From Hyphomicrobiales bacterium (GTDB taxonomy: Bacteria; Pseudomonadota; Alphaproteobacteria; Rhizobiales; Devosiaceae), in contig WFXU01000076.1 in assembly GCA_015490455.1 (NCBI GenBank), positions 1-50,355 of the forward strand: 50,355 nt of DNA, written 5' to 3'. The position numbers and the translations under genes were made by a program. Under the pieces are notes generated by a model. The model made no database searches. It was not told the DNA's origin and saw only the letters and a program-made list of their open reading frames with translations. Below are positions 1 through 50,355 of this stretch, in pieces; position 1 is the first letter of the stretch, and the number at the start of each line of letters is the position of its first letter.

Positions 1-1
1 T

Positions 2-157
2 AATACGCTTGAAACGGGGGCAGCTGGCCTAACATTGGCGGATGTAAATGAAGAAGGCGCTAATATGCTTGCATTGCAAACACGCCAGCAGCTATCTTCA
101 GTTGCTATGTCAATGGCTTCACAGGCTGATCAAAATGTTCTACGTCTATTTAGATAA
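2..157 (+). CDS. fliC: Flagellin C-terminus (partial)
   Basis: The window opens inside this gene; only the last 51 codons before a TAA are visible. The reading frame contains 'ADVNEEGANMLALQTRQQL' and ends 'QNVLRLFR', the C-terminal D0 helix of alphaproteobacterial flagellins, which forms the inner core of the filament by pairing with the N-terminal helix. It is followed by a strong hairpin terminator and then flbT and flaF, which control flagellin mRNA and translation in Caulobacter and Rhizobiales. Which flagellin paralogue it is cannot be told from this fragment. Confidence 0.85.
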   Translation, partial: NTLETGAAGLTLADVNEEGANMLALQTRQQLSSVAMSMASQADQNVLRLFR

Positions 158-200
158 TTATTAGGAGGCGACAATGTCGCCCCTACTTCATATATTCAAT

Positions 201-230
201 AAAGGCGGGACTTTGTCCCGCCTTTATTAA
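201..230 (+). terminator. Intrinsic terminator after flagellin
   Basis: An 11-bp perfect stem, AAAGGCGGGAC (201-211) and GTCCCGCCTTT (215-225), with a 3-nt loop, ends in a short AT-rich tract. A second smaller hairpin (GGCGAC, AAT loop, GTCGCC, about 167-181) lies directly upstream, so the flagellin transcript ends in two consecutive stem-loops. The stem is symmetric, but no gene approaches it from the other side. Confidence 0.75.
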
Positions 231-249
231 AACAATGTAGACAATAGGC

Positions 250-278
250 TTGACAAATTATTTTCTTCAGATTCAAAT
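250..278 (+). promoter_or_regulatory. Possible sigma-70-type promoter for flbT-flaF
   Basis: TTGACA at 250-255 matches the -35 consensus exactly. A weak -10 (TCAAAT, 273-278) follows after 17 bp, about 40 bp before the flbT start. No sigma-54 signature was seen here. The weak -10 keeps confidence low. Confidence 0.35.
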
Positions 279-320
279 ATCCATTAATAGTCAAATAATA
301 CTCAAAATATAAGGATTGTA

Positions 321-755
321 ATGCCGTTAAAGGTTGAATTGAAGGCGGGTGAGCGTTTGCTCATTGGAAATTGCGTTATTACAAATTCCAACCAGCGCAC
401 CAAATTATTTATAGACGGAGAAGCGCCTATTTTACGCGAAAAAGATATTTTAACCGAAGAAACCGCCAACACGCCTGCCAAGAGAATATATTTTGCTATC
501 CAATTAATGTATCTTGACGATGATATAAGTAAATTGCGCGAACATTATTTTACTTTAACTAATGATTTTCTAAAAGCTGCACCCTCAACTGTAGCAATAA
601 TTGATAAAATTAATAACCTCATATTAACCCAAAATTTGTATAAGGCGCTAAGGACGGCGAAACAATTAATTGAATATGAAACGGAATTATTAAATGCAGC
701 AACAAGCAGCTCAGGCCTATCAGCAAACAGCAATACAGACAGCAACACCACGTGA
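321..755 (+). CDS. flbT: Flagellar biosynthesis repressor FlbT
   Basis: A 144-residue protein with the FlbT pattern throughout: 'LKAGERLLIGNCVITN' near the start, 'RIYFAIQLMYLD' in the middle, and a helical C-terminus. In Caulobacter FlbT binds the 5' end of flagellin mRNA and destabilises it, coupling flagellin translation to hook completion. Its position right after a flagellin gene and before flaF is the conserved arrangement. Its last 62 bp overlap the start of flaF in another frame, suggesting coupled translation. The Ser/Thr/Asn-rich tail (about residues 126-144) is encoded inside this overlap and is probably not functionally constrained as protein. Confidence 0.9.
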   Translation: MPLKVELKAGERLLIGNCVITNSNQRTKLFIDGEAPILREKDILTEETANTPAKRIYFAIQLMYLDDDISKLREHYFTLTNDFLKAAPSTVAIIDKINNLILTQNLYKALRTAKQLIEYETELLNAATSSSGLSANSNTDSNTT

Positions 756-1065
756 CCTTGAAGCGCAATTATTATCTAAAGCCGCCGCTAAATTTGTTCA
801 TGTGCAGGAAAATTGGGATAAAGAAAAACAAAATCTACATGCCGCCTTAACCTATAATCAACGTCTTTGGGCAGTTTTTCTAAACTCCATCAGCAATAAC
901 GACAATCCGTTGCCGCAAAATTTACGCGAAAATATAGCAAATCTTGGTATTTTTATTTTTAAGCAAACCTTAGAGATTATATCTAACCCAAGCGCTGAAA
1001 AACTGAATATTTTGATTAATATTAATCGTGAAATAGCCGCAGGCCTTAGGGCTAAAGCTTCTTAA
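694..1065 (+). CDS. flaF: Flagellar biosynthesis regulator FlaF
   Basis: A 123-residue protein that begins 'MQQQAAQAYQQTAIQTATP' and continues 'RDLEAQLLSKAAAKF', the hallmark N-terminus of FlaF. FlaF promotes flagellin translation or secretion and acts opposite to FlbT in Caulobacter and Brucella. The start chosen overlaps the end of flbT by 62 bp; it is the only start that keeps the conserved N-terminal 'AYQQTA' segment. The gene converges with flgL, leaving a 56-bp gap without a clear terminator. Confidence 0.88.
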   Translation: MQQQAAQAYQQTAIQTATPRDLEAQLLSKAAAKFVHVQENWDKEKQNLHAALTYNQRLWAVFLNSISNNDNPLPQNLRENIANLGIFIFKQTLEIISNPSAEKLNILININREIAAGLRAKAS

Positions 1066-1121
1066 CATTATCGATATTAGAATTTTCCTTGTTGTTACAT
1101 TAGATTATTTGCACCAAAATA

Positions 1122-2963
1122 TTATTTTATGTAATTTACTAATGTGAGCTGTGATACTACGCTCATTGTTTGAAAACTTGCCTGTAATCTTGTTTGCAAA
1201 GATAATAATTCCATCGCAACCTCTTCAATTGGCGCCTCTTCAATTGAGGAAAGCATATTAGCCAACTGCACCTGATAATTATCATGTCTTTCTTTGGCGC
1301 TGCCCAAAGTTGCTTTGGCAATTCCAAGTTCTAAACTTATTAATTCTATTGATCCTGGCTTACTATTATTTGATTCTGCTAACCGCACTAATTGTTTGCT
1401 TGCCATAGCTTCAAAACGTTCATTATTACTAGCATCGCCATCTGGATAATCCTCAACGCTCAAAGCAGCAAGCGATCTTACTAATTGCACCAATCCACTC
1501 TCATTTGCCTGCACCCCATAATTAACAATTGTGGATTCATCAACCCTGCCCTTAACTGTCTGGCGAGCATTGGCGCTATCTTCCCCTTGATACCAGAATA
1601 TAGTATCATTCTGATTGGCAGCAATCAGCGAAGTTGCGCTTTCAAATGGCGGTCCATCAACCCTTAAAACATCTTCACCCTGCCCATTAAAAAAATTATC
1701 TGCTGCTGCATAGGTTGAAGAAGCCTCAAGAACAGTTGACTTAAGACGCAATAATTCATCACTAATAGCTTGTGAAAAATTGGCTGCCATCACGGTAGTA
1801 TCAGCGTCAATTTGAAATTGCCTTGTCGTTTCAGGCACTCCATTGACCGCTTCAAACTCAATTATGTGACTATCTCCATCAGGCAATGTAAGACCAATAG
1901 ATATTTTCTCACCCGCAAGCGGTGTGCCCACAAATTGCACTTCCAAATAGGCCGGGCTTCCACTAGGTTGAGTAAGGCTTACAGTGGCAGAACTGCTAGA
2001 CAATGAACTTAGCTTAAAACCAAAGGGATGAACACCATCTTCTGCCAACATGATTGTATCTAGAGCCGGATTAGCATTGCTAAATCCGGTATTAGCCGTT
2101 CCCCCAACCGTAATTGAAGAAACCAGATCAACAGCCCTAATATTAATTTCGCCATTGGCAATAGTAGCAATATTTGCTCCAGCTTGTGCATTTATTTCCG
2201 CAACAAAATCATCAATTGTAGCCGCGCTAATATCAAGTGTTGGTCCTGAAACAGCGCCACCACTATTAGAAAAAGAAATATTTACCGGCATAAATCCACC
2301 ACCGGAAAGAGAAAATGTTTCCCCATTGGAAAATCCAATTTCAGCATCATTTAGCAATTCACTACCATCAACCGCTCCACCAAAATTAGAATTAGTCCTG
2401 GCAGGAGCAGTAGAATTTTGTAGCCTTCCCTTACCATCAACGCCGCTATCGGCGAGTTTTCTTTCACTGACTATAGTCTTAAATCCAGCTTTTCCTCCCT
2501 CCCCGTCAAGAATTGCTCCTAGCGAAGCGAGAGGATTTTTATCACTATAGCTACCGGCAAAGAGCGAGCGCCCATTAACTTCTGAATTTAATAAAGTTAT
2601 AAGCTCATCAAGACGGGAATTAGCTAAAGCGCGAGCTGTAACCATATTAGAATTTTGCGAACCAGTGCCACCAGAAGCGACGGCAGCACGGCTTTCGGCT
2701 TCCAGTTCATCAAGCCGCTCTAACGCGTTAGATAAAAAATTCAATCGCAAATCAATTATTTTAATATTTGACTGAAATGCATCTATTCTGGCCTGTCGCG
2801 CCCGAATAGTCATATTAATTGTTCTGTCATTTCCTAAATCAGAAAGCGAATTTACCTTTTTTCCGCTTGCAAGTTGAATTTGCAAATTCTCCATGCGTTT
2901 TTGCATATTGGTAATTGAATTTGCGCTAGTAGTTAGCGGAAAAAAAGATTTCTCAATAATCAT
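1122..2963 (-). CDS. flgL: Flagellar hook-filament junction protein FlgL
   Basis: HAP3 joins the hook to the filament. The N-terminal coiled-coil segment ('LQIQLASGKKVNSLSDLGND', about residues 26-45) and the C-terminal helix ('LLSLQTRLQASFQTMSVVSQ') are the conserved flagellin-like D0/D1 parts. At 613 residues it is about twice the length of enterobacterial FlgL; the extra length is a Gly/Ser/Asn-rich central region that would form surface domains. It starts with ATG behind AGGAGTGAG and lies 9 bp after flgK, so it is the last gene of a flgE-flgK-flgL operon. Confidence 0.85.
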   Translation of the reverse strand: MIIEKSFFPLTTSANSITNMQKRMENLQIQLASGKKVNSLSDLGNDRTINMTIRARQARIDAFQSNIKIIDLRLNFLSNALERLDELEAESRAAVASGGTGSQNSNMVTARALANSRLDELITLLNSEVNGRSLFAGSYSDKNPLASLGAILDGEGGKAGFKTIVSERKLADSGVDGKGRLQNSTAPARTNSNFGGAVDGSELLNDAEIGFSNGETFSLSGGGFMPVNISFSNSGGAVSGPTLDISAATIDDFVAEINAQAGANIATIANGEINIRAVDLVSSITVGGTANTGFSNANPALDTIMLAEDGVHPFGFKLSSLSSSSATVSLTQPSGSPAYLEVQFVGTPLAGEKISIGLTLPDGDSHIIEFEAVNGVPETTRQFQIDADTTVMAANFSQAISDELLRLKSTVLEASSTYAAADNFFNGQGEDVLRVDGPPFESATSLIAANQNDTIFWYQGEDSANARQTVKGRVDESTIVNYGVQANESGLVQLVRSLAALSVEDYPDGDASNNERFEAMASKQLVRLAESNNSKPGSIELISLELGIAKATLGSAKERHDNYQVQLANMLSSIEEAPIEEVAMELLSLQTRLQASFQTMSVVSQLTLVNYIK

Positions 2964-2972
2964 AACTCACTC

Positions 2973-4817
2973 CTAAATCCGCATTAAACTATCAAGCAGT
3001 TCTTGCACAACTGATACAATACGCGCGCTGGCTGCATAGGCGTTTTGTAATTCCATCAAACGCGCCATTTCTTCATCAATATTAACACCATATTCGTCTT
3101 TAATACGTAAATTTACAGCATCCATTGAAAGCTGATTTGTCTGATTGGTTGAATAGGCAGCAGAGATATTTGAGCCCTGATAGCTCATCATTTGCGTTAT
3201 CATTTCACCGGCAGTCCCATTTAGCCTGAATGTGCCATTATTAGCCGAACTTGTCTTGGTTGAGAGAAAACTCATATTTTCTAGTGAATTAAGCAAAAAT
3301 TCTGCTCTTGCCGTATCGCCAAGCGAAGTGGAACTATCATATTTTACCAATAATTCATTATCAGCTAATATTTCACTATTTACAGAAATTCTTCCGGCAT
3401 AACCAATAATCTGTTCTTCTCCATCAAGTGAATTTGTAAAACTGGAATTTCCCTGATCTACAAATAAAGATAGAGCCAAGCCTGAACCCTGTGTTGCATT
3501 ACTGTTAATTTTTACGCTCAATGAATTAACATCTGAAGTTCCTGCCAAACCATCATCAACTATTTCTATGATTGATCCTGAAGGATTTGAAAATGTAATA
3601 GCCGGCCCTAAAGTGCTATTAAGCGCGCTAACTACTGCCCCAATTCCGCTACTAAAATCCAGACCAATCACGCGTTTTCCATTTGGGTCCACATAATCCA
3701 AAGGTAATTTGCTATTATCATCAACCCTAATTATACGGACATTTTGTTCCTGCGAATTAACGGAATAGCTAAAGGTAAATTCATTACCACTTTGCATATT
3801 TGCTAAATCGGCGGAAAAGCCATCAGGGGGACCACTAATGGTGTTTCCTTCGATAGTAATTGTTGATAGAGCTTGTGAAATTGACGCGGCAATATCATCT
3901 AACTGCCCCTGCAACTCAACCAGCGAAATATCACGCATTTCAATTAATGCCCCAATCCGCCCAGAACTTATCATATTTTGTTCAATGACATTTATCTGAT
4001 AGCCAGAAGGGGTGGTAGCTATTAAGGTGCCCACCTTATTTTTGTTCTTGTCAACCGAAAATTGTGAATTAGCATTTAATATTCCAGCGCTGGTAAATTC
4101 AAATATAGTTGCCCCATTATCTAACAAACCCAAGCCAGCATTGGTCATAAGCGCAACACTATCATTAGACCTATATTCAACACGCACATCAACTAGCTCA
4201 GAAATATCAGCAACCAGCCTGTCTCTTTCATCAAGTAATGCTAAACGCGCACTATCCTGTACGCTAAAATCGCGCAATTTATTGTTAATATCCGCTAGTG
4301 ATGAAAGCATTTTATTAAGATTATTAACATTATCGGCTAATTGCGTTTCACTATCTGTGCGTAATGTCTGAATTTCTTTGGTCAATCTATTTAATGTCTC
4401 AACCAGATTTTGCGCATTGGAAACTACATTTGCCCTTGTTGCATAATCATCGGGACTAGTAACAAGAGTCTGTAAAGAATTTTCAAAATTCTGATAAACA
4501 GTGCTAAGTGCTGCTACATCACCTGGCTTACCAAGCAATTGTTCAATTTGCGCTAAATAAGTAGCGCGTAAATCTGAATATCCAAGCGAACTAATAGTTA
4601 CGGAATATTGTTTTTGCAAAGAAGCAATAAAAGCCCTTTTAACTCCCGCACTATTTACAAAACTGCTTTGAATAGTATTTTTATCTATCAACCCCAAAGT
4701 CTGACGGTGATAGCCGGGTGTTCCGGCATTAGAAACATTATTTGATAATATTTCCAGCCCCTTTTGGGTGCTGTTCATGCCGGATAAAGCATTAGATAAT
4801 GATATGCTTAGACCCAT
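2973..4817 (-). CDS. flgK: Flagellar hook-associated protein FlgK
   Basis: HAP1 caps the hook before FlgL is added. The N-terminus contains 'LSNALSGMNSTQKGLEILSN' followed by 'NVSNAGTPGYHRQ', the signature shared by rod, hook and HAP proteins. The C-terminus ends with the FlgK-type 'LMELQNAYAASARIVSVVQE' helix. Length (614 residues) is normal. ATG is preceded by AGGAGCC. It lies 50 bp after flgE in the same direction and is read from the sigma-54-type promoter in front of flgE. Confidence 0.9.
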   Translation of the reverse strand: MGLSISLSNALSGMNSTQKGLEILSNNVSNAGTPGYHRQTLGLIDKNTIQSSFVNSAGVKRAFIASLQKQYSVTISSLGYSDLRATYLAQIEQLLGKPGDVAALSTVYQNFENSLQTLVTSPDDYATRANVVSNAQNLVETLNRLTKEIQTLRTDSETQLADNVNNLNKMLSSLADINNKLRDFSVQDSARLALLDERDRLVADISELVDVRVEYRSNDSVALMTNAGLGLLDNGATIFEFTSAGILNANSQFSVDKNKNKVGTLIATTPSGYQINVIEQNMISSGRIGALIEMRDISLVELQGQLDDIAASISQALSTITIEGNTISGPPDGFSADLANMQSGNEFTFSYSVNSQEQNVRIIRVDDNSKLPLDYVDPNGKRVIGLDFSSGIGAVVSALNSTLGPAITFSNPSGSIIEIVDDGLAGTSDVNSLSVKINSNATQGSGLALSLFVDQGNSSFTNSLDGEEQIIGYAGRISVNSEILADNELLVKYDSSTSLGDTARAEFLLNSLENMSFLSTKTSSANNGTFRLNGTAGEMITQMMSYQGSNISAAYSTNQTNQLSMDAVNLRIKDEYGVNIDEEMARLMELQNAYAASARIVSVVQELLDSLMRI

Positions 4818-4867
4818 TTTTGGCTCCTAAATACTCAATAATTAGCAGAGCTACTCAACGCTAAAAA

Positions 4868-6637
4868 TTACCGAACCATATTGAGAGCCTCTTTGAGCAT
4901 CTCATCGGCAGTTGAAACAATCCGCGTTCCGGCGCTATAGGCTTGCTGAGTAACAATTAATTTTGTAAATTCCTCCGAAATATCGGTATTAGAAGATTCT
5001 AACGCCCCTCCTAATATACCATTTCCACCATCTAAAATCGCCTCTCCTGATTCAGATGTAGCAGCAAAAAGACCACCATCAAGACGCTTCATTGAATTAG
5101 GTGAGTTAAAATTGGCTAGCACAACTTCAGCTACCTCAACTTGCTGTCCATTTGTATAGGAAGCAACAACCCGTCCTGCTTCATTGATCGTAACTGAAAT
5201 AAATTCTCCGGCTGGATAACCATTTTGCGCCATTGCCGTAACTTGGGCTGTTCCACCCTGATCGGCGAACTGGGTAACACCGGCTGCATTGTGCTGTATT
5301 ACTAGGTCACCAACATTTACCCCATTAACCGTTAAATTATTCAATGTAATGCTAGCAATAGCCGGTGACATAGAGCCGGAACTGTTAAAATCATAATCCT
5401 GCCCGGCGTTAATCCACATAGTTTGTGAACCAGTTGCCTCACTATTTGCCATATAGAACATATTCCAGCGATCAACCCCGCCCATCGTCGTTTTATCTAT
5501 TTTAGCCCATCTTATCTGCACATTAACGGGAGAGCCATTTGGTGCATAAACTGTTATCGCCCCACCCGCTATTGAATCTGCTAAAAAATTAGAATTTTGT
5601 TGTGCCTCAATGGTCGGCACCCTGTAAGCCAATGAACTATCAACTGGATTATTTACACCCGATGGCAAACCGAGCCCAGTTGTGCCATCTGCTACACTAA
5701 ATGAGGTAACTGTATCGGTACCAAGAGTAATTTCAATATTACCGCTGCCATTAATACCAATAGTCGCATCACCAGTTCCGCTCACACCGGACGCATTCAA
5801 AGCCGTCTGCATATTGGCCAGAGCGCTATTAATATCAACGGGGGTTGCCGTTTGCACATCTATGCCGATATTTGATCCGGAATAGGCACCCGCATTTCCA
5901 TCATAAAAATCAAATATAACATCAACTCCGCCAACAGTCAGAGTTAAGCTTTCACCAGCCTGCATAACGGTTGCGGCATTATCCGTTCCGGTGAGCGCTG
6001 CCCCGCTTACACTGGCAGTAATATCGGGTGGGGTTGCAATATAATCGGCTGCATCCATTATTTCACTATTAGGAATATTAATATCATAGCCGGCATTTTT
6101 GGGCAATTGCGGTAAATTTAATTGATAGTCCAGGCGCGTGGTTCGCTGCGCAGGCAGAAAAGCGTTTGATAATTGAATAACTTCAGGTACCGAGCCAGAA
6201 ACATTTCCTGTTTCCCTGTCAATAGATAGACCTTTAAGAAAATAGCCAGCACCATTAACCAAATATCCCTCTTTATTTATATCAAAATCACCACGCCTAG
6301 TGTAATAGCTGGCGCCGGAAAATATGGCCTTACCATCATTCTGCCCAATCTGCTCCTCAACTACAAAAAAACCAGATCCATTTATCGCCATAAATGTATC
6401 ATTTGCTGATGAAACCACATCGCCAGCATCATTTACCGTTCCGCGTGACTGCCCTATAACCGTTCCTGGAGTTTGCTGTTTTAGCGGTGCGTCCGGAATT
6501 AGATCTACGAAACTTGTTTCAATTCGCTTATATCCCGCTGTTTGAGAATTTGCGATATTGCCTGAAATATTTTCCAGCGCAAAAGACTGCGCTCTAAGAC
6601 CGGTTACAGCTGTTGCTAATGCACCATAAATTCCCAT
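4868..6637 (-). CDS. flgE: Flagellar hook protein FlgE
   Basis: Forms the hook, the universal joint of the flagellum. The N-terminus has 'ENISGNIANSQTAGYKRIET' and the C-terminus has 'SNTDISEEFTKLIVTQQAYS', both diagnostic of the hook/basal-body family. The 589-residue length, with two central Ala/Gly/Thr-rich domains, fits the hook protein rather than the shorter rod proteins. ATG follows a good AAGGAGAG site. First gene of flgE-flgK-flgL; a GG-N10-GC promoter lies about 70 bp upstream. Confidence 0.88.
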   Translation of the reverse strand: MGIYGALATAVTGLRAQSFALENISGNIANSQTAGYKRIETSFVDLIPDAPLKQQTPGTVIGQSRGTVNDAGDVVSSANDTFMAINGSGFFVVEEQIGQNDGKAIFSGASYYTRRGDFDINKEGYLVNGAGYFLKGLSIDRETGNVSGSVPEVIQLSNAFLPAQRTTRLDYQLNLPQLPKNAGYDINIPNSEIMDAADYIATPPDITASVSGAALTGTDNAATVMQAGESLTLTVGGVDVIFDFYDGNAGAYSGSNIGIDVQTATPVDINSALANMQTALNASGVSGTGDATIGINGSGNIEITLGTDTVTSFSVADGTTGLGLPSGVNNPVDSSLAYRVPTIEAQQNSNFLADSIAGGAITVYAPNGSPVNVQIRWAKIDKTTMGGVDRWNMFYMANSEATGSQTMWINAGQDYDFNSSGSMSPAIASITLNNLTVNGVNVGDLVIQHNAAGVTQFADQGGTAQVTAMAQNGYPAGEFISVTINEAGRVVASYTNGQQVEVAEVVLANFNSPNSMKRLDGGLFAATSESGEAILDGGNGILGGALESSNTDISEEFTKLIVTQQAYSAGTRIVSTADEMLKEALNMVR

Positions 6638-6704
6638 TTTACTCTCCTTACATTTAACACAATTGTGCGCCTAATCGCCTTTTTTCATAATCGCTTCTTC
6701 CCAT

Positions 6705-6719
6705 GCAAAAGCAATGCCA
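6705..6719 (-). promoter_or_regulatory. Sigma-54 (RpoN) promoter of flgE operon
   Basis: Reading the minus strand gives TGGCATTGCTTTTGC, which keeps GG and GC at the required -24/-12 spacing and matches TGGCAC-N5-TTGC at all but one position. It lies 68-82 bp before the flgE ATG. Late flagellar operons of Caulobacter use sigma-54 with FlbD. I could not identify an FlbD (ftr) site with confidence. Confidence 0.65.
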
Positions 6720-6899
6720 AACTGCTAATATATTGTTATAATTAGATATTTATAGAAATATTATAATTTTTTAGAAGAAATAATAGGAATCATTTGCCCC
6801 CTTATGGCAAATTATTCCTCCCCTCTTAAATTACAAGCCTTGTAAGTTGATTTTAGCTCTGATAAATCGAAAACAACTTGATAAGATATTGAGTGGATA

Positions 6900-7766
6900 A
6901 TGTTTTTTGATAATATAGAGCAATATAAAAATTCTGAGCAATGTGCAATAACTGTCTTTGGCATGTCCGGTGTTGGCAAAACTCACCTATCGGCAATTTT
7001 GCGTAAAGATAATTGGTTTCACTATTCTATTGATTATCGTATTGGCACCCGACATATGGGCGAATATATTGTTGACAATTTTAAGCGCGAGGCAATGAAG
7101 GTGCCATTTTTACGCGACCTATTGACTTCGGATTCCATCTATATTTGCTCAAATATAACTTTTGATAATCTTGAACCTTTATCAACCTATCTTGGCACTC
7201 CGGGCGATCCGAAAAAAGGCGGATTACCCCTAAAAGAATATAAATTAAGGCAGGAGCAACATAGAGTTGCAGAAATTTACGCATTAAAAGATACGGCCTA
7301 TTTTATAGAACGCGCCAGAAATCTTTATAATTATAAGAAATTTATTAATGATACTGGAGGCTCCCTTATTGAGGTAATAGATCTTGAAAATCCCAATGAC
7401 GAAATTATTAAAATACTAACAGAAAATACCGCCCTACTCTATATTGAGGGAAGTGATGAGGATATAAGGAAACTAATTGAGAGGTTCAAAAATGCTCCAA
7501 AGCCAATGTATTATCGGCCGGAATTTTTACAAAAAAAATGGCAGCAATATAAAGAGCTACACTCAATTAAGAATGATCTTGACGTGGACCCTAAAGACTT
7601 TGCCAGTTGGGGCTTTGAGGCTCTTTTATATGATAGGCTACCCCGCTATAAAAGATTGGCACAAAAATATGGCTATATTATCGGTGCACAAGATGTAGCA
7701 ACAATTCGTGATGAAAAAGATTTTAACGACCTTATGGTAAAGGCGATCAAAAAGCGTAATAATTAA
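6900..7766 (+). CDS. P-loop ATPase of unknown role
   Basis: A 288-residue soluble protein with a perfect Walker A motif, GMSGVGKT (residues 21-28). I recognise no other catalytic motif. The C-terminal third is Lys/Tyr-rich. The fold is probably that of a small P-loop kinase or ATPase, but no substrate can be named. It lies alone between the flg operon and metA; the 40-bp gap to metA could allow cotranscription. The site upstream of ATG (GTGGAT) is weak, so expression may be low or the start slightly off. Confidence 0.6.
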   Translation: MFFDNIEQYKNSEQCAITVFGMSGVGKTHLSAILRKDNWFHYSIDYRIGTRHMGEYIVDNFKREAMKVPFLRDLLTSDSIYICSNITFDNLEPLSTYLGTPGDPKKGGLPLKEYKLRQEQHRVAEIYALKDTAYFIERARNLYNYKKFINDTGGSLIEVIDLENPNDEIIKILTENTALLYIEGSDEDIRKLIERFKNAPKPMYYRPEFLQKKWQQYKELHSIKNDLDVDPKDFASWGFEALLYDRLPRYKRLAQKYGYIIGAQDVATIRDEKDFNDLMVKAIKKRNN

Positions 7767-7806
7767 TTTTCATTATATAGCAAAGACAAATTGAAAAGAG
7801 CTAATA

Positions 7807-8724
7807 ATGCCAATTCGTATTCCAGATAATTTACCGGCTAGAAAAATTCTTGAGGCGGAAAATGTTGACGTTATGGACTCCTCGCGCGCCATCAGGCAGG
7901 ATATACGCCCGCTAAAAATTGGCCTATTAAATTTAATGCCAAATAAGCAGCGCACCGAAACACAATTTGCCCGCCTTATTGCCGCAACCCCTTTGCAAAT
8001 TGACTTAACATTAGTGCGTATAAGTGATCATAAATCGCGCAATACACCAGAAGAATATTTACTGGAATTTTACAGTAAATGGGAGGAAGTCAGAGAAAAA
8101 AAATTTGATGGTTTTATCGTAACCGGAGCACCCATTGCCCATTTGCCATTTGAAGAAGTGCGCTATTGGCCAGAAATGGTTGAAATAATGAATTGGACAC
8201 AAACCAATGTGCATGGCCCCCTATTTATTTGTTGGGCGGTGCAGGCCGCTCTTTATCATTTTCATGGCGTAAAGCGTAAAAGAAGAAAAGAAAAAGCATT
8301 TGGAGTTTTTCGTCATCAACTTACCAATCCCCTATCCCCATTTTTGCGCGGTTTTTCTGATGATTTTGCCCTTCCTGTTTCCCGCTATAATGATATTGAT
8401 AGAGATAGTCTACCCAAAGATGGATCATTAGAAATTTTAATAGATAGTGATGAGGTAGGCATTTGCATGTTAGAAGATAAAAAATATCGTGCCCTTTATA
8501 TGCTAAATCATTTTGAATATGACAATTTGACTTTGGCAAATGAATATGTCCGCGATTTAGAAGCAGGGCTTAATCCAAGCCTACCAAAAAATTATTTTCC
8601 AGATGATGATTTTAATAAACAGCCCCTTAATATTTGGCGCGCAACTGGCTATTTATTTTTTCAAAACTGGATAAATGAAATATATCAAACAACCCCGTTT
8701 GATATTGAAAAAATTGGAACTTAA
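7807..8724 (+). CDS. metA: Homoserine O-acyltransferase MetA
   Basis: MetA transfers an acyl group from acyl-CoA to homoserine, the first committed step of methionine synthesis. The 305-residue length and the catalytic residues are canonical: nucleophile Cys142 (in ICWAVQA), His235 and Glu237 (in NHFEYD). Residue 111, which tells acetyl-CoA (Glu) from succinyl-CoA (Gly) users in this family, is Ala here (TGAPIAHLPFEEV), so the acyl donor cannot be assigned by that rule. The surrounding 'HLPFEEV' resembles the acetyl-transferring branch. Only 40 bp separates it from the ATPase gene, leaving no room for a SAM riboswitch. Confidence 0.93.
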   Translation: MPIRIPDNLPARKILEAENVDVMDSSRAIRQDIRPLKIGLLNLMPNKQRTETQFARLIAATPLQIDLTLVRISDHKSRNTPEEYLLEFYSKWEEVREKKFDGFIVTGAPIAHLPFEEVRYWPEMVEIMNWTQTNVHGPLFICWAVQAALYHFHGVKRKRRKEKAFGVFRHQLTNPLSPFLRGFSDDFALPVSRYNDIDRDSLPKDGSLEILIDSDEVGICMLEDKKYRALYMLNHFEYDNLTLANEYVRDLEAGLNPSLPKNYFPDDDFNKQPLNIWRATGYLFFQNWINEIYQTTPFDIEKIGT

Positions 8725-9082
8725 AATCATTCATTTTGTGTCTATCGTGCATAGAAGTTAGATTTATTTGCTAAAATTAATAAAATATTCCAAAAATGGA
8801 ATGAATATATTGACATATTATTTTTTCTGGCTAGTTTTGTATTGAGGGGGCTTTTGGACTATATTGTTGGGGGGATTTAGCATGGTAGGCTGAGCTGGTT
8901 TACTGGCGCACCGGGTTTTCCAATTAGTTTGCTGCTAACATATTAGCTTGTTCGTTTTATTTGAAAATGAGTTGGTGTGTCAGTTCGTTTTGTATATTTG
9001 GCTGGCTCTAAATATGCGTGATAGTTAAAAAATAAGTCTAGCATATCAGGCTATATCTATAAATTGGGACGATTAGATAATT
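8725..9082. other. Intergenic region metA-psiE
   Basis: A 358-bp stretch without a supported gene. It holds a TTCCA/TGGAA inverted repeat near 8789-8802 and a TTGACA hexamer at 8810-8815 without a convincing -10. The second half (8840-8980) is G/T-rich on this strand, with unusual GGGGG runs. I see no Pho box, terminator or known RNA motif. Confidence 0.4.
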
Positions 9083-9559
9083 ATGCCAAACAGGAAAAAA
9101 TCAAATAGAATCATCAGACAATTTAATGCCAATTTTAATCTTGTCTCTGATGATTTTGGTAATTTAATTGTAAATATTTTCCATAAATCTGCTCTCTTTA
9201 TAATTGCAGCCGCAACAATTTGGGCTTTTATCGCAGCATTTTTACATATTGCGCAAAAAGGCGCTGCCAGCGTGGAAGACCTATTATTATTATTCATATA
9301 TCTTGAAATTGGCGCTATGGTTTCAATTTATTTTAAGACCAATAGAATGCCAGTTCGCTTTCTGGTCTATGTTGCCATTACCGCCCTTACACGCGAACTT
9401 ATCTCTATTGCAAATTATCATGATAAATATGATGCTATTTATATAATGATGATAGCAGCCGGCATCTTATTACTGACTTTTGCGGTTTTGGTGTTACGCT
9501 TTGGTTCTTATCAATATCCAACAGATCCTGGTTTAGCCGATATAGAAGATAATAGCTAA
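9083..9559 (+). CDS. psiE: PsiE-family phosphate-starvation membrane protein
   Basis: A 158-residue inner-membrane protein with four predicted membrane segments (about residues 33-55, 64-83, 95-112 and 119-142). The spacing and the central 'LEIGAMVSIYFKTNRMPVRF' loop match the PsiE family, whose E. coli member is induced by phosphate starvation but has no proven biochemical role. It is a single gene flanked by intergenic regions. Nothing in the upstream DNA resembles a PhoB box, so phosphate control is only an extrapolation from the family name. Confidence 0.7.
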   Translation: MPNRKKSNRIIRQFNANFNLVSDDFGNLIVNIFHKSALFIIAAATIWAFIAAFLHIAQKGAASVEDLLLLFIYLEIGAMVSIYFKTNRMPVRFLVYVAITALTRELISIANYHDKYDAIYIMMIAAGILLLTFAVLVLRFGSYQYPTDPGLADIEDNS

Positions 9560-9735
9560 ACCAGAGCTGGTTTTACTAGCATGAATATATGCTAGAGCCT
9601 TATCCAAATCAGGCAGCTATTTTATTGATATTGTGCTATATTAAACAAACTAATAGCCAAATGGCATATTTGGTTGGAATCATCTGTACCTTATGTTAAG
9701 CGCAACTCATCAATATTCAAACAATAGGTATTATT

Positions 9736-11019
9736 ATGAGTGAGGCGGCCATATATAATTTTTTCAATAGTGATTTATCAATAATAGATGAAGAAGTTGC
9801 AGCGGCGATTAAACAGGAGCTTAACCGCCAGCAAAATGAAATAGAGCTTATTGCATCTGAAAATATAGTATCAAAGGCGGTATTAGAGGCGCAAGGGTCG
9901 GTTCTTACCAATAAATATGCTGAAGGCTATCCGCATAAGCGTTATTATGGTGGCTGCCAATATGTTGATATTGTTGAAGAATTGGCAATTTCCCGCGCCA
10001 AAGAATTGTTCAAATGTAAATATGTAAATGTGCAACCAAATTCTGGCAGCCAGGCAAATCAGGGTGTTTTTCAAGCACTTATTAAACCGGGCGATACTAT
10101 TTTAGGAATGAGCCTTGACGCTGGCGGCCATTTAACGCACGGAGCTAAGCCCAATCAATCTGGCAAATGGTTTAATGCTATTCAATATGGGGTTAAAGAA
10201 GACGCTTTTATTGATATGGAGCAACTTCGCTCTTTAGCACTTAAACATAGGCCAAAATTAATTATTGCCGGCTTCTCAGCCTATTCACGAGTGCTTAACT
10301 GGGCTGAATTTCGCTCCATAGCTGATGAGATTGGTGCTTATTTAATGGTTGATATGGCTCATATTGCCGGGCTTGTCGCAGCTGGCATTTATCCAAGCCC
10401 AATAGAATATGCCGATGTGGTAACCACCACCACACATAAGACATTAAGAGGCCCGCGCGGTGGTATGATTCTCACCAATGACGAAACCATTGGCAAAAAA
10501 ATAAATTCAGCTATTTTCCCTGGAATTCAAGGCGGTCCGCTAATGCATATTATTGCGGCAAAGGCGGTCGCATTTAAGGAAGCGCTTAGCCCAGAATTTG
10601 CCAATTACGCTAAACAATGCGTATTAAATGCAAAAATTCTGGCTAAAACATTAAAGGAAGGAGGAGCAGATATTGTCACCGGAGGCACCGATAATCATCT
10701 TTTACTAGTTGATTTACGCCCTAAAAATGTAACAGGAAAAGCGGCTGAACATTCTCTTGGACGCGCCTTTATTACCTGTAATAAAAATGCCGTTCCAAAA
10801 GATCCACAAAAACCAGCAATTACTTCTGGTATTCGTGTTGGCACTCCAGCTGCAACCACACGCGGTTTTAAGGAAAAAGAATTTATCAAAGTGGGCGAAT
10901 TAATGCTTGAAGTGCTAGATGGGCTAGCAAAAAACGGTGAAGAGAATAACATGAAAGTAGAAAATGAAGTAAAAAATAAAATATTAGAGCTGACGGCTAA
11001 ATTTCCAATTTACCCATAA
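9736..11019 (+). CDS. glyA: Serine hydroxymethyltransferase
   Basis: PLP enzyme that interconverts serine + tetrahydrofolate and glycine + 5,10-methylene-tetrahydrofolate, the main source of one-carbon units. The 427-residue length is normal. The PLP lysine is Lys235 in the motif [14 protein letters not shown]; '[14 protein letters not shown]' and '[11 protein letters not shown]' are further family signatures. It is followed 12 bp later by nrdR and then nusB, a conserved alphaproteobacterial order. Confidence 0.97.
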
Positions 11020-11031
11020 GGGAGAAAATAA

Positions 11032-11493
11032 ATGCGTTGTCCCTATTGCTCACTTGATGATACGCAGGTCAAAGATAGTCGGCCAACTGAAGATAGTTCT
11101 GCTATTCGCCGCCGCCGGGTCTGTAATGGCTGCGGGGGTAGATTTACAACTTTTGAACGAGTGCAATTGCGTGATTTAATAGTTATCAAAAGATCGGGCA
11201 AAAAAGTGCCCTTTGATAGGGACAAATTATCACGCTCTGTTGCTACTGCCTTAAGAAAAAGGGAAGTTGATCCGGAAAGAGCCGAACGTATGATTTCTGG
11301 AGTGGTAAGGCAATTAGAAAGTTCTGGAGAAATTGAAGTTAGTTCAGAAAAAATAGGTCAATTTGTGATGGAAGGGTTACGTAATCTGGATGATGTTGCC
11401 TTTGTTCGTTTTGCATCAGTATATAAAAACTTTTCTGCCGCCGATGATTTTAGGACATTTCTTGAACAATTAGACGGGGATAAAAAAGACTAA
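11032..11493 (+). CDS. nrdR: Transcriptional repressor NrdR
   Basis: Represses ribonucleotide reductase genes in response to (d)ATP. The N-terminal zinc ribbon has Cys3, Cys6, Cys31 and Cys34; an ATP-cone domain follows (about residues 49-139, beginning '[19 protein letters not shown]'). The 153-residue length is standard. ATG follows GGGAGAAAAT. It lies between glyA and nusB; the riboflavin genes that often sit between nrdR and nusB in alphaproteobacteria are absent here. Confidence 0.96.
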
Positions 11494-11507
11494 ATTTGGA
11501 TTATTTG

Positions 11508-11975
11508 ATGCAAGAAGCACCTCAAGAAACAAAAATAAATCAGCGAACTATGGCGCGTTTGGGGTCAATTCAAGCGCTTTATCAAATGGATATTGGGCAA
11601 ATTAGCTTAGAAAAAACCCTAAAAGATTTCACTTCCGTAAAATTGGATAATGAATGTGAGAAAACTGAAATTTTACCTTTAGATCACGATTATTTATGTC
11701 AGATTGTCAGGGGGGTTACAAAATCACAATTAGAAATTGATCCACAAATTAATATGGCTCTGAATGAGAATTGGACTATTACGCGTTTAGACGCAACCTT
11801 ATTAGCGATTTTAAGGAGCGCCACATTTGAAATTTTATTTCAGCCAACTATACCTGTTGCTGTGATAATTAGCGAATATGTGGATATAGCAAAATTATTT
11901 CTTGATATTGAAGCCACATCAATGGTTAATGCAGTATTAGATAAAATAGCAAAAACCAACCGCAAAGAAGGTTAG
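11508..11975 (+). CDS. nusB: Transcription antitermination factor NusB
   Basis: RNA-binding partner of NusE (S10) in rRNA antitermination. The helical NusB fold is seen in 'ARLGSIQALYQMDIGQ' at the N-terminus and 'LRSATFEILFQPTIPVAVII' followed by 'SEYVDIAKLF' near the C-terminus. I chose the ATG at 11508, with GGA seven bases upstream, over an in-frame TTG at 11496. The 155-residue length is normal. It follows nrdR by 14 bp and precedes an MFS gene by 4 bp. Confidence 0.93.
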   Translation: MQEAPQETKINQRTMARLGSIQALYQMDIGQISLEKTLKDFTSVKLDNECEKTEILPLDHDYLCQIVRGVTKSQLEIDPQINMALNENWTITRLDATLLAILRSATFEILFQPTIPVAVIISEYVDIAKLFLDIEATSMVNAVLDKIAKTNRKEG

Positions 11976-11979
11976 ATTA

Positions 11980-13197
11980 ATGACAACTAAAATATCTACC
12001 GAGAACAAAAATAAACTATCCGTTGAAAATAAAAATATTGGTTTACTCAGCGCTTCTCAGGCAATAATAGGTTCTCAACAAGCATTAATTATGTCGGTTG
12101 GTGCTTTGGTTGGCATAAGCCTTGCTCCAAATCCATCTTTGGCAACTTTGCCAATTAGTTTTATGGTTTTGGGGTTAGCATTTACCTCTGGCAGCGCCGC
12201 CTTACTCTCACACAGGTTAGGTAGGACAAAAGCATTTATTTTTGGCGCCATGCTTGCTGTTCTTTCTGCTATAATAGCGGCGATTGGCATTTTTATTGGT
12301 TCATTTATAATTTTCTCTATGGCGCTTGCATTGGCAGGAGCATCAACCGCCTTTGGACAGCAATATCGTTTTGCCGCCGCCGATAGTGTGCCAGAAGAAA
12401 GAAAGGGCAATGCTATTTCTTGGGTTTTGCTTGGCGGGCTATTTGCCGGTTTTATCGGCCCTGCACTCGCAAAATGGGGACGAAACTGGTTTGAGGGGGC
12501 AGAATTTGCTGGTTCATTTATAGCGCTTTCCGCTTTAGCTCTATTCGGAATTTATATTCTTGCCCAAACCAAACTACCAAAGGCTGAAGCAAAACAGGAG
12601 ATAAAGAGCGAAACATCATTGGTTGAAATAGCACGCTCGCCTAGTATTTTTGTGCCAATCATTACAGGCGTGGTTAGCTATGGTATAATGAAATTTATTA
12701 TGGTTGCAGCGCCATTAGCAATGGTTGGTATGGCAGGACACTCAAAAGAAATGGCGATAAGTGCCATTCAATGGCATATTATATCTATGTTTGCCCCAAG
12801 TCTAGTTACAGCGATGATTATTAGTAAATTTGGCTCACGTATAGTTATTGCTCTTGGTCTTATATTAATTTTGGCCTGCTTGTTTATTGCTATAAGCGGT
12901 ATGAGCTCTGCCCATTTTGGATTAGCGATGATTTTACTAGGAATTGGCTGGAATTTTGGCTTTATTGGCTCAACCGCGCTGTTGGCAGAAGGTTATAAAC
13001 CTCAAGATGCGGCGCGAGTACAAGCCTTAAATGAGCAGCTTGTTTTCGGCATAATGGCATTAGTTACAATATTATCAGGGGTTTTGCTAAATATTTTTGG
13101 CTGGCAGGCGATTAATCTATTTTTAATTCCTGTCACCACATTTACTCTAGCCCTTTTGGCGTGGGAAGCTTGGGGAAGAGAAAAAAATAACAGCTAA
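11980..13197 (+). CDS. Major facilitator superfamily transporter
   Basis: A 405-residue membrane protein with about 12 hydrophobic helices and a hydrophilic middle loop (about residues 198-214, 'PKAEAKQEIKSETS'). The cytoplasmic loop after helix 2 carries 'SHRLGRTKAFIFG', a variant of the MFS motif A (G-x3-D-R-x-G-R-R/K). The substrate is not recognisable. It starts 4 bp after nusB and is probably read with it. Confidence 0.8.
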   Translation: MTTKISTENKNKLSVENKNIGLLSASQAIIGSQQALIMSVGALVGISLAPNPSLATLPISFMVLGLAFTSGSAALLSHRLGRTKAFIFGAMLAVLSAIIAAIGIFIGSFIIFSMALALAGASTAFGQQYRFAAADSVPEERKGNAISWVLLGGLFAGFIGPALAKWGRNWFEGAEFAGSFIALSALALFGIYILAQTKLPKAEAKQEIKSETSLVEIARSPSIFVPIITGVVSYGIMKFIMVAAPLAMVGMAGHSKEMAISAIQWHIISMFAPSLVTAMIISKFGSRIVIALGLILILACLFIAISGMSSAHFGLAMILLGIGWNFGFIGSTALLAEGYKPQDAARVQALNEQLVFGIMALVTILSGVLLNIFGWQAINLFLIPVTTFTLALLAWEAWGREKNNS

Positions 13198-13859
13198 TTA
13201 ATAAGCGCACAATGGGAATTTATGAGTTTTCTATCTTTCATCCAAATAGTTACTACATTTCTTGATTAGGTTGGATTGTTTGCGTGTTTTCTCGCCTTTG
13301 CTGTCGGGGCACATGAGGAACATTTCGCGTCATTGTGCAACTGAGCCAAGCGGAATATAACAAAGTCTAACAAAGCACGAAAAGTTGCACCAATAAGGCT
13401 TCTATCTCAGGAATAACCGTGTTCAGCCTATGCCCATTATAAGGCCTGCCCGGCGACGATTTGGCATGAATAGCAAAGTGAGCGCCCTTTATAGCAATTG
13501 AGGGGTTAACGCCAAACTCCTAATAGATTATCTACCATATTTGAGAACATGAATGGTAGCCATTAAGCAAATGCCAAACGGCGGTAGCGGATTTATCCCA
13601 TATATTCCTCCCGCTTTATCTAACAAAATTGCAGGAAAGTCACACATAAATGCGAGTGTAACAGCAAAGGCTGTGGAAGAGTTGGCACCGCCCTTTTCAC
13701 CATCCTCTACAAATTGAAACTGTCCTGTGTCCTGTCCTGCTATATGTTTCTGCCTTCCGCCCCCCGACTTCCGACTTCTGAACGACAAAATCCTTCCCGG
13801 GCGACTAGCCAAAATCAGCAAGGCAGAATAATATGGCTCCAGCTACAACATAGCAGAGA
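13198..13859. other. Gene-poor region with mobile-element debris
   Basis: A 662-bp stretch without an intact gene. It contains the transposase fragment at 13367-13519. Its right half (13560-13860) is richer in G+C than the neighbours and carries short purine-rich repeats on the minus strand, such as AAGTCGGAAGTCGG and AGGACAGGACACAGGACAG. A 97-codon open frame at 13528-13821 (minus) has no recognisable family and no convincing ribosome site. This looks like a decayed insertion site. Confidence 0.5.
13367..13519 (-). pseudogene. IS5-type transposase fragment
   Basis: Fifty codons in one frame read 'EFGVNPSIAIKGAHFAIHAK', then 'SSPGRPYNGHRLNTVIPEIE' and 'ALL'. This matches the conserved middle of IS5-group (IS1182-like) DDE transposases, normally 'GQFVLHAKALPGNPYDGHTL' followed by 'ATVIPDME'. 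A stop codon lies directly upstream in frame, the frame ends at a TAG soon after, and the expected 'ADAGYRGHNAP' continuation is missing. It is therefore a dead internal fragment. No terminal inverted repeats were identified. Confidence 0.7.
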
Positions 13860-14477
13860 TTAGCGAGAATAAAATTCTACCACCAAATTTGGTTCCATTT
13901 GCACCGGATAAGGCACGTCAGATAAGTTTGGCACTCTGATATATTTTGCAGTCATTTTATTGTGATCTACTTCAATATATTCAGGCACATCACGCTCTGG
14001 CAACCCTATTGCTTCCAAAACAAGTGCCAATTGTTTTGACTTTTCCCTAATTTCAACTATATCTCCAGCCTTTAACCTGTAGGAGGGTATATTCACCCTT
14101 TTGCCATTAACTAAAATATGCCCGTGATTAATAAATTGCCTCGCGGCAAAAACTGTTGCAACAAATTTTGCCCGATAAACAACCGCATCAAGACGGCTTT
14201 CCAACAGCCCGATCAGATTTTCACCAGTATCCCCCTTAATGCGCACAGCCTCATTATAAAGCCGTTTAAAGGATTTTTCTGTTATATTGCCATAATATCC
14301 TTTTAATTTTTGCTTAGCGCGCAATTGCAAACCAAAATCAGACAATTTAGCTTTTCTATGCTGTCCATGCTGACCTGGTCCATAAGGTCTGATATTTACC
14401 GGAGATTTAGGACGTCCCCAAATATTTTCGCCCAAACGGCGATCAATTTTATATTTTTGTGAATGACGCTTCGACAT
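13860..14477 (-). CDS. rpsD: 30S ribosomal protein S4
   Basis: Primary 16S rRNA-binding protein that nucleates assembly of the 30S body. It begins '[20 protein letters not shown]', typical of alphaproteobacterial S4, and contains the S4 RNA-binding domain ('[20 protein letters not shown]' onward, about residues 94-155). The 205-residue length is correct. I chose ATG at 14477, preceded by AAAGGA with good spacing, over the ATG eight codons upstream. It is a lone gene with its own promoter and a hairpin-rich leader. Confidence 0.96.
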
Positions 14478-14521
14478 CGCGTATCCTTTCATATTAGTCA
14501 AAAGAAATCCACGCCCTCCTC

Positions 14522-14598
14522 TGTTTTAGCAATGCTAAAACCGACAGGTTTGTAAAAAACCTCGGGTGCGCCCACATTTCGTAAATAAATATACGAAT
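14522..14598 (-). promoter_or_regulatory. Hairpin-rich 5' leader of rpsD
   Basis: Three perfect inverted repeats occupy the rpsD leader. They are GTTTTAGC/GCTAAAAC (14523-14541), AGGTTT/AAACCT (14546-14562) and TTCGTA/TACGAA (14578-14597). S4 is a translational autoregulator in several bacteria, so a structured leader could be the target. No match to a named S4 leader motif is claimed. Confidence 0.4.
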
Positions 14599-14611
14599 AA
14601 TAGGTGTGCGG

Positions 14612-14640
14612 GTTTTATGTTGGAATTAAATTTAAGTCAA
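14612..14640 (-). promoter_or_regulatory. Promoter of rpsD
   Basis: On the minus strand TTGACT (14640-14635) and TAAAAC (14617-14612) are separated by 17 bp, a good housekeeping-type promoter. Transcription would start near 14605, giving a leader of about 128 nt. It diverges from the moaA promoter region. Confidence 0.5.
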
Positions 14641-14692
14641 GTGGATATATTTCTCTTCCCATATGGAAAATTATTAGGTTAAATATTTCTGC

Positions 14693-14706
14693 TTGATCTA
14701 TATCAA
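14693..14706 (+). promoter_or_regulatory. FNR/Anr-type box before molybdenum cofactor operon
   Basis: TTGATCTATATCAA is a perfect match to the FNR-family palindrome TTGAT-N4-ATCAA. A plausible -10 (TAGTAA, 14731-14736) would place the start near 14743, with the box centred at about -43, close to the class II activator position (-41.5). TATGAT at 14724-14729 is an alternative but slightly too close. It implies induction of the operon at low oxygen, or by a related FnrL/FixK-type regulator. The palindrome has no direction; rpsD diverges about 55 bp away. Confidence 0.65.
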
Positions 14707-14818
14707 TTCTAAAAATGCTTCGCTATGATGTAGTAAAGTTACTCTAAAGCCCTCTATCCTAAGTTTTTCACTAATGAAAAATATGGATTTTGGGCCGGGG
14801 TTGCGAAGGGGGTCACCC

Positions 14819-14902
14819 TTTGGGGCTGTCTTTTGGAAACTACCCTTTGAGAGCCGCCCTTTGGGGGCTACTCTTTAGGGGCTAGCCTTTAGCGGAAACG
14901 CC
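14819..14902 (+). repeat. 14-bp tandem repeat array in moaA leader
   Basis: Six imperfect units begin with TTT at 14819, 14832, 14846, 14860, 14874 and 14888, so the period is 14 bp after a 13-bp first step. The best units are TTTGGGGGCTACTC and TTTAGGGGCTAGCC. The last contains a GCG-GAAA-CGC tetraloop hairpin. It is far richer in G+C than the surroundings and lies between the predicted transcription start and the moaA ribosome site. A role as a regulatory RNA is possible but unproven. Confidence 0.6.
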
Positions 14903-14933
14903 GCAATCTCCCGTGTTTGGAAAGGAGTTGATT

Positions 14934-16061
14934 GTGAAATATATAGATTCTAATAGCCAAAATATTAAGGGGCATGGGGGTGGGTGTGCTTTAGGGCTTA
15001 AGGGGCAGAATAAGGCTGGAGCACAAGGGAATATTGGCGTTGAGACAAGAGCTGATATTAGCGCAAGTAGTAGCAATTCTACAATTTCATTAAGCGATAG
15101 ATTTGGAAGAAACTTCCCCTATCTAAGATTATCCATTACCGATATATGTAATTTTAGCTGCGATTATTGCCTGCCGGATGGCTATAAAAAATGTAATAAA
15201 ATTTCTCCCCTATCTCTAAACGAAATAAGACGATTAATTGATGTCTTTACAAAATTAGGAGTAAATAAAGTCCGCCTTAGCGGGGGGGAACCAACTTTAA
15301 GAAAAGATTTTATTGCCATTGTTAAAATGATTGCTAATAATCCCGCGATTAAAACTTTGGCTCTTACCACTAATGGTTATAAATTGGCGCAAAATGCTGA
15401 AAAATGGCGAAGGGCTGGCATAACTAATATAAATATTAGTATTGATAGTCTTAATGAGCAGCGTTTCTTTGCTATTACCGGCCATAACCGACTTAAAGAA
15501 GTGCTATTAGGGGTTGAAAAAGCAATTAAAGCCGGCTTTAACAGAGTAAAAATAAATGTGGTTCTGTTACAAAACATAAATGATGGTGAATTTACCGATT
15601 TTCTCGCACTTGCCAAAGAAAAACCAGTTACTATTCGCTTTATTGAATTAATGCAAACGGGCGAAAATTTGGCCTATTTTAAGAAATTTCACATTTCTTC
15701 TAGAGAAATAAAAGAGCAGCTAATTGCAACAAATTGGATAATAAAAAAACGCCCATTTAATGCAGGGCCTGCACAGGAATTTATCCATGCAGATTATAAA
15801 GGCTCCATAGGAATAATAGCGCCCTATGGAAAAGATTTTTGTAAAAGCTGTAACCGTTTGCGCGTAAGCGCAAAGGGTGATTTACATTTGTGCCTATTCG
15901 GTAAAAAGGGCATTGCTTTACGTCACTTATTGCAAGATGATGAACAAAAAGAGCAATTATCCAAGCTAATTTGTTCGCAATTAGCCTTCAAATGTTCGTC
16001 CCACTTTTTAGCCTTTGGCGATAGTGGAATTACCCCCCATCTTGCTTCAATTGGTGGATAA
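14934..16061 (+). CDS. moaA: GTP 3',8-cyclase MoaA
   Basis: Radical SAM enzyme that starts molybdenum cofactor synthesis by cyclising GTP. The N-terminal [4Fe-4S] motif is Cys72-x3-Cys76-x2-Cys79. The C-terminal cluster motif is in 'FCKSCNRLRVSAKGDLHLCL', and the protein ends in the essential Gly-Gly. I chose GTG at 14934 because AAAGGAG lies six bases upstream; an upstream GTG at 14913 lacks such a site. The first 53 residues form an unusual Gly/Ser/Asn-rich extension without a Met. First gene of a nine-gene cofactor operon; the next gene starts immediately after the stop. Confidence 0.93.
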   Translation: MKYIDSNSQNIKGHGGGCALGLKGQNKAGAQGNIGVETRADISASSSNSTISLSDRFGRNFPYLRLSITDICNFSCDYCLPDGYKKCNKISPLSLNEIRRLIDVFTKLGVNKVRLSGGEPTLRKDFIAIVKMIANNPAIKTLALTTNGYKLAQNAEKWRRAGITNINISIDSLNEQRFFAITGHNRLKEVLLGVEKAIKAGFNRVKINVVLLQNINDGEFTDFLALAKEKPVTIRFIELMQTGENLAYFKKFHISSREIKEQLIATNWIIKKRPFNAGPAQEFIHADYKGSIGIIAPYGKDFCKSCNRLRVSAKGDLHLCLFGKKGIALRHLLQDDEQKEQLSKLICSQLAFKCSSHFLAFGDSGITPHLASIGG

Positions 16062-17114
16062 ATGAAACAAAATATGAAAGATTTTTTTACCCAAAGCAAA
16101 TATCACATGGCCGATATTACGCGTAAAAGCCCTTCTTTTCGGCGCGCTATTGCAATGGGGCAAATTGAGGTTGGTAAAATTGGCTTCAAACATATAAATG
16201 AGAAAACTTTGCCAAAGGGAGATATATTAAATTTAGCTGAAATTGCCGGCGTTCAGGGCGCAAAAAATGCCTGGCAGCAAATTCCTCTTTGCCATCCGCT
16301 TTTATTGGATCATATAGCTGTTTTTCTTGAATTAGATAAAGACATAAATTCTATTTTTGCCTACTCAATCGTTGCTACAACTGCCAAAACCGGCGTAGAA
16401 ATGGAGGCTCTAGCGGCCGTAAATGCTGCCCTTTTAACCATTTACGACTTAACCAAACCGGTTGAACCTGCATTAACCATTAAGAATATCCGCCTTTTAA
16501 TAAAGGAGGGAGGCAAAAAAGGGCTTTGGGTTCATCCAGATGGCATTCCCAAAAAATTACAGCAATTCTTACCTTCTAAACCAAAACAGCCCCTTAAAGG
16601 GATAAAAAGCGCCATAATTACATTAAGCGATAGGGCTTATAATAAACAATATGAAGATAAATCTGGCAAAATATTAAATGAAAATTTACATTTCCTGGGC
16701 GCTAAAATAATAGATTATTCTATTTTGCCAGATGAAAAAAATCTTCTAAAGGAAAAAATATTTGAGTTAACCAAAAAAAAAGTAGATTTAATAATCACAA
16801 CTGGGGGCACGGGTCTGGCCAAACGCGATATTACTCCGCAAACCATTACTGAATTAGAACATATAGCGGTAGATGGGATTGGTGAATTATTACGATCCTC
16901 CAGCGCCTCCTTTGTTCCCAATTCATGGTTGAGCCGTTCTATGGCCGCAATTATTGGCAATTCCCTTATAATTTGCCTACCCGGCAGCTCTGGCGCCGTA
17001 AAAGATGGAATAGAAATATTAAAACCTATTCTTCCCCACGCTTTGGCACATATAAGGGGCGATAAAAATTTGCATAATGAGGCAAAAAATGGGGAAGAAA
17101 ATGATTGCCTATGA
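16062..17114 (+). CDS. moaC: Fused MoaC-MogA/MoaB protein
   Basis: A 350-residue fusion. Residues about 10-165 are MoaC (cyclic pyranopterin monophosphate synthase): 'YHMADITRKSPSFRRAIAMG', 'IPLCHPL' and 'GVEMEALAAVN'. Residues about 182-340 are a MogA/MoaB domain (molybdopterin adenylyltransferase): 'ITLSDRAYNKQYEDKSG' and 'TTGGTGLAKRDITPQT'. One polypeptide thus joins an early and a late step; such fusions are known in some lineages, but separate genes are the norm in alphaproteobacteria. Starts directly after the moaA stop; its end overlaps moeA by 14 bp. Confidence 0.92.
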   Translation: MKQNMKDFFTQSKYHMADITRKSPSFRRAIAMGQIEVGKIGFKHINEKTLPKGDILNLAEIAGVQGAKNAWQQIPLCHPLLLDHIAVFLELDKDINSIFAYSIVATTAKTGVEMEALAAVNAALLTIYDLTKPVEPALTIKNIRLLIKEGGKKGLWVHPDGIPKKLQQFLPSKPKQPLKGIKSAIITLSDRAYNKQYEDKSGKILNENLHFLGAKIIDYSILPDEKNLLKEKIFELTKKKVDLIITTGGTGLAKRDITPQTITELEHIAVDGIGELLRSSSASFVPNSWLSRSMAAIIGNSLIICLPGSSGAVKDGIEILKPILPHALAHIRGDKNLHNEAKNGEENDCL

Positions 17115-18333
17115 GGAAGCGCTAAAAATTATTTCGCAAAATGAGAGGCAAAAATTAATTAAATTGCCAATAGTAAAATCGCTAAATTTTATAGCCGGTG
17201 AAAATATAAAAAGTAAAGTTTTTGTGCCACCATTTAATAATTCGGCAATGGATGGTTTTGCAATTAATGCTTCTGATATTGCAAAAGCTACGAATAATAA
17301 CCCAATAGCTCTAAGGCTGACAGGCAGAATTATGGCGGGCGAAAAAACCTCCAACCTACAAGGGGGAGCATTAGAAATAATGACTGGCGCAATTGTGCCG
17401 GCCAATTATGATAGTGTGGTAAAAATTGAAGATGTAAAAATAAAAGAAAATAAGGTAATTTTTACTTCCGCAGTAAAGCTAGGCAATAATATTCGCCAAA
17501 GGGGGGAAGATTTTAAGCCCGGCAATATTGTAGTAAAAAAAGGAGAATTAATAAAACCTTCTCATATCATGGCTTTGGCAACTATCGGACAGGAAAATAT
17601 TTTAACCTATAAAAAGCCAAAAATATTGTTGATTTCAACCGGTAAAGAACTAACAGACGAGCTTGCTACTTCTCTTTTAGAAGGGCAAATCCGCAATTCC
17701 AACGCGCCCTATATTTTAGCGGCACTTAAAAAAATGGGCTATAGTGCAAAATATGGCGGTATTATTCGTGATAATATAGAAAAATTCGGCGAAAAAATAG
17801 CAAATTCCATTGAAAAAAATAATTTAATAATTTCAACCGGCGCCGTTTCTATGGGCAAAATGGATTTTATTCCCGATATTCTGTTGGAAATGGGAGCAAA
17901 AATATTATTCCATAAAGTTTTTATTCGTCCCGGCAAACCCATTCTTTACGCCCGTTTTGCAAATGGCACTCACTATTTTGGCTTACCTGGCAATCCTATT
18001 TCTGCCGCTGTTGGATTAAGGTTTTTTGTCCTCCCACTATTAGCTCATATTGAGGGAAGAAATATTTTATCCTCCAGCCTTAGTCGCCCCTTAATAGCAA
18101 AATTAGAGCAATCATATCCCAAAAAGCAGGGATTTAGGTTTTTCCTAAAAGCCAAAGCCCATATTGATAAAGAGGGAGGGATTAAAGTTAAAATTTTAAG
18201 CGGGCAGCAATCTTTCAAAATACACCCATTATTAGAGGCAAATTGCTGGGCTTCTCTATCTCCCAAACAAAAGGGAGAAAGGGGGGAAAAGGTAGAAATT
18301 TATCCATTGATAAGTGAAAATTGGGAATTATGA
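17101..18333 (+). CDS. moeA: Molybdopterin molybdenumtransferase MoeA
   Basis: Inserts molybdate into adenylylated molybdopterin. Family motifs: 'NNSAMDGFAI' near residue 50, 'TGAIVPANYDSVVKIED', 'LLISTGKEL' opening the central MogA-like domain, and 'GLPGNPISA' in the active-site region. The 410-residue length is standard. I chose ATG at 17101, behind GGGGAAG, rather than the ATG 24 bp upstream. It overlaps the end of the moaC-mog gene and the start of moaD (ATGA), indicating translational coupling. Confidence 0.93.
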   Translation: MIAYEEALKIISQNERQKLIKLPIVKSLNFIAGENIKSKVFVPPFNNSAMDGFAINASDIAKATNNNPIALRLTGRIMAGEKTSNLQGGALEIMTGAIVPANYDSVVKIEDVKIKENKVIFTSAVKLGNNIRQRGEDFKPGNIVVKKGELIKPSHIMALATIGQENILTYKKPKILLISTGKELTDELATSLLEGQIRNSNAPYILAALKKMGYSAKYGGIIRDNIEKFGEKIANSIEKNNLIISTGAVSMGKMDFIPDILLEMGAKILFHKVFIRPGKPILYARFANGTHYFGLPGNPISAAVGLRFFVLPLLAHIEGRNILSSSLSRPLIAKLEQSYPKKQGFRFFLKAKAHIDKEGGIKVKILSGQQSFKIHPLLEANCWASLSPKQKGERGEKVEIYPLISENWEL

Positions 18334-18593
18334 AAATGAAAATAAATTTACAAACTTTTGGCCCCTTCAGAACTTTAGGAGAAAATATTGAACTAGAAAT
18401 GAGGGAAGGAGAGAAAATATCATCTATTAGGGGCGAATTAAAAAAATATATTAAAAAACACCATCCCTCTTTTGCAAATATTAAACTCATAAATAGCTCG
18501 CATTTTGCCAATGAAAGCGAAATTTTGGCGGAGGAATATATTTTAGCGGAGGGAGATATTATTACAATAATTCCTCCAGTTGCGGGAGGGTAA
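18330..18593 (+). CDS. moaD: Molybdopterin synthase small subunit MoaD
   Basis: Ubiquitin-like sulfur carrier; its C-terminal Gly-Gly is adenylated by MoeB, loaded with sulfur and used by MoaE to make the dithiolene. The 87-residue protein ends 'DIITIIPPVAGG', exactly as required. ATG at 18330 overlaps the moeA stop (ATGA). A second ATG two codons later is also possible. The protein is unusually Lys-rich, in line with the AT-rich codon use of the whole operon. Confidence 0.92.
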   Translation: MKMKINLQTFGPFRTLGENIELEMREGEKISSIRGELKKYIKKHHPSFANIKLINSSHFANESEILAEEYILAEGDIITIIPPVAGG

Positions 18594-18594
18594 A

Positions 18595-19074
18595 ATGGGG
18601 GAAATTTTTGTAGATATTTATCCTATAGATAAAAAACCACTAAATATTATGGAGGGGCTAAATTTTGTCAGTAAAGCGCCAAATGGGGCTGAAATATTAT
18701 TTATTGGCACTGTTCGCATTCTTAATCAGGGCAAAAAAGTATTAGCAGTCAGCTATGATGTCTTTACCCCCTTAGCCAAAAATTCCTTTTTGCAAATAGC
18801 TAAGGAAACACAGGAAAAATGGGGGGATAATCTGGATATTTATATTGTGCATGCTAAGGGGCGCCTAAATGTTGGGGGGATTAGTATTATTATTGGTGTT
18901 GGCTCCCCTCATCGCGATGAAGCATATAGGGCTAGCCGATATATTATTGAACAAATAAAGCACCGCTCACCAATCTGGAAATTAGAACATTATGAAAATG
19001 GTGATAGTGAATGGAGCAAGGGGTGTGAATTATGCACTGGCGAATATAAAGTAAATGGGCAGTTTGATGAATAA
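18595..19074 (+). CDS. moaE: Molybdopterin synthase large subunit MoaE
   Basis: Catalytic subunit that transfers two sulfurs to cyclic pyranopterin monophosphate. Diagnostic segments: 'GAEILFIGTVR' near residue 29, 'VHAKGRLNVGG', 'SPHRDEAYRASRY' and the active-site loop 'IKHRSPIWKLEHYENG'. ATG at 18595 is two bases after the moaD stop and has GGGAGGG four bases upstream. The C-terminal extension 'CELCTGEYKVNGQFDE' has two cysteines not typical of MoaE. Confidence 0.93.
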   Translation: MGEIFVDIYPIDKKPLNIMEGLNFVSKAPNGAEILFIGTVRILNQGKKVLAVSYDVFTPLAKNSFLQIAKETQEKWGDNLDIYIVHAKGRLNVGGISIIIGVGSPHRDEAYRASRYIIEQIKHRSPIWKLEHYENGDSEWSKGCELCTGEYKVNGQFDE

Positions 19075-19636
19075 AATTTGCGCAGCAATTTTAGCCGGTG
19101 GCAATTCAAAACGGATGGGAGAAGATAAGGCAAAATTACCGTTTGCAGGGCAGACCCTCCTAGATCATATGGTAAAATTAGTTAAAAAAAGCAATATTGA
19201 AAAAATATTCATCTCGGGGCCAGATAATATTAAAGATATAATTAAAAAACGCGGCCCGCTAAGCGGAATTCATGCAATTTTATCCTCCATTGATAATATA
19301 TATGAATATATTTTATTTGTTCCCGTTGATATGCCAGAGCTTCAACCAACCATAATTGATAAATTACTAAGGGAAACCAATAGCTATCATTTAATTAAAT
19401 TTGAATATCAGCAAATGCCCTTTTTATTGCAAAATAACAGGGATATTTTGGAGCTTTTGGAAAAAATTCTAAAGGAAGGTGAGAATTTTTCACTTAGTTT
19501 TTTTCACGCGCAAATAAAGAGGCAAAAACAATTAAAACTACTACCTAAAGAGCGTATATATTTTAACAATATAAATTATAAAGCTGAGTGGGATGAATTT
19601 TTAAGAAATAGGAAAAATAATGAATTTACATATTGA
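19067..19636 (+). CDS. mobA: Molybdenum cofactor guanylyltransferase MobA
   Basis: Attaches GMP to Mo-molybdopterin, yielding the MGD needed by DMSO-reductase-family enzymes such as the oxidoreductase at 23841-26516. The nucleotide-binding N-terminus is 'AAILAGGNSKRMGEDKAKLP'; the metal-binding 'VPVDMPEL' follows about residue 90. The protein is 189 residues. The start overlaps moaE by 8 bp; an in-frame ATG at 19055 is an alternative. Its presence ties this operon to a bis-MGD enzyme. Confidence 0.9.
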   Translation: MNKICAAILAGGNSKRMGEDKAKLPFAGQTLLDHMVKLVKKSNIEKIFISGPDNIKDIIKKRGPLSGIHAILSSIDNIYEYILFVPVDMPELQPTIIDKLLRETNSYHLIKFEYQQMPFLLQNNRDILELLEKILKEGENFSLSFFHAQIKRQKQLKLLPKERIYFNNINYKAEWDEFLRNRKNNEFTY

Positions 19637-19955
19637 TGGGCAAAAATTACGCTTTCGCCTAACAAAAGCCGAATTAGAAAAATTATGTAATAAAAAAAAT
19701 ATTAAGCAAAAAATATTTTTGCCAGAGCAAAATATTATTTCAATCAATATTAATATTCAGCCACAAGAAGAAAATCTCATTTTTACTTTTATAAATAATA
19801 ATTTTCATCTGGCAGTAAATGAATGGGCCGCTAAAAATCTTTATAATTCCTTACCGAGCAAAGAAGGAATTAGGGTAGAGCAAAAAATAGATGAAAATAA
19901 TATTTTAACTCTGCTTTTAGAAGTTGATATTCGCACACAAGGTCGCATTAAATAA
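19620..19955 (+). CDS. Small conserved protein in cofactor operon (DUF7009-like)
   Basis: A 111-residue soluble protein of unknown function. The N-terminus 'MNLHIDGQKLRFRLTKAELE' resembles a family of small proteins starting 'MKIRIKGNSLRLRLTKSE', which I believe is DUF7009; I am not certain of the number. It overlaps mobA by 17 bp and its stop overlaps the moeB start (TAATG), so it is translated as part of the cofactor operon. A role in molybdenum cofactor handling or enzyme maturation is inferred from context only. Confidence 0.7.
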   Translation: MNLHIDGQKLRFRLTKAELEKLCNKKNIKQKIFLPEQNIISININIQPQEENLIFTFINNNFHLAVNEWAAKNLYNSLPSKEGIRVEQKIDENNILTLLLEVDIRTQGRIK

Positions 19956-20713
19956 TGGATAATGAACAGCTAAATCGTTATGTGCGCAACATTACCCTTC
20001 CGGAAATTGGTGAGGAGGGACAGGGAATTTTATTAAAATCTAAAGTTTTAATAATTGGTGCTGGCGGGCTTGGCTCTCCCCTTGCTCTTTATCTTGCTAG
20101 TGCCGGCATTGGCACAATTGGTATAGTTGATAATGATAAAGTTGATATTTCAAATTTACAGCGGCAAATTATTTATAAAACTTTAGATATTGGGAAAAAA
20201 AAGCCACTTGCCGCCAAAGAAAGAATTTTGGAATTAAACCCAAATATAAATATTTTTGCGCATAATTTGCGCCTTAACGAAAATAATATAGATGAAATAA
20301 TCAAATTTTATGATATTATTGCCGATGGCAGTGATAATTTTGCTACTCGTTTTACCGTTAATAATGCCTGTTTTAGACATAAAAAGCCCCTTATTTCAGC
20401 AGCGGTGACCGGCTTTATAGCGCAAATTTACTCCTTTAAGCCATATTTAGACGCGCTCCAACCTTGCTATCAATGTATTTATGAAAAATTGCCCGACCGG
20501 AATGCAACCCCAAATTGCATAAATTTTGGTGTTTTGGGCTCTGTTGCCGGCATTGCCGGAAGCTGGCAGGCAAGTGAAATAATAAAGGAAATATTAAATA
20601 TTGGACAATCATTAGCTGGGCATATGCTGGTAATTGATGCTCTTTACGCAAATATAAAGAAGGTAAAAATCAATAAAAATCCCAATTGCCCCTGCTGCAA
20701 TATGGGGAAATAG
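19955..20713 (+). CDS. moeB: Molybdopterin-synthase adenylyltransferase MoeB
   Basis: E1-like enzyme that adenylates the MoaD C-terminus. The ATP-binding loop is 'LIIGAGGLGSPLALYLASAG' (about residues 32-51), with 'RQIIY' and 'DGSDNFATRF' downstream. Zinc-binding cysteine pairs are in 'CYQC' and 'CPCC'. At 252 residues it lacks the C-terminal rhodanese domain of longer MoeBR proteins. ThiF and HesA share the fold, but the position after moaD/moaE favours MoeB. Confidence 0.88.
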   Translation: MDNEQLNRYVRNITLPEIGEEGQGILLKSKVLIIGAGGLGSPLALYLASAGIGTIGIVDNDKVDISNLQRQIIYKTLDIGKKKPLAAKERILELNPNINIFAHNLRLNENNIDEIIKFYDIIADGSDNFATRFTVNNACFRHKKPLISAAVTGFIAQIYSFKPYLDALQPCYQCIYEKLPDRNATPNCINFGVLGSVAGIAGSWQASEIIKEILNIGQSLAGHMLVIDALYANIKKVKINKNPNCPCCNMGK

Positions 20714-20714
20714 G

Positions 20715-21455
20715 GTGGGGTTAGGAATATTATTCTTTATTGTCGCCATATTTTACGCCAGCGTTGGCTTTGGTGGCGGCTCTTCCTATTTAGCATTATT
20801 GGTTTTATGGGATGTTCCCTATATAATTATCCCAATAATTGCACTAATTTGTAATATTATTGTTGTTTCCGGAAATAGTTTTCACTATATTCGCGCTGGT
20901 TTTCTAAAATGGCGCCTTTTTCTTCCCCCGACCATCTCCTCTGTTCCCTTTGCCTATTTTGGCGGCAGGTTAAAAATAGAGGAAGATATTTTTATCATTA
21001 TATTATTTTTGACCTTACTGATAACCGGCCTAAGAATGTTATTTAGCTTTCGCCAATTTGCGATAAAAAAAGATAAATATAAAAATATCCCCCTTTGGCT
21101 TGGTTTGTTAGTCGGTGCAATTTTGGGATTTATCTCCGGCATAGTTGGAATAGGGGGAGGTATTTTCCTAGCGCCAATATTATATTTTTTTCGCGCCGGA
21201 TCACCCAAAGAAATTGCTGCTAGCGCCTCTCTTTTTATTTTGGTAAATTCTATTTCTGGTCTAAGCGGGCAATTACAGAAAAACGGGCTCTCAGAAGAAA
21301 TTTTATCCTTTTGGTATTTGCCTTTTTTGGTATTGATTGGCGGGCAAATTGGCAATATTTTAACAGTAAAAATAATCCCTCAACAAATTATAGCCCTATT
21401 TACGGCATTATTAGTTTTGTTTGTAGCTGCGCGTTTGGCGCTGATTATTATCTAG
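20715..21455 (+). CDS. TauE/SafE-family anion exporter
   Basis: A 246-residue inner-membrane protein with about eight hydrophobic helices. The two internally repeated signatures of the family are visible: 'FYASVGFGGGSSYLALLVLW' near the start and 'GFISGIVGIGGGIFLAPILY' in the second half. Family members export sulfite, sulfoacetate or other organic or inorganic anions. It starts with GTG one base after the moeB stop and is the last gene of the cofactor operon. Its stop shares the CTAG at 21452-21455 with the convergent HEAT-repeat gene. A role in anion or sulfur handling linked to the reductase is only inferred. Confidence 0.82.
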   Translation: MGLGILFFIVAIFYASVGFGGGSSYLALLVLWDVPYIIIPIIALICNIIVVSGNSFHYIRAGFLKWRLFLPPTISSVPFAYFGGRLKIEEDIFIIILFLTLLITGLRMLFSFRQFAIKKDKYKNIPLWLGLLVGAILGFISGIVGIGGGIFLAPILYFFRAGSPKEIAASASLFILVNSISGLSGQLQKNGLSEEILSFWYLPFLVLIGGQIGNILTVKIIPQQIIALFTALLVLFVAARLALIII

Positions 21456-23743
21456 AGTAAATTATTTAACATCTCAAGGGCTAATAACCTTTTGCTTCCT
21501 TCCTCCTCATCAAGCAAAACTTCAATTACTGCAAATGCATGCTCTTTATGTTGCTTGAGTAAATCGCTGGCAATTTTCTGATGCACCCCATTCTCTACAA
21601 AAGCAAAGGCAACAAGAGTGGGAACAGCTATCTCGCTAGCTTCATCAACAAGAGAATTGGCCGCCGCAACCCTGGTTAAACGCCCTGCTTTAAGTGCCAA
21701 ACTAGCCAAATCAATCTTAACATCACGCCCCCTTAGCGCTTTTATTGCTTCGGATTGCACAATATCGCTTTTTGCTTCTTTGGCCAATTTGATAAGCAAT
21801 TTGCTGGCTAAATTTGTGTTTATATATCCTATTGCCCTAACGGCTTTATAATCCAATGATTTTTCACCCATTGTTGCATGGCGAAATAATAATTTTTCAT
21901 AATTAGATATATCTATGCCGGCTTTAGCTAACTTAATAAGCCCTTCTATTGCTGCACTAAGCAATCCTTCTTCTCTTTGCTCAAGTAAATTACCAAGCGG
22001 TTCAAGCAGCTCTTTTCTGCCCGTTTCTGCACCAACCAACGCAGCCAAGCGCCTTACATCAATATGAGCGGGTGTTCTATCAATCGGATTTACCCTTTTA
22101 CGCTTGATAAGTTGCGCCCCACTAATTTCTAAAAATTCAATATCTTCTTTTTCAATTTTAATTTTTTCCTGGCTAATTGCCTTAATAGTGCTAGTTGCCA
22201 TAATTGCATCAAGCGTAGAAAGGGGCGGCCTTATTTCTTTTTCTTCCTCATTTTCTATATTTTCCTTTATATTATCGCCGGCAGGCTCTTCACTATCACT
22301 ACTCTCTTCAATAATATTGCCGTCCCTATCAATTCTGATCTTATATTCATCCTGCTCTAATTCTTCATCATTTACTCTAAGTTTTCTTTGCTCCTCAAAA
22401 TCAATAATATTGTCATTTTTTGCCTGCCAGTCTTCTGGCACCTCAACCAGCTCTCCTTCAATTGCCGATATTAAAATATCTAGCGCCTTTTCCCCTAATT
22501 CCCCCTTAGTTTTAGCAATTTTTCCAAGTGAATTGACGGCCATAAGACGAATTTCAAAATTTTCGCTTCCACAGGCAGCAGCACAAATGGAAATAGAATT
22601 ATCGCTCTTTAGCTCACCTAAAGATCTGATAGCGGCAAGTTTGACTTTTCCTGTAGTAGAATTATTAGTCGCAATATCCTCAATAAATTCCACCGCTCCC
22701 TTTGGCCTGGCTATAGAAATTGCCAAAAGAAAGTCAGAAAGGGTCTTTTGGCTTTGTTCATCATTTTTTCGCAATAATTTTTGTGCTCTTGATATTAAAT
22801 CCAATTTGGGGCGGATTTTATTTTGCCTGATAATTATTTCACAAGCAGCCCGTTGAACTTTTGGCGAATAATCGTCCAAAGCTATGGCCAAAACTTCATC
22901 TGAAATATTATCAAACTCATTTAATGTTCTTATTCGCACATTAATTGAAGCATCTTCCAGACCCAAAGAAGCAATTTCATGCATATTTAACCTGGCAGCA
23001 GAGCTTATCGCTGCTTCACGCACCCCCGCATCCGGATCTTTCATCGCAGCCTTTATTAATTCTTTGCTTAAATCATCTTTAGCCTCTCTAAGCGCCGAAA
23101 TTATACGCCTACGATTTTTACTATTGGCCGCTCCAATAAGTTCAGTTAACGCCCTTATGCCGGGCTGACCAAATTGCACCAATATTTTTACAGCCAAAGG
23201 CCAAACATCTTGCCCATCACTATCATTCATAGCGGTTATTATTGAACTTATGGCTTTTTCTTTATCTATTTTATCAGCCAGCTCTCCCAGAGTTTTAATA
23301 GCGGCTAATTGCACATCAAGCCAGTCATCCCAGCCTGAACCATCTTCTTCCCAAATAATATTTTCTTCTTCACCGCGCGAATAGGCTAAAATAGATAATA
23401 TATTTGCAGCCTCATAAGCCTTTAAGGATCTTAAGGCTTCAACATAAAGAAGTTTGGCTTCACCAACGGGATCCTGAACTAAATTCTCAATTAAAATAGG
23501 AATTGCCCTTTTATCCTGCAAAATAGAAAGCGATTTTGCACAATCACACCTTACATCAACATCTGGATTACGTAATTGCTCTAATAATATTGAAATTGTT
23601 TCCTCTTGCGGGAAATGAGCAAGCGCCTGAACCACCAAACATTGTTCAACATCAGAAATTTTATCTATCATCGCTCGCAATTGAGCACCAATTTTTTGTT
23701 CTTGTTGTTCTATTTTTTGTTTTTTGTGCATTAACTTGGTCAT
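21452..23743 (-). CDS. HEAT-repeat protein, last gene of idr operon
   Basis: A 763-residue soluble protein built of HEAT/PBS-lyase-like helical repeats, for example 'EETISILLEQLRNPDVDVRC', 'AIPILIENL' and 'GELKSDNSISICAAACGSEN'. The array is interrupted at about residues 455-535 by an acidic, probably disordered segment rich in Glu and Asp. There is no signal peptide, so it is cytoplasmic. Such scaffolds bind partner proteins; an assembly or cofactor-insertion role for the adjacent oxidoreductase is my inference. I chose ATG at 23743; an in-frame TTG at 23752 is possible. It follows idrA by 97 bp. Confidence 0.8.
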   Translation of the reverse strand: MTKLMHKKQKIEQQEQKIGAQLRAMIDKISDVEQCLVVQALAHFPQEETISILLEQLRNPDVDVRCDCAKSLSILQDKRAIPILIENLVQDPVGEAKLLYVEALRSLKAYEAANILSILAYSRGEEENIIWEEDGSGWDDWLDVQLAAIKTLGELADKIDKEKAISSIITAMNDSDGQDVWPLAVKILVQFGQPGIRALTELIGAANSKNRRRIISALREAKDDLSKELIKAAMKDPDAGVREAAISSAARLNMHEIASLGLEDASINVRIRTLNEFDNISDEVLAIALDDYSPKVQRAACEIIIRQNKIRPKLDLISRAQKLLRKNDEQSQKTLSDFLLAISIARPKGAVEFIEDIATNNSTTGKVKLAAIRSLGELKSDNSISICAAACGSENFEIRLMAVNSLGKIAKTKGELGEKALDILISAIEGELVEVPEDWQAKNDNIIDFEEQRKLRVNDEELEQDEYKIRIDRDGNIIEESSDSEEPAGDNIKENIENEEEKEIRPPLSTLDAIMATSTIKAISQEKIKIEKEDIEFLEISGAQLIKRKRVNPIDRTPAHIDVRRLAALVGAETGRKELLEPLGNLLEQREEGLLSAAIEGLIKLAKAGIDISNYEKLLFRHATMGEKSLDYKAVRAIGYINTNLASKLLIKLAKEAKSDIVQSEAIKALRGRDVKIDLASLALKAGRLTRVAAANSLVDEASEIAVPTLVAFAFVENGVHQKIASDLLKQHKEHAFAVIEVLLDEEEGSKRLLALEMLNNLL

Positions 23744-23798
23744 ATCACTCAATCAGTTGGGCATTATTTAGTTAGTTTACAGCCTTAGCCAATTTGTC

Positions 23799-23823
23799 GT
23801 GGGCAGCTCCAATATGGAGCCAC
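23799..23823 (-). promoter_or_regulatory. Hairpin between idrA and HEAT gene
   Basis: An inverted repeat, GCTCCA/TGGAGC around an ATA loop, is extended by GGG/CCC after a two-base internal loop. It lies just downstream of the idrA stop codon and lacks a T-run in either direction. It could stabilise the upstream mRNA or attenuate the downstream gene rather than terminate fully. Confidence 0.4.
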
Positions 23824-23840
23824 CCTTGGGGGGGACCGGA

Positions 23841-26516
23841 TTAAACTATGTCACGCCTTGCAAATGACATGGAACGGAAATCATTTTTATAAGGGGAAAC
23901 ACCAATTTTCTTAATTTTACCAACACCCATTTTATAATTATAATTACCACTTATCCAATCTACCACCCTGCCATTTAGGGAATTAGCTGGTTGAGCAGTA
24001 TGGAGGAAATCCATATACATTACCCCTTTTTTCAAAGCAGGAGTAATAATCGCCACAGCGCTAATTGCGGCCTTTGTTAATTTTATATGACCATTTTCCA
24101 TTAATTTAGTGAAGGTAAAATCATCACCCTCAACGCCTTTAATACTATCAACTTGAACGGGTATGCGATCGGAATAAACCATTACATAATCACCGCTTTC
24201 AATTCCCCTTTCTTTTGCGTCTTCCGGATGAATTTCTACCCAGTTTTCAGGCCAGCGCTGCACAATATATGGACGGCGCCTATCATCATATCCTGATTGC
24301 CATCTCTCATTAATACGGCCAGAACTTGCCCATAATTCACCCTCTCTTGGTTTTAGCCATTCCCAATAATCGGAGAATAATGACCAGGGGGCTTTTTGAA
24401 TATTAGTTTTACCGGTTTGTGTATTAAAGTGAGTTAGTTTTTTATTGAACATATTAGCCGCAGCCGGTCCGGTTTCTGGTAATTTACGGGTAGTATCATG
24501 CAAACGCTTTGTTCCTTCAAGCGTTCCATCTTCTTTCATAAATACCGGCCCCTGTATACCATCAGTTCCATATTGGGCAAATTTCTCATGCAATGTTATG
24601 CCTTCTTTCTTGGCGGCCACATAAAGCATATAGAAATCTTTTCTTGAGCCACGTGAAAAACGAGCGGCCTGCTCTAATACATCATTAGAATTTTCCCAAT
24701 CAAAACCGTCAAAGCCCATTCTTTTTCCTAATTGCGCCATAATCCACCAATCAGGTTTGGCTTCACCCGGAGCATCATAAAATTTCGGATATAACCTTAG
24801 ACGGCGTTCACCATTGGCGCGAGTAAAACTATCTTCACCCCAGCCAGCGGCAGGAAGCACAATATCGGCATAGCGCGCACCAATTGGATCCACTAAATAA
24901 ATATCCTGGTTAATAACTACTGTGCCGCCACTATCAACACGTTTTTTAAGTGTCTCTATAATTTCCTGCTTATCAAAAGAACTTATTTGATGTTCATTTT
25001 GCACGGTTAATTCTTCAAATTTTTCGGCTAAACTTTGTGAAGCACACATGGCCTGAATCCAGGTTGCTCCAACAACATGGGCTAAACGTGTGTGCCCGCT
25101 TACAAAATAACGATCTGTATCCATAGCCCTACGACGGCGACCTGGTAATTTTTCTGGTGACTTATTACGCGGATATTTACCACCACCAAGACCACCACGC
25201 TGGTGCCCACCGGCGCGCCCAATTACCTGACCCGGACGCCCCCCTGCACCAATTATTATACCAAGTGAGGAAATAGCATTTGTATTGCCAGTATTATTTG
25301 ACCAATAAAACCCCTTTTCAATCATGATAGAAGATTTTGGCCTTGAGCCATCGGCTCTTGGTTTAGCTAGCCATTCGGCTGCCTTATATATTTTTTTGAC
25401 ATCAATTTGCGCAATTTTTGCAGCCTTTTCAGGAATAGAAAAATCCTGCGCTAATAGCCACTTCTTCCAATCCTCATAGCCTTTGGTTTGGAATTTACCC
25501 CAAGTTGTGCGCCACTGCCACGGAGTATTACGTGTGCCCTGACCAAAACCTGAGGAGCTTTCAAATTTATTATTAACCCAATTTTTTATCCATTCCTTAT
25601 CTTCCCAACCATTTTCTACAATCACACGTGCAATTGCAGAGACAACCGGAAGATCTGTTCCGGGCAATAAGTCAATCCATAAACCGCCATTTTGTTCAGC
25701 ATAGGCAATGCCCGCCGTGCGGCGTGGCCCTAAAAATATGGTTTTTTGCCCATTTTGAATTGCAGGCATAATCCATTGAGTAAATAAAATAGTTTTTGTT
25801 TCATAAGGATCTGTTCCGCAAATCATTAATGTTTCAGCATCGTGCCAATCCTGATAAGAGGGGGCAAAATTATCAAAACCGGCATCTCTAAATCCCGGAG
25901 TTGAAGTAACATTGCTTGGCGTATCATGAAAGGTGAAATTCGCGGTTGCAATATGCCTTAAAGCATATTTGGTAACCGCATAAGTATTCTCCATAAAGCC
26001 ATAGGAATACATTTTCATACTATATGCATTTTCACCGTGATTTCTAATCACATAATCGGTGATTTCAGCCGCAATATCCAGTGCAAAATCCCAGCTTACT
26101 GGCATTAAAGTTCCAAACATTCTTATCATTGGAGAATGTAACCTATCGCGGGTTGGGCTTTGCGGATTATAGAGTTTTTGCGCAATCGCCCCGCCCCGAA
26201 TAGAACTATCACCATTTATATTTACGGTTGTATTATCTTTATCAGGGATAATAATAACGTGATGCGGTTCATTATTGTGCATCACAATATTATATTGGTT
26301 TGGCGCAACCCAAGCGCCCAATGTCGCAACGGGAAAATCTTGATTAAACGCATTCTCCTCAGCCTTTGGGCCGCCAGTTTTACCACTCTTAACAGGCCAG
26401 CGATAAACTTTGTAACCGCAGGCCACAATGCAATAATCGCAAGCTGTTGAAATAATATCCGCATCTACCGGTGGTAGCGGAATATTGGTTTCAGGAATAT
26501 AATAAGGAGTTCCCAT
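23841..26516 (-). CDS. idrA: Iodate reductase catalytic subunit IdrA (AioA/IdrA family)
   Basis: An 891-residue periplasmic bis-MGD oxidoreductase of the DMSO reductase family. The N-terminal cluster motif is Cys26-x2-Cys29-x3-Cys33, with Ser105 at the fourth position, so a [3Fe-4S] cluster as in arsenite oxidase. Of the four arsenite-site residues of AioA (His195, Glu203, Arg419, His423), the equivalents here are His197, Ser205, Arg434 and His438. Loss of the Glu, and the two adjacent cytochrome c peroxidase genes, point to iodate reductase rather than arsenite oxidase. There is no signal peptide; it should leave by Tat with its Rieske partner. I chose ATG at 26516, behind GAGGGTGAG, over the TTG at 26531. 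Confidence 0.85.
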   Translation of the reverse strand: MGTPYYIPETNIPLPPVDADIISTACDYCIVACGYKVYRWPVKSGKTGGPKAEENAFNQDFPVATLGAWVAPNQYNIVMHNNEPHHVIIIPDKDNTTVNINGDSSIRGGAIAQKLYNPQSPTRDRLHSPMIRMFGTLMPVSWDFALDIAAEITDYVIRNHGENAYSMKMYSYGFMENTYAVTKYALRHIATANFTFHDTPSNVTSTPGFRDAGFDNFAPSYQDWHDAETLMICGTDPYETKTILFTQWIMPAIQNGQKTIFLGPRRTAGIAYAEQNGGLWIDLLPGTDLPVVSAIARVIVENGWEDKEWIKNWVNNKFESSSGFGQGTRNTPWQWRTTWGKFQTKGYEDWKKWLLAQDFSIPEKAAKIAQIDVKKIYKAAEWLAKPRADGSRPKSSIMIEKGFYWSNNTGNTNAISSLGIIIGAGGRPGQVIGRAGGHQRGGLGGGKYPRNKSPEKLPGRRRRAMDTDRYFVSGHTRLAHVVGATWIQAMCASQSLAEKFEELTVQNEHQISSFDKQEIIETLKKRVDSGGTVVINQDIYLVDPIGARYADIVLPAAGWGEDSFTRANGERRLRLYPKFYDAPGEAKPDWWIMAQLGKRMGFDGFDWENSNDVLEQAARFSRGSRKDFYMLYVAAKKEGITLHEKFAQYGTDGIQGPVFMKEDGTLEGTKRLHDTTRKLPETGPAAANMFNKKLTHFNTQTGKTNIQKAPWSLFSDYWEWLKPREGELWASSGRINERWQSGYDDRRRPYIVQRWPENWVEIHPEDAKERGIESGDYVMVYSDRIPVQVDSIKGVEGDDFTFTKLMENGHIKLTKAAISAVAIITPALKKGVMYMDFLHTAQPANSLNGRVVDWISGNYNYKMGVGKIKKIGVSPYKNDFRSMSFARRDIV

Positions 26517-26527
26517 GATTCTCACCC

Positions 26528-27109
26528 TCAACCTTTCAAATTATCATAACGGCCATAAATTAGGCCAAACATACCGACGGCATAAATATCATCTCCATCA
26601 AGCTCCAACAGAACCTGTGGCAGGCTCTGATATGCCTGACCGGAAATGAACATTCCATGCCGAGTTAAGTCAAATGTAGTCAAATGTAACGGACAGGGGC
26701 CAAGCGCTTTATCATCCGGCTTATATGTGCCATTTAATGGACCACCCTGATGGGTGCATGTATAGTTAAACGCAACCACATCTTTATCAGGCCCGATGCC
26801 GCCACCTGCCTCTTTTCCTAATTTAACAATCATTGAATCTGAATATTCACCCTCATCAGGATAGGAGAAGTCCAGCGGCTCATCCAATTTTAATTCAGAT
26901 AGTTTCGCAATTAATTTTCTGGGATAGCTCGCAACAACCGCCGGGACTTTTGCTAATCCCTCACTTGTTTGCATCGCAATCATTACCGTTGCCGTAGCAA
27001 TTCCTGAAGTTAACAGAAAGGTGCGTCGGTTAATGATACATTTTTTTGAATTTTTACGAACTTCCTCAGGACCATTAATAGCCTCTATCATTTCATTATT
27101 CGCTATCAT
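26528..27109 (-). CDS. idrB: Rieske subunit IdrB
   Basis: A 193-residue [2Fe-2S] subunit that passes electrons to the molybdenum subunit. A Tat signal lies at residues 27-50: twin Arg28-Arg29 in 'NRRTFLLTSG', followed by a hydrophobic stretch. Cluster ligands are Cys118, His120, Cys139 and His142 (CTHQGG and CPLH). The two extra cysteines that form a disulfide in most Rieske proteins are absent. ATG has an ideal AGGAGGAAAT upstream. It ends 11 bp before the idrA ATG. An AioB-type Rieske is the alternative name; the context favours IdrB. Confidence 0.87.
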   Translation of the reverse strand: MIANNEMIEAINGPEEVRKNSKKCIINRRTFLLTSGIATATVMIAMQTSEGLAKVPAVVASYPRKLIAKLSELKLDEPLDFSYPDEGEYSDSMIVKLGKEAGGGIGPDKDVVAFNYTCTHQGGPLNGTYKPDDKALGPCPLHLTTFDLTRHGMFISGQAYQSLPQVLLELDGDDIYAVGMFGLIYGRYDNLKG

Positions 27110-27125
27110 TATTTCCTCCTACTGT

Positions 27126-28268
27126 TCAATTTGCAGCTGCTGCAAGCGGCTCTGTTGGTGGAAGGTCCGGATAGTCCATCAAAATAGGTTCGCCTGAAAG
27201 ACTTTCTAAGAAGGCAAGCAAATCAGCCTTTTCCTCTTCGCTCAGACCCAATGGATATATTAAATCTGTCTTGGTTTCAGCAAATTCATTAGTGCCACCA
27301 CCCTGATTGTAAAATTCAATTACATCTTCAAGTGTGGCAATCATTCCATTGTGCATATATGGCGCTGTATATTTGGTATAGCGTAATGAAGGCACACGGA
27401 ATTTGCCAAGATCTGCTTCTTCCTTAGTGCGGAAATAAAGACCCGGATCGTCCTTAAATTTACGATATTTATCCTCTGTAACGCCCTTAGCATAAAGCTC
27501 AAATCTAAAAGTAATTTGCGCAAGCGCGTCATTCTCCCAGCCATCATAGGCCGGAACACCAATATTATAATATTTCTGGTTGGTTAATAGCGCGCCCGAA
27601 TGGCAAGTGGCACAATTTGCTTTGCCCACAAATAGATCCAAGCCCCGCTTTTGCGCTTCCGTTAGAGCATTATCATCACCGCGCATATAATTATCAAAAG
27701 GCGTATCAGTTTGCACCAAAGTCCTTTCAAAAGCGGCTATAGCGCGATAAGCATTACGAACATTTGGCCATCTATCGCCAAATACTTCATTAAAACGTCT
27801 GACATATTCGGGGACAAGCGCTAATCTTGCTTCCATCCCATCATCTTCGCCATTTCCGGCAACACCACCCCGAGCAGCTGATCTGGCCTGCGCCTCTAAA
27901 GAACCGGAGGAGCCATCCCAGAATAATTTATTATAATAGGCTGAATTAATAATGGTTTGCGAATTACGCCAATGAACTGTTCCGGGATAACCTAAAGAAA
28001 TTTTATCCGGAAAGTCCCACCCCTCATCCGGTATATGGCAAGCCGAACATGGCATAGAGCCATTACCCGAAAGACGGCCATCAAAAAACAGCATTTTACC
28101 CAATTCCACCTTTTCGGGAGTTGTTGGATTATCTGCGGGATTTGGCGGTTCACCTAAAGGAGCAAGCACGCTAGGGCGCTCCCCAGCTATGGCACCCAGC
28201 GGCGCTAATAGCGAAGTTGCAACCAGAGCAACAGCAGTGAGGGTAGAGAATTTTCTAAAATTTATCAT
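27126..28268 (-). CDS. idrP1: Di-heme cytochrome c peroxidase, IdrP1 type
   Basis: A secreted c-type cytochrome of 380 residues. A Sec signal peptide (residues 1-28, ending 'APLGAIA') precedes two CxxCH heme sites: CSACH at 74-78 and CATCH at 219-223. A conserved 'TAPYMHNGMIATLEDVIEFY' segment lies near the C-terminus, as in the bacterial CcpA/MauG family. In the iodate reductase model such peroxidases remove hydrogen peroxide or reactive iodine species formed next to IdrA. ATG at 28268 is preceded by GGAGAGG; a longer frame upstream has no ribosome site. The number 1 is assigned only by adjacency to idrB. Confidence 0.85.
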   Translation of the reverse strand: MINFRKFSTLTAVALVATSLLAPLGAIAGERPSVLAPLGEPPNPADNPTTPEKVELGKMLFFDGRLSGNGSMPCSACHIPDEGWDFPDKISLGYPGTVHWRNSQTIINSAYYNKLFWDGSSGSLEAQARSAARGGVAGNGEDDGMEARLALVPEYVRRFNEVFGDRWPNVRNAYRAIAAFERTLVQTDTPFDNYMRGDDNALTEAQKRGLDLFVGKANCATCHSGALLTNQKYYNIGVPAYDGWENDALAQITFRFELYAKGVTEDKYRKFKDDPGLYFRTKEEADLGKFRVPSLRYTKYTAPYMHNGMIATLEDVIEFYNQGGGTNEFAETKTDLIYPLGLSEEEKADLLAFLESLSGEPILMDYPDLPPTEPLAAAAN

Positions 28269-28281
28269 AATCAACCTCTCC

Positions 28282-29412
28282 TCAATTTTTCTTGTTAAGC
28301 CAATCGGCAATTACTGTGTAATCAGTGTCAAATTCGCCTGGATTATAGGCGGGAACATCAAAACTATTTCCTGACAAAGATTTTAGGAATTCAACCAGAT
28401 CGGCCTTTTCCCCTTCGCTCAAATTAAGCGGCTTAATTCTTTCATCCTTATTTGCGGACTGGCCACCACCCCTATTATAAAAATCAACTACTTCTTCTAA
28501 AGTAGCAATGGTGCCATTATGCATATAGGGAGCTGTATAGGTGAGCTCACGCAAGGTTGGGGTTATAAATTTACCCTTATTCTCCTCTTTGAGATCTACT
28601 ATATAAGCGCCTAAATCCTGGCGAAGATTCATATAATTTTCTATGCCTTGAAATTTAGCAAAAGTAATGAATGTTACGTGCCTATCAGGGTCTGACCAAA
28701 TTTCCGGATTTTCAGGAACCCCGATATTATAAGCCTTATCATCGGTAAAACGATTGCCAGAATGGCAAGAAACGCAACCTGCCTTGCCTGTAAATAGTTC
28801 AAAGCCCCTTTTTGCGGAATCCGACATATCACCACTATCAAAAGGCGCCCCGCTTGAAGTAATTGTTTTCAAAAATGCCTCAATTGCCGAACGGGCTCCA
28901 CCATTTGAAGGCTCGCCCTTACCTGCCTTTGCAAACATTTCAACATAAACAGGATCCTGCTTTAGACGTTCCTGCATAATGCGCATATCCATATTCATAA
29001 AATAAGTTTCAGTAATGGATTCGCGCGTTACATCATTTAGATTTGTGCCCAATCTCCCATCATGAAACCAGACAGAGCGGTGACCAACATTGGCCAAAGT
29101 TGGCACATTTCTAAAATGTTTCGTATCCGCATATGCATCTGAAAGAGCCTGCCCATCAGTAAAAGCCTTGTCCGGCTGATGACATGAAGCACATGCTAAC
29201 CCCGTATCTCCTGACAGGCGATTGTCATAAAATAAACGTTTTCCCAATTCTGCTAATTCTTCCTTGACCTCAATTTGCTCTATTGGTCCATATTTTTGTG
29301 AGCCATATTCTTGCGCGGCAGAGGGAGTTGCTAAGTAAGAAAAAGCAAAAACTAAAGCCAACAAACTTATAGTTGGGTCTTTATAATCTGTTATTCGCAA
29401 AATTTTTTTCAT
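28282..29412 (-). CDS. idrP2: Di-heme cytochrome c peroxidase, IdrP2 type
   Basis: First gene of the operon: a 376-residue secreted di-heme peroxidase paralogous to the next gene. Signal peptide about residues 1-33 (ending 'TPSAAQ'). Heme sites are CASCH at 74-78 and CVSCH at 213-217; the C-terminal 'TAPYMHNGTIATLEEVVDFY' is shared with the paralogue. ATG at 29412 follows AAAGGAGATATC, an excellent ribosome site; the extra 26 codons upstream are unlikely to be translated. The 13-bp gap to the next gene indicates one transcript. Which of the two corresponds to IdrP1 or IdrP2 of described strains needs a tree. Confidence 0.85.
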   Translation of the reverse strand: MKKILRITDYKDPTISLLALVFAFSYLATPSAAQEYGSQKYGPIEQIEVKEELAELGKRLFYDNRLSGDTGLACASCHQPDKAFTDGQALSDAYADTKHFRNVPTLANVGHRSVWFHDGRLGTNLNDVTRESITETYFMNMDMRIMQERLKQDPVYVEMFAKAGKGEPSNGGARSAIEAFLKTITSSGAPFDSGDMSDSAKRGFELFTGKAGCVSCHSGNRFTDDKAYNIGVPENPEIWSDPDRHVTFITFAKFQGIENYMNLRQDLGAYIVDLKEENKGKFITPTLRELTYTAPYMHNGTIATLEEVVDFYNRGGGQSANKDERIKPLNLSEGEKADLVEFLKSLSGNSFDVPAYNPGEFDTDYTVIADWLNKKN

Positions 29413-29504
29413 ATGATATCTCCTTTTGCGCTCAAAAGCGAATGGGCAAATTCCGACCGAAACACCCGCCCACTTACTTTCACGACTCACAATTTAAGGA
29501 AGAG

Positions 29505-29574
29505 ATGTAACGTCAATATTTCGCTGAAGGTCACAAATTATGAAGAAATGTAACAAAATATTACAAAATGTAAC
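29505..29574 (-). promoter_or_regulatory. Tandem 10-bp boxes upstream of idr operon
   Basis: On the minus strand three head-to-tail decamers occupy 29574-29545: GTTACATTTT, then GTAATATTTT, then GTTACATTTC. A further CGTTACATCTC lies at 29511-29501. Direct repeats one helical turn apart are the binding mode of OmpR/PhoB-family regulators, and an OmpR-family regulator is encoded 2.3 kb away. The boxes lie 133-162 bp before the first start codon; a TTGACG near 29517 could be a weak -35. Confidence 0.55.
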
Positions 29575-29601
29575 TTTGGTAATCAGAACTTTAGGCTAGG
29601 A

Positions 29602-31809
29602 TTAATCTGGCCGGCCGGAAATAAGTTCTTGCAGCGAGTGAAAAAGAAGATTGGGTTCAATAGGTTTACGTAATAATTTTATCGGCTCATATTTTTTTAA
29701 TTGCATATTATCAAAATGATAGGCAGTATAGATTATGATAGGGCAGTTTGTGCTGATTGAGCGAATTTCTTTACATACTGTTTCGCCATTCATTTCTGGC
29801 ATATAATAATCGCTAATTACCAGCGCATATTTATCTTTATTCTGCCGATAATATTTTATCGCCTCCTTTGCATTTGTGAAAGCATCAACCTCATAATCCA
29901 TCTTAAGAAGAATTTTTCTATTAATTTCCAATAATTCCTCTTCATCATCAATAAGCAATATTCTTCCATTGCCGGCTTTGACTGCGCCTTTTTGTTCTCT
30001 TTTTTTCTTAATGGGTTTAGCTTTAGGCAATATTATTTCAAATTCACTACCTCTATCTGATGAATTTTTAAGATAAATAACTCCCCCCATCTGTCTAGCT
30101 AAAGAGGCGGCGACTGATAATCCCAAACCGGTTCCTTTGCCCTTTCTTTTGGTGGTAAAAAATGGATCAAATATTTCCTTTCTTATTTCTTTTGCTATGC
30201 CAGGCCCATTATCTTTAATATTTATTATAATTTGCTGTTTTTCTTTATCATTTTCATTATCCTTACTCTTTGCCTCAATAATAATATGCCCTCCCCTTGC
30301 TCCGATTGCCTCGGCAGCATTTGAGCATAAATTCATTATTATCTGATGTAGTCTGGTAGGATCTGCACTGACTGTTAAATCATCATTCTCTATTAAATAT
30401 TCAATTTTAATATTGGGCAAAATTGAGGCCTGCATTAATCTGATGACTTCTCTTATTGCCTCCCCTACCCTTAAAGGAATGGCCTCACCCGGCTGTTGAC
30501 GAGCAAAAGATAATATTTGCCCAACCATATTTTGCGCGCGCTTTGCTGCTATTTCAATTTGCTCCAGCTCGCGTTCAATCTCACTATTTTTTGCAACATC
30601 TTGCCGCGCCAAAAATATATTTCCCAAAATAATGGTGAGAATATTATTAAAATCATGCGCAACCCCACTGGCCAACAGGCCAACAGCCTCCATTTTTTGC
30701 GCCTTATACATTTGTTCACGCGCTTCTCTTTTTTCGCTTATATCTTCACCCAGACCGATAAAATGTGAAATTTCACCATTTTCCTCACGTAATGGAACAA
30801 TGGTTGATTTTGACCAATATAATTCCCCATTTTTCTTTTTATTATGAAATACGCCCTGCCATTCTTTCCCCTTTAATAAATTCTGGTATAATTCTTGATA
30901 TTCCCGCCCTCCCATTTCTCCCGATTGCAAAAAAGAAGGAGTTTTGCCGATAACTTGTGCAAAACTATATCCGGTTAATTCGCAAAATTTTCTATTTACA
31001 TATTCTATTTTTCTTTTTGTATCGGTAATAATGATTGTAGCCGGGCTCTGTTCAACCGCGCGTTGGAAAATTCTAAGTTTTTGTTGCGCAATTCGTCTTT
31101 CATTTAATTCATCAGATAATTGCCCCATAGTTTGGCGTAATTGCATTTGTAAAAAATAATAAAGGGCAAAGAGTGACATGGATACAAGAACCAAAGCAGC
31201 CATAGAATAAAAACCCAGCCTAACCAGACTTTCCCCTTCGGCCACAGCCCTAACTATTTTTTCCGTTGTTTCTAAATGTTTTTGCCGCCAATATTTGTCT
31301 AACTCATTTAATGCCGCAAATGCCTCTTCATCATCAACCTTAACCAGCCTATCTGTTTTTTCAATATTCCATTTTTCGCTGGCAGCTCTTTTGGCTATTG
31401 GAATTTTAGAAATATAATTAGCAACTGTATTTTCTATAATTGCTAAATTTTCTAATTCTATTTTTGCTAAATCTTTTTGTTTATATTCTTCCATTATTTT
31501 GGCAAAATCGGCCAATTGTTCTTCTAGCCTGTCAAGATATATTTCATTCTGGCGTAATACATAATTCTTAAAATGATGAATTATACCGCCATAGCCTAAA
31601 TGTTCCCATATTTTACTAAGCAATTCGCCCTTTCTTGCCACTTCATCCGAATATGCCCGCCAGCTACTTTCAATCTCGTGAAAACGGGTTTGCGTTTGCG
31701 TGCCAAGATAAATTCCACCTAGCACTGTTGCAACTATCAAAAATGTAGCTACAATCCCTGCCAATAATAAATGGAGCGGCATTGGATATGGTTTTTCTTT
31801 ATTTTTCAT
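29602..31809 (-). CDS. PAS-containing hybrid sensor histidine kinase
   Basis: A 735-residue membrane kinase. TM helices at about 12-35 and 198-221 enclose a helical periplasmic sensor containing 'LGYGGIIHHFKNYVLR'. A PAS domain (about 245-360), HisKA with His385 (SGVAHDFNN), HATPase (Asn497, DNGPGI, GKGTGLGLSV) and a C-terminal receiver (phospho-acceptor Asp667) follow. No HPt domain is seen. A longer open frame upstream would overlap the response regulator gene and is rejected; ATG at 31809 is the start. It is divergent from the regulator gene and lies directly upstream of the idr operon, so it is the likely sensor controlling it. Confidence 0.87.
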   Translation of the reverse strand: MKNKEKPYPMPLHLLLAGIVATFLIVATVLGGIYLGTQTQTRFHEIESSWRAYSDEVARKGELLSKIWEHLGYGGIIHHFKNYVLRQNEIYLDRLEEQLADFAKIMEEYKQKDLAKIELENLAIIENTVANYISKIPIAKRAASEKWNIEKTDRLVKVDDEEAFAALNELDKYWRQKHLETTEKIVRAVAEGESLVRLGFYSMAALVLVSMSLFALYYFLQMQLRQTMGQLSDELNERRIAQQKLRIFQRAVEQSPATIIITDTKRKIEYVNRKFCELTGYSFAQVIGKTPSFLQSGEMGGREYQELYQNLLKGKEWQGVFHNKKKNGELYWSKSTIVPLREENGEISHFIGLGEDISEKREAREQMYKAQKMEAVGLLASGVAHDFNNILTIILGNIFLARQDVAKNSEIERELEQIEIAAKRAQNMVGQILSFARQQPGEAIPLRVGEAIREVIRLMQASILPNIKIEYLIENDDLTVSADPTRLHQIIMNLCSNAAEAIGARGGHIIIEAKSKDNENDKEKQQIIINIKDNGPGIAKEIRKEIFDPFFTTKRKGKGTGLGLSVAASLARQMGGVIYLKNSSDRGSEFEIILPKAKPIKKKREQKGAVKAGNGRILLIDDEEELLEINRKILLKMDYEVDAFTNAKEAIKYYRQNKDKYALVISDYYMPEMNGETVCKEIRSISTNCPIIIYTAYHFDNMQLKKYEPIKLLRKPIEPNLLFHSLQELISGRPD

Positions 31810-31842
31810 ATTTCTAGTTTGAAATAAAATTGCCCCGAAAAA

Positions 31843-31856
31843 TTGATTTATATCAG
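31843..31856 (+). promoter_or_regulatory. Near-perfect FNR-type box between kinase and regulator
   Basis: TTGATTTATATCAG matches TTGAT-N4-ATCAA at nine of ten defined positions. It lies in the 103-bp divergent region. For the regulator gene, an AGATAA at 31881-31886 would place the start about 43 bp from the box centre, the same geometry as at the moaA box. For the kinase the box is too close to the ATG to act as a class II site. Confidence 0.5.
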
Positions 31857-31912
31857 TGTTTTTAGAAATTTTTTTAGTAGAGATAAAAGAGCAGATTACA
31901 GTAGGGAGCCAG

Positions 31913-32641
31913 ATGAGTGAACATATACTTATTGTTGATGATGATTCGCAAATAACTTCTTTTCTAAAGAAATATTTAGAAAAGCAAGGTTTTATAGCAA
32001 GTTGTGCCGGGACGGGGCGGGAAATGCGCTCTATTTTAGATAGAGAAAAAGTAGATTTATTGGTGCTTGATGTTGGTCTTCCTGATGCTAATGGGTTTGA
32101 AATAACCCAAGAAATTAGAAAAAATTCCAATTTGCCAATAATTGTTTTAAGCGCACGTAATGAATCTTATGATAGAATATTCGGTCTGGAATTTGGTGCC
32201 GATGATTATGTTACAAAGCCATTTGAACCGCGTGAATTTATTGCGCGAATCCGCTCGGTTTTGCGGCGAGCAAAATTGGAGCATCTTGCAGCAATTAAAG
32301 TAAATAAGAAAGCACATTTATTGCAATTTGGCCAATGGATAATGAATCTTAATGAAAGAACAGTTATAAATTCAGATAGTAAAAGAGACGCAAATCTTAC
32401 CTCGATGGAATTTGACTTACTAAGAGTATTAGTTGAACAGCCACGCATGGTGCTAAACCGCGATCAATTGCTTGATAGGGCGCGCGGATTTAATGCGATA
32501 GTGGGTGATAGAACTATTGATGTGCATATAATGCGCCTACGGAAAAAAATTGAGCCAGACCATCGCCATCCTACCTTTATTAAAACAATTCACGGTATTG
32601 GCTATTGTTTTTCTGGCGATGTAACACAGTATAAAAATTAG
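31913..32641 (+). CDS. OmpR-family response regulator
   Basis: A 242-residue regulator. The receiver domain (1-120) has the acidic cluster Asp9-Asp11, phospho-acceptor Asp53 (LVLDVGLPDANGFE) and Lys102 (DDYVTKPF). The winged-helix DNA-binding domain (about 135-235) has 'LTSMEFDLLRVLVEQPRMVL' and 'DRTIDVHIMRLRKKIEPDHR'. ATG at 31913 follows GGGAG; an upstream in-frame ATG at 31856 would start inside the promoter region. Divergent from the hybrid kinase, its probable partner. The gene converges with the TPR gene, leaving four bases between them. Confidence 0.9.
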   Translation: MSEHILIVDDDSQITSFLKKYLEKQGFIASCAGTGREMRSILDREKVDLLVLDVGLPDANGFEITQEIRKNSNLPIIVLSARNESYDRIFGLEFGADDYVTKPFEPREFIARIRSVLRRAKLEHLAAIKVNKKAHLLQFGQWIMNLNERTVINSDSKRDANLTSMEFDLLRVLVEQPRMVLNRDQLLDRARGFNAIVGDRTIDVHIMRLRKKIEPDHRHPTFIKTIHGIGYCFSGDVTQYKN

Positions 32642-32645
32642 AACC

Positions 32646-35600
32646 TTACTGATTTTTTGGCGTTAAAGCCCCTTCTGAGCCGTAATTTTCTCTATAGGCA
32701 GTAAGAAACTCATTCATTGAATTAATATCCGCTATTTCGCTAACAACTTTGGAAAATTCCAAACTGGAAATATCAACATCACTGGCAACATATTTGAATA
32801 GCGGCCATTTGGGCGTTTTTGCCATTAGTTCACTATATTTAAGCCTTAACCTATCAAGACCGATAATATCATTATCCAGCACATAACCAACAGCGGCCTT
32901 GATAATATTATTTTGTGCGCTAACTGACAGATTACCCCTTTCAGCTTCCCATTGATAAAGGCGCTCTATTATCTCGGCCGCTTTGGAATATCTTTTGGCA
33001 TTCCAATGGGCATCAATTCTTAACAAATCCGCATCTTTACCACTAATTTTTGCTAATATATCAAGCGCCAAATCCTCGCGTCCCACATCAATAAGGGCAC
33101 GTGCTTCTAAAATTCGTCTTTGTCTTTCTAAACTTGCTGGAATACCGGCTAATCTAGTTGAATTTAGCACTCTAATTGCCTTTTCCGGCTCTTTATTCGC
33201 CAAATAAATAACCGCTAAATCAGCGGCAATCTGCACTTTTGCTACCCCTTCAAGCCTTTCATCAACCTGATATTGCAAAAGTTCGGCCGCTTGCTCAAGC
33301 AAATCTACTTTTACTAAACGGCGGGCTAAATTTCTTATCATTTGATCGCCCTTAGCTCCAGCAGGAGTAAGATAACGATAATCATAATAAAGGCTGAGTG
33401 CTTTAACAGGGTCTAAACTCTCGGCCTTGCCATCAAGAAATAGGGCAGAAAATTCTTGCTGTGCTAAATGCAATAGTTCGTCCGTGCTTTTTCCGGGTTC
33501 TAAAAATTTTGCATATTGACGAACACTAGCAAATGCCTCCCGATAATTTGCGGATTCAAAATATAATTTTGCTAATAATTCAAGCATTTTTACTTCGGTT
33601 CGCCCTCCTCGCCATAACATTATTTCATAGGCGAGAGTTTCGGCTGCCTGAGCGGAATTTAGCCGACCCATTTTACGCAATAATTGCACAGTTTGATAAA
33701 TTGCTTCTGCCCGCGCCGGTCTATTGTCGCTGGAAATTACCTGCCCGTAAGTATCAAGCGCTTCTTCATATCGTCCCTGACTTTCATCAATTCTTCCCGA
33801 GAGAATAATATATTTTCCTAAATCCGCCTCATTAAGAATAGCGGTTTCAATTTGCGATAAATATCTGATTGCTAAAGCAATATCGCCATATTCTATTGCC
33901 GCTTCTGTTGCTGAAAGGAAAAATCTATTTTTAACCCAATCCGGATAATTTTCAATTACTACTTCTGCGCTTAATGCATCTTCGCGCGCTCCCTTATAAT
34001 CTTCCAAATTGTGTCGGGCGATAGTTCGCCAAATCATTGCGTCCATTTCATTGACTATATTTTTATTATTCAATAATTCCAAAGCCTGCCTGTTTCTATT
34101 CGTTAAAACCAAAGCGGCAGCTTTAGTAATTTGCATTGCGGTAAAAACAATATTTGAGGATAGTTCGCTTTCTGCCAAATTTAATATGCCCAGCGCCTCA
34201 TATGAAAAGCCGTTGGCAAGGTTAAATTGTGCCAAATTTAGCAACATTTGCGCTTTTTCCCCCTGACCAGCACTGGCGGCTAATTGTGCTAACCCATTTT
34301 TTCTATCTCTAAACCTTCTTGGATTTTTCTCAATTAATGAATTAAGATCTATAAAGCCGGCGCGACTTATCCCCTCTAAATCCTGTGCATTACTAACTCT
34401 GGCGGATTGCAAAGTGGAAATAATTAACCCCCTTTTTGAGCTTATTTTTAGCACACCATCACTTAAACCCAGCAAAATATTTTCATGTAAGGGTTGAATA
34501 ACTATACCATGCACCGTCTTAAGTGCCTTAAATTCTACAAAAGATTGCTCCCTTAATAAGGATAAGGTAGGAGGAAAAACCGTAACCACCTCTAAAATAT
34601 CGCCAACTTCAGGATCACGAATTTGATGAATATTAGCAGCCCTATCTAACCTAGCAATAATTTCAAACAGGCCCTGCGCATTTTGTTTCTTTTCTAAACT
34701 TATCTGCTCACCCGGCGTTAAAATAATGTCGCCAAGAGAAAGCACCCAAGAGCGCCCCTCAGAGCCAAGAGTTGCTAATTTATTTGCGGGCAAATTAATA
34801 CGGACAATAGAAGTGCCAGAGCCATTAATAACCGAATAACTATCGCTAAGAATTGCAAAATCAGCAAGATTAGCGGGCTCTTTAATAAAGGCATATGTTT
34901 CAAATACCATCCATAATGTTTGTCCGCGCTTAAATACGGCAGCCGCAGTTTCATCTTCAAAAGGATAAGTGATTTTAATAGTGGATCCCTGTTTTTCAAT
35001 TTCAGGTTCAACTATTTTTCCTCTTCCGCTCGCCGCCGAAATATTAATTGTAACTTTTCTATCAGAAGAATTATTAAATTCTTCTCCCAATAAATCTCCA
35101 TTCTCCCCTATGTTTCCTTCTCCATCAGGTAAAATAGAAGCAAGATCAACTTCCCCCCTAACCCCATCAAGCAAATCCACATCAATAATATATTGTCTTT
35201 TTGAATTAGTGAAAAAACGCGGCTTTACTCCTTTGGCAAATTCAATAAAAATTTTACTGCCCTCAACATCTACTTCATTTCTGACCGAAATAATTTCTTT
35301 AGGTAAATCAATATTAAGCTGATAAAGATCTATCGGCACCGGCCAATCAAAACTTAATATGCCCTCCTGCTCTCTAAAAGAAAATTCAGCTTCAACATCA
35401 ATAGACCAGTCAACTAATAAGCGCACAAAACTGGGATGTTTGCCAACATGCAAAATAGCGGTTGGATTATTTTCACGAATAAATTTTTCTTTTTGCTTTT
35501 GCTCGGCTAACTTCAATGCTTCTTTTGTGCGAAGCGCTAATTTTTCAACAACCTCTTCTGGCAGGCCTGGTAGAGCTCCCTGCCAGTCTGCGGGCAAAAT

Positions 35601-36011
35601 ATCAATGAATAATTGCTCCCCCGCCTCCATTTTATTAATAAGAAAATCTTTACGTAAGGCAAAGCGAATACCCATTTTGTCTGGATCTGTTCTTGAGGCA
35701 ATGATGAATTGATCTAAAATTTCGCTAACATTAGGCGAAGTAAAATTCACCGGCTCAGTAAATTTCAAAATTAAAATATTATTTTCTGATCTCAAACTAT
35801 ATTCGGGCAAATCATAACGTTCTTTGAAATTAATTATTAAGCGCGCATAATTATCAATCTTTTCTGCATATAAATCGGCTTGCAATATGGGTTGAGCATT
35901 TACACCATTTACGACACTTACGGCCATAAGAATAGTAACAAAAAAATATAGACAAATACACCTAAACTGGCAAAAAACCGCCTTTAGTGAAAATTTACCT
36001 TGCTTATTCAT
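32646..36011 (-). CDS. Large TPR protein of the flagellar gene cluster
   Basis: A 1121-residue exported protein. A hydrophobic helix at about residues 17-38 serves as signal or anchor. The N-terminal half contains beta-rich, AMIN-like segments ('YARLIINFKERYDLPEYSLR', repeated at 'SFVRLLVDWSIDVEAEFSF'). The C-terminal half is a run of TPR-like helical pairs, for example 'LAQFNLANGFSYEALGILNL' and 'QVISSDNRPARAEAIYQTVQ'. It is the last gene after fliL, fliM, a DUF6468-like gene and a motE-like gene, so a periplasmic role around the motor is likely. I do not recognise a named orthologue. Confidence 0.72.
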   Translation of the reverse strand: MNKQGKFSLKAVFCQFRCICLYFFVTILMAVSVVNGVNAQPILQADLYAEKIDNYARLIINFKERYDLPEYSLRSENNILILKFTEPVNFTSPNVSEILDQFIIASRTDPDKMGIRFALRKDFLINKMEAGEQLFIDILPADWQGALPGLPEEVVEKLALRTKEALKLAEQKQKEKFIRENNPTAILHVGKHPSFVRLLVDWSIDVEAEFSFREQEGILSFDWPVPIDLYQLNIDLPKEIISVRNEVDVEGSKIFIEFAKGVKPRFFTNSKRQYIIDVDLLDGVRGEVDLASILPDGEGNIGENGDLLGEEFNNSSDRKVTINISAASGRGKIVEPEIEKQGSTIKITYPFEDETAAAVFKRGQTLWMVFETYAFIKEPANLADFAILSDSYSVINGSGTSIVRINLPANKLATLGSEGRSWVLSLGDIILTPGEQISLEKKQNAQGLFEIIARLDRAANIHQIRDPEVGDILEVVTVFPPTLSLLREQSFVEFKALKTVHGIVIQPLHENILLGLSDGVLKISSKRGLIISTLQSARVSNAQDLEGISRAGFIDLNSLIEKNPRRFRDRKNGLAQLAASAGQGEKAQMLLNLAQFNLANGFSYEALGILNLAESELSSNIVFTAMQITKAAALVLTNRNRQALELLNNKNIVNEMDAMIWRTIARHNLEDYKGAREDALSAEVVIENYPDWVKNRFFLSATEAAIEYGDIALAIRYLSQIETAILNEADLGKYIILSGRIDESQGRYEEALDTYGQVISSDNRPARAEAIYQTVQLLRKMGRLNSAQAAETLAYEIMLWRGGRTEVKMLELLAKLYFESANYREAFASVRQYAKFLEPGKSTDELLHLAQQEFSALFLDGKAESLDPVKALSLYYDYRYLTPAGAKGDQMIRNLARRLVKVDLLEQAAELLQYQVDERLEGVAKVQIAADLAVIYLANKEPEKAIRVLNSTRLAGIPASLERQRRILEARALIDVGREDLALDILAKISGKDADLLRIDAHWNAKRYSKAAEIIERLYQWEAERGNLSVSAQNNIIKAAVGYVLDNDIIGLDRLRLKYSELMAKTPKWPLFKYVASDVDISSLEFSKVVSEIADINSMNEFLTAYRENYGSEGALTPKNQ

Positions 36012-36104
36012 ATTATCTCATTGCCAGTTCTTAGCCCATATATTTAACTATAAATATTTCTTTTTAACGCCTTCTTACCAGCAAGAATAATTTTACTATT
36101 CAGA

Positions 36105-36854
36105 CTATTGGCCAATTATTTGTGGCAAATTTGACAAATCATCAACCGGCTCTGCAAAAGTCGGCTCTGGCTTAATCATAGCTAAATTTTGAGTTAGGGA
36201 CATTGCTTTTTCCGTATTCATTTTAGCTAAAATAGGCGCCATTTTTCTTGGATTTATGGCGCGCGCTACTTTAAGTAAAATATCCATATTAAGTTCATCA
36301 AAAATCTTTGCAGCATCACCCGGCTTCATATTTTCATACATACTGATGAGCCCTCTAAATTGGGCGTCATCAATTGCTTTTCTTTCCTTTACAAGCGCAG
36401 CAATTTTTGCTTCAATTTCTTCTAAAGAAGCAATTCTTTCTGCTAATCTGGCCTCAGCAGCATCAATCAGGGCTGTTCTCATTTCTAATTCCTCGCTCAA
36501 TAGATCAAGTTCCATTCTCCTCTCACTTAATCTTTCCAGCACCGCCCTTTCAGTATTATTAATCCCATCGCTTGAGCCTAAGGGGATTTTGTCTCCATCT
36601 CTGGTTTCAGCAAGTGGTATTGCATCAATTGCATTGCTATTTATTGGCGCCTGATTTTTACGTGAAAATAATGTTTCACTAGCCCTATCTGCTGCCTTTA
36701 TTTCTTCTTCGCTAAGTTCTACTTGCTGTTGCGCTTTGGCTTTTTGCGTGCCGGATAAAATATATTCCCCTTGAGAGAATAGCCCGATTCCCTTAAATAT
36801 TAATAAGGCTAACGCCGCCATAATTACAACCGGCAGCAGGCGGATTGAATTCAT
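36105..36854 (-). CDS. motE: MotE-like flagellar protein
   Basis: A 249-residue protein with an N-terminal membrane helix (about 5-25), a long coiled coil (about 95-165, 'ERAVLERLSERRMELDLLSE' onward) and a C-terminal MgtE_N-like domain ('MYENMKPGDAAKIFDELNMD'). This is the layout of MotE, a periplasmic chaperone of the stator-associated MotC in Sinorhizobium. Its ATG overlaps the stop of the preceding DUF6468-like gene (ATGA). The motE name is by architecture and context; motC is not in this window. Confidence 0.7.
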   Translation of the reverse strand: MNSIRLLPVVIMAALALLIFKGIGLFSQGEYILSGTQKAKAQQQVELSEEEIKAADRASETLFSRKNQAPINSNAIDAIPLAETRDGDKIPLGSSDGINNTERAVLERLSERRMELDLLSEELEMRTALIDAAEARLAERIASLEEIEAKIAALVKERKAIDDAQFRGLISMYENMKPGDAAKIFDELNMDILLKVARAINPRKMAPILAKMNTEKAMSLTQNLAMIKPEPTFAEPVDDLSNLPQIIGQ

Positions 36855-37267
36855 GCCGCATTCTCCCTACGCCTCTGAAATTCACGTAATTTTTGCAAAG
36901 CAGAATTGGCACTGGCCTTTTTTTCCTGTTTTTTTATTGATGCGGCATCGGTAATTTGCGCAATTTTTTGTATCACTGCCTGCCCGGCACTAACATGATT
37001 AGCCAATTCCACAGCAAATTTATCTGCCTCCTTAAGACGAGCGCTTAATATCATATCTGCTTCATTAGCGCTTTCTTTTAATCCGGCAATTGCACTATTG
37101 GCCATATTAGTTGCCTTAATAAGATCGCCTATCATTTGTTTGAGCGCATCTTTATCGGCATGTAATTTTTTCAAACGCTTATTCAGAATAAAACAATAAG
37201 CTATGGTCATTATAAGCAAAATGGCCACGCTAATTTCAACAATCATACCATAGGGGAGCATATTCAT
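36851..37267 (-). CDS. DUF6468-like flagellar-cluster protein
   Basis: A 138-residue protein with one N-terminal membrane helix (about residues 8-28) and a coiled-coil cytoplasmic region ('KLHADKDALKQMIGDLIKAT'). Proteins of this shape directly after fliM are annotated as DUF6468 in alphaproteobacteria; their role is unknown. It overlaps the fliM stop by 4 bp and the MotE-like gene by 4 bp, so translation is coupled. A second start (MLPYG) two codons later is equally plausible. Confidence 0.7.
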   Translation of the reverse strand: MNMLPYGMIVEISVAILLIMTIAYCFILNKRLKKLHADKDALKQMIGDLIKATNMANSAIAGLKESANEADMILSARLKEADKFAVELANHVSAGQAVIQKIAQITDAASIKKQEKKASANSALQKLREFQRRRENAA

Positions 37268-38457
37268 GATTTTTTCTCCATTTTTTCATCAAGCGCTTCA
37301 AATACCGCCATAGTAACTTTTGGTGGTTTAAGCGGCTGTGTTACTCTGACCGATATATTTTTACCCACATGCCCCATAACCGCTTCGCAAAGTTCAACAT
37401 CACCGCAGCGTAATTTTATCGGATCGCTCGGGGAGCGATCAAACACAAAACTATCACCAACCTTAAATTCCATAAATCTGGATAGGGGAATATCCATTTC
37501 ATGCAACACCGCCTCAATAATTGTCTCTGAGGCATAAACTTCCGTTGCTAAATGCCCCTCCCAAACCATATCGCGGCCAAATTTCTCACCCATAAAGGCC
37601 TGTAATAATTGTTCGCGAATTGGCTCAATTGTTGCGTATGGGAATAATATTTCAACTTTGCCACCTCTATCATCCATATCAATGCGCAATTCAATCAGAA
37701 TAGCGGCATTTGCTGGCTGCGAGATAGTAGCAAATCTTGGATTAGTCTCTAATCTTTCAATGTGAAAAGTCACTGGGGTTAATGGCTCAAACGCCTTTTT
37801 TGTATCCGCTAAAATAACCTCAATCATTCTATTGGCGAGCGTCATTTCTATTGTTGTATATGGCCTCCCCTCAACCCGAACCACACTTGAGCCACGCCGC
37901 CCACCTAATAATACATCTATCATTGAATAAATTAGCGATGAATCAACCGTTAAAAGACCATAATTATCCCATTCTTCGGCCTTTATCACACTTAATATAG
38001 CCGGTAAGGGAATAGAATTAAGATAATCTCCAAAGCGCACCGAACTTATGGAATCTAGTGAAACTTCGACATTATCAGAAGTAAAATTTCTCAGAGAGGT
38101 AGTTGCTAGGCGCACTAACCTATCAAAAACAATCTCTAACATTGGCAAACGCTCATAAGAAACGAGCGCTGAATTTATTAGAGACTGAACCCCTGAAAGC
38201 TCAACCCCATCATCAGCATTTGGGTCAAAGCCGAGCAAATTATCAATTTCATCCTGGCTAAGCACGCGATCAACTGAGGCATTATTACTATCATCTTCAT
38301 CTTCACTTCCCTCAATCATGGCAGCCCATTCAGCTGCCATTTCATCATCGCCCCCCCCTCCTGCTGCTCCGGAGCTTTCAGAATTGTCACCCTTAGATTG
38401 CTCTAAATCGCTCAAATCCCATTCAGAAGATATGTCCTCTTGTTCGCTTTCGCTCAT
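37264..38457 (-). CDS. fliM: Flagellar motor switch protein FliM
   Basis: C-ring subunit that binds CheY-P and switches rotation. The CheY-P-binding motif 'LSQDEIDNLLGF' is at about residues 67-78, preceded by a long acidic, low-complexity extension. The middle domain ('LPMLEIVFDRLVRLATTSLR') and the C-terminal SpoA domain ('LKFKVGDSFVF'-type segment near 325) complete the protein. The 397-residue length reflects the extension. Its start overlaps the fliL stop by one base. Confidence 0.93.
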   Translation of the reverse strand: MSESEQEDISSEWDLSDLEQSKGDNSESSGAAGGGGDDEMAAEWAAMIEGSEDEDDSNNASVDRVLSQDEIDNLLGFDPNADDGVELSGVQSLINSALVSYERLPMLEIVFDRLVRLATTSLRNFTSDNVEVSLDSISSVRFGDYLNSIPLPAILSVIKAEEWDNYGLLTVDSSLIYSMIDVLLGGRRGSSVVRVEGRPYTTIEMTLANRMIEVILADTKKAFEPLTPVTFHIERLETNPRFATISQPANAAILIELRIDMDDRGGKVEILFPYATIEPIREQLLQAFMGEKFGRDMVWEGHLATEVYASETIIEAVLHEMDIPLSRFMEFKVGDSFVFDRSPSDPIKLRCGDVELCEAVMGHVGKNISVRVTQPLKPPKVTMAVFEALDEKMEKKS

Positions 38458-38969
38458 TATTGCACCAATATTTCTTTGAATAAAATATTATCTATTTTTG
38501 CCGGATAAATCGCCAAATTAACCCGCTTTAATAATTCCTGCTTTAACCTATATATGCCAGCTGATCCTTCAAGATCGCTGGGGCGTAATTCGCGTAAATA
38601 TACCTGAAAAGCATCCTCTACCCTTACCATTCTAGGAGCAATAATTTCCATCATATCTTCTTGCGACATTTCTAGCGAAATTTTTAGCTTTAGAAATTTT
38701 TGCGCTTCATCACCAATTGTCGCAAGATTTACCGTAATAGGCTCCATATCATAAAAAAATACCGGTTCAGCCTGTTCAATAACATCCTTCTTTGCCCCTG
38801 AGGAAAATAAAAAATAGTAAGCCGCCCCACCTCCTCCTGCTAATAATAGGAAAAGCGCCGCACCGATTATTATAAATAGTTTTTTCTTTCCCTTAGCAGG
38901 CTCATTACCTTCTTCATTCTGAGCCTCATCGCCCTCTATATTTTCTTCCTTATTTTCTTCTTCTGCCAT
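38457..38969 (-). CDS. fliL: Flagellar basal body-associated protein FliL
   Basis: A single-pass inner-membrane protein that associates with the stator. An acidic cytoplasmic tail (residues 1-28) is followed by a membrane helix (about 30-52) and the periplasmic FliL domain ('PITVNLATIGDEAQKFLKLK', 'EMSQEDMMEIIAPRM'). The 170-residue length is normal. First gene of the fliL-fliM-DUF6468-motE-TPR operon and divergent from flgF. Confidence 0.9.
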   Translation of the reverse strand: MAEEENKEENIEGDEAQNEEGNEPAKGKKKLFIIIGAALFLLLAGGGGAAYYFLFSSGAKKDVIEQAEPVFFYDMEPITVNLATIGDEAQKFLKLKISLEMSQEDMMEIIAPRMVRVEDAFQVYLRELRPSDLEGSAGIYRLKQELLKRVNLAIYPAKIDNILFKEILVQ

Positions 38970-39162
38970 TTAGCCAGCTCATTCATTTGAGAATCTAATA
39001 TTATTCTTGAGAATAGCTAAAACCCACATGGTTAATGAAAGGTTACTTTTCTTGATTAACTAGGAAATTTTTGCCCGGTAAATTTTGCCTCAAAAGCAGA
39101 ATTTTACCCCAATTCCTACCATTCATCCTTTTAACCATCTGATTTAATTGAATTTTTATTTT

Positions 39163-39177
39163 TGGCACAATTTCTGC
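39163..39177 (+). promoter_or_regulatory. Sigma-54 (RpoN) promoter of flgF operon
   Basis: TGGCACAATTTCTGC has the complete TGGCAC -24 element and the -12 GC at exact spacing. It lies 64 bp before the flgF ATG in the 271-bp divergent region between fliL and flgF. The same class of promoter is used by the flgE operon in this window. Confidence 0.7.
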
Positions 39178-39240
39178 ACCTAATTTTGCGAGCCCAATGC
39201 TTGGGGAAGCGGGTGGGCAAATATACGGGAGTTTAGCACT

Positions 39241-39978
39241 ATGGAAAATGTGCAACTAATAGCTTTGTCACGGCAAATTGCCCTACGTAGGCAATTAGAT
39301 ATTGTTGCTAATAATATTGCTAATATAAATACTAGCGGCTTTAAGGCGCAATCTTTATTGTTTGAAGAATATAAAATGCCCATCGCCCGCAATAATGATT
39401 TTATCAATAATGATCGTATTCTTTCTTATACTCAAGATTGGGCGACATTACATAATTTTTCTGCTGGGGCAATTGTGCAAACCGGCAATCTATTAGATAT
39501 AGCGATAGAGGGGGATGGTTTTTTAGCGGTAAAATCGGGCGATGAAGAACTTTATACCAGAAATGGCGAATTAAAAATTGATAATAGTGGATTATTGGTT
39601 ACGAACTCTGGCCTACCGGTACTTTCTGAGGGTGGAGAGATAAGATTTGCGCAAAATGATACTGAAATTATTATTGATAATAAGGGATATATAATAACCA
39701 ATAATGGGGCTAAGGGGCGTCTAAAAATTGTTTCCTTTGAAAATCCGCAAAGCCTTGAATTACGCGGGGGAAATTTATTTAGCGGACAAAATGCGCAACC
39801 AGATTTAGCAAGCAGAATTTTACAAGGCTCATTAGAGCGCTCAAATGTTTCGGGAGTAGCCGAAATGGCCGAAATGATACGTATTAGCCGCTCTTATGAA
39901 GCAATTGCTCAATTACAGAAAAGTCAGGCAGATTTAAGGCAAAAAGCTATTCAAAAACTTGGCTCTTTACAAGCATAG
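39241..39978 (+). CDS. flgF: Flagellar basal-body rod protein FlgF
   Basis: Proximal rod component. It begins 'MENVQLIALSRQIALRRQLD' and 'IVANNIANINTSGFKAQ', with the central 'GDGFLAVKSGDEELYTRNGE' and C-terminal 'GSLERSNVSGVAEMAEMIRI' typical of FlgF. Length 245. First gene of flgF-flgG-flgA-flgH, the Caulobacter/Rhizobium order. Confidence 0.93.
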   Translation: MENVQLIALSRQIALRRQLDIVANNIANINTSGFKAQSLLFEEYKMPIARNNDFINNDRILSYTQDWATLHNFSAGAIVQTGNLLDIAIEGDGFLAVKSGDEELYTRNGELKIDNSGLLVTNSGLPVLSEGGEIRFAQNDTEIIIDNKGYIITNNGAKGRLKIVSFENPQSLELRGGNLFSGQNAQPDLASRILQGSLERSNVSGVAEMAEMIRISRSYEAIAQLQKSQADLRQKAIQKLGSLQA

Positions 39979-39991
39979 ATAGGATTAAATT

Positions 39992-40777
39992 ATGAAAGCA
40001 CTTTATATTGCAGCAACTGGAATGGCAGCGCAGGAAAGAAATGTTGAAGTTATTTCAAATAATATTGCCAATATGCGCACCACTGCCTTTAAGCGTCAAC
40101 GCGCTGAATTTCAGGACCTATTATATCAAAATTATCGGCGCGCCGGCGCGCAAAGTTCAGCCAGCGGGACAGAAATTCCGGTGGGAGTAGCCGTTGGCTC
40201 CGGCGTTATGACTTCCGCTACTGCCCGCATAATGTCACAGGGTAATATCTCACCCACACAAAAAGAATTGGATATAGCAATAAAGGGTGAAGGATTTTTT
40301 GTAGTTAATCTGCCAGACGGGCGAACAGCCTATACGCGCGACGGCTCTTTTGAGCGCGATTCAAGCGGGCAGATAGTCACTGTTGACGGTTACTCAATTC
40401 AGCCAGGTATAATTATTCCTGCTAATGCGGGCTCAATTTCAATCAGCGCCGATGGAATGGTTGAAGCATTTTTAGACGGACAGACAACCCCCACACAATT
40501 GGGGCAAATTCAGTTGGCCAATTTTGTAAATAAGGCCGGATTGGAGGCAATAGGTAATAATTTATTTGTTGAAACTGGCGCCAGTGGAACTGCACAGATC
40601 TCGGTTGCCGGTGAAAATGGTTTGGGAAATTTGCAGCAAGGTTATTTGGAGCTTTCAAATGTGAATTCGGTTACTGAAATTGCAGATTTAATATCCGCAC
40701 AGCGCGCTTATGAGATGAATGCGCGCGTTATTTCCGGCGCCGATGAAATGTTACGTTCAGCAACGAAGATGTTTTAA
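39992..40777 (+). CDS. flgG: Flagellar distal rod protein FlgG
   Basis: Distal rod protein of 261 residues. Motifs: 'MKALYIAATGMAAQERNVEV', 'ISNNIANMRTTAFKRQRAEF', 'KGEGFFVVNLPDGRTAYTRD' and the C-terminal 'EIADLISAQRAYEMNARVIS'. It starts 13 bp after flgF. Confidence 0.96.
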   Translation: MKALYIAATGMAAQERNVEVISNNIANMRTTAFKRQRAEFQDLLYQNYRRAGAQSSASGTEIPVGVAVGSGVMTSATARIMSQGNISPTQKELDIAIKGEGFFVVNLPDGRTAYTRDGSFERDSSGQIVTVDGYSIQPGIIIPANAGSISISADGMVEAFLDGQTTPTQLGQIQLANFVNKAGLEAIGNNLFVETGASGTAQISVAGENGLGNLQQGYLELSNVNSVTEIADLISAQRAYEMNARVISGADEMLRSATKMF

Positions 40778-40795
40778 TTTGATTGGTTAAAAATA

Positions 40796-41764
40796 ATGTT
40801 TAACAGGCTCAAAAAAATAGTTATTTTTATTCTACTAGGCCTAATGGCAGGCCCAATTGCGGCCGCCCCCATTCTAAAACCATCGGTTGAGGTTTCTTCT
40901 TTGATAGTAACCGTTGGGGACATGTTTGATAATGCAGGATTAAGTGCTGAAAGGGCACTATTTCGCGCCCCTGCTCCCGGTACAAGAGGAGTGGTCAGCA
41001 TTGGCGCAATTCGCATGGCAGCGGCAAAAATTGGTATTAAAAATTTTGATGATAGAGGCTTAAGCCAGGTTAGTGTTTATCGCAGGGGAATAATTTTTAC
41101 CGAGCAGGATATTGCCAATATAATAGATGAGGAACTAAAAAAACGCGGCATTATTAGTGAGAAAATTATTGCGCAAATTAATTTTTCGCACAAAATTGAC
41201 AAGATTTATGCCGAATTATCCCCTTCACCAATTGAACTATCGGAATTAAAATATTACCCAAGGGCTCAATCTTTCAAAGCACAAATTAAAATTGCCGGAA
41301 AAGATGAGTTACGCGAAATTAGCGGCACGCTAAATATGATGATTAACGTGCCTCATCTAATAAATTCGCTCAAAAAGGGTGATATAATTTCAGAAAATGA
41401 TATAGAAATGCGTCCGGTAGATCTGCGTTTTGCGCAAAGTTCCGATCTGGCCATAAAGACACAAATTATCGGCAAACAATTACGCCGCTCAACTAATAAG
41501 GGCATGGCGCTCCGCTCCAGCGATATTATGGAGCCAGAACTTATTAAGCGCTCTGAAATGGTAACTCTTTATTACCGTAAAGGCCCCCTTACTCTCAGCG
41601 TGAAGGGACAAGCACTGAACTCAGCCCCAAAAGGTGGGGTTGTATCAGTATTAAATCTCTCATCTAAAAATATCGTGCAGGGAATTGCTCTGGCTGATGG
41701 CGCGGTGATAGTGCCACACGAAAATTCCAATAAATTAAATATTGCAAATATTAAGGTTAGATAA
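40796..41764 (+). CDS. flgA: P-ring assembly chaperone FlgA
   Basis: Periplasmic chaperone for FlgI polymerisation into the P ring. It has a signal peptide (about residues 1-23, ending 'GPIAAA') and a C-terminal SAF/ChapFlgA domain ('NSLKKGDIISENDIEMRPVD', 'KQLRRSTNKGMALRSSDI', 'VTLYYRKGPLTLSVKGQAL'). At 322 residues it is the long alphaproteobacterial form. flgI itself is not next to it. The following flgH starts immediately after its stop. Confidence 0.9.
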   Translation: MFNRLKKIVIFILLGLMAGPIAAAPILKPSVEVSSLIVTVGDMFDNAGLSAERALFRAPAPGTRGVVSIGAIRMAAAKIGIKNFDDRGLSQVSVYRRGIIFTEQDIANIIDEELKKRGIISEKIIAQINFSHKIDKIYAELSPSPIELSELKYYPRAQSFKAQIKIAGKDELREISGTLNMMINVPHLINSLKKGDIISENDIEMRPVDLRFAQSSDLAIKTQIIGKQLRRSTNKGMALRSSDIMEPELIKRSEMVTLYYRKGPLTLSVKGQALNSAPKGGVVSVLNLSSKNIVQGIALADGAVIVPHENSNKLNIANIKVR

Positions 41765-42505
41765 ATGCTTAAAAATATCTGTAAACTAATATTAATCTCA
41801 TCTTTGGCGGCATCAATATCCGCCTGCACAATGACAGATCGCTTGGCATCTGTTGGCAAAGCACCAACCCTAACCGCTATTGCCGATCCGACCGCGCAGG
41901 CTGGATATAAACCTGTAAGAATGCCAATGCCAGAAGCCAGCGCCGTTTCCTATCAGCCAAATTCCCTTTTCCGCTCTAACGCTAAGGGCTTTTTCAAAGA
42001 TCAAAGAGCGCATCGGGTTGGTGATATTTTGACCGTTTTGGTAACAATTTCTGATAAGGCGCAAATCGCGAATAAGACAAATCGCAATCGCACTTCTACC
42101 AATAGCGCGGGACTTGGCGGAATATTCGGAACTGCAATCACGGCTGTTGCCCCTTCCGTTCCGGTTTCAAGCGTGATTGACACAAAGAGCGGTGTTAAAG
42201 ATGAGGGTGATGGTTCGGTCAATCGCTCAGAAAAACTTGAAACCCGTGTTGCCGCAGTAATTACGCAAATTTTACCCAATGGGAATTTGGTTATTGAAGG
42301 GCGACAAGAAGTGCGAGTTAATTTTGAGGTGCGAGAACTAATAGTTGCCGGCATAATCAGACCGGAAGATGTGGGAGCGGATAATACTATTTTATCATCT
42401 AAAATAGCCGAAGCCAGAATTTCCTACGGTGGGCGCGGACAAATAAGCGATGTGCAACAACCAAGATATGGATCACAGATTTTAGATGCAATATTACCCT
42501 TCTAA
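41765..42505 (+). CDS. flgH: Flagellar L-ring lipoprotein FlgH
   Basis: Outer-membrane L-ring subunit of 246 residues. A lipoprotein signal ends at Cys21 (lipobox SISAC). Family segments: 'FFKDQRAHRVGDILTVLVTI' and 'EVRVNFEVRELIVAGIIRPE', ending 'PRYGSQILDAILPF'. Start codon directly follows the flgA stop. Last gene of the operon; a hairpin terminator follows. Confidence 0.95.
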   Translation: MLKNICKLILISSLAASISACTMTDRLASVGKAPTLTAIADPTAQAGYKPVRMPMPEASAVSYQPNSLFRSNAKGFFKDQRAHRVGDILTVLVTISDKAQIANKTNRNRTSTNSAGLGGIFGTAITAVAPSVPVSSVIDTKSGVKDEGDGSVNRSEKLETRVAAVITQILPNGNLVIEGRQEVRVNFEVRELIVAGIIRPEDVGADNTILSSKIAEARISYGGRGQISDVQQPRYGSQILDAILPF

Positions 42506-42514
42506 AGCGAGTTT

Positions 42515-42545
42515 GGCAGAAAATCGCAATTTCTGCCTATCTTTC
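42515..42545 (+). terminator. Terminator hairpin after flgH
   Basis: GGCAGAAA (42515-42522) and TTTCTGCC (42530-42537) form an 8-bp perfect stem ten bases after the flgH stop, followed by a short T-containing tail. It is the first of four consecutive stem-loops before dksA. Confidence 0.55.
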
Positions 42546-42550
42546 CCCGT

Positions 42551-42604
42551 CATTATTCGCAAAAAAATTAGCGAATAATGTCACCTTAAGCCTAAAAGGC
42601 TTAA
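42551..42604. repeat. Two inverted repeats between flgH and dksA
   Basis: CATTATTCGC/GCGAATAATG (42551-42580) is a perfect 10-bp inverted repeat with a 10-nt loop. TTAAGCCT/AGGCTTAA (42586-42604) is a perfect 8-bp one with a 3-nt loop. Neither ends in a T-run. They may be protein-binding palindromes or RNA structures. Confidence 0.45.
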
Positions 42605-42608
42605 ATTA

Positions 42609-42645
42609 GGGCGCGGTTTTCCCGTATGGCCGCGCCCTTTTCTTT
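42609..42645 (+). terminator. Strong intrinsic terminator before dksA
   Basis: GGGCGCGG (42609-42616) pairs with CCGCGCCC (42630-42637) across a 13-nt loop and is followed by TTTTCTTT. This is the strongest terminator between flgH and dksA and isolates dksA from the flagellar operon. Confidence 0.75.
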
Positions 42646-42741
42646 AGTAAATTGATAATTATTTTACTGGCAAGCACTTGCTCTTATTAAAAAGCGCTAC
42701 TATAAGAGCGCCATCTTATGGGGACAAATAGAGGTTGGACT

Positions 42742-43161
42742 ATGGATAAGAAACTTGTTGAAGAAGGCTATGTTCCTTCAGAAGATGAGCCATTTATGAA
42801 TGAGCGCCAGCGCGCCTATTTTTTGCAAAAACTTCTTAGCTGGAAAGAGGAGATTTTGCGCGATAGTCGCGAAACGGTTGAACATTTGCAAGAAGAAAGC
42901 CTAAACCACCCCGATGCGGTAGATCGCGCTTCAAGTGAGAGCGATAAATCATTGGAATTAAGAACACGCGATAGGCAAAGAAAATTAATTGCCAAAATTG
43001 ACGCGGCCATTAAACGAATTGAAGATGGAACATATGGCTATTGCGAAGAAACGGGTGATCCGATTAGCCTAAAGCGCCTTGAGGCGCGTCCCATTGCCAC
43101 ATTGTCGCTTGAAGCACAGGAAATGCACGAAAGACGCGAAAAAATTTATCGCGATGACTAA
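42742..43161 (+). CDS. dksA: RNA polymerase-binding protein DksA
   Basis: Binds the RNA polymerase secondary channel and works with ppGpp in the stringent response. The coiled-coil part ('EEILRDSRETVEHLQEESL') and the globular part ('IEDGTYGYCEETGDPISLKR') are evident. Only one of the four zinc cysteines of E. coli DksA remains in this segment, as is usual for the alphaproteobacterial form ('LEARPIATLSLEAQEMHERR'). I chose ATG at 42742, giving 139 residues; an upstream ATG at 42718 lacks a good ribosome site. flgH followed by dksA is conserved in alphaproteobacteria. Confidence 0.92.
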   Translation: MDKKLVEEGYVPSEDEPFMNERQRAYFLQKLLSWKEEILRDSRETVEHLQEESLNHPDAVDRASSESDKSLELRTRDRQRKLIAKIDAAIKRIEDGTYGYCEETGDPISLKRLEARPIATLSLEAQEMHERREKIYRDD

Positions 43162-43248
43162 GGCATTTCCTGGCAAAGCAGAAATATAAGATGTTTTTAA
43201 GGCTAACTGAGCTTAGAAATAATTATAAAATTGCCATTTTGTTAGAAA

Positions 43249-43713
43249 TTATACGGGCAGAATATCGCCCTCCTTTAAGGTTCTAATTCGCAAATTTGAG
43301 TGAATTTGTGATACGCCTGGCAGGCGTGTAATCAGCATTTTATGCAATCTTTCAAAATCTTCCTGATCGCGACATATTAGCTGTAGTAAAAAATCTGCGT
43401 GCCCAGCCATCAAATAGCAAGATAAGACTTCCGGAACATTTGCTATGGCTTTTTCAAATTTCTTAAGCGCCTCTTCACTTTGCGAGGTAAGAGAAATCTG
43501 AATAAAGAACATCATTTGAAAACCCAATTTTCTACTATCAAGAACAGCCTTATAATTCTTAATAAGGCCTTGTTCTTCCATAGTCTTAATCCGGCGATGA
43601 CAGGCAGAACCGCTCAGTCCAATCTTTTCACCCAATTCATGCACCGAAATATTACTGTTAATTTGTATTTCTCTTAGAATTTTCCTATCAATATTATCAA
43701 TTTGCAACTTCAT
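43249..43713 (-). CDS. Lrp/AsnC-family transcriptional regulator
   Basis: A 154-residue regulator. The N-terminal winged helix-turn-helix ('IDRKILREIQINSNISVHEL', 'GLSGSACHRRIKTMEEQGLI') is followed by the ligand-binding RAM domain ('SCYLMAGHADFLLQLICRDQ'). The effector is probably an amino acid, but no target can be named. It is transcribed away from the GGDEF gene; a 496-bp intergenic region with strong secondary structure separates their starts. Confidence 0.9.
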   Translation of the reverse strand: MKLQIDNIDRKILREIQINSNISVHELGEKIGLSGSACHRRIKTMEEQGLIKNYKAVLDSRKLGFQMMFFIQISLTSQSEEALKKFEKAIANVPEVLSCYLMAGHADFLLQLICRDQEDFERLHKMLITRLPGVSQIHSNLRIRTLKEGDILPV

Positions 43714-44209
43714 TTATTTTCTCGCTACTCTTTTGAGATATTTTCCTAAATTTTATTTAGAGAGAGTCTAAATTTAAGAAAAAATCCCATCAAAATTAAC
43801 TATAATGGTAATCGTTGATTCATTCAACATTGTCCTATTGAAGTTGACAAACAAACTTATTATATAAGAATTGCTTTAGGAAATTGTGACAAGAATAATA
43901 ATAATAATGGGCACAGTTTGATGTTTATTGGTCTTTTATAAAATCAGAATTCAAGAATAGAACGTGGCCTTCGCGTCCTCGGCCGCGTTCTTAGAGGAAG
44001 GACATCAGGCACGCAAAGGCATGCCTCTATTCCCAAATGTCCTTCCTCGCCCTCGCAAAATTCTCCCGCTTAAATATTATCTAACTTTCCTAACTATCTA
44101 TATTTGCTAGTAATTTATTAACCATCAGAATAATTTTCCTGAAAACCAAAAGATTTATTTACGTAATTCGCCCTAATCTAGGCTCGGGAATAATTTTTGG
44201 GTATGGTTC
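43714..44209. other. Intergenic region between lrp-like gene and GGDEF gene
   Basis: A 496-bp stretch without a supported protein gene. It contains a GTTGA/TCAAC palindrome at 43814-43828, a TTGACA near 43844, and the two strong stem-loops described separately (43959-44048). The last 150 bp before the GGDEF gene are plain AT-rich DNA. No attachment site or tRNA was seen. Confidence 0.5.
43959..44048 (+). ncRNA. Candidate structured RNA with two strong hairpins
   Basis: Stem 1: 43959-43969 pairs with 43981-43991 over 11 positions, including one U-G pair that is a proper pair only on the plus strand. Stem 2: GAGGAAGGACAT (43994-44005) pairs perfectly with ATGTCCTTCCTC (44037-44048), with an inner AGGCA/TGCCT stem. 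The element is G+C-rich inside AT-rich DNA and has no downstream T-run. It could be a small RNA, a leader of the downstream GGDEF gene, or a mobile palindromic repeat. No known family is claimed. Confidence 0.45.
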
Positions 44210-46471
44210 ATGGAAACATTATCAGCAAAAGAAAGTTGGCGCTTTTCCTATAGGGTCCTCCTGCCAGTAATTTTAGCAGTCATTATAACCGTTGGTCTAA
44301 TTGCATCCTTTATATTTTGGACAGTGCAACAAAATGATGAAGCATCTGTTTCTAGGCAAATAAAGCTGGTTTCACATATTTTAGAGCAACAAAAGGAGCT
44401 AATAAGAAATGAGCAAGAAGACGTTGCTGCCTGGGATAGAGCAGTTGACGCAGTGCAATATGGGCTAGACCTTGAATGGATAGATGAAAATCTTGGCAAG
44501 GGCATGTATGAATATTTCGGGCATGATCGAGCATTTTTGTTAGACCCAAACCTGCAGCCTGTCTATGCAATGAAAGATGGCAAATCCGTTGATCCATCTT
44601 TATTTGAGAAGTCACGAAAACAATTAGAGCCTATAACATTGCGCCTTAAGGAAGTAAATTGGCAAGGCGCATTTGACGCATATACTTACGGACATATGGA
44701 TAAAGTGCCCAACATTGTTGATATAGCCATAATTGAGGGCAAGCCGGCTATTATTAGTCAAATGCCGGTAATTTCAAATAAATCGGTCAGGGGACAATCT
44801 GCCAGTAAGGCCTATATTCATGTAGTTGCCGAATTTCTTGACGACGCCTTAGCCTTAGAAATTTACGAATTATTATTGCTAAAGGGCGGATATTTTACTG
44901 TGAATCCCAATATAACAGAAGAAGAAGTAAAGTTAGAAATTAAAAACCAGGCCGGAGAAGTAATAACAAATTTTGTATTTCAGCCAGATCGACCTGGTGC
45001 GGATATAATTTTAGAAGTCGCCCCCATTCTTATCGGTGTTGCAGCTATGGCTGGTTTAATTATAACTATATTGCTGCTACGTTTACGCCAATCCACCGCT
45101 AAATTAGAGCGTGAACGCGCCCAAGCCCAGCATTTAGCCTATCATGATGCCCTTACCGGTTTGGGAAACAGGGCTAAATTTGAAATTGCATTGGTTGAAG
45201 CAATAAAGAACATAAAAAATGCAAATGACCAAGTCGCCTTATTAATTTTAGATCTAGACCGTTTTAAACTTGTCAATGACACTTTGGGGCACCAGGCAGG
45301 AGATGAACTTATTCGCGAAGTTGCCAACCGTTTGCAACCGCTTGTGCGCTCTTCTGACGTTATAACAAGATTGGGTGGAGATGAATTTGCTATTATTATA
45401 AGATCTGTGAGTTCGGTAAATGACATAGAAGCCGTAACTAACCGCATGGTTGAAGCAATTCGTAAACCCTTTAATTTAGAGGCAGGTCAAGCCTTTGTCG
45501 GTGTATCCATTGGGGTGTCAATAGCAAAAGACCAATATTGTTGCGGTGAAGAATTAACCCGACAGGCTGATATTGCCCTTTATGCCGCAAAAGAAAATGG
45601 GCGCAACCAATATAAAATTTATGAAACCGGCATGAATGATATAGTTCAGCATAGGCAAACTATTGAAACCGAATTAAGAAAAGCGCTGGTTGATAAAAAC
45701 CAATTACGAGTGGTGTTTGACCATTTAGTAAGAAAGAATGGCACAGAAATTATCGGCGTTGAAGCGAAAATAGAATGGCAGCATCCCAAATTGGGGATTA
45801 TAGATCCGGAAATATTTTTACCAATTGCCGAAACATGCGGACTTATAGAAGTTGTAGGTGAATTTTTACTAAGCTGGGCTTGCAAAGCAGGGGCCAAAAC
45901 ACCCGGTCAGATAATGGCGGTAAGAATATTCTCAGCTCAACTATCAAATCCAAAATTTCCGGAAAAACTTTTTTCAATCATTGAAAAAACAGGAATAAAG
46001 CCAAATGATCTGGAGCTGGAAATTGATGAAAAAACCCTTACAAGTGCAGATAATATTGCCAAAAATAATTTACGATATTGTAGAGAAAAACATATACGTA
46101 TCTCTTTGGGTGATTTTGGCACTGGCTTTACATCACTTAGATTATTACAGCAATTTCAAGTGGATAGGATAAAGATTTCCCGCTCATTCATAGCTGAATT
46201 AGCTCAATCTCCAGATCCAGAAGCCATTACTCACGCTGTTGTGTGGTTAGCGCGCGCAATTGGCGTTGAGGTGACCGCCGATGGTGTTGACAGTGTTGAA
46301 CAAAAGGACTTCCTTGCGCGAATGGGTTGTATGAGCTTTCAAGGCAAATTATTTTCCCTTTCTTCTCAAGCCGAATGGATAGAAATGGTGATAAATAATG
46401 CACAACAAAGCGAACAAAATCAGTCAAGTGAAATGTCTGATGAAATAGAGGTTTGGGACGATGCTGTTTAA
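44210..46471 (+). CDS. Membrane diguanylate cyclase with degenerate EAL domain
   Basis: A 753-residue c-di-GMP protein. TM helices at about 14-36 and 265-287 flank a periplasmic CHASE4-type sensor ('EQEDVAAWDRAVDAVQYGLD'). The GGDEF domain is intact: 'RLGGDEFAII' near residue 387 with an RxxD inhibitory site (RSSD) upstream. The EAL domain is degenerate: EAL reads EAK, the DDFGTG segment reads GDFGTG and KIDxxF reads KISRSF, so metal-binding acids are lost. It is expected to make c-di-GMP but not hydrolyse it; the EAL part may bind c-di-GMP or GTP. It is a single gene. Confidence 0.88.
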   Translation: METLSAKESWRFSYRVLLPVILAVIITVGLIASFIFWTVQQNDEASVSRQIKLVSHILEQQKELIRNEQEDVAAWDRAVDAVQYGLDLEWIDENLGKGMYEYFGHDRAFLLDPNLQPVYAMKDGKSVDPSLFEKSRKQLEPITLRLKEVNWQGAFDAYTYGHMDKVPNIVDIAIIEGKPAIISQMPVISNKSVRGQSASKAYIHVVAEFLDDALALEIYELLLLKGGYFTVNPNITEEEVKLEIKNQAGEVITNFVFQPDRPGADIILEVAPILIGVAAMAGLIITILLLRLRQSTAKLERERAQAQHLAYHDALTGLGNRAKFEIALVEAIKNIKNANDQVALLILDLDRFKLVNDTLGHQAGDELIREVANRLQPLVRSSDVITRLGGDEFAIIIRSVSSVNDIEAVTNRMVEAIRKPFNLEAGQAFVGVSIGVSIAKDQYCCGEELTRQADIALYAAKENGRNQYKIYETGMNDIVQHRQTIETELRKALVDKNQLRVVFDHLVRKNGTEIIGVEAKIEWQHPKLGIIDPEIFLPIAETCGLIEVVGEFLLSWACKAGAKTPGQIMAVRIFSAQLSNPKFPEKLFSIIEKTGIKPNDLELEIDEKTLTSADNIAKNNLRYCREKHIRISLGDFGTGFTSLRLLQQFQVDRIKISRSFIAELAQSPDPEAITHAVVWLARAIGVEVTADGVDSVEQKDFLARMGCMSFQGKLFSLSSQAEWIEMVINNAQQSEQNQSSEMSDEIEVWDDAV

Positions 46472-46550
46472 TGGTTTTTAATTTTCCACTTGACCTAATA
46501 AAAATAGGCTTTCATTCTCTGCTAATTATTGGCAGGTGAATAGATAGATT

Positions 46551-48260
46551 ATGACGTCAAAAGCAGATTTAGTTAAAATGATAATGACTGCAAAGGGCGA
46601 AGAAAAAGCCGATCTGGTCATTAAAAATGTAAAAATTTTAGATATTATTAGCGGCGCAATAGCGCCATCTGATATTGCCATTTGCAAAGATAGAATTGTT
46701 GGCACACATGCTACATATTCGGGCAATAAAGAAATTGATGGCACTAATTTATTTGCCGTTCCGGGTTTTATTGATACGCATTTACATATTGAATCTTCTC
46801 TTGTTACACCGTTAGAATTTGATAGATGCGTATTGCCCTATGGAGTAACAACCATAATTTGCGATCCACATGAAATAGCAAATGTCATAGGCGTTAAGGG
46901 AATAAAATATTTTCTGGATAGTGCGCAAGAAGCTATTATGGATATTCGCGTTAATCTTTCTTCCTGTGTTCCCGCTACTAAATTTGAAACTTCCGGCGCC
47001 TCCCTTTCCCTTGAAGATATTATACCCTTTATGCAGCATGAAAAAGTTATCGGTTTAGCCGAAATGATGAATTTTCCCGGCGTGCTAAATTGTGATTCGG
47101 AGATTTTAGAAAAATTACAAAAATTTCAAAATATTCATATTGATGGGCATGCTCCGCTTTTATCAGGCAAATCTCTTAATGCTTATATGGCAGCAAAAAT
47201 CCACACAGATCACGAAGCTACCAGCGCAAAAGAAGCGCGCGAAAAATTGCAAAAAGGAATGAATATTCTTATTCGTGAGGGCTCTGTTTCTAAAGATTTA
47301 GACGCTCTGGCTGAAATTTTAGATGAAAATACATCCAGCTTTTTAGCCCTTTGCACTGACGATAGAAACCCCTTAGACATCGCCAAAGAAGGTCATCTTG
47401 ATGGTCTTATCAGAAGGCTAATTGCCAAAGGTTGCCCGCTTCATCATGTTTATCGCGTCGCTTCTTTTAGCGCGGCCAGAATTTTTGGACTAAAAGATAG
47501 GGGAATTATCGGGCCTGGCTATAGGGCTGACATTGTTTTACTGAAAAATTTACAAAATTGCGAAGTTAGCCATGTAATATCAGCCGGCAGGCTGGTTACT
47601 GATGAATTATTTAAGAAGCGAAAAAAAATTACACCTGTTGGTTTTTCATCGGTAAAATCAAGACCTCTAAAGGGGGAAGATTTTATTTGCAAAGCCAAGA
47701 AAGGAGAAAATCTTACTCCCGTTATAGGCATTAAAAAGGGTTTAATTATTACATTTCGGAAAGAGGCAAGTTTAGAGCAAGATGAAAATGGTCTAAAGGC
47801 AGATATTAAACAGGATGTAATAAAGCTGGCAATTATTGAAAGACATGGCAAAAATGGCAATATTGCTCGTTCTTTTGTGAATGGATTTGGCCTGGAAAAG
47901 GGGGCGATAGCTTCCTCTGTCGGTCATGATAGCCATAATATTACGGTGATTGGCGCCAGTGATGAGGATATGGCTATTGCGGTTAATAGGGTAATAGAGA
48001 TGGATGGTGGTTTTGCTGTGGCAATGAATGGAAAGGTAAGCGCAAGCCTTGCTTTGCCCATTGCTGGTTTAATGAGTGAGAAACCATTTGAAATAATCGC
48101 CAAAGATTTAGATATTTTACATCAAAAGGCCAAACAGCTTGGTTGCGTGCTTGATGAGCCTTTTTTGCAACTTTCCTTTTTGGCTTTGCCCGTAATTCCC
48201 CACCTTAAAATGACCGATTATGGCCTTTTTGACGTTGATAGGCTTGACTTTATTTCCTAA
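46551..48260 (+). CDS. ade: Adenine deaminase
   Basis: Converts adenine to hypoxanthine and ammonia in purine salvage. It is a 569-residue amidohydrolase with the metal-binding 'GFIDTHLHIESSLVTPLEFD' segment, 'IDGHAPLLSGKSLNAYMAA' and 'CTDDRNPLDIAKEGHLDGLI'. The C-terminal domain ('NPS'-independent 'GHDSHNITVIGASDEDMAIA') is typical of the Ade family. Length and motifs are complete. No purine riboswitch is visible in the 79-bp upstream gap. Confidence 0.93.
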   Translation: MTSKADLVKMIMTAKGEEKADLVIKNVKILDIISGAIAPSDIAICKDRIVGTHATYSGNKEIDGTNLFAVPGFIDTHLHIESSLVTPLEFDRCVLPYGVTTIICDPHEIANVIGVKGIKYFLDSAQEAIMDIRVNLSSCVPATKFETSGASLSLEDIIPFMQHEKVIGLAEMMNFPGVLNCDSEILEKLQKFQNIHIDGHAPLLSGKSLNAYMAAKIHTDHEATSAKEAREKLQKGMNILIREGSVSKDLDALAEILDENTSSFLALCTDDRNPLDIAKEGHLDGLIRRLIAKGCPLHHVYRVASFSAARIFGLKDRGIIGPGYRADIVLLKNLQNCEVSHVISAGRLVTDELFKKRKKITPVGFSSVKSRPLKGEDFICKAKKGENLTPVIGIKKGLIITFRKEASLEQDENGLKADIKQDVIKLAIIERHGKNGNIARSFVNGFGLEKGAIASSVGHDSHNITVIGASDEDMAIAVNRVIEMDGGFAVAMNGKVSASLALPIAGLMSEKPFEIIAKDLDILHQKAKQLGCVLDEPFLQLSFLALPVIPHLKMTDYGLFDVDRLDFIS

Positions 48261-48300
48261 CCATCTTTAGTTTGCTCTCAAGGGGAGGAAATGGTAATAA

Positions 48301-50034
48301 ATGAGTTTTAGTTCTTTTATTTTGGCGCGCCGCCTAAAATTAGCAAAGGCGAGCCATAAGGTTAAGATTTCTCGCAATAATATTATAAAAACGAGAGACG
48401 GAATATCTTTATTAACCGATATTTATTTTCCGCAAGGGGAAGAAAATTTCCCTACCATTCTTATTCGCACCCCATATTTACGCAAAGCCTTCGCTAATTT
48501 TGCATCACTTTATGCTGAAAGGGGATTTATTGTTGTTTTGCAGGCCACGCGCGGCACAGATGGATCGGGGGGAAATATTGACCCGCTGATAAATGAGCGT
48601 GATGATGGTTTGGCAACACTTGAATGGATAAAAAAACAAAAATGGTTTGATGGACGATTAGGTATGACGGGACCATCTTATCTGGGTTATGTGCAATGGG
48701 CAATATGTGATAAATTACCAAAAAATTCTGCCCTTAGCATACAAATTGCTACGAGCAATTATCGACAGACCCTTTTCCCGCAAGGGGCTGTTAATCTACA
48801 ATTATGGCTTTCCTGGATGCAATTAATCAGGGCTTTACAAAATTCTCCTTTAATTTTTGCCATTCGCGCACTATTGGGTCTGGTAGAAAAAAGAACCGAA
48901 AAAGCAGCCCTTACCATACCCCTAATTGAAGCGGACAAAATAGCAACCGGGAAAGAAATATCTTTCTGGCGCAAATGGATAGATGAAGATATTAATTCTA
49001 AAGATCATTGGCAAAATATAACCCACACAAAGCGAATAGGTAAAAATACCCCACCCGTATTTTTAATTTCCGGCTGGTATGATTTTATGATTGATGAACT
49101 AATAAGTGACTATCAGCGTTTACTGCTAAAGGGACAAAAGCCTTATTTAACCATTGGCTCATGGTTTCATATGTCCCCTGCCCTGTTTGATGAAGCGGCG
49201 CGCTCAACAATTTTCTGGATGCAGGCACAATTAAAAAATAATAAGGTAAATTTACGGGAAAAACCGGTAAGAATTTTTATTTCTGGCCTTAATAAGTGGT
49301 ATGAATTTGATATTTTTCCACCCAAACCGATAAATATGCATAAATTATTCCTAACTAAAATTGAGCAAAATGAGCAAATGGAGATAGAAAGAAAAAAATT
49401 AAAAATAGCGCCCAACAAGCAGAAAAACATGATAAATTCAGCAGGAAAATTGAGTATTCATGCTGCTCAAAATAATTCAGAACCAACAATTTACCGCTAT
49501 GATCCCAATAATCCCACACCCAATTTGGGCGGAGCAATTTTCGCCTTTAGCGGGGCGGGGGCAAGAAATAATAGATCATTAGAAACACGCAAAGATGTCA
49601 TTTATTTCACCAGTGAAAAATTAGAAAAGGCAATAATTATTTTAGGCCAAGTTAGGGTTAAATTATTTGCCCGCTCTAATCTAGAAAATACCGATTTTTT
49701 CGTTCGTCTGTGTGATGTTGATAAGGCTGGACGTTCAATAAATATTTGTGATGGTTTTGTGCGTATTACTGCGCAAACTCATCAAAAAAATAAGGATAAT
49801 ATTTGGGAGATAAATATAAATTTACACCATCAAGCGCATCAATTTAAGAAGGGACACAGATTGCGCTTATTAATTGCCTCTGGCGCCACTCCAAAATATT
49901 CACGTAATCCCGGAACGAAAGATTTTTTGCTTAATTCAGCAAAAATGCTGGTGGCTAACCAAGAAATTTTTCATAATAAAAATTACCCAAGTTCAATAAT
50001 CCTACCAGTTTTTGAATTGGACAATCAAGCCTAA
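48301..50034 (+). CDS. CocE/NonD-family hydrolase (X-Pro dipeptidyl-peptidase-like)
   Basis: A 577-residue alpha/beta-hydrolase. The nucleophile is Ser126 in GPSYLGY; Asp in 'WYDFMIDE' (about residue 262) and His in 'WFHMSP' (about 292) are likely triad members. The C-terminal jelly-roll domain ('RVKLFARSNLENTDFFVRLC', 'QFKKGHRLRLLIASGATPKY') is the other family hallmark. Substrates in this family include X-Pro peptides, cocaine, glutaryl-7-ACA and ester antibiotics, so specificity is unknown. There is no signal peptide. It starts 40 bp after ade. Confidence 0.85.
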   Translation: MSFSSFILARRLKLAKASHKVKISRNNIIKTRDGISLLTDIYFPQGEENFPTILIRTPYLRKAFANFASLYAERGFIVVLQATRGTDGSGGNIDPLINERDDGLATLEWIKKQKWFDGRLGMTGPSYLGYVQWAICDKLPKNSALSIQIATSNYRQTLFPQGAVNLQLWLSWMQLIRALQNSPLIFAIRALLGLVEKRTEKAALTIPLIEADKIATGKEISFWRKWIDEDINSKDHWQNITHTKRIGKNTPPVFLISGWYDFMIDELISDYQRLLLKGQKPYLTIGSWFHMSPALFDEAARSTIFWMQAQLKNNKVNLREKPVRIFISGLNKWYEFDIFPPKPINMHKLFLTKIEQNEQMEIERKKLKIAPNKQKNMINSAGKLSIHAAQNNSEPTIYRYDPNNPTPNLGGAIFAFSGAGARNNRSLETRKDVIYFTSEKLEKAIIILGQVRVKLFARSNLENTDFFVRLCDVDKAGRSINICDGFVRITAQTHQKNKDNIWEININLHHQAHQFKKGHRLRLLIASGATPKYSRNPGTKDFLLNSAKMLVANQEIFHNKNYPSSIILPVFELDNQA

Positions 50035-50355
50035 ATATTGGCATTTATATTGGCCTTATCTAGTCGGCCGTGAAGAATTATCGCTCAGAAGTCGGAAGAC
50101 AGAAATCAGAAGTTGAATTTGTGAGAAAAAGGATAGGTAGGCGGTTACTAACATTGGTTGCAACAAAAGCTTCGGCTTTGCTCAGCGTGGCACATTGTTT
50201 AACCCTACAATCAACTCAATAGTCCACGCCCCACAATCAGCCCTACAAAATTACCCTCAAAACTACCCTACAATTTACCCATGCCCCAGCCATTCACCCT
50301 CTAAAACCACACCATACAACTTCAAATAACTCAACTTATCGGAATAAATATACTA
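50035..50355. other. Intergenic end of window with short repeats
   Basis: No gene is supported in these 321 bp. At about 50203-50309 the unit CCCTACAAT and variants recur at spacings of 11-13 bp (CCC at 50230, 50241, 50254, 50266, 50278). Near 50095 the 14-mer TCAGAAGTCGGAAG recurs in inverted orientation around 13770. A convergent or further gene may lie beyond the window. Confidence 0.45.

Follow-up and report, generated by a model that had tools for sequence, protein, structure and literature searches.

Predicted FnrL-type activation and a Moco-family riboswitch upstream of the molybdenum cofactor operon in a likely iodate-reducing member of the Hyphomicrobiales

The DNA analyzed here, referred to as the window, is a 50,355-nt stretch from a Hyphomicrobiales bacterium whose genome assembly (G000) comprises 2.02 Mb in 81 contigs and is 97.95% complete. 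Its forward strand carries nine molybdenum cofactor (Moco) genes (14934–21455) that overlap or abut throughout, in agreement with an earlier note on this DNA that had described them as a cofactor operon. The first gene, moaA (14934–16061), has a GTG start and matches the Pfam families Radical_SAM and Mob_synth_C. It is followed by a moaC-moaB fusion (16062–17114; NF002947, 329 bits, above the cut-off of 285), moeA (17077–18333; Pfam), a moaD-like gene (18321–18593) whose 30.3-bit match to TIGR01682 is under the cut-off of 66.15, moaE (18580–19074; Pfam), and a gene for a MobA-like nucleotidyltransferase (19055–19636; Pfam NTP_transf_3). The last three genes encode a DUF7009 protein (19620–19955; Pfam PF22668, with no NCBIfam match), a MoeB/ThiF-type adenylyltransferase (19955–20713; Pfam ThiF, with MoeB models as the best NCBIfam matches, below cut-off), and a TauE/SafE permease (20715–21455; Pfam TauE). 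Membership in this operon makes a cofactor-related role a candidate for the DUF7009 family.

Only one MoaA was counted in G000, and the moa operon is therefore the sole recognized source of cofactor there. In addition to the iodate reductase-type (Idr-like) enzyme described below, this single operon must supply at least two molybdoenzyme candidates, a formate dehydrogenase/DMSO reductase-like protein and a xanthine dehydrogenase-family protein. Since the latter is presumably useful when oxygen is present, some aerobic expression of the operon is expected.

The presumed customer for the cofactor is encoded nearby on the reverse strand (23841–29490), where likely idrA and idrB genes occur together with genes for two di-haem peroxidases. 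The cluster combines an AioA-like large subunit and a Rieske subunit with two di-haem peroxidases, as do the idrABP1P2 clusters of PMC8692401 and PMC11445184, and the large and small subunits both pass arsenite oxidase models. Genes resembling idrA are present in all five members of the genus, and the moa and idr genes share a contig in three of them (G000, G001, and G004). A gene for a HEAT-repeat protein (21452–23752 in the window) also adjoins idrA in all five members.

Upstream of moaA, in the 456-bp gap that separates it from the divergent rpsD gene, lies the palindrome TTGATCTATATCAA (14693–14706, forward strand, centered at 14699.5). The assertion that this is a perfect FNR-type box was borne out: it has the TTGAT-N4-ATCAA operator form, fits TTGATNNNNATCAA at 10 of 10 defined positions, and is the sole exact match to that pattern within the window. 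Orthologous moaA genes, with 61–65% identity over long matches, were found in two further members of the genus, G001 and G004, the latter with two copies (G004-C41 and G004-C42). In all four of these riboswitch-type upstream regions, a box is located exactly 34 nt before the ACUCU of the RNA. The G001 box is TTGATCCAAATCAA, that of G004-C41 is TTGACCTACGTCAA, which takes the form TTGAC-N4-GTCAA, and that of G004-C42 is TTGATCCAACTCAA, which has one core mismatch. G001 and G004-C42 are closely similar, and the lineages were therefore counted as three. One of the two G004 regions (L051 and L050) has the window's synteny and the other that of G001, and on the same contig as L050 an IdrA match (in L097) is split across two frames.

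The operator of a class II promoter is centered at -41.5. The earlier note placed the box at nearly this distance from a plausible -10, a geometry that needs slight adjustment: the obvious hexamer, TATGAT (14724–14729, forward strand), probably the one meant, implies a box at -36.5, whereas an overlapping extended -10 (TGA then TGTAGT at 14726–14734, forward strand, 22 nt after the box) gives exactly -41.5. From this -10 position and the fold of aptamer helix P1 (see below), we infer a transcription start at 14741, the first base of P1. The counterparts of the extended -10 in the relatives are TGT-TGTAAT, TGA-TCTAGT, and TGT-TGTGAT, and the T, G, T, T, and T of the pattern TGn-TnTnnT are unchanged across all four moaA upstream regions. 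A search of 14480–14960 yielded no sigma-70-type -35/-10 pair, which suits a promoter dependent on an activator. A clean -10 at class II distance is not seen at every other box of the genus. Apart from the geometry, the proposal that the box controls the cofactor operon fared well, with its position, its conservation, and a matching FnrL all strongly supporting an FNR-type activator.

A rival reading is that FnrL represses the operon, with the TATGAT promoter in use and the box, at -36.5, lying over its -35 and blocking polymerase. TATGAT is indeed the better -10 hexamer, and it occurs in two of the four regions (G000 and G004-C41); however, G001 and G004-C42 lack it, all four regions have the extended -10 pattern at class II distance, and no -35 partner was recognized. 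Repression at this promoter is thus improbable, and activation by FnrL is the preferred reading.

A candidate for the activator is encoded in the same genome. FnrL proteins of the iron-sulfur type have four cluster cysteines and an E..SR recognition helix. G000 encodes a Crp/Fnr-type protein of 242 aa with Cys16, Cys19, Cys27, and Cys115 as well as ETVSR, all of which are invariant in the sequences of the five genus members. Its best NCBIfam model is FnrL, but its score against the equivalog NF045989 is 220.7 bits, below the cut-off of 300, and the protein is therefore termed FnrL-type here rather than the Rhodobacter equivalog. The gene adjoins ccoN, which was confirmed by a model in G000 only and assigned by synteny in the other members. 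Boxes of the TTGAYNNNNRTCAA form occur in all five members both before ccoN and between fnrL and its neighbor (usp by eye), with the fnrL box of G002 lying inside the longest ORF reading. Further boxes of G000 are located upstream of ubiT-ubiU and of a cytochrome c-napC pair. The moaA of G002 and G003, which is canonical in type and not orthologous, shares a perfect box with a divergent ubiT-type gene (confirmed by models for MoaA in G002 and for UbiT in G003). That this genus has two unrelated moa operons, each with an FNR box, is the most telling evidence for function and argues that selection keeps the supply of cofactor under oxygen control.

It is also conceivable that a different sensor of the Crp/Fnr family, responding to nitric oxide or resembling FixK, reads the box, as such proteins have the same half-site (PMC4999443), and G002, G003, and G004 each encode a second HTH_Crp_2 match above cut-off. 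In G000, however, the only HTH_Crp_2 match above cut-off, with two more below it, is the protein with the four cysteines, and the second cNMP-domain protein of that genome has no HTH_Crp_2 match. At 97.95% completeness, the assembly could have missed a Crp/Fnr gene. A rival sensor is nevertheless improbable.

An exact match by itself is weak evidence for an FnrL site, because 18 of 100 shuffled windows hold at least one (the chance expectation for the window is 0.20), and it is conservation rather than the match alone that settles that the box is real. Genome-wide, G000 has 13 exact places versus 2 for a reversed-pattern control, and 21 places of the TTGAYNNNNRTCAA form versus 9 for the control. 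Thirteen of these 21 are within ORFs and eight are intergenic. The eight include one (L002) right at the 5′ boundary of the longest ORF reading, as well as three (L003, L006, and L108) that have no obvious low-oxygen gene adjoining. While the shuffled windows and the intragenic matches would suit a functionless chance palindrome, an exact match arose in only 12 of 20,000 first-order Markov simulations of the rpsD-moaA gap, the surrounding regulon provides a fitting context, and the place and spacing of the box have been kept in three lineages despite diverged flanks. In an ungapped comparison of G000, G001, and G004-C41, identity extends to 8 of the 10 defined positions of the box, versus 6 of 50 positions upstream of it and 3 of 19 from the box to the -10. 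Moreover, among the 30 loci of the best MoaA matches, the upstream box is present in all four from the genus versus 1 of 26 others (L045). A chance origin for the palindrome is therefore very unlikely. Finally, the far-side neighbor of the box varies in the genus (rpsD, a response regulator, or another ORF) while the box stays, from which it follows that the box belongs to moaA; although the palindrome is symmetric and rpsD divergent, action on rpsD instead is scarcely credible, given that G001 and G004 have other upstream genes yet keep the box at moaA, and that the rpsD start is ~200–220 bp from the box with TTTTCC as the hexamer at class II distance.

A feature that the earlier note overlooked is a Moco-family riboswitch (14741–14928, forward strand, from P1 to P1), which begins at the predicted transcription start. 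The match to RF01055 (14730–14943) scores 39.8 bits against a gathering score of 36, and the RNAs of two relatives, G004-C41 and G001, are likewise above gathering, the two scores being 47.1 and 46.6 bits. In the minimum free energy (MFE) fold of the window RNA, the 5′ strand of P1 is ACUCU, starting at the predicted transcription start; its partner, GGAGU, includes the GGAG core of the moaA Shine-Dalgarno sequence (AAAGGAG, 14921–14927, forward strand). This fold is modestly better than those of shuffled sequences (z of -2.08, with 8 of 200 as good). Among other single-sequence MFE folds, that of L057 resembles the window's, while those of the relatives L018 and L019 are without the P1/P2 layout.

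Support for the structure also comes from an alignment of nine RNAs, eight of them distinct, with four from this genus and five from another. Pairs of P1, P2, and P4 form in 99.4% of cells, versus at most 57% for slid versions, a comparison biased in the structure's favor because the structure was derived from one of the aligned RNAs. Eight pairs change on both sides, and P2 and P4 covary; P1 is almost invariant, and covariation thus says nothing about it. One of five measures (further pair types) was not above shuffles, 372 of 500 of which were as high. Within the motif, a P3 stem distinguishes the Moco sub-type from the Tuco sub-type, which has none. P4 begins one base after P2, and P3 is therefore read as absent, although the Rfam alignment of the window puts a few pairs in it. 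P4 itself contains a branched, repeat-rich, multi-hairpin insert (14808–14892), of which ~71 nt (14808–14878) are missing from the aligned relatives. Within the insert are 2.6 copies of a 14-nt unit (14857–14892) and a weak terminator-like hairpin (14856–14868).

Taken together, these features point very probably to a two-layer control of the operon, with class II activation by FnrL at low oxygen and a block of translation by a Moco-family riboswitch when cofactor suffices. The box, its spacing, the -10 pattern, the regulator, and the boxes of its regulon are computed features, and what they suggest is that at low oxygen a dimer of [4Fe-4S] FnrL would bind the palindrome at -41.5 and contact RNA polymerase at a promoter with an extended -10 but without a recognizable -35. 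The resulting transcript, moaA-moaCB-moeA-moaD-moaE-mobA-DUF7009-moeB-tauE, would begin at about A14741, and its leading ~190 nt would be the riboswitch. As to the second layer, the aptamer match and the pairing of P1 with the Shine-Dalgarno sequence in the window were likewise computed, and we infer from them a cofactor ligand and, for both layers, the direction of the response. With ample cofactor, the aptamer would bind its ligand and close P1 on the Shine-Dalgarno sequence of moaA, and translation would stop. The operon would thereby act as a gate for "oxygen low AND cofactor short", feeding the neighboring iodate reductase-type enzyme as well as other molybdoenzymes.

Both layers of control are known from the moa operon of E. 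coli, which has an FNR-dependent promoter as well as a Moco RNA that blocks translation (PMC2408646, PMC10845959), and the present case is therefore a new, well-supported example rather than a new type of system. As in E. coli moaABCDE, FNR-type activation of the operon is predicted here to be followed by a Moco RNA acting on translation. In contrast, E. coli employs two promoters, with the FNR-dependent S2 promoter 87 nt upstream of the ModE-dependent S1 promoter and a ModE site in addition, whereas a single promoter was seen here, with its predicted start at the aptamer's first base. Other differences are that the aptamer reads as lacking P3, that moaC and moaB are fused, and that the organism belongs to another bacterial group. 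The E. coli logic of FNR plus Moco RNA would thus recur elsewhere in a compact form. With respect to the alphaproteobacterial FnrL/FnrN group described in PMC4999443, the regulon shares the four-cysteine regulator beside ccoN and the TTGAYNNNNRTCAA boxes before ccoN and fnrL, but differs in having ubiT and moa as predicted targets. No report of moa as an FnrL/FnrN target, nor of the present moaA promoter, was found among the matches listed from the open-access literature.

The remaining part of the earlier proposal, a tie between the box and iodate respiration, is plausible. In favor of it, idrA-like genes are found in all five genus members, three of which have idr and moa genes on one contig, and two studies place iodate reduction under low oxygen: in marine bacteria, formation and activity of Idr as well as iodate reduction itself require oxygen limitation (PMC11445184), and idrA has been found at low-oxygen sites (PMC8692401). 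Against it, the best box directly upstream of the idr genes in G000 has four mismatches, with none having fewer than four in the gap at 29485–29605. The other molybdoenzyme candidates served by the single moa operon also weigh against the tie, as does the niche proposal of PMC8692401 taken up below. A doubtful FNR-like site with one mismatch, TTGATTTATATCAG (31843–31856, forward strand), is located between the divergent genes for a response regulator (31913–32641, forward strand) and a histidine kinase beside idr; in the matching gaps of G001, G003, and G004, the best counterparts have three to four mismatches. A second one-mismatch site occurs at 28261, where the two peroxidase genes meet. 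A perfect TTGATATATATCAA is also present in G003 (L095:1627–1640), upstream of an ABC transporter-like gene beside the idr cluster.

The predicted circuit provides a concrete wiring for how a likely iodate reducer could match its supply of cofactor to low oxygen. It also bears on the proposal in PMC8692401 that the niche of iodate reducers is one where residual oxygen prevents fnr-dependent expression. If the supply of cofactor in this genus needs FnrL, that idea would fail for the genus unless another promoter serves the operon.

A more speculative idea is that the cofactor made by the FnrL-gated operon is sensed, and perhaps used, as its tungsten form. RNAs lacking P3 have been tied to the tungsten cofactor, with tungsten-cofactor genes found in 17 of 19 organisms (Regulski et al., PMC2408646), yet the same work names carriers of such RNAs, e.g., Hyphomonas neptunium, in which no tungsten-cofactor genes are known. 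What prompts the idea here is the apparent absence of P3 from the aptamer, together with the lack of a ModA-strength match in members with the riboswitch operon. All five genus members encode one PBP_like_2 protein above cut-off. In G002 and G003, which have no orthologous operon, there are ModA-strength matches of 137 and 147 bits, respectively, the former passing TIGR01256; in G000, G001, and G004, whose assemblies are incomplete, there is no such match, with the best at 61–72 bits and that of G000 being ThiB. The tungsten reading is unlikely on this evidence. The TauE permease of the Moco operon could be an oxyanion transporter, given the lack of a ModA-strength match in its carriers. Were these ideas true, a tungsten-using enzyme of the iodate reductase type, or TauE in place of ModABC for oxyanion uptake, would be new.

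The RNA itself is a member of the Moco/Tuco riboswitch class RF01055, being above gathering and having the conserved core with P1, P2, and P4, and it departs from that class in having no P3 as read here and in the repeat-rich, multi-hairpin insert that the window carries in P4. Hyphomonas neptunium is an alphaproteobacterium. As this species carries a Moco RNA, the RNA is not new to the bacterial group; other carriers include gamma- and delta-Proteobacteria, Clostridia, Actinobacteria, and Deinococcus-Thermus (PMC2408646). In a survey of 297 sampled genomes of the order, G000 counted, and with the stricter filters for large searches, RF01055 matches occurred in seven genomes, six of them above gathering. 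No TTGAYNNNNRTCAA box was found in six Moco-RNA loci outside the genus (~2.3–3.1 kb each, one with an RNA below the gathering score), and the FNR box is therefore not a general partner of the Moco RNA. In another genus, GTGA-N6-TCAC palindromes with a CRP-like core are located upstream of the Moco RNAs (GTGATCTAGATCAC in L057 and GTGACTTAAGTCAC in L058).
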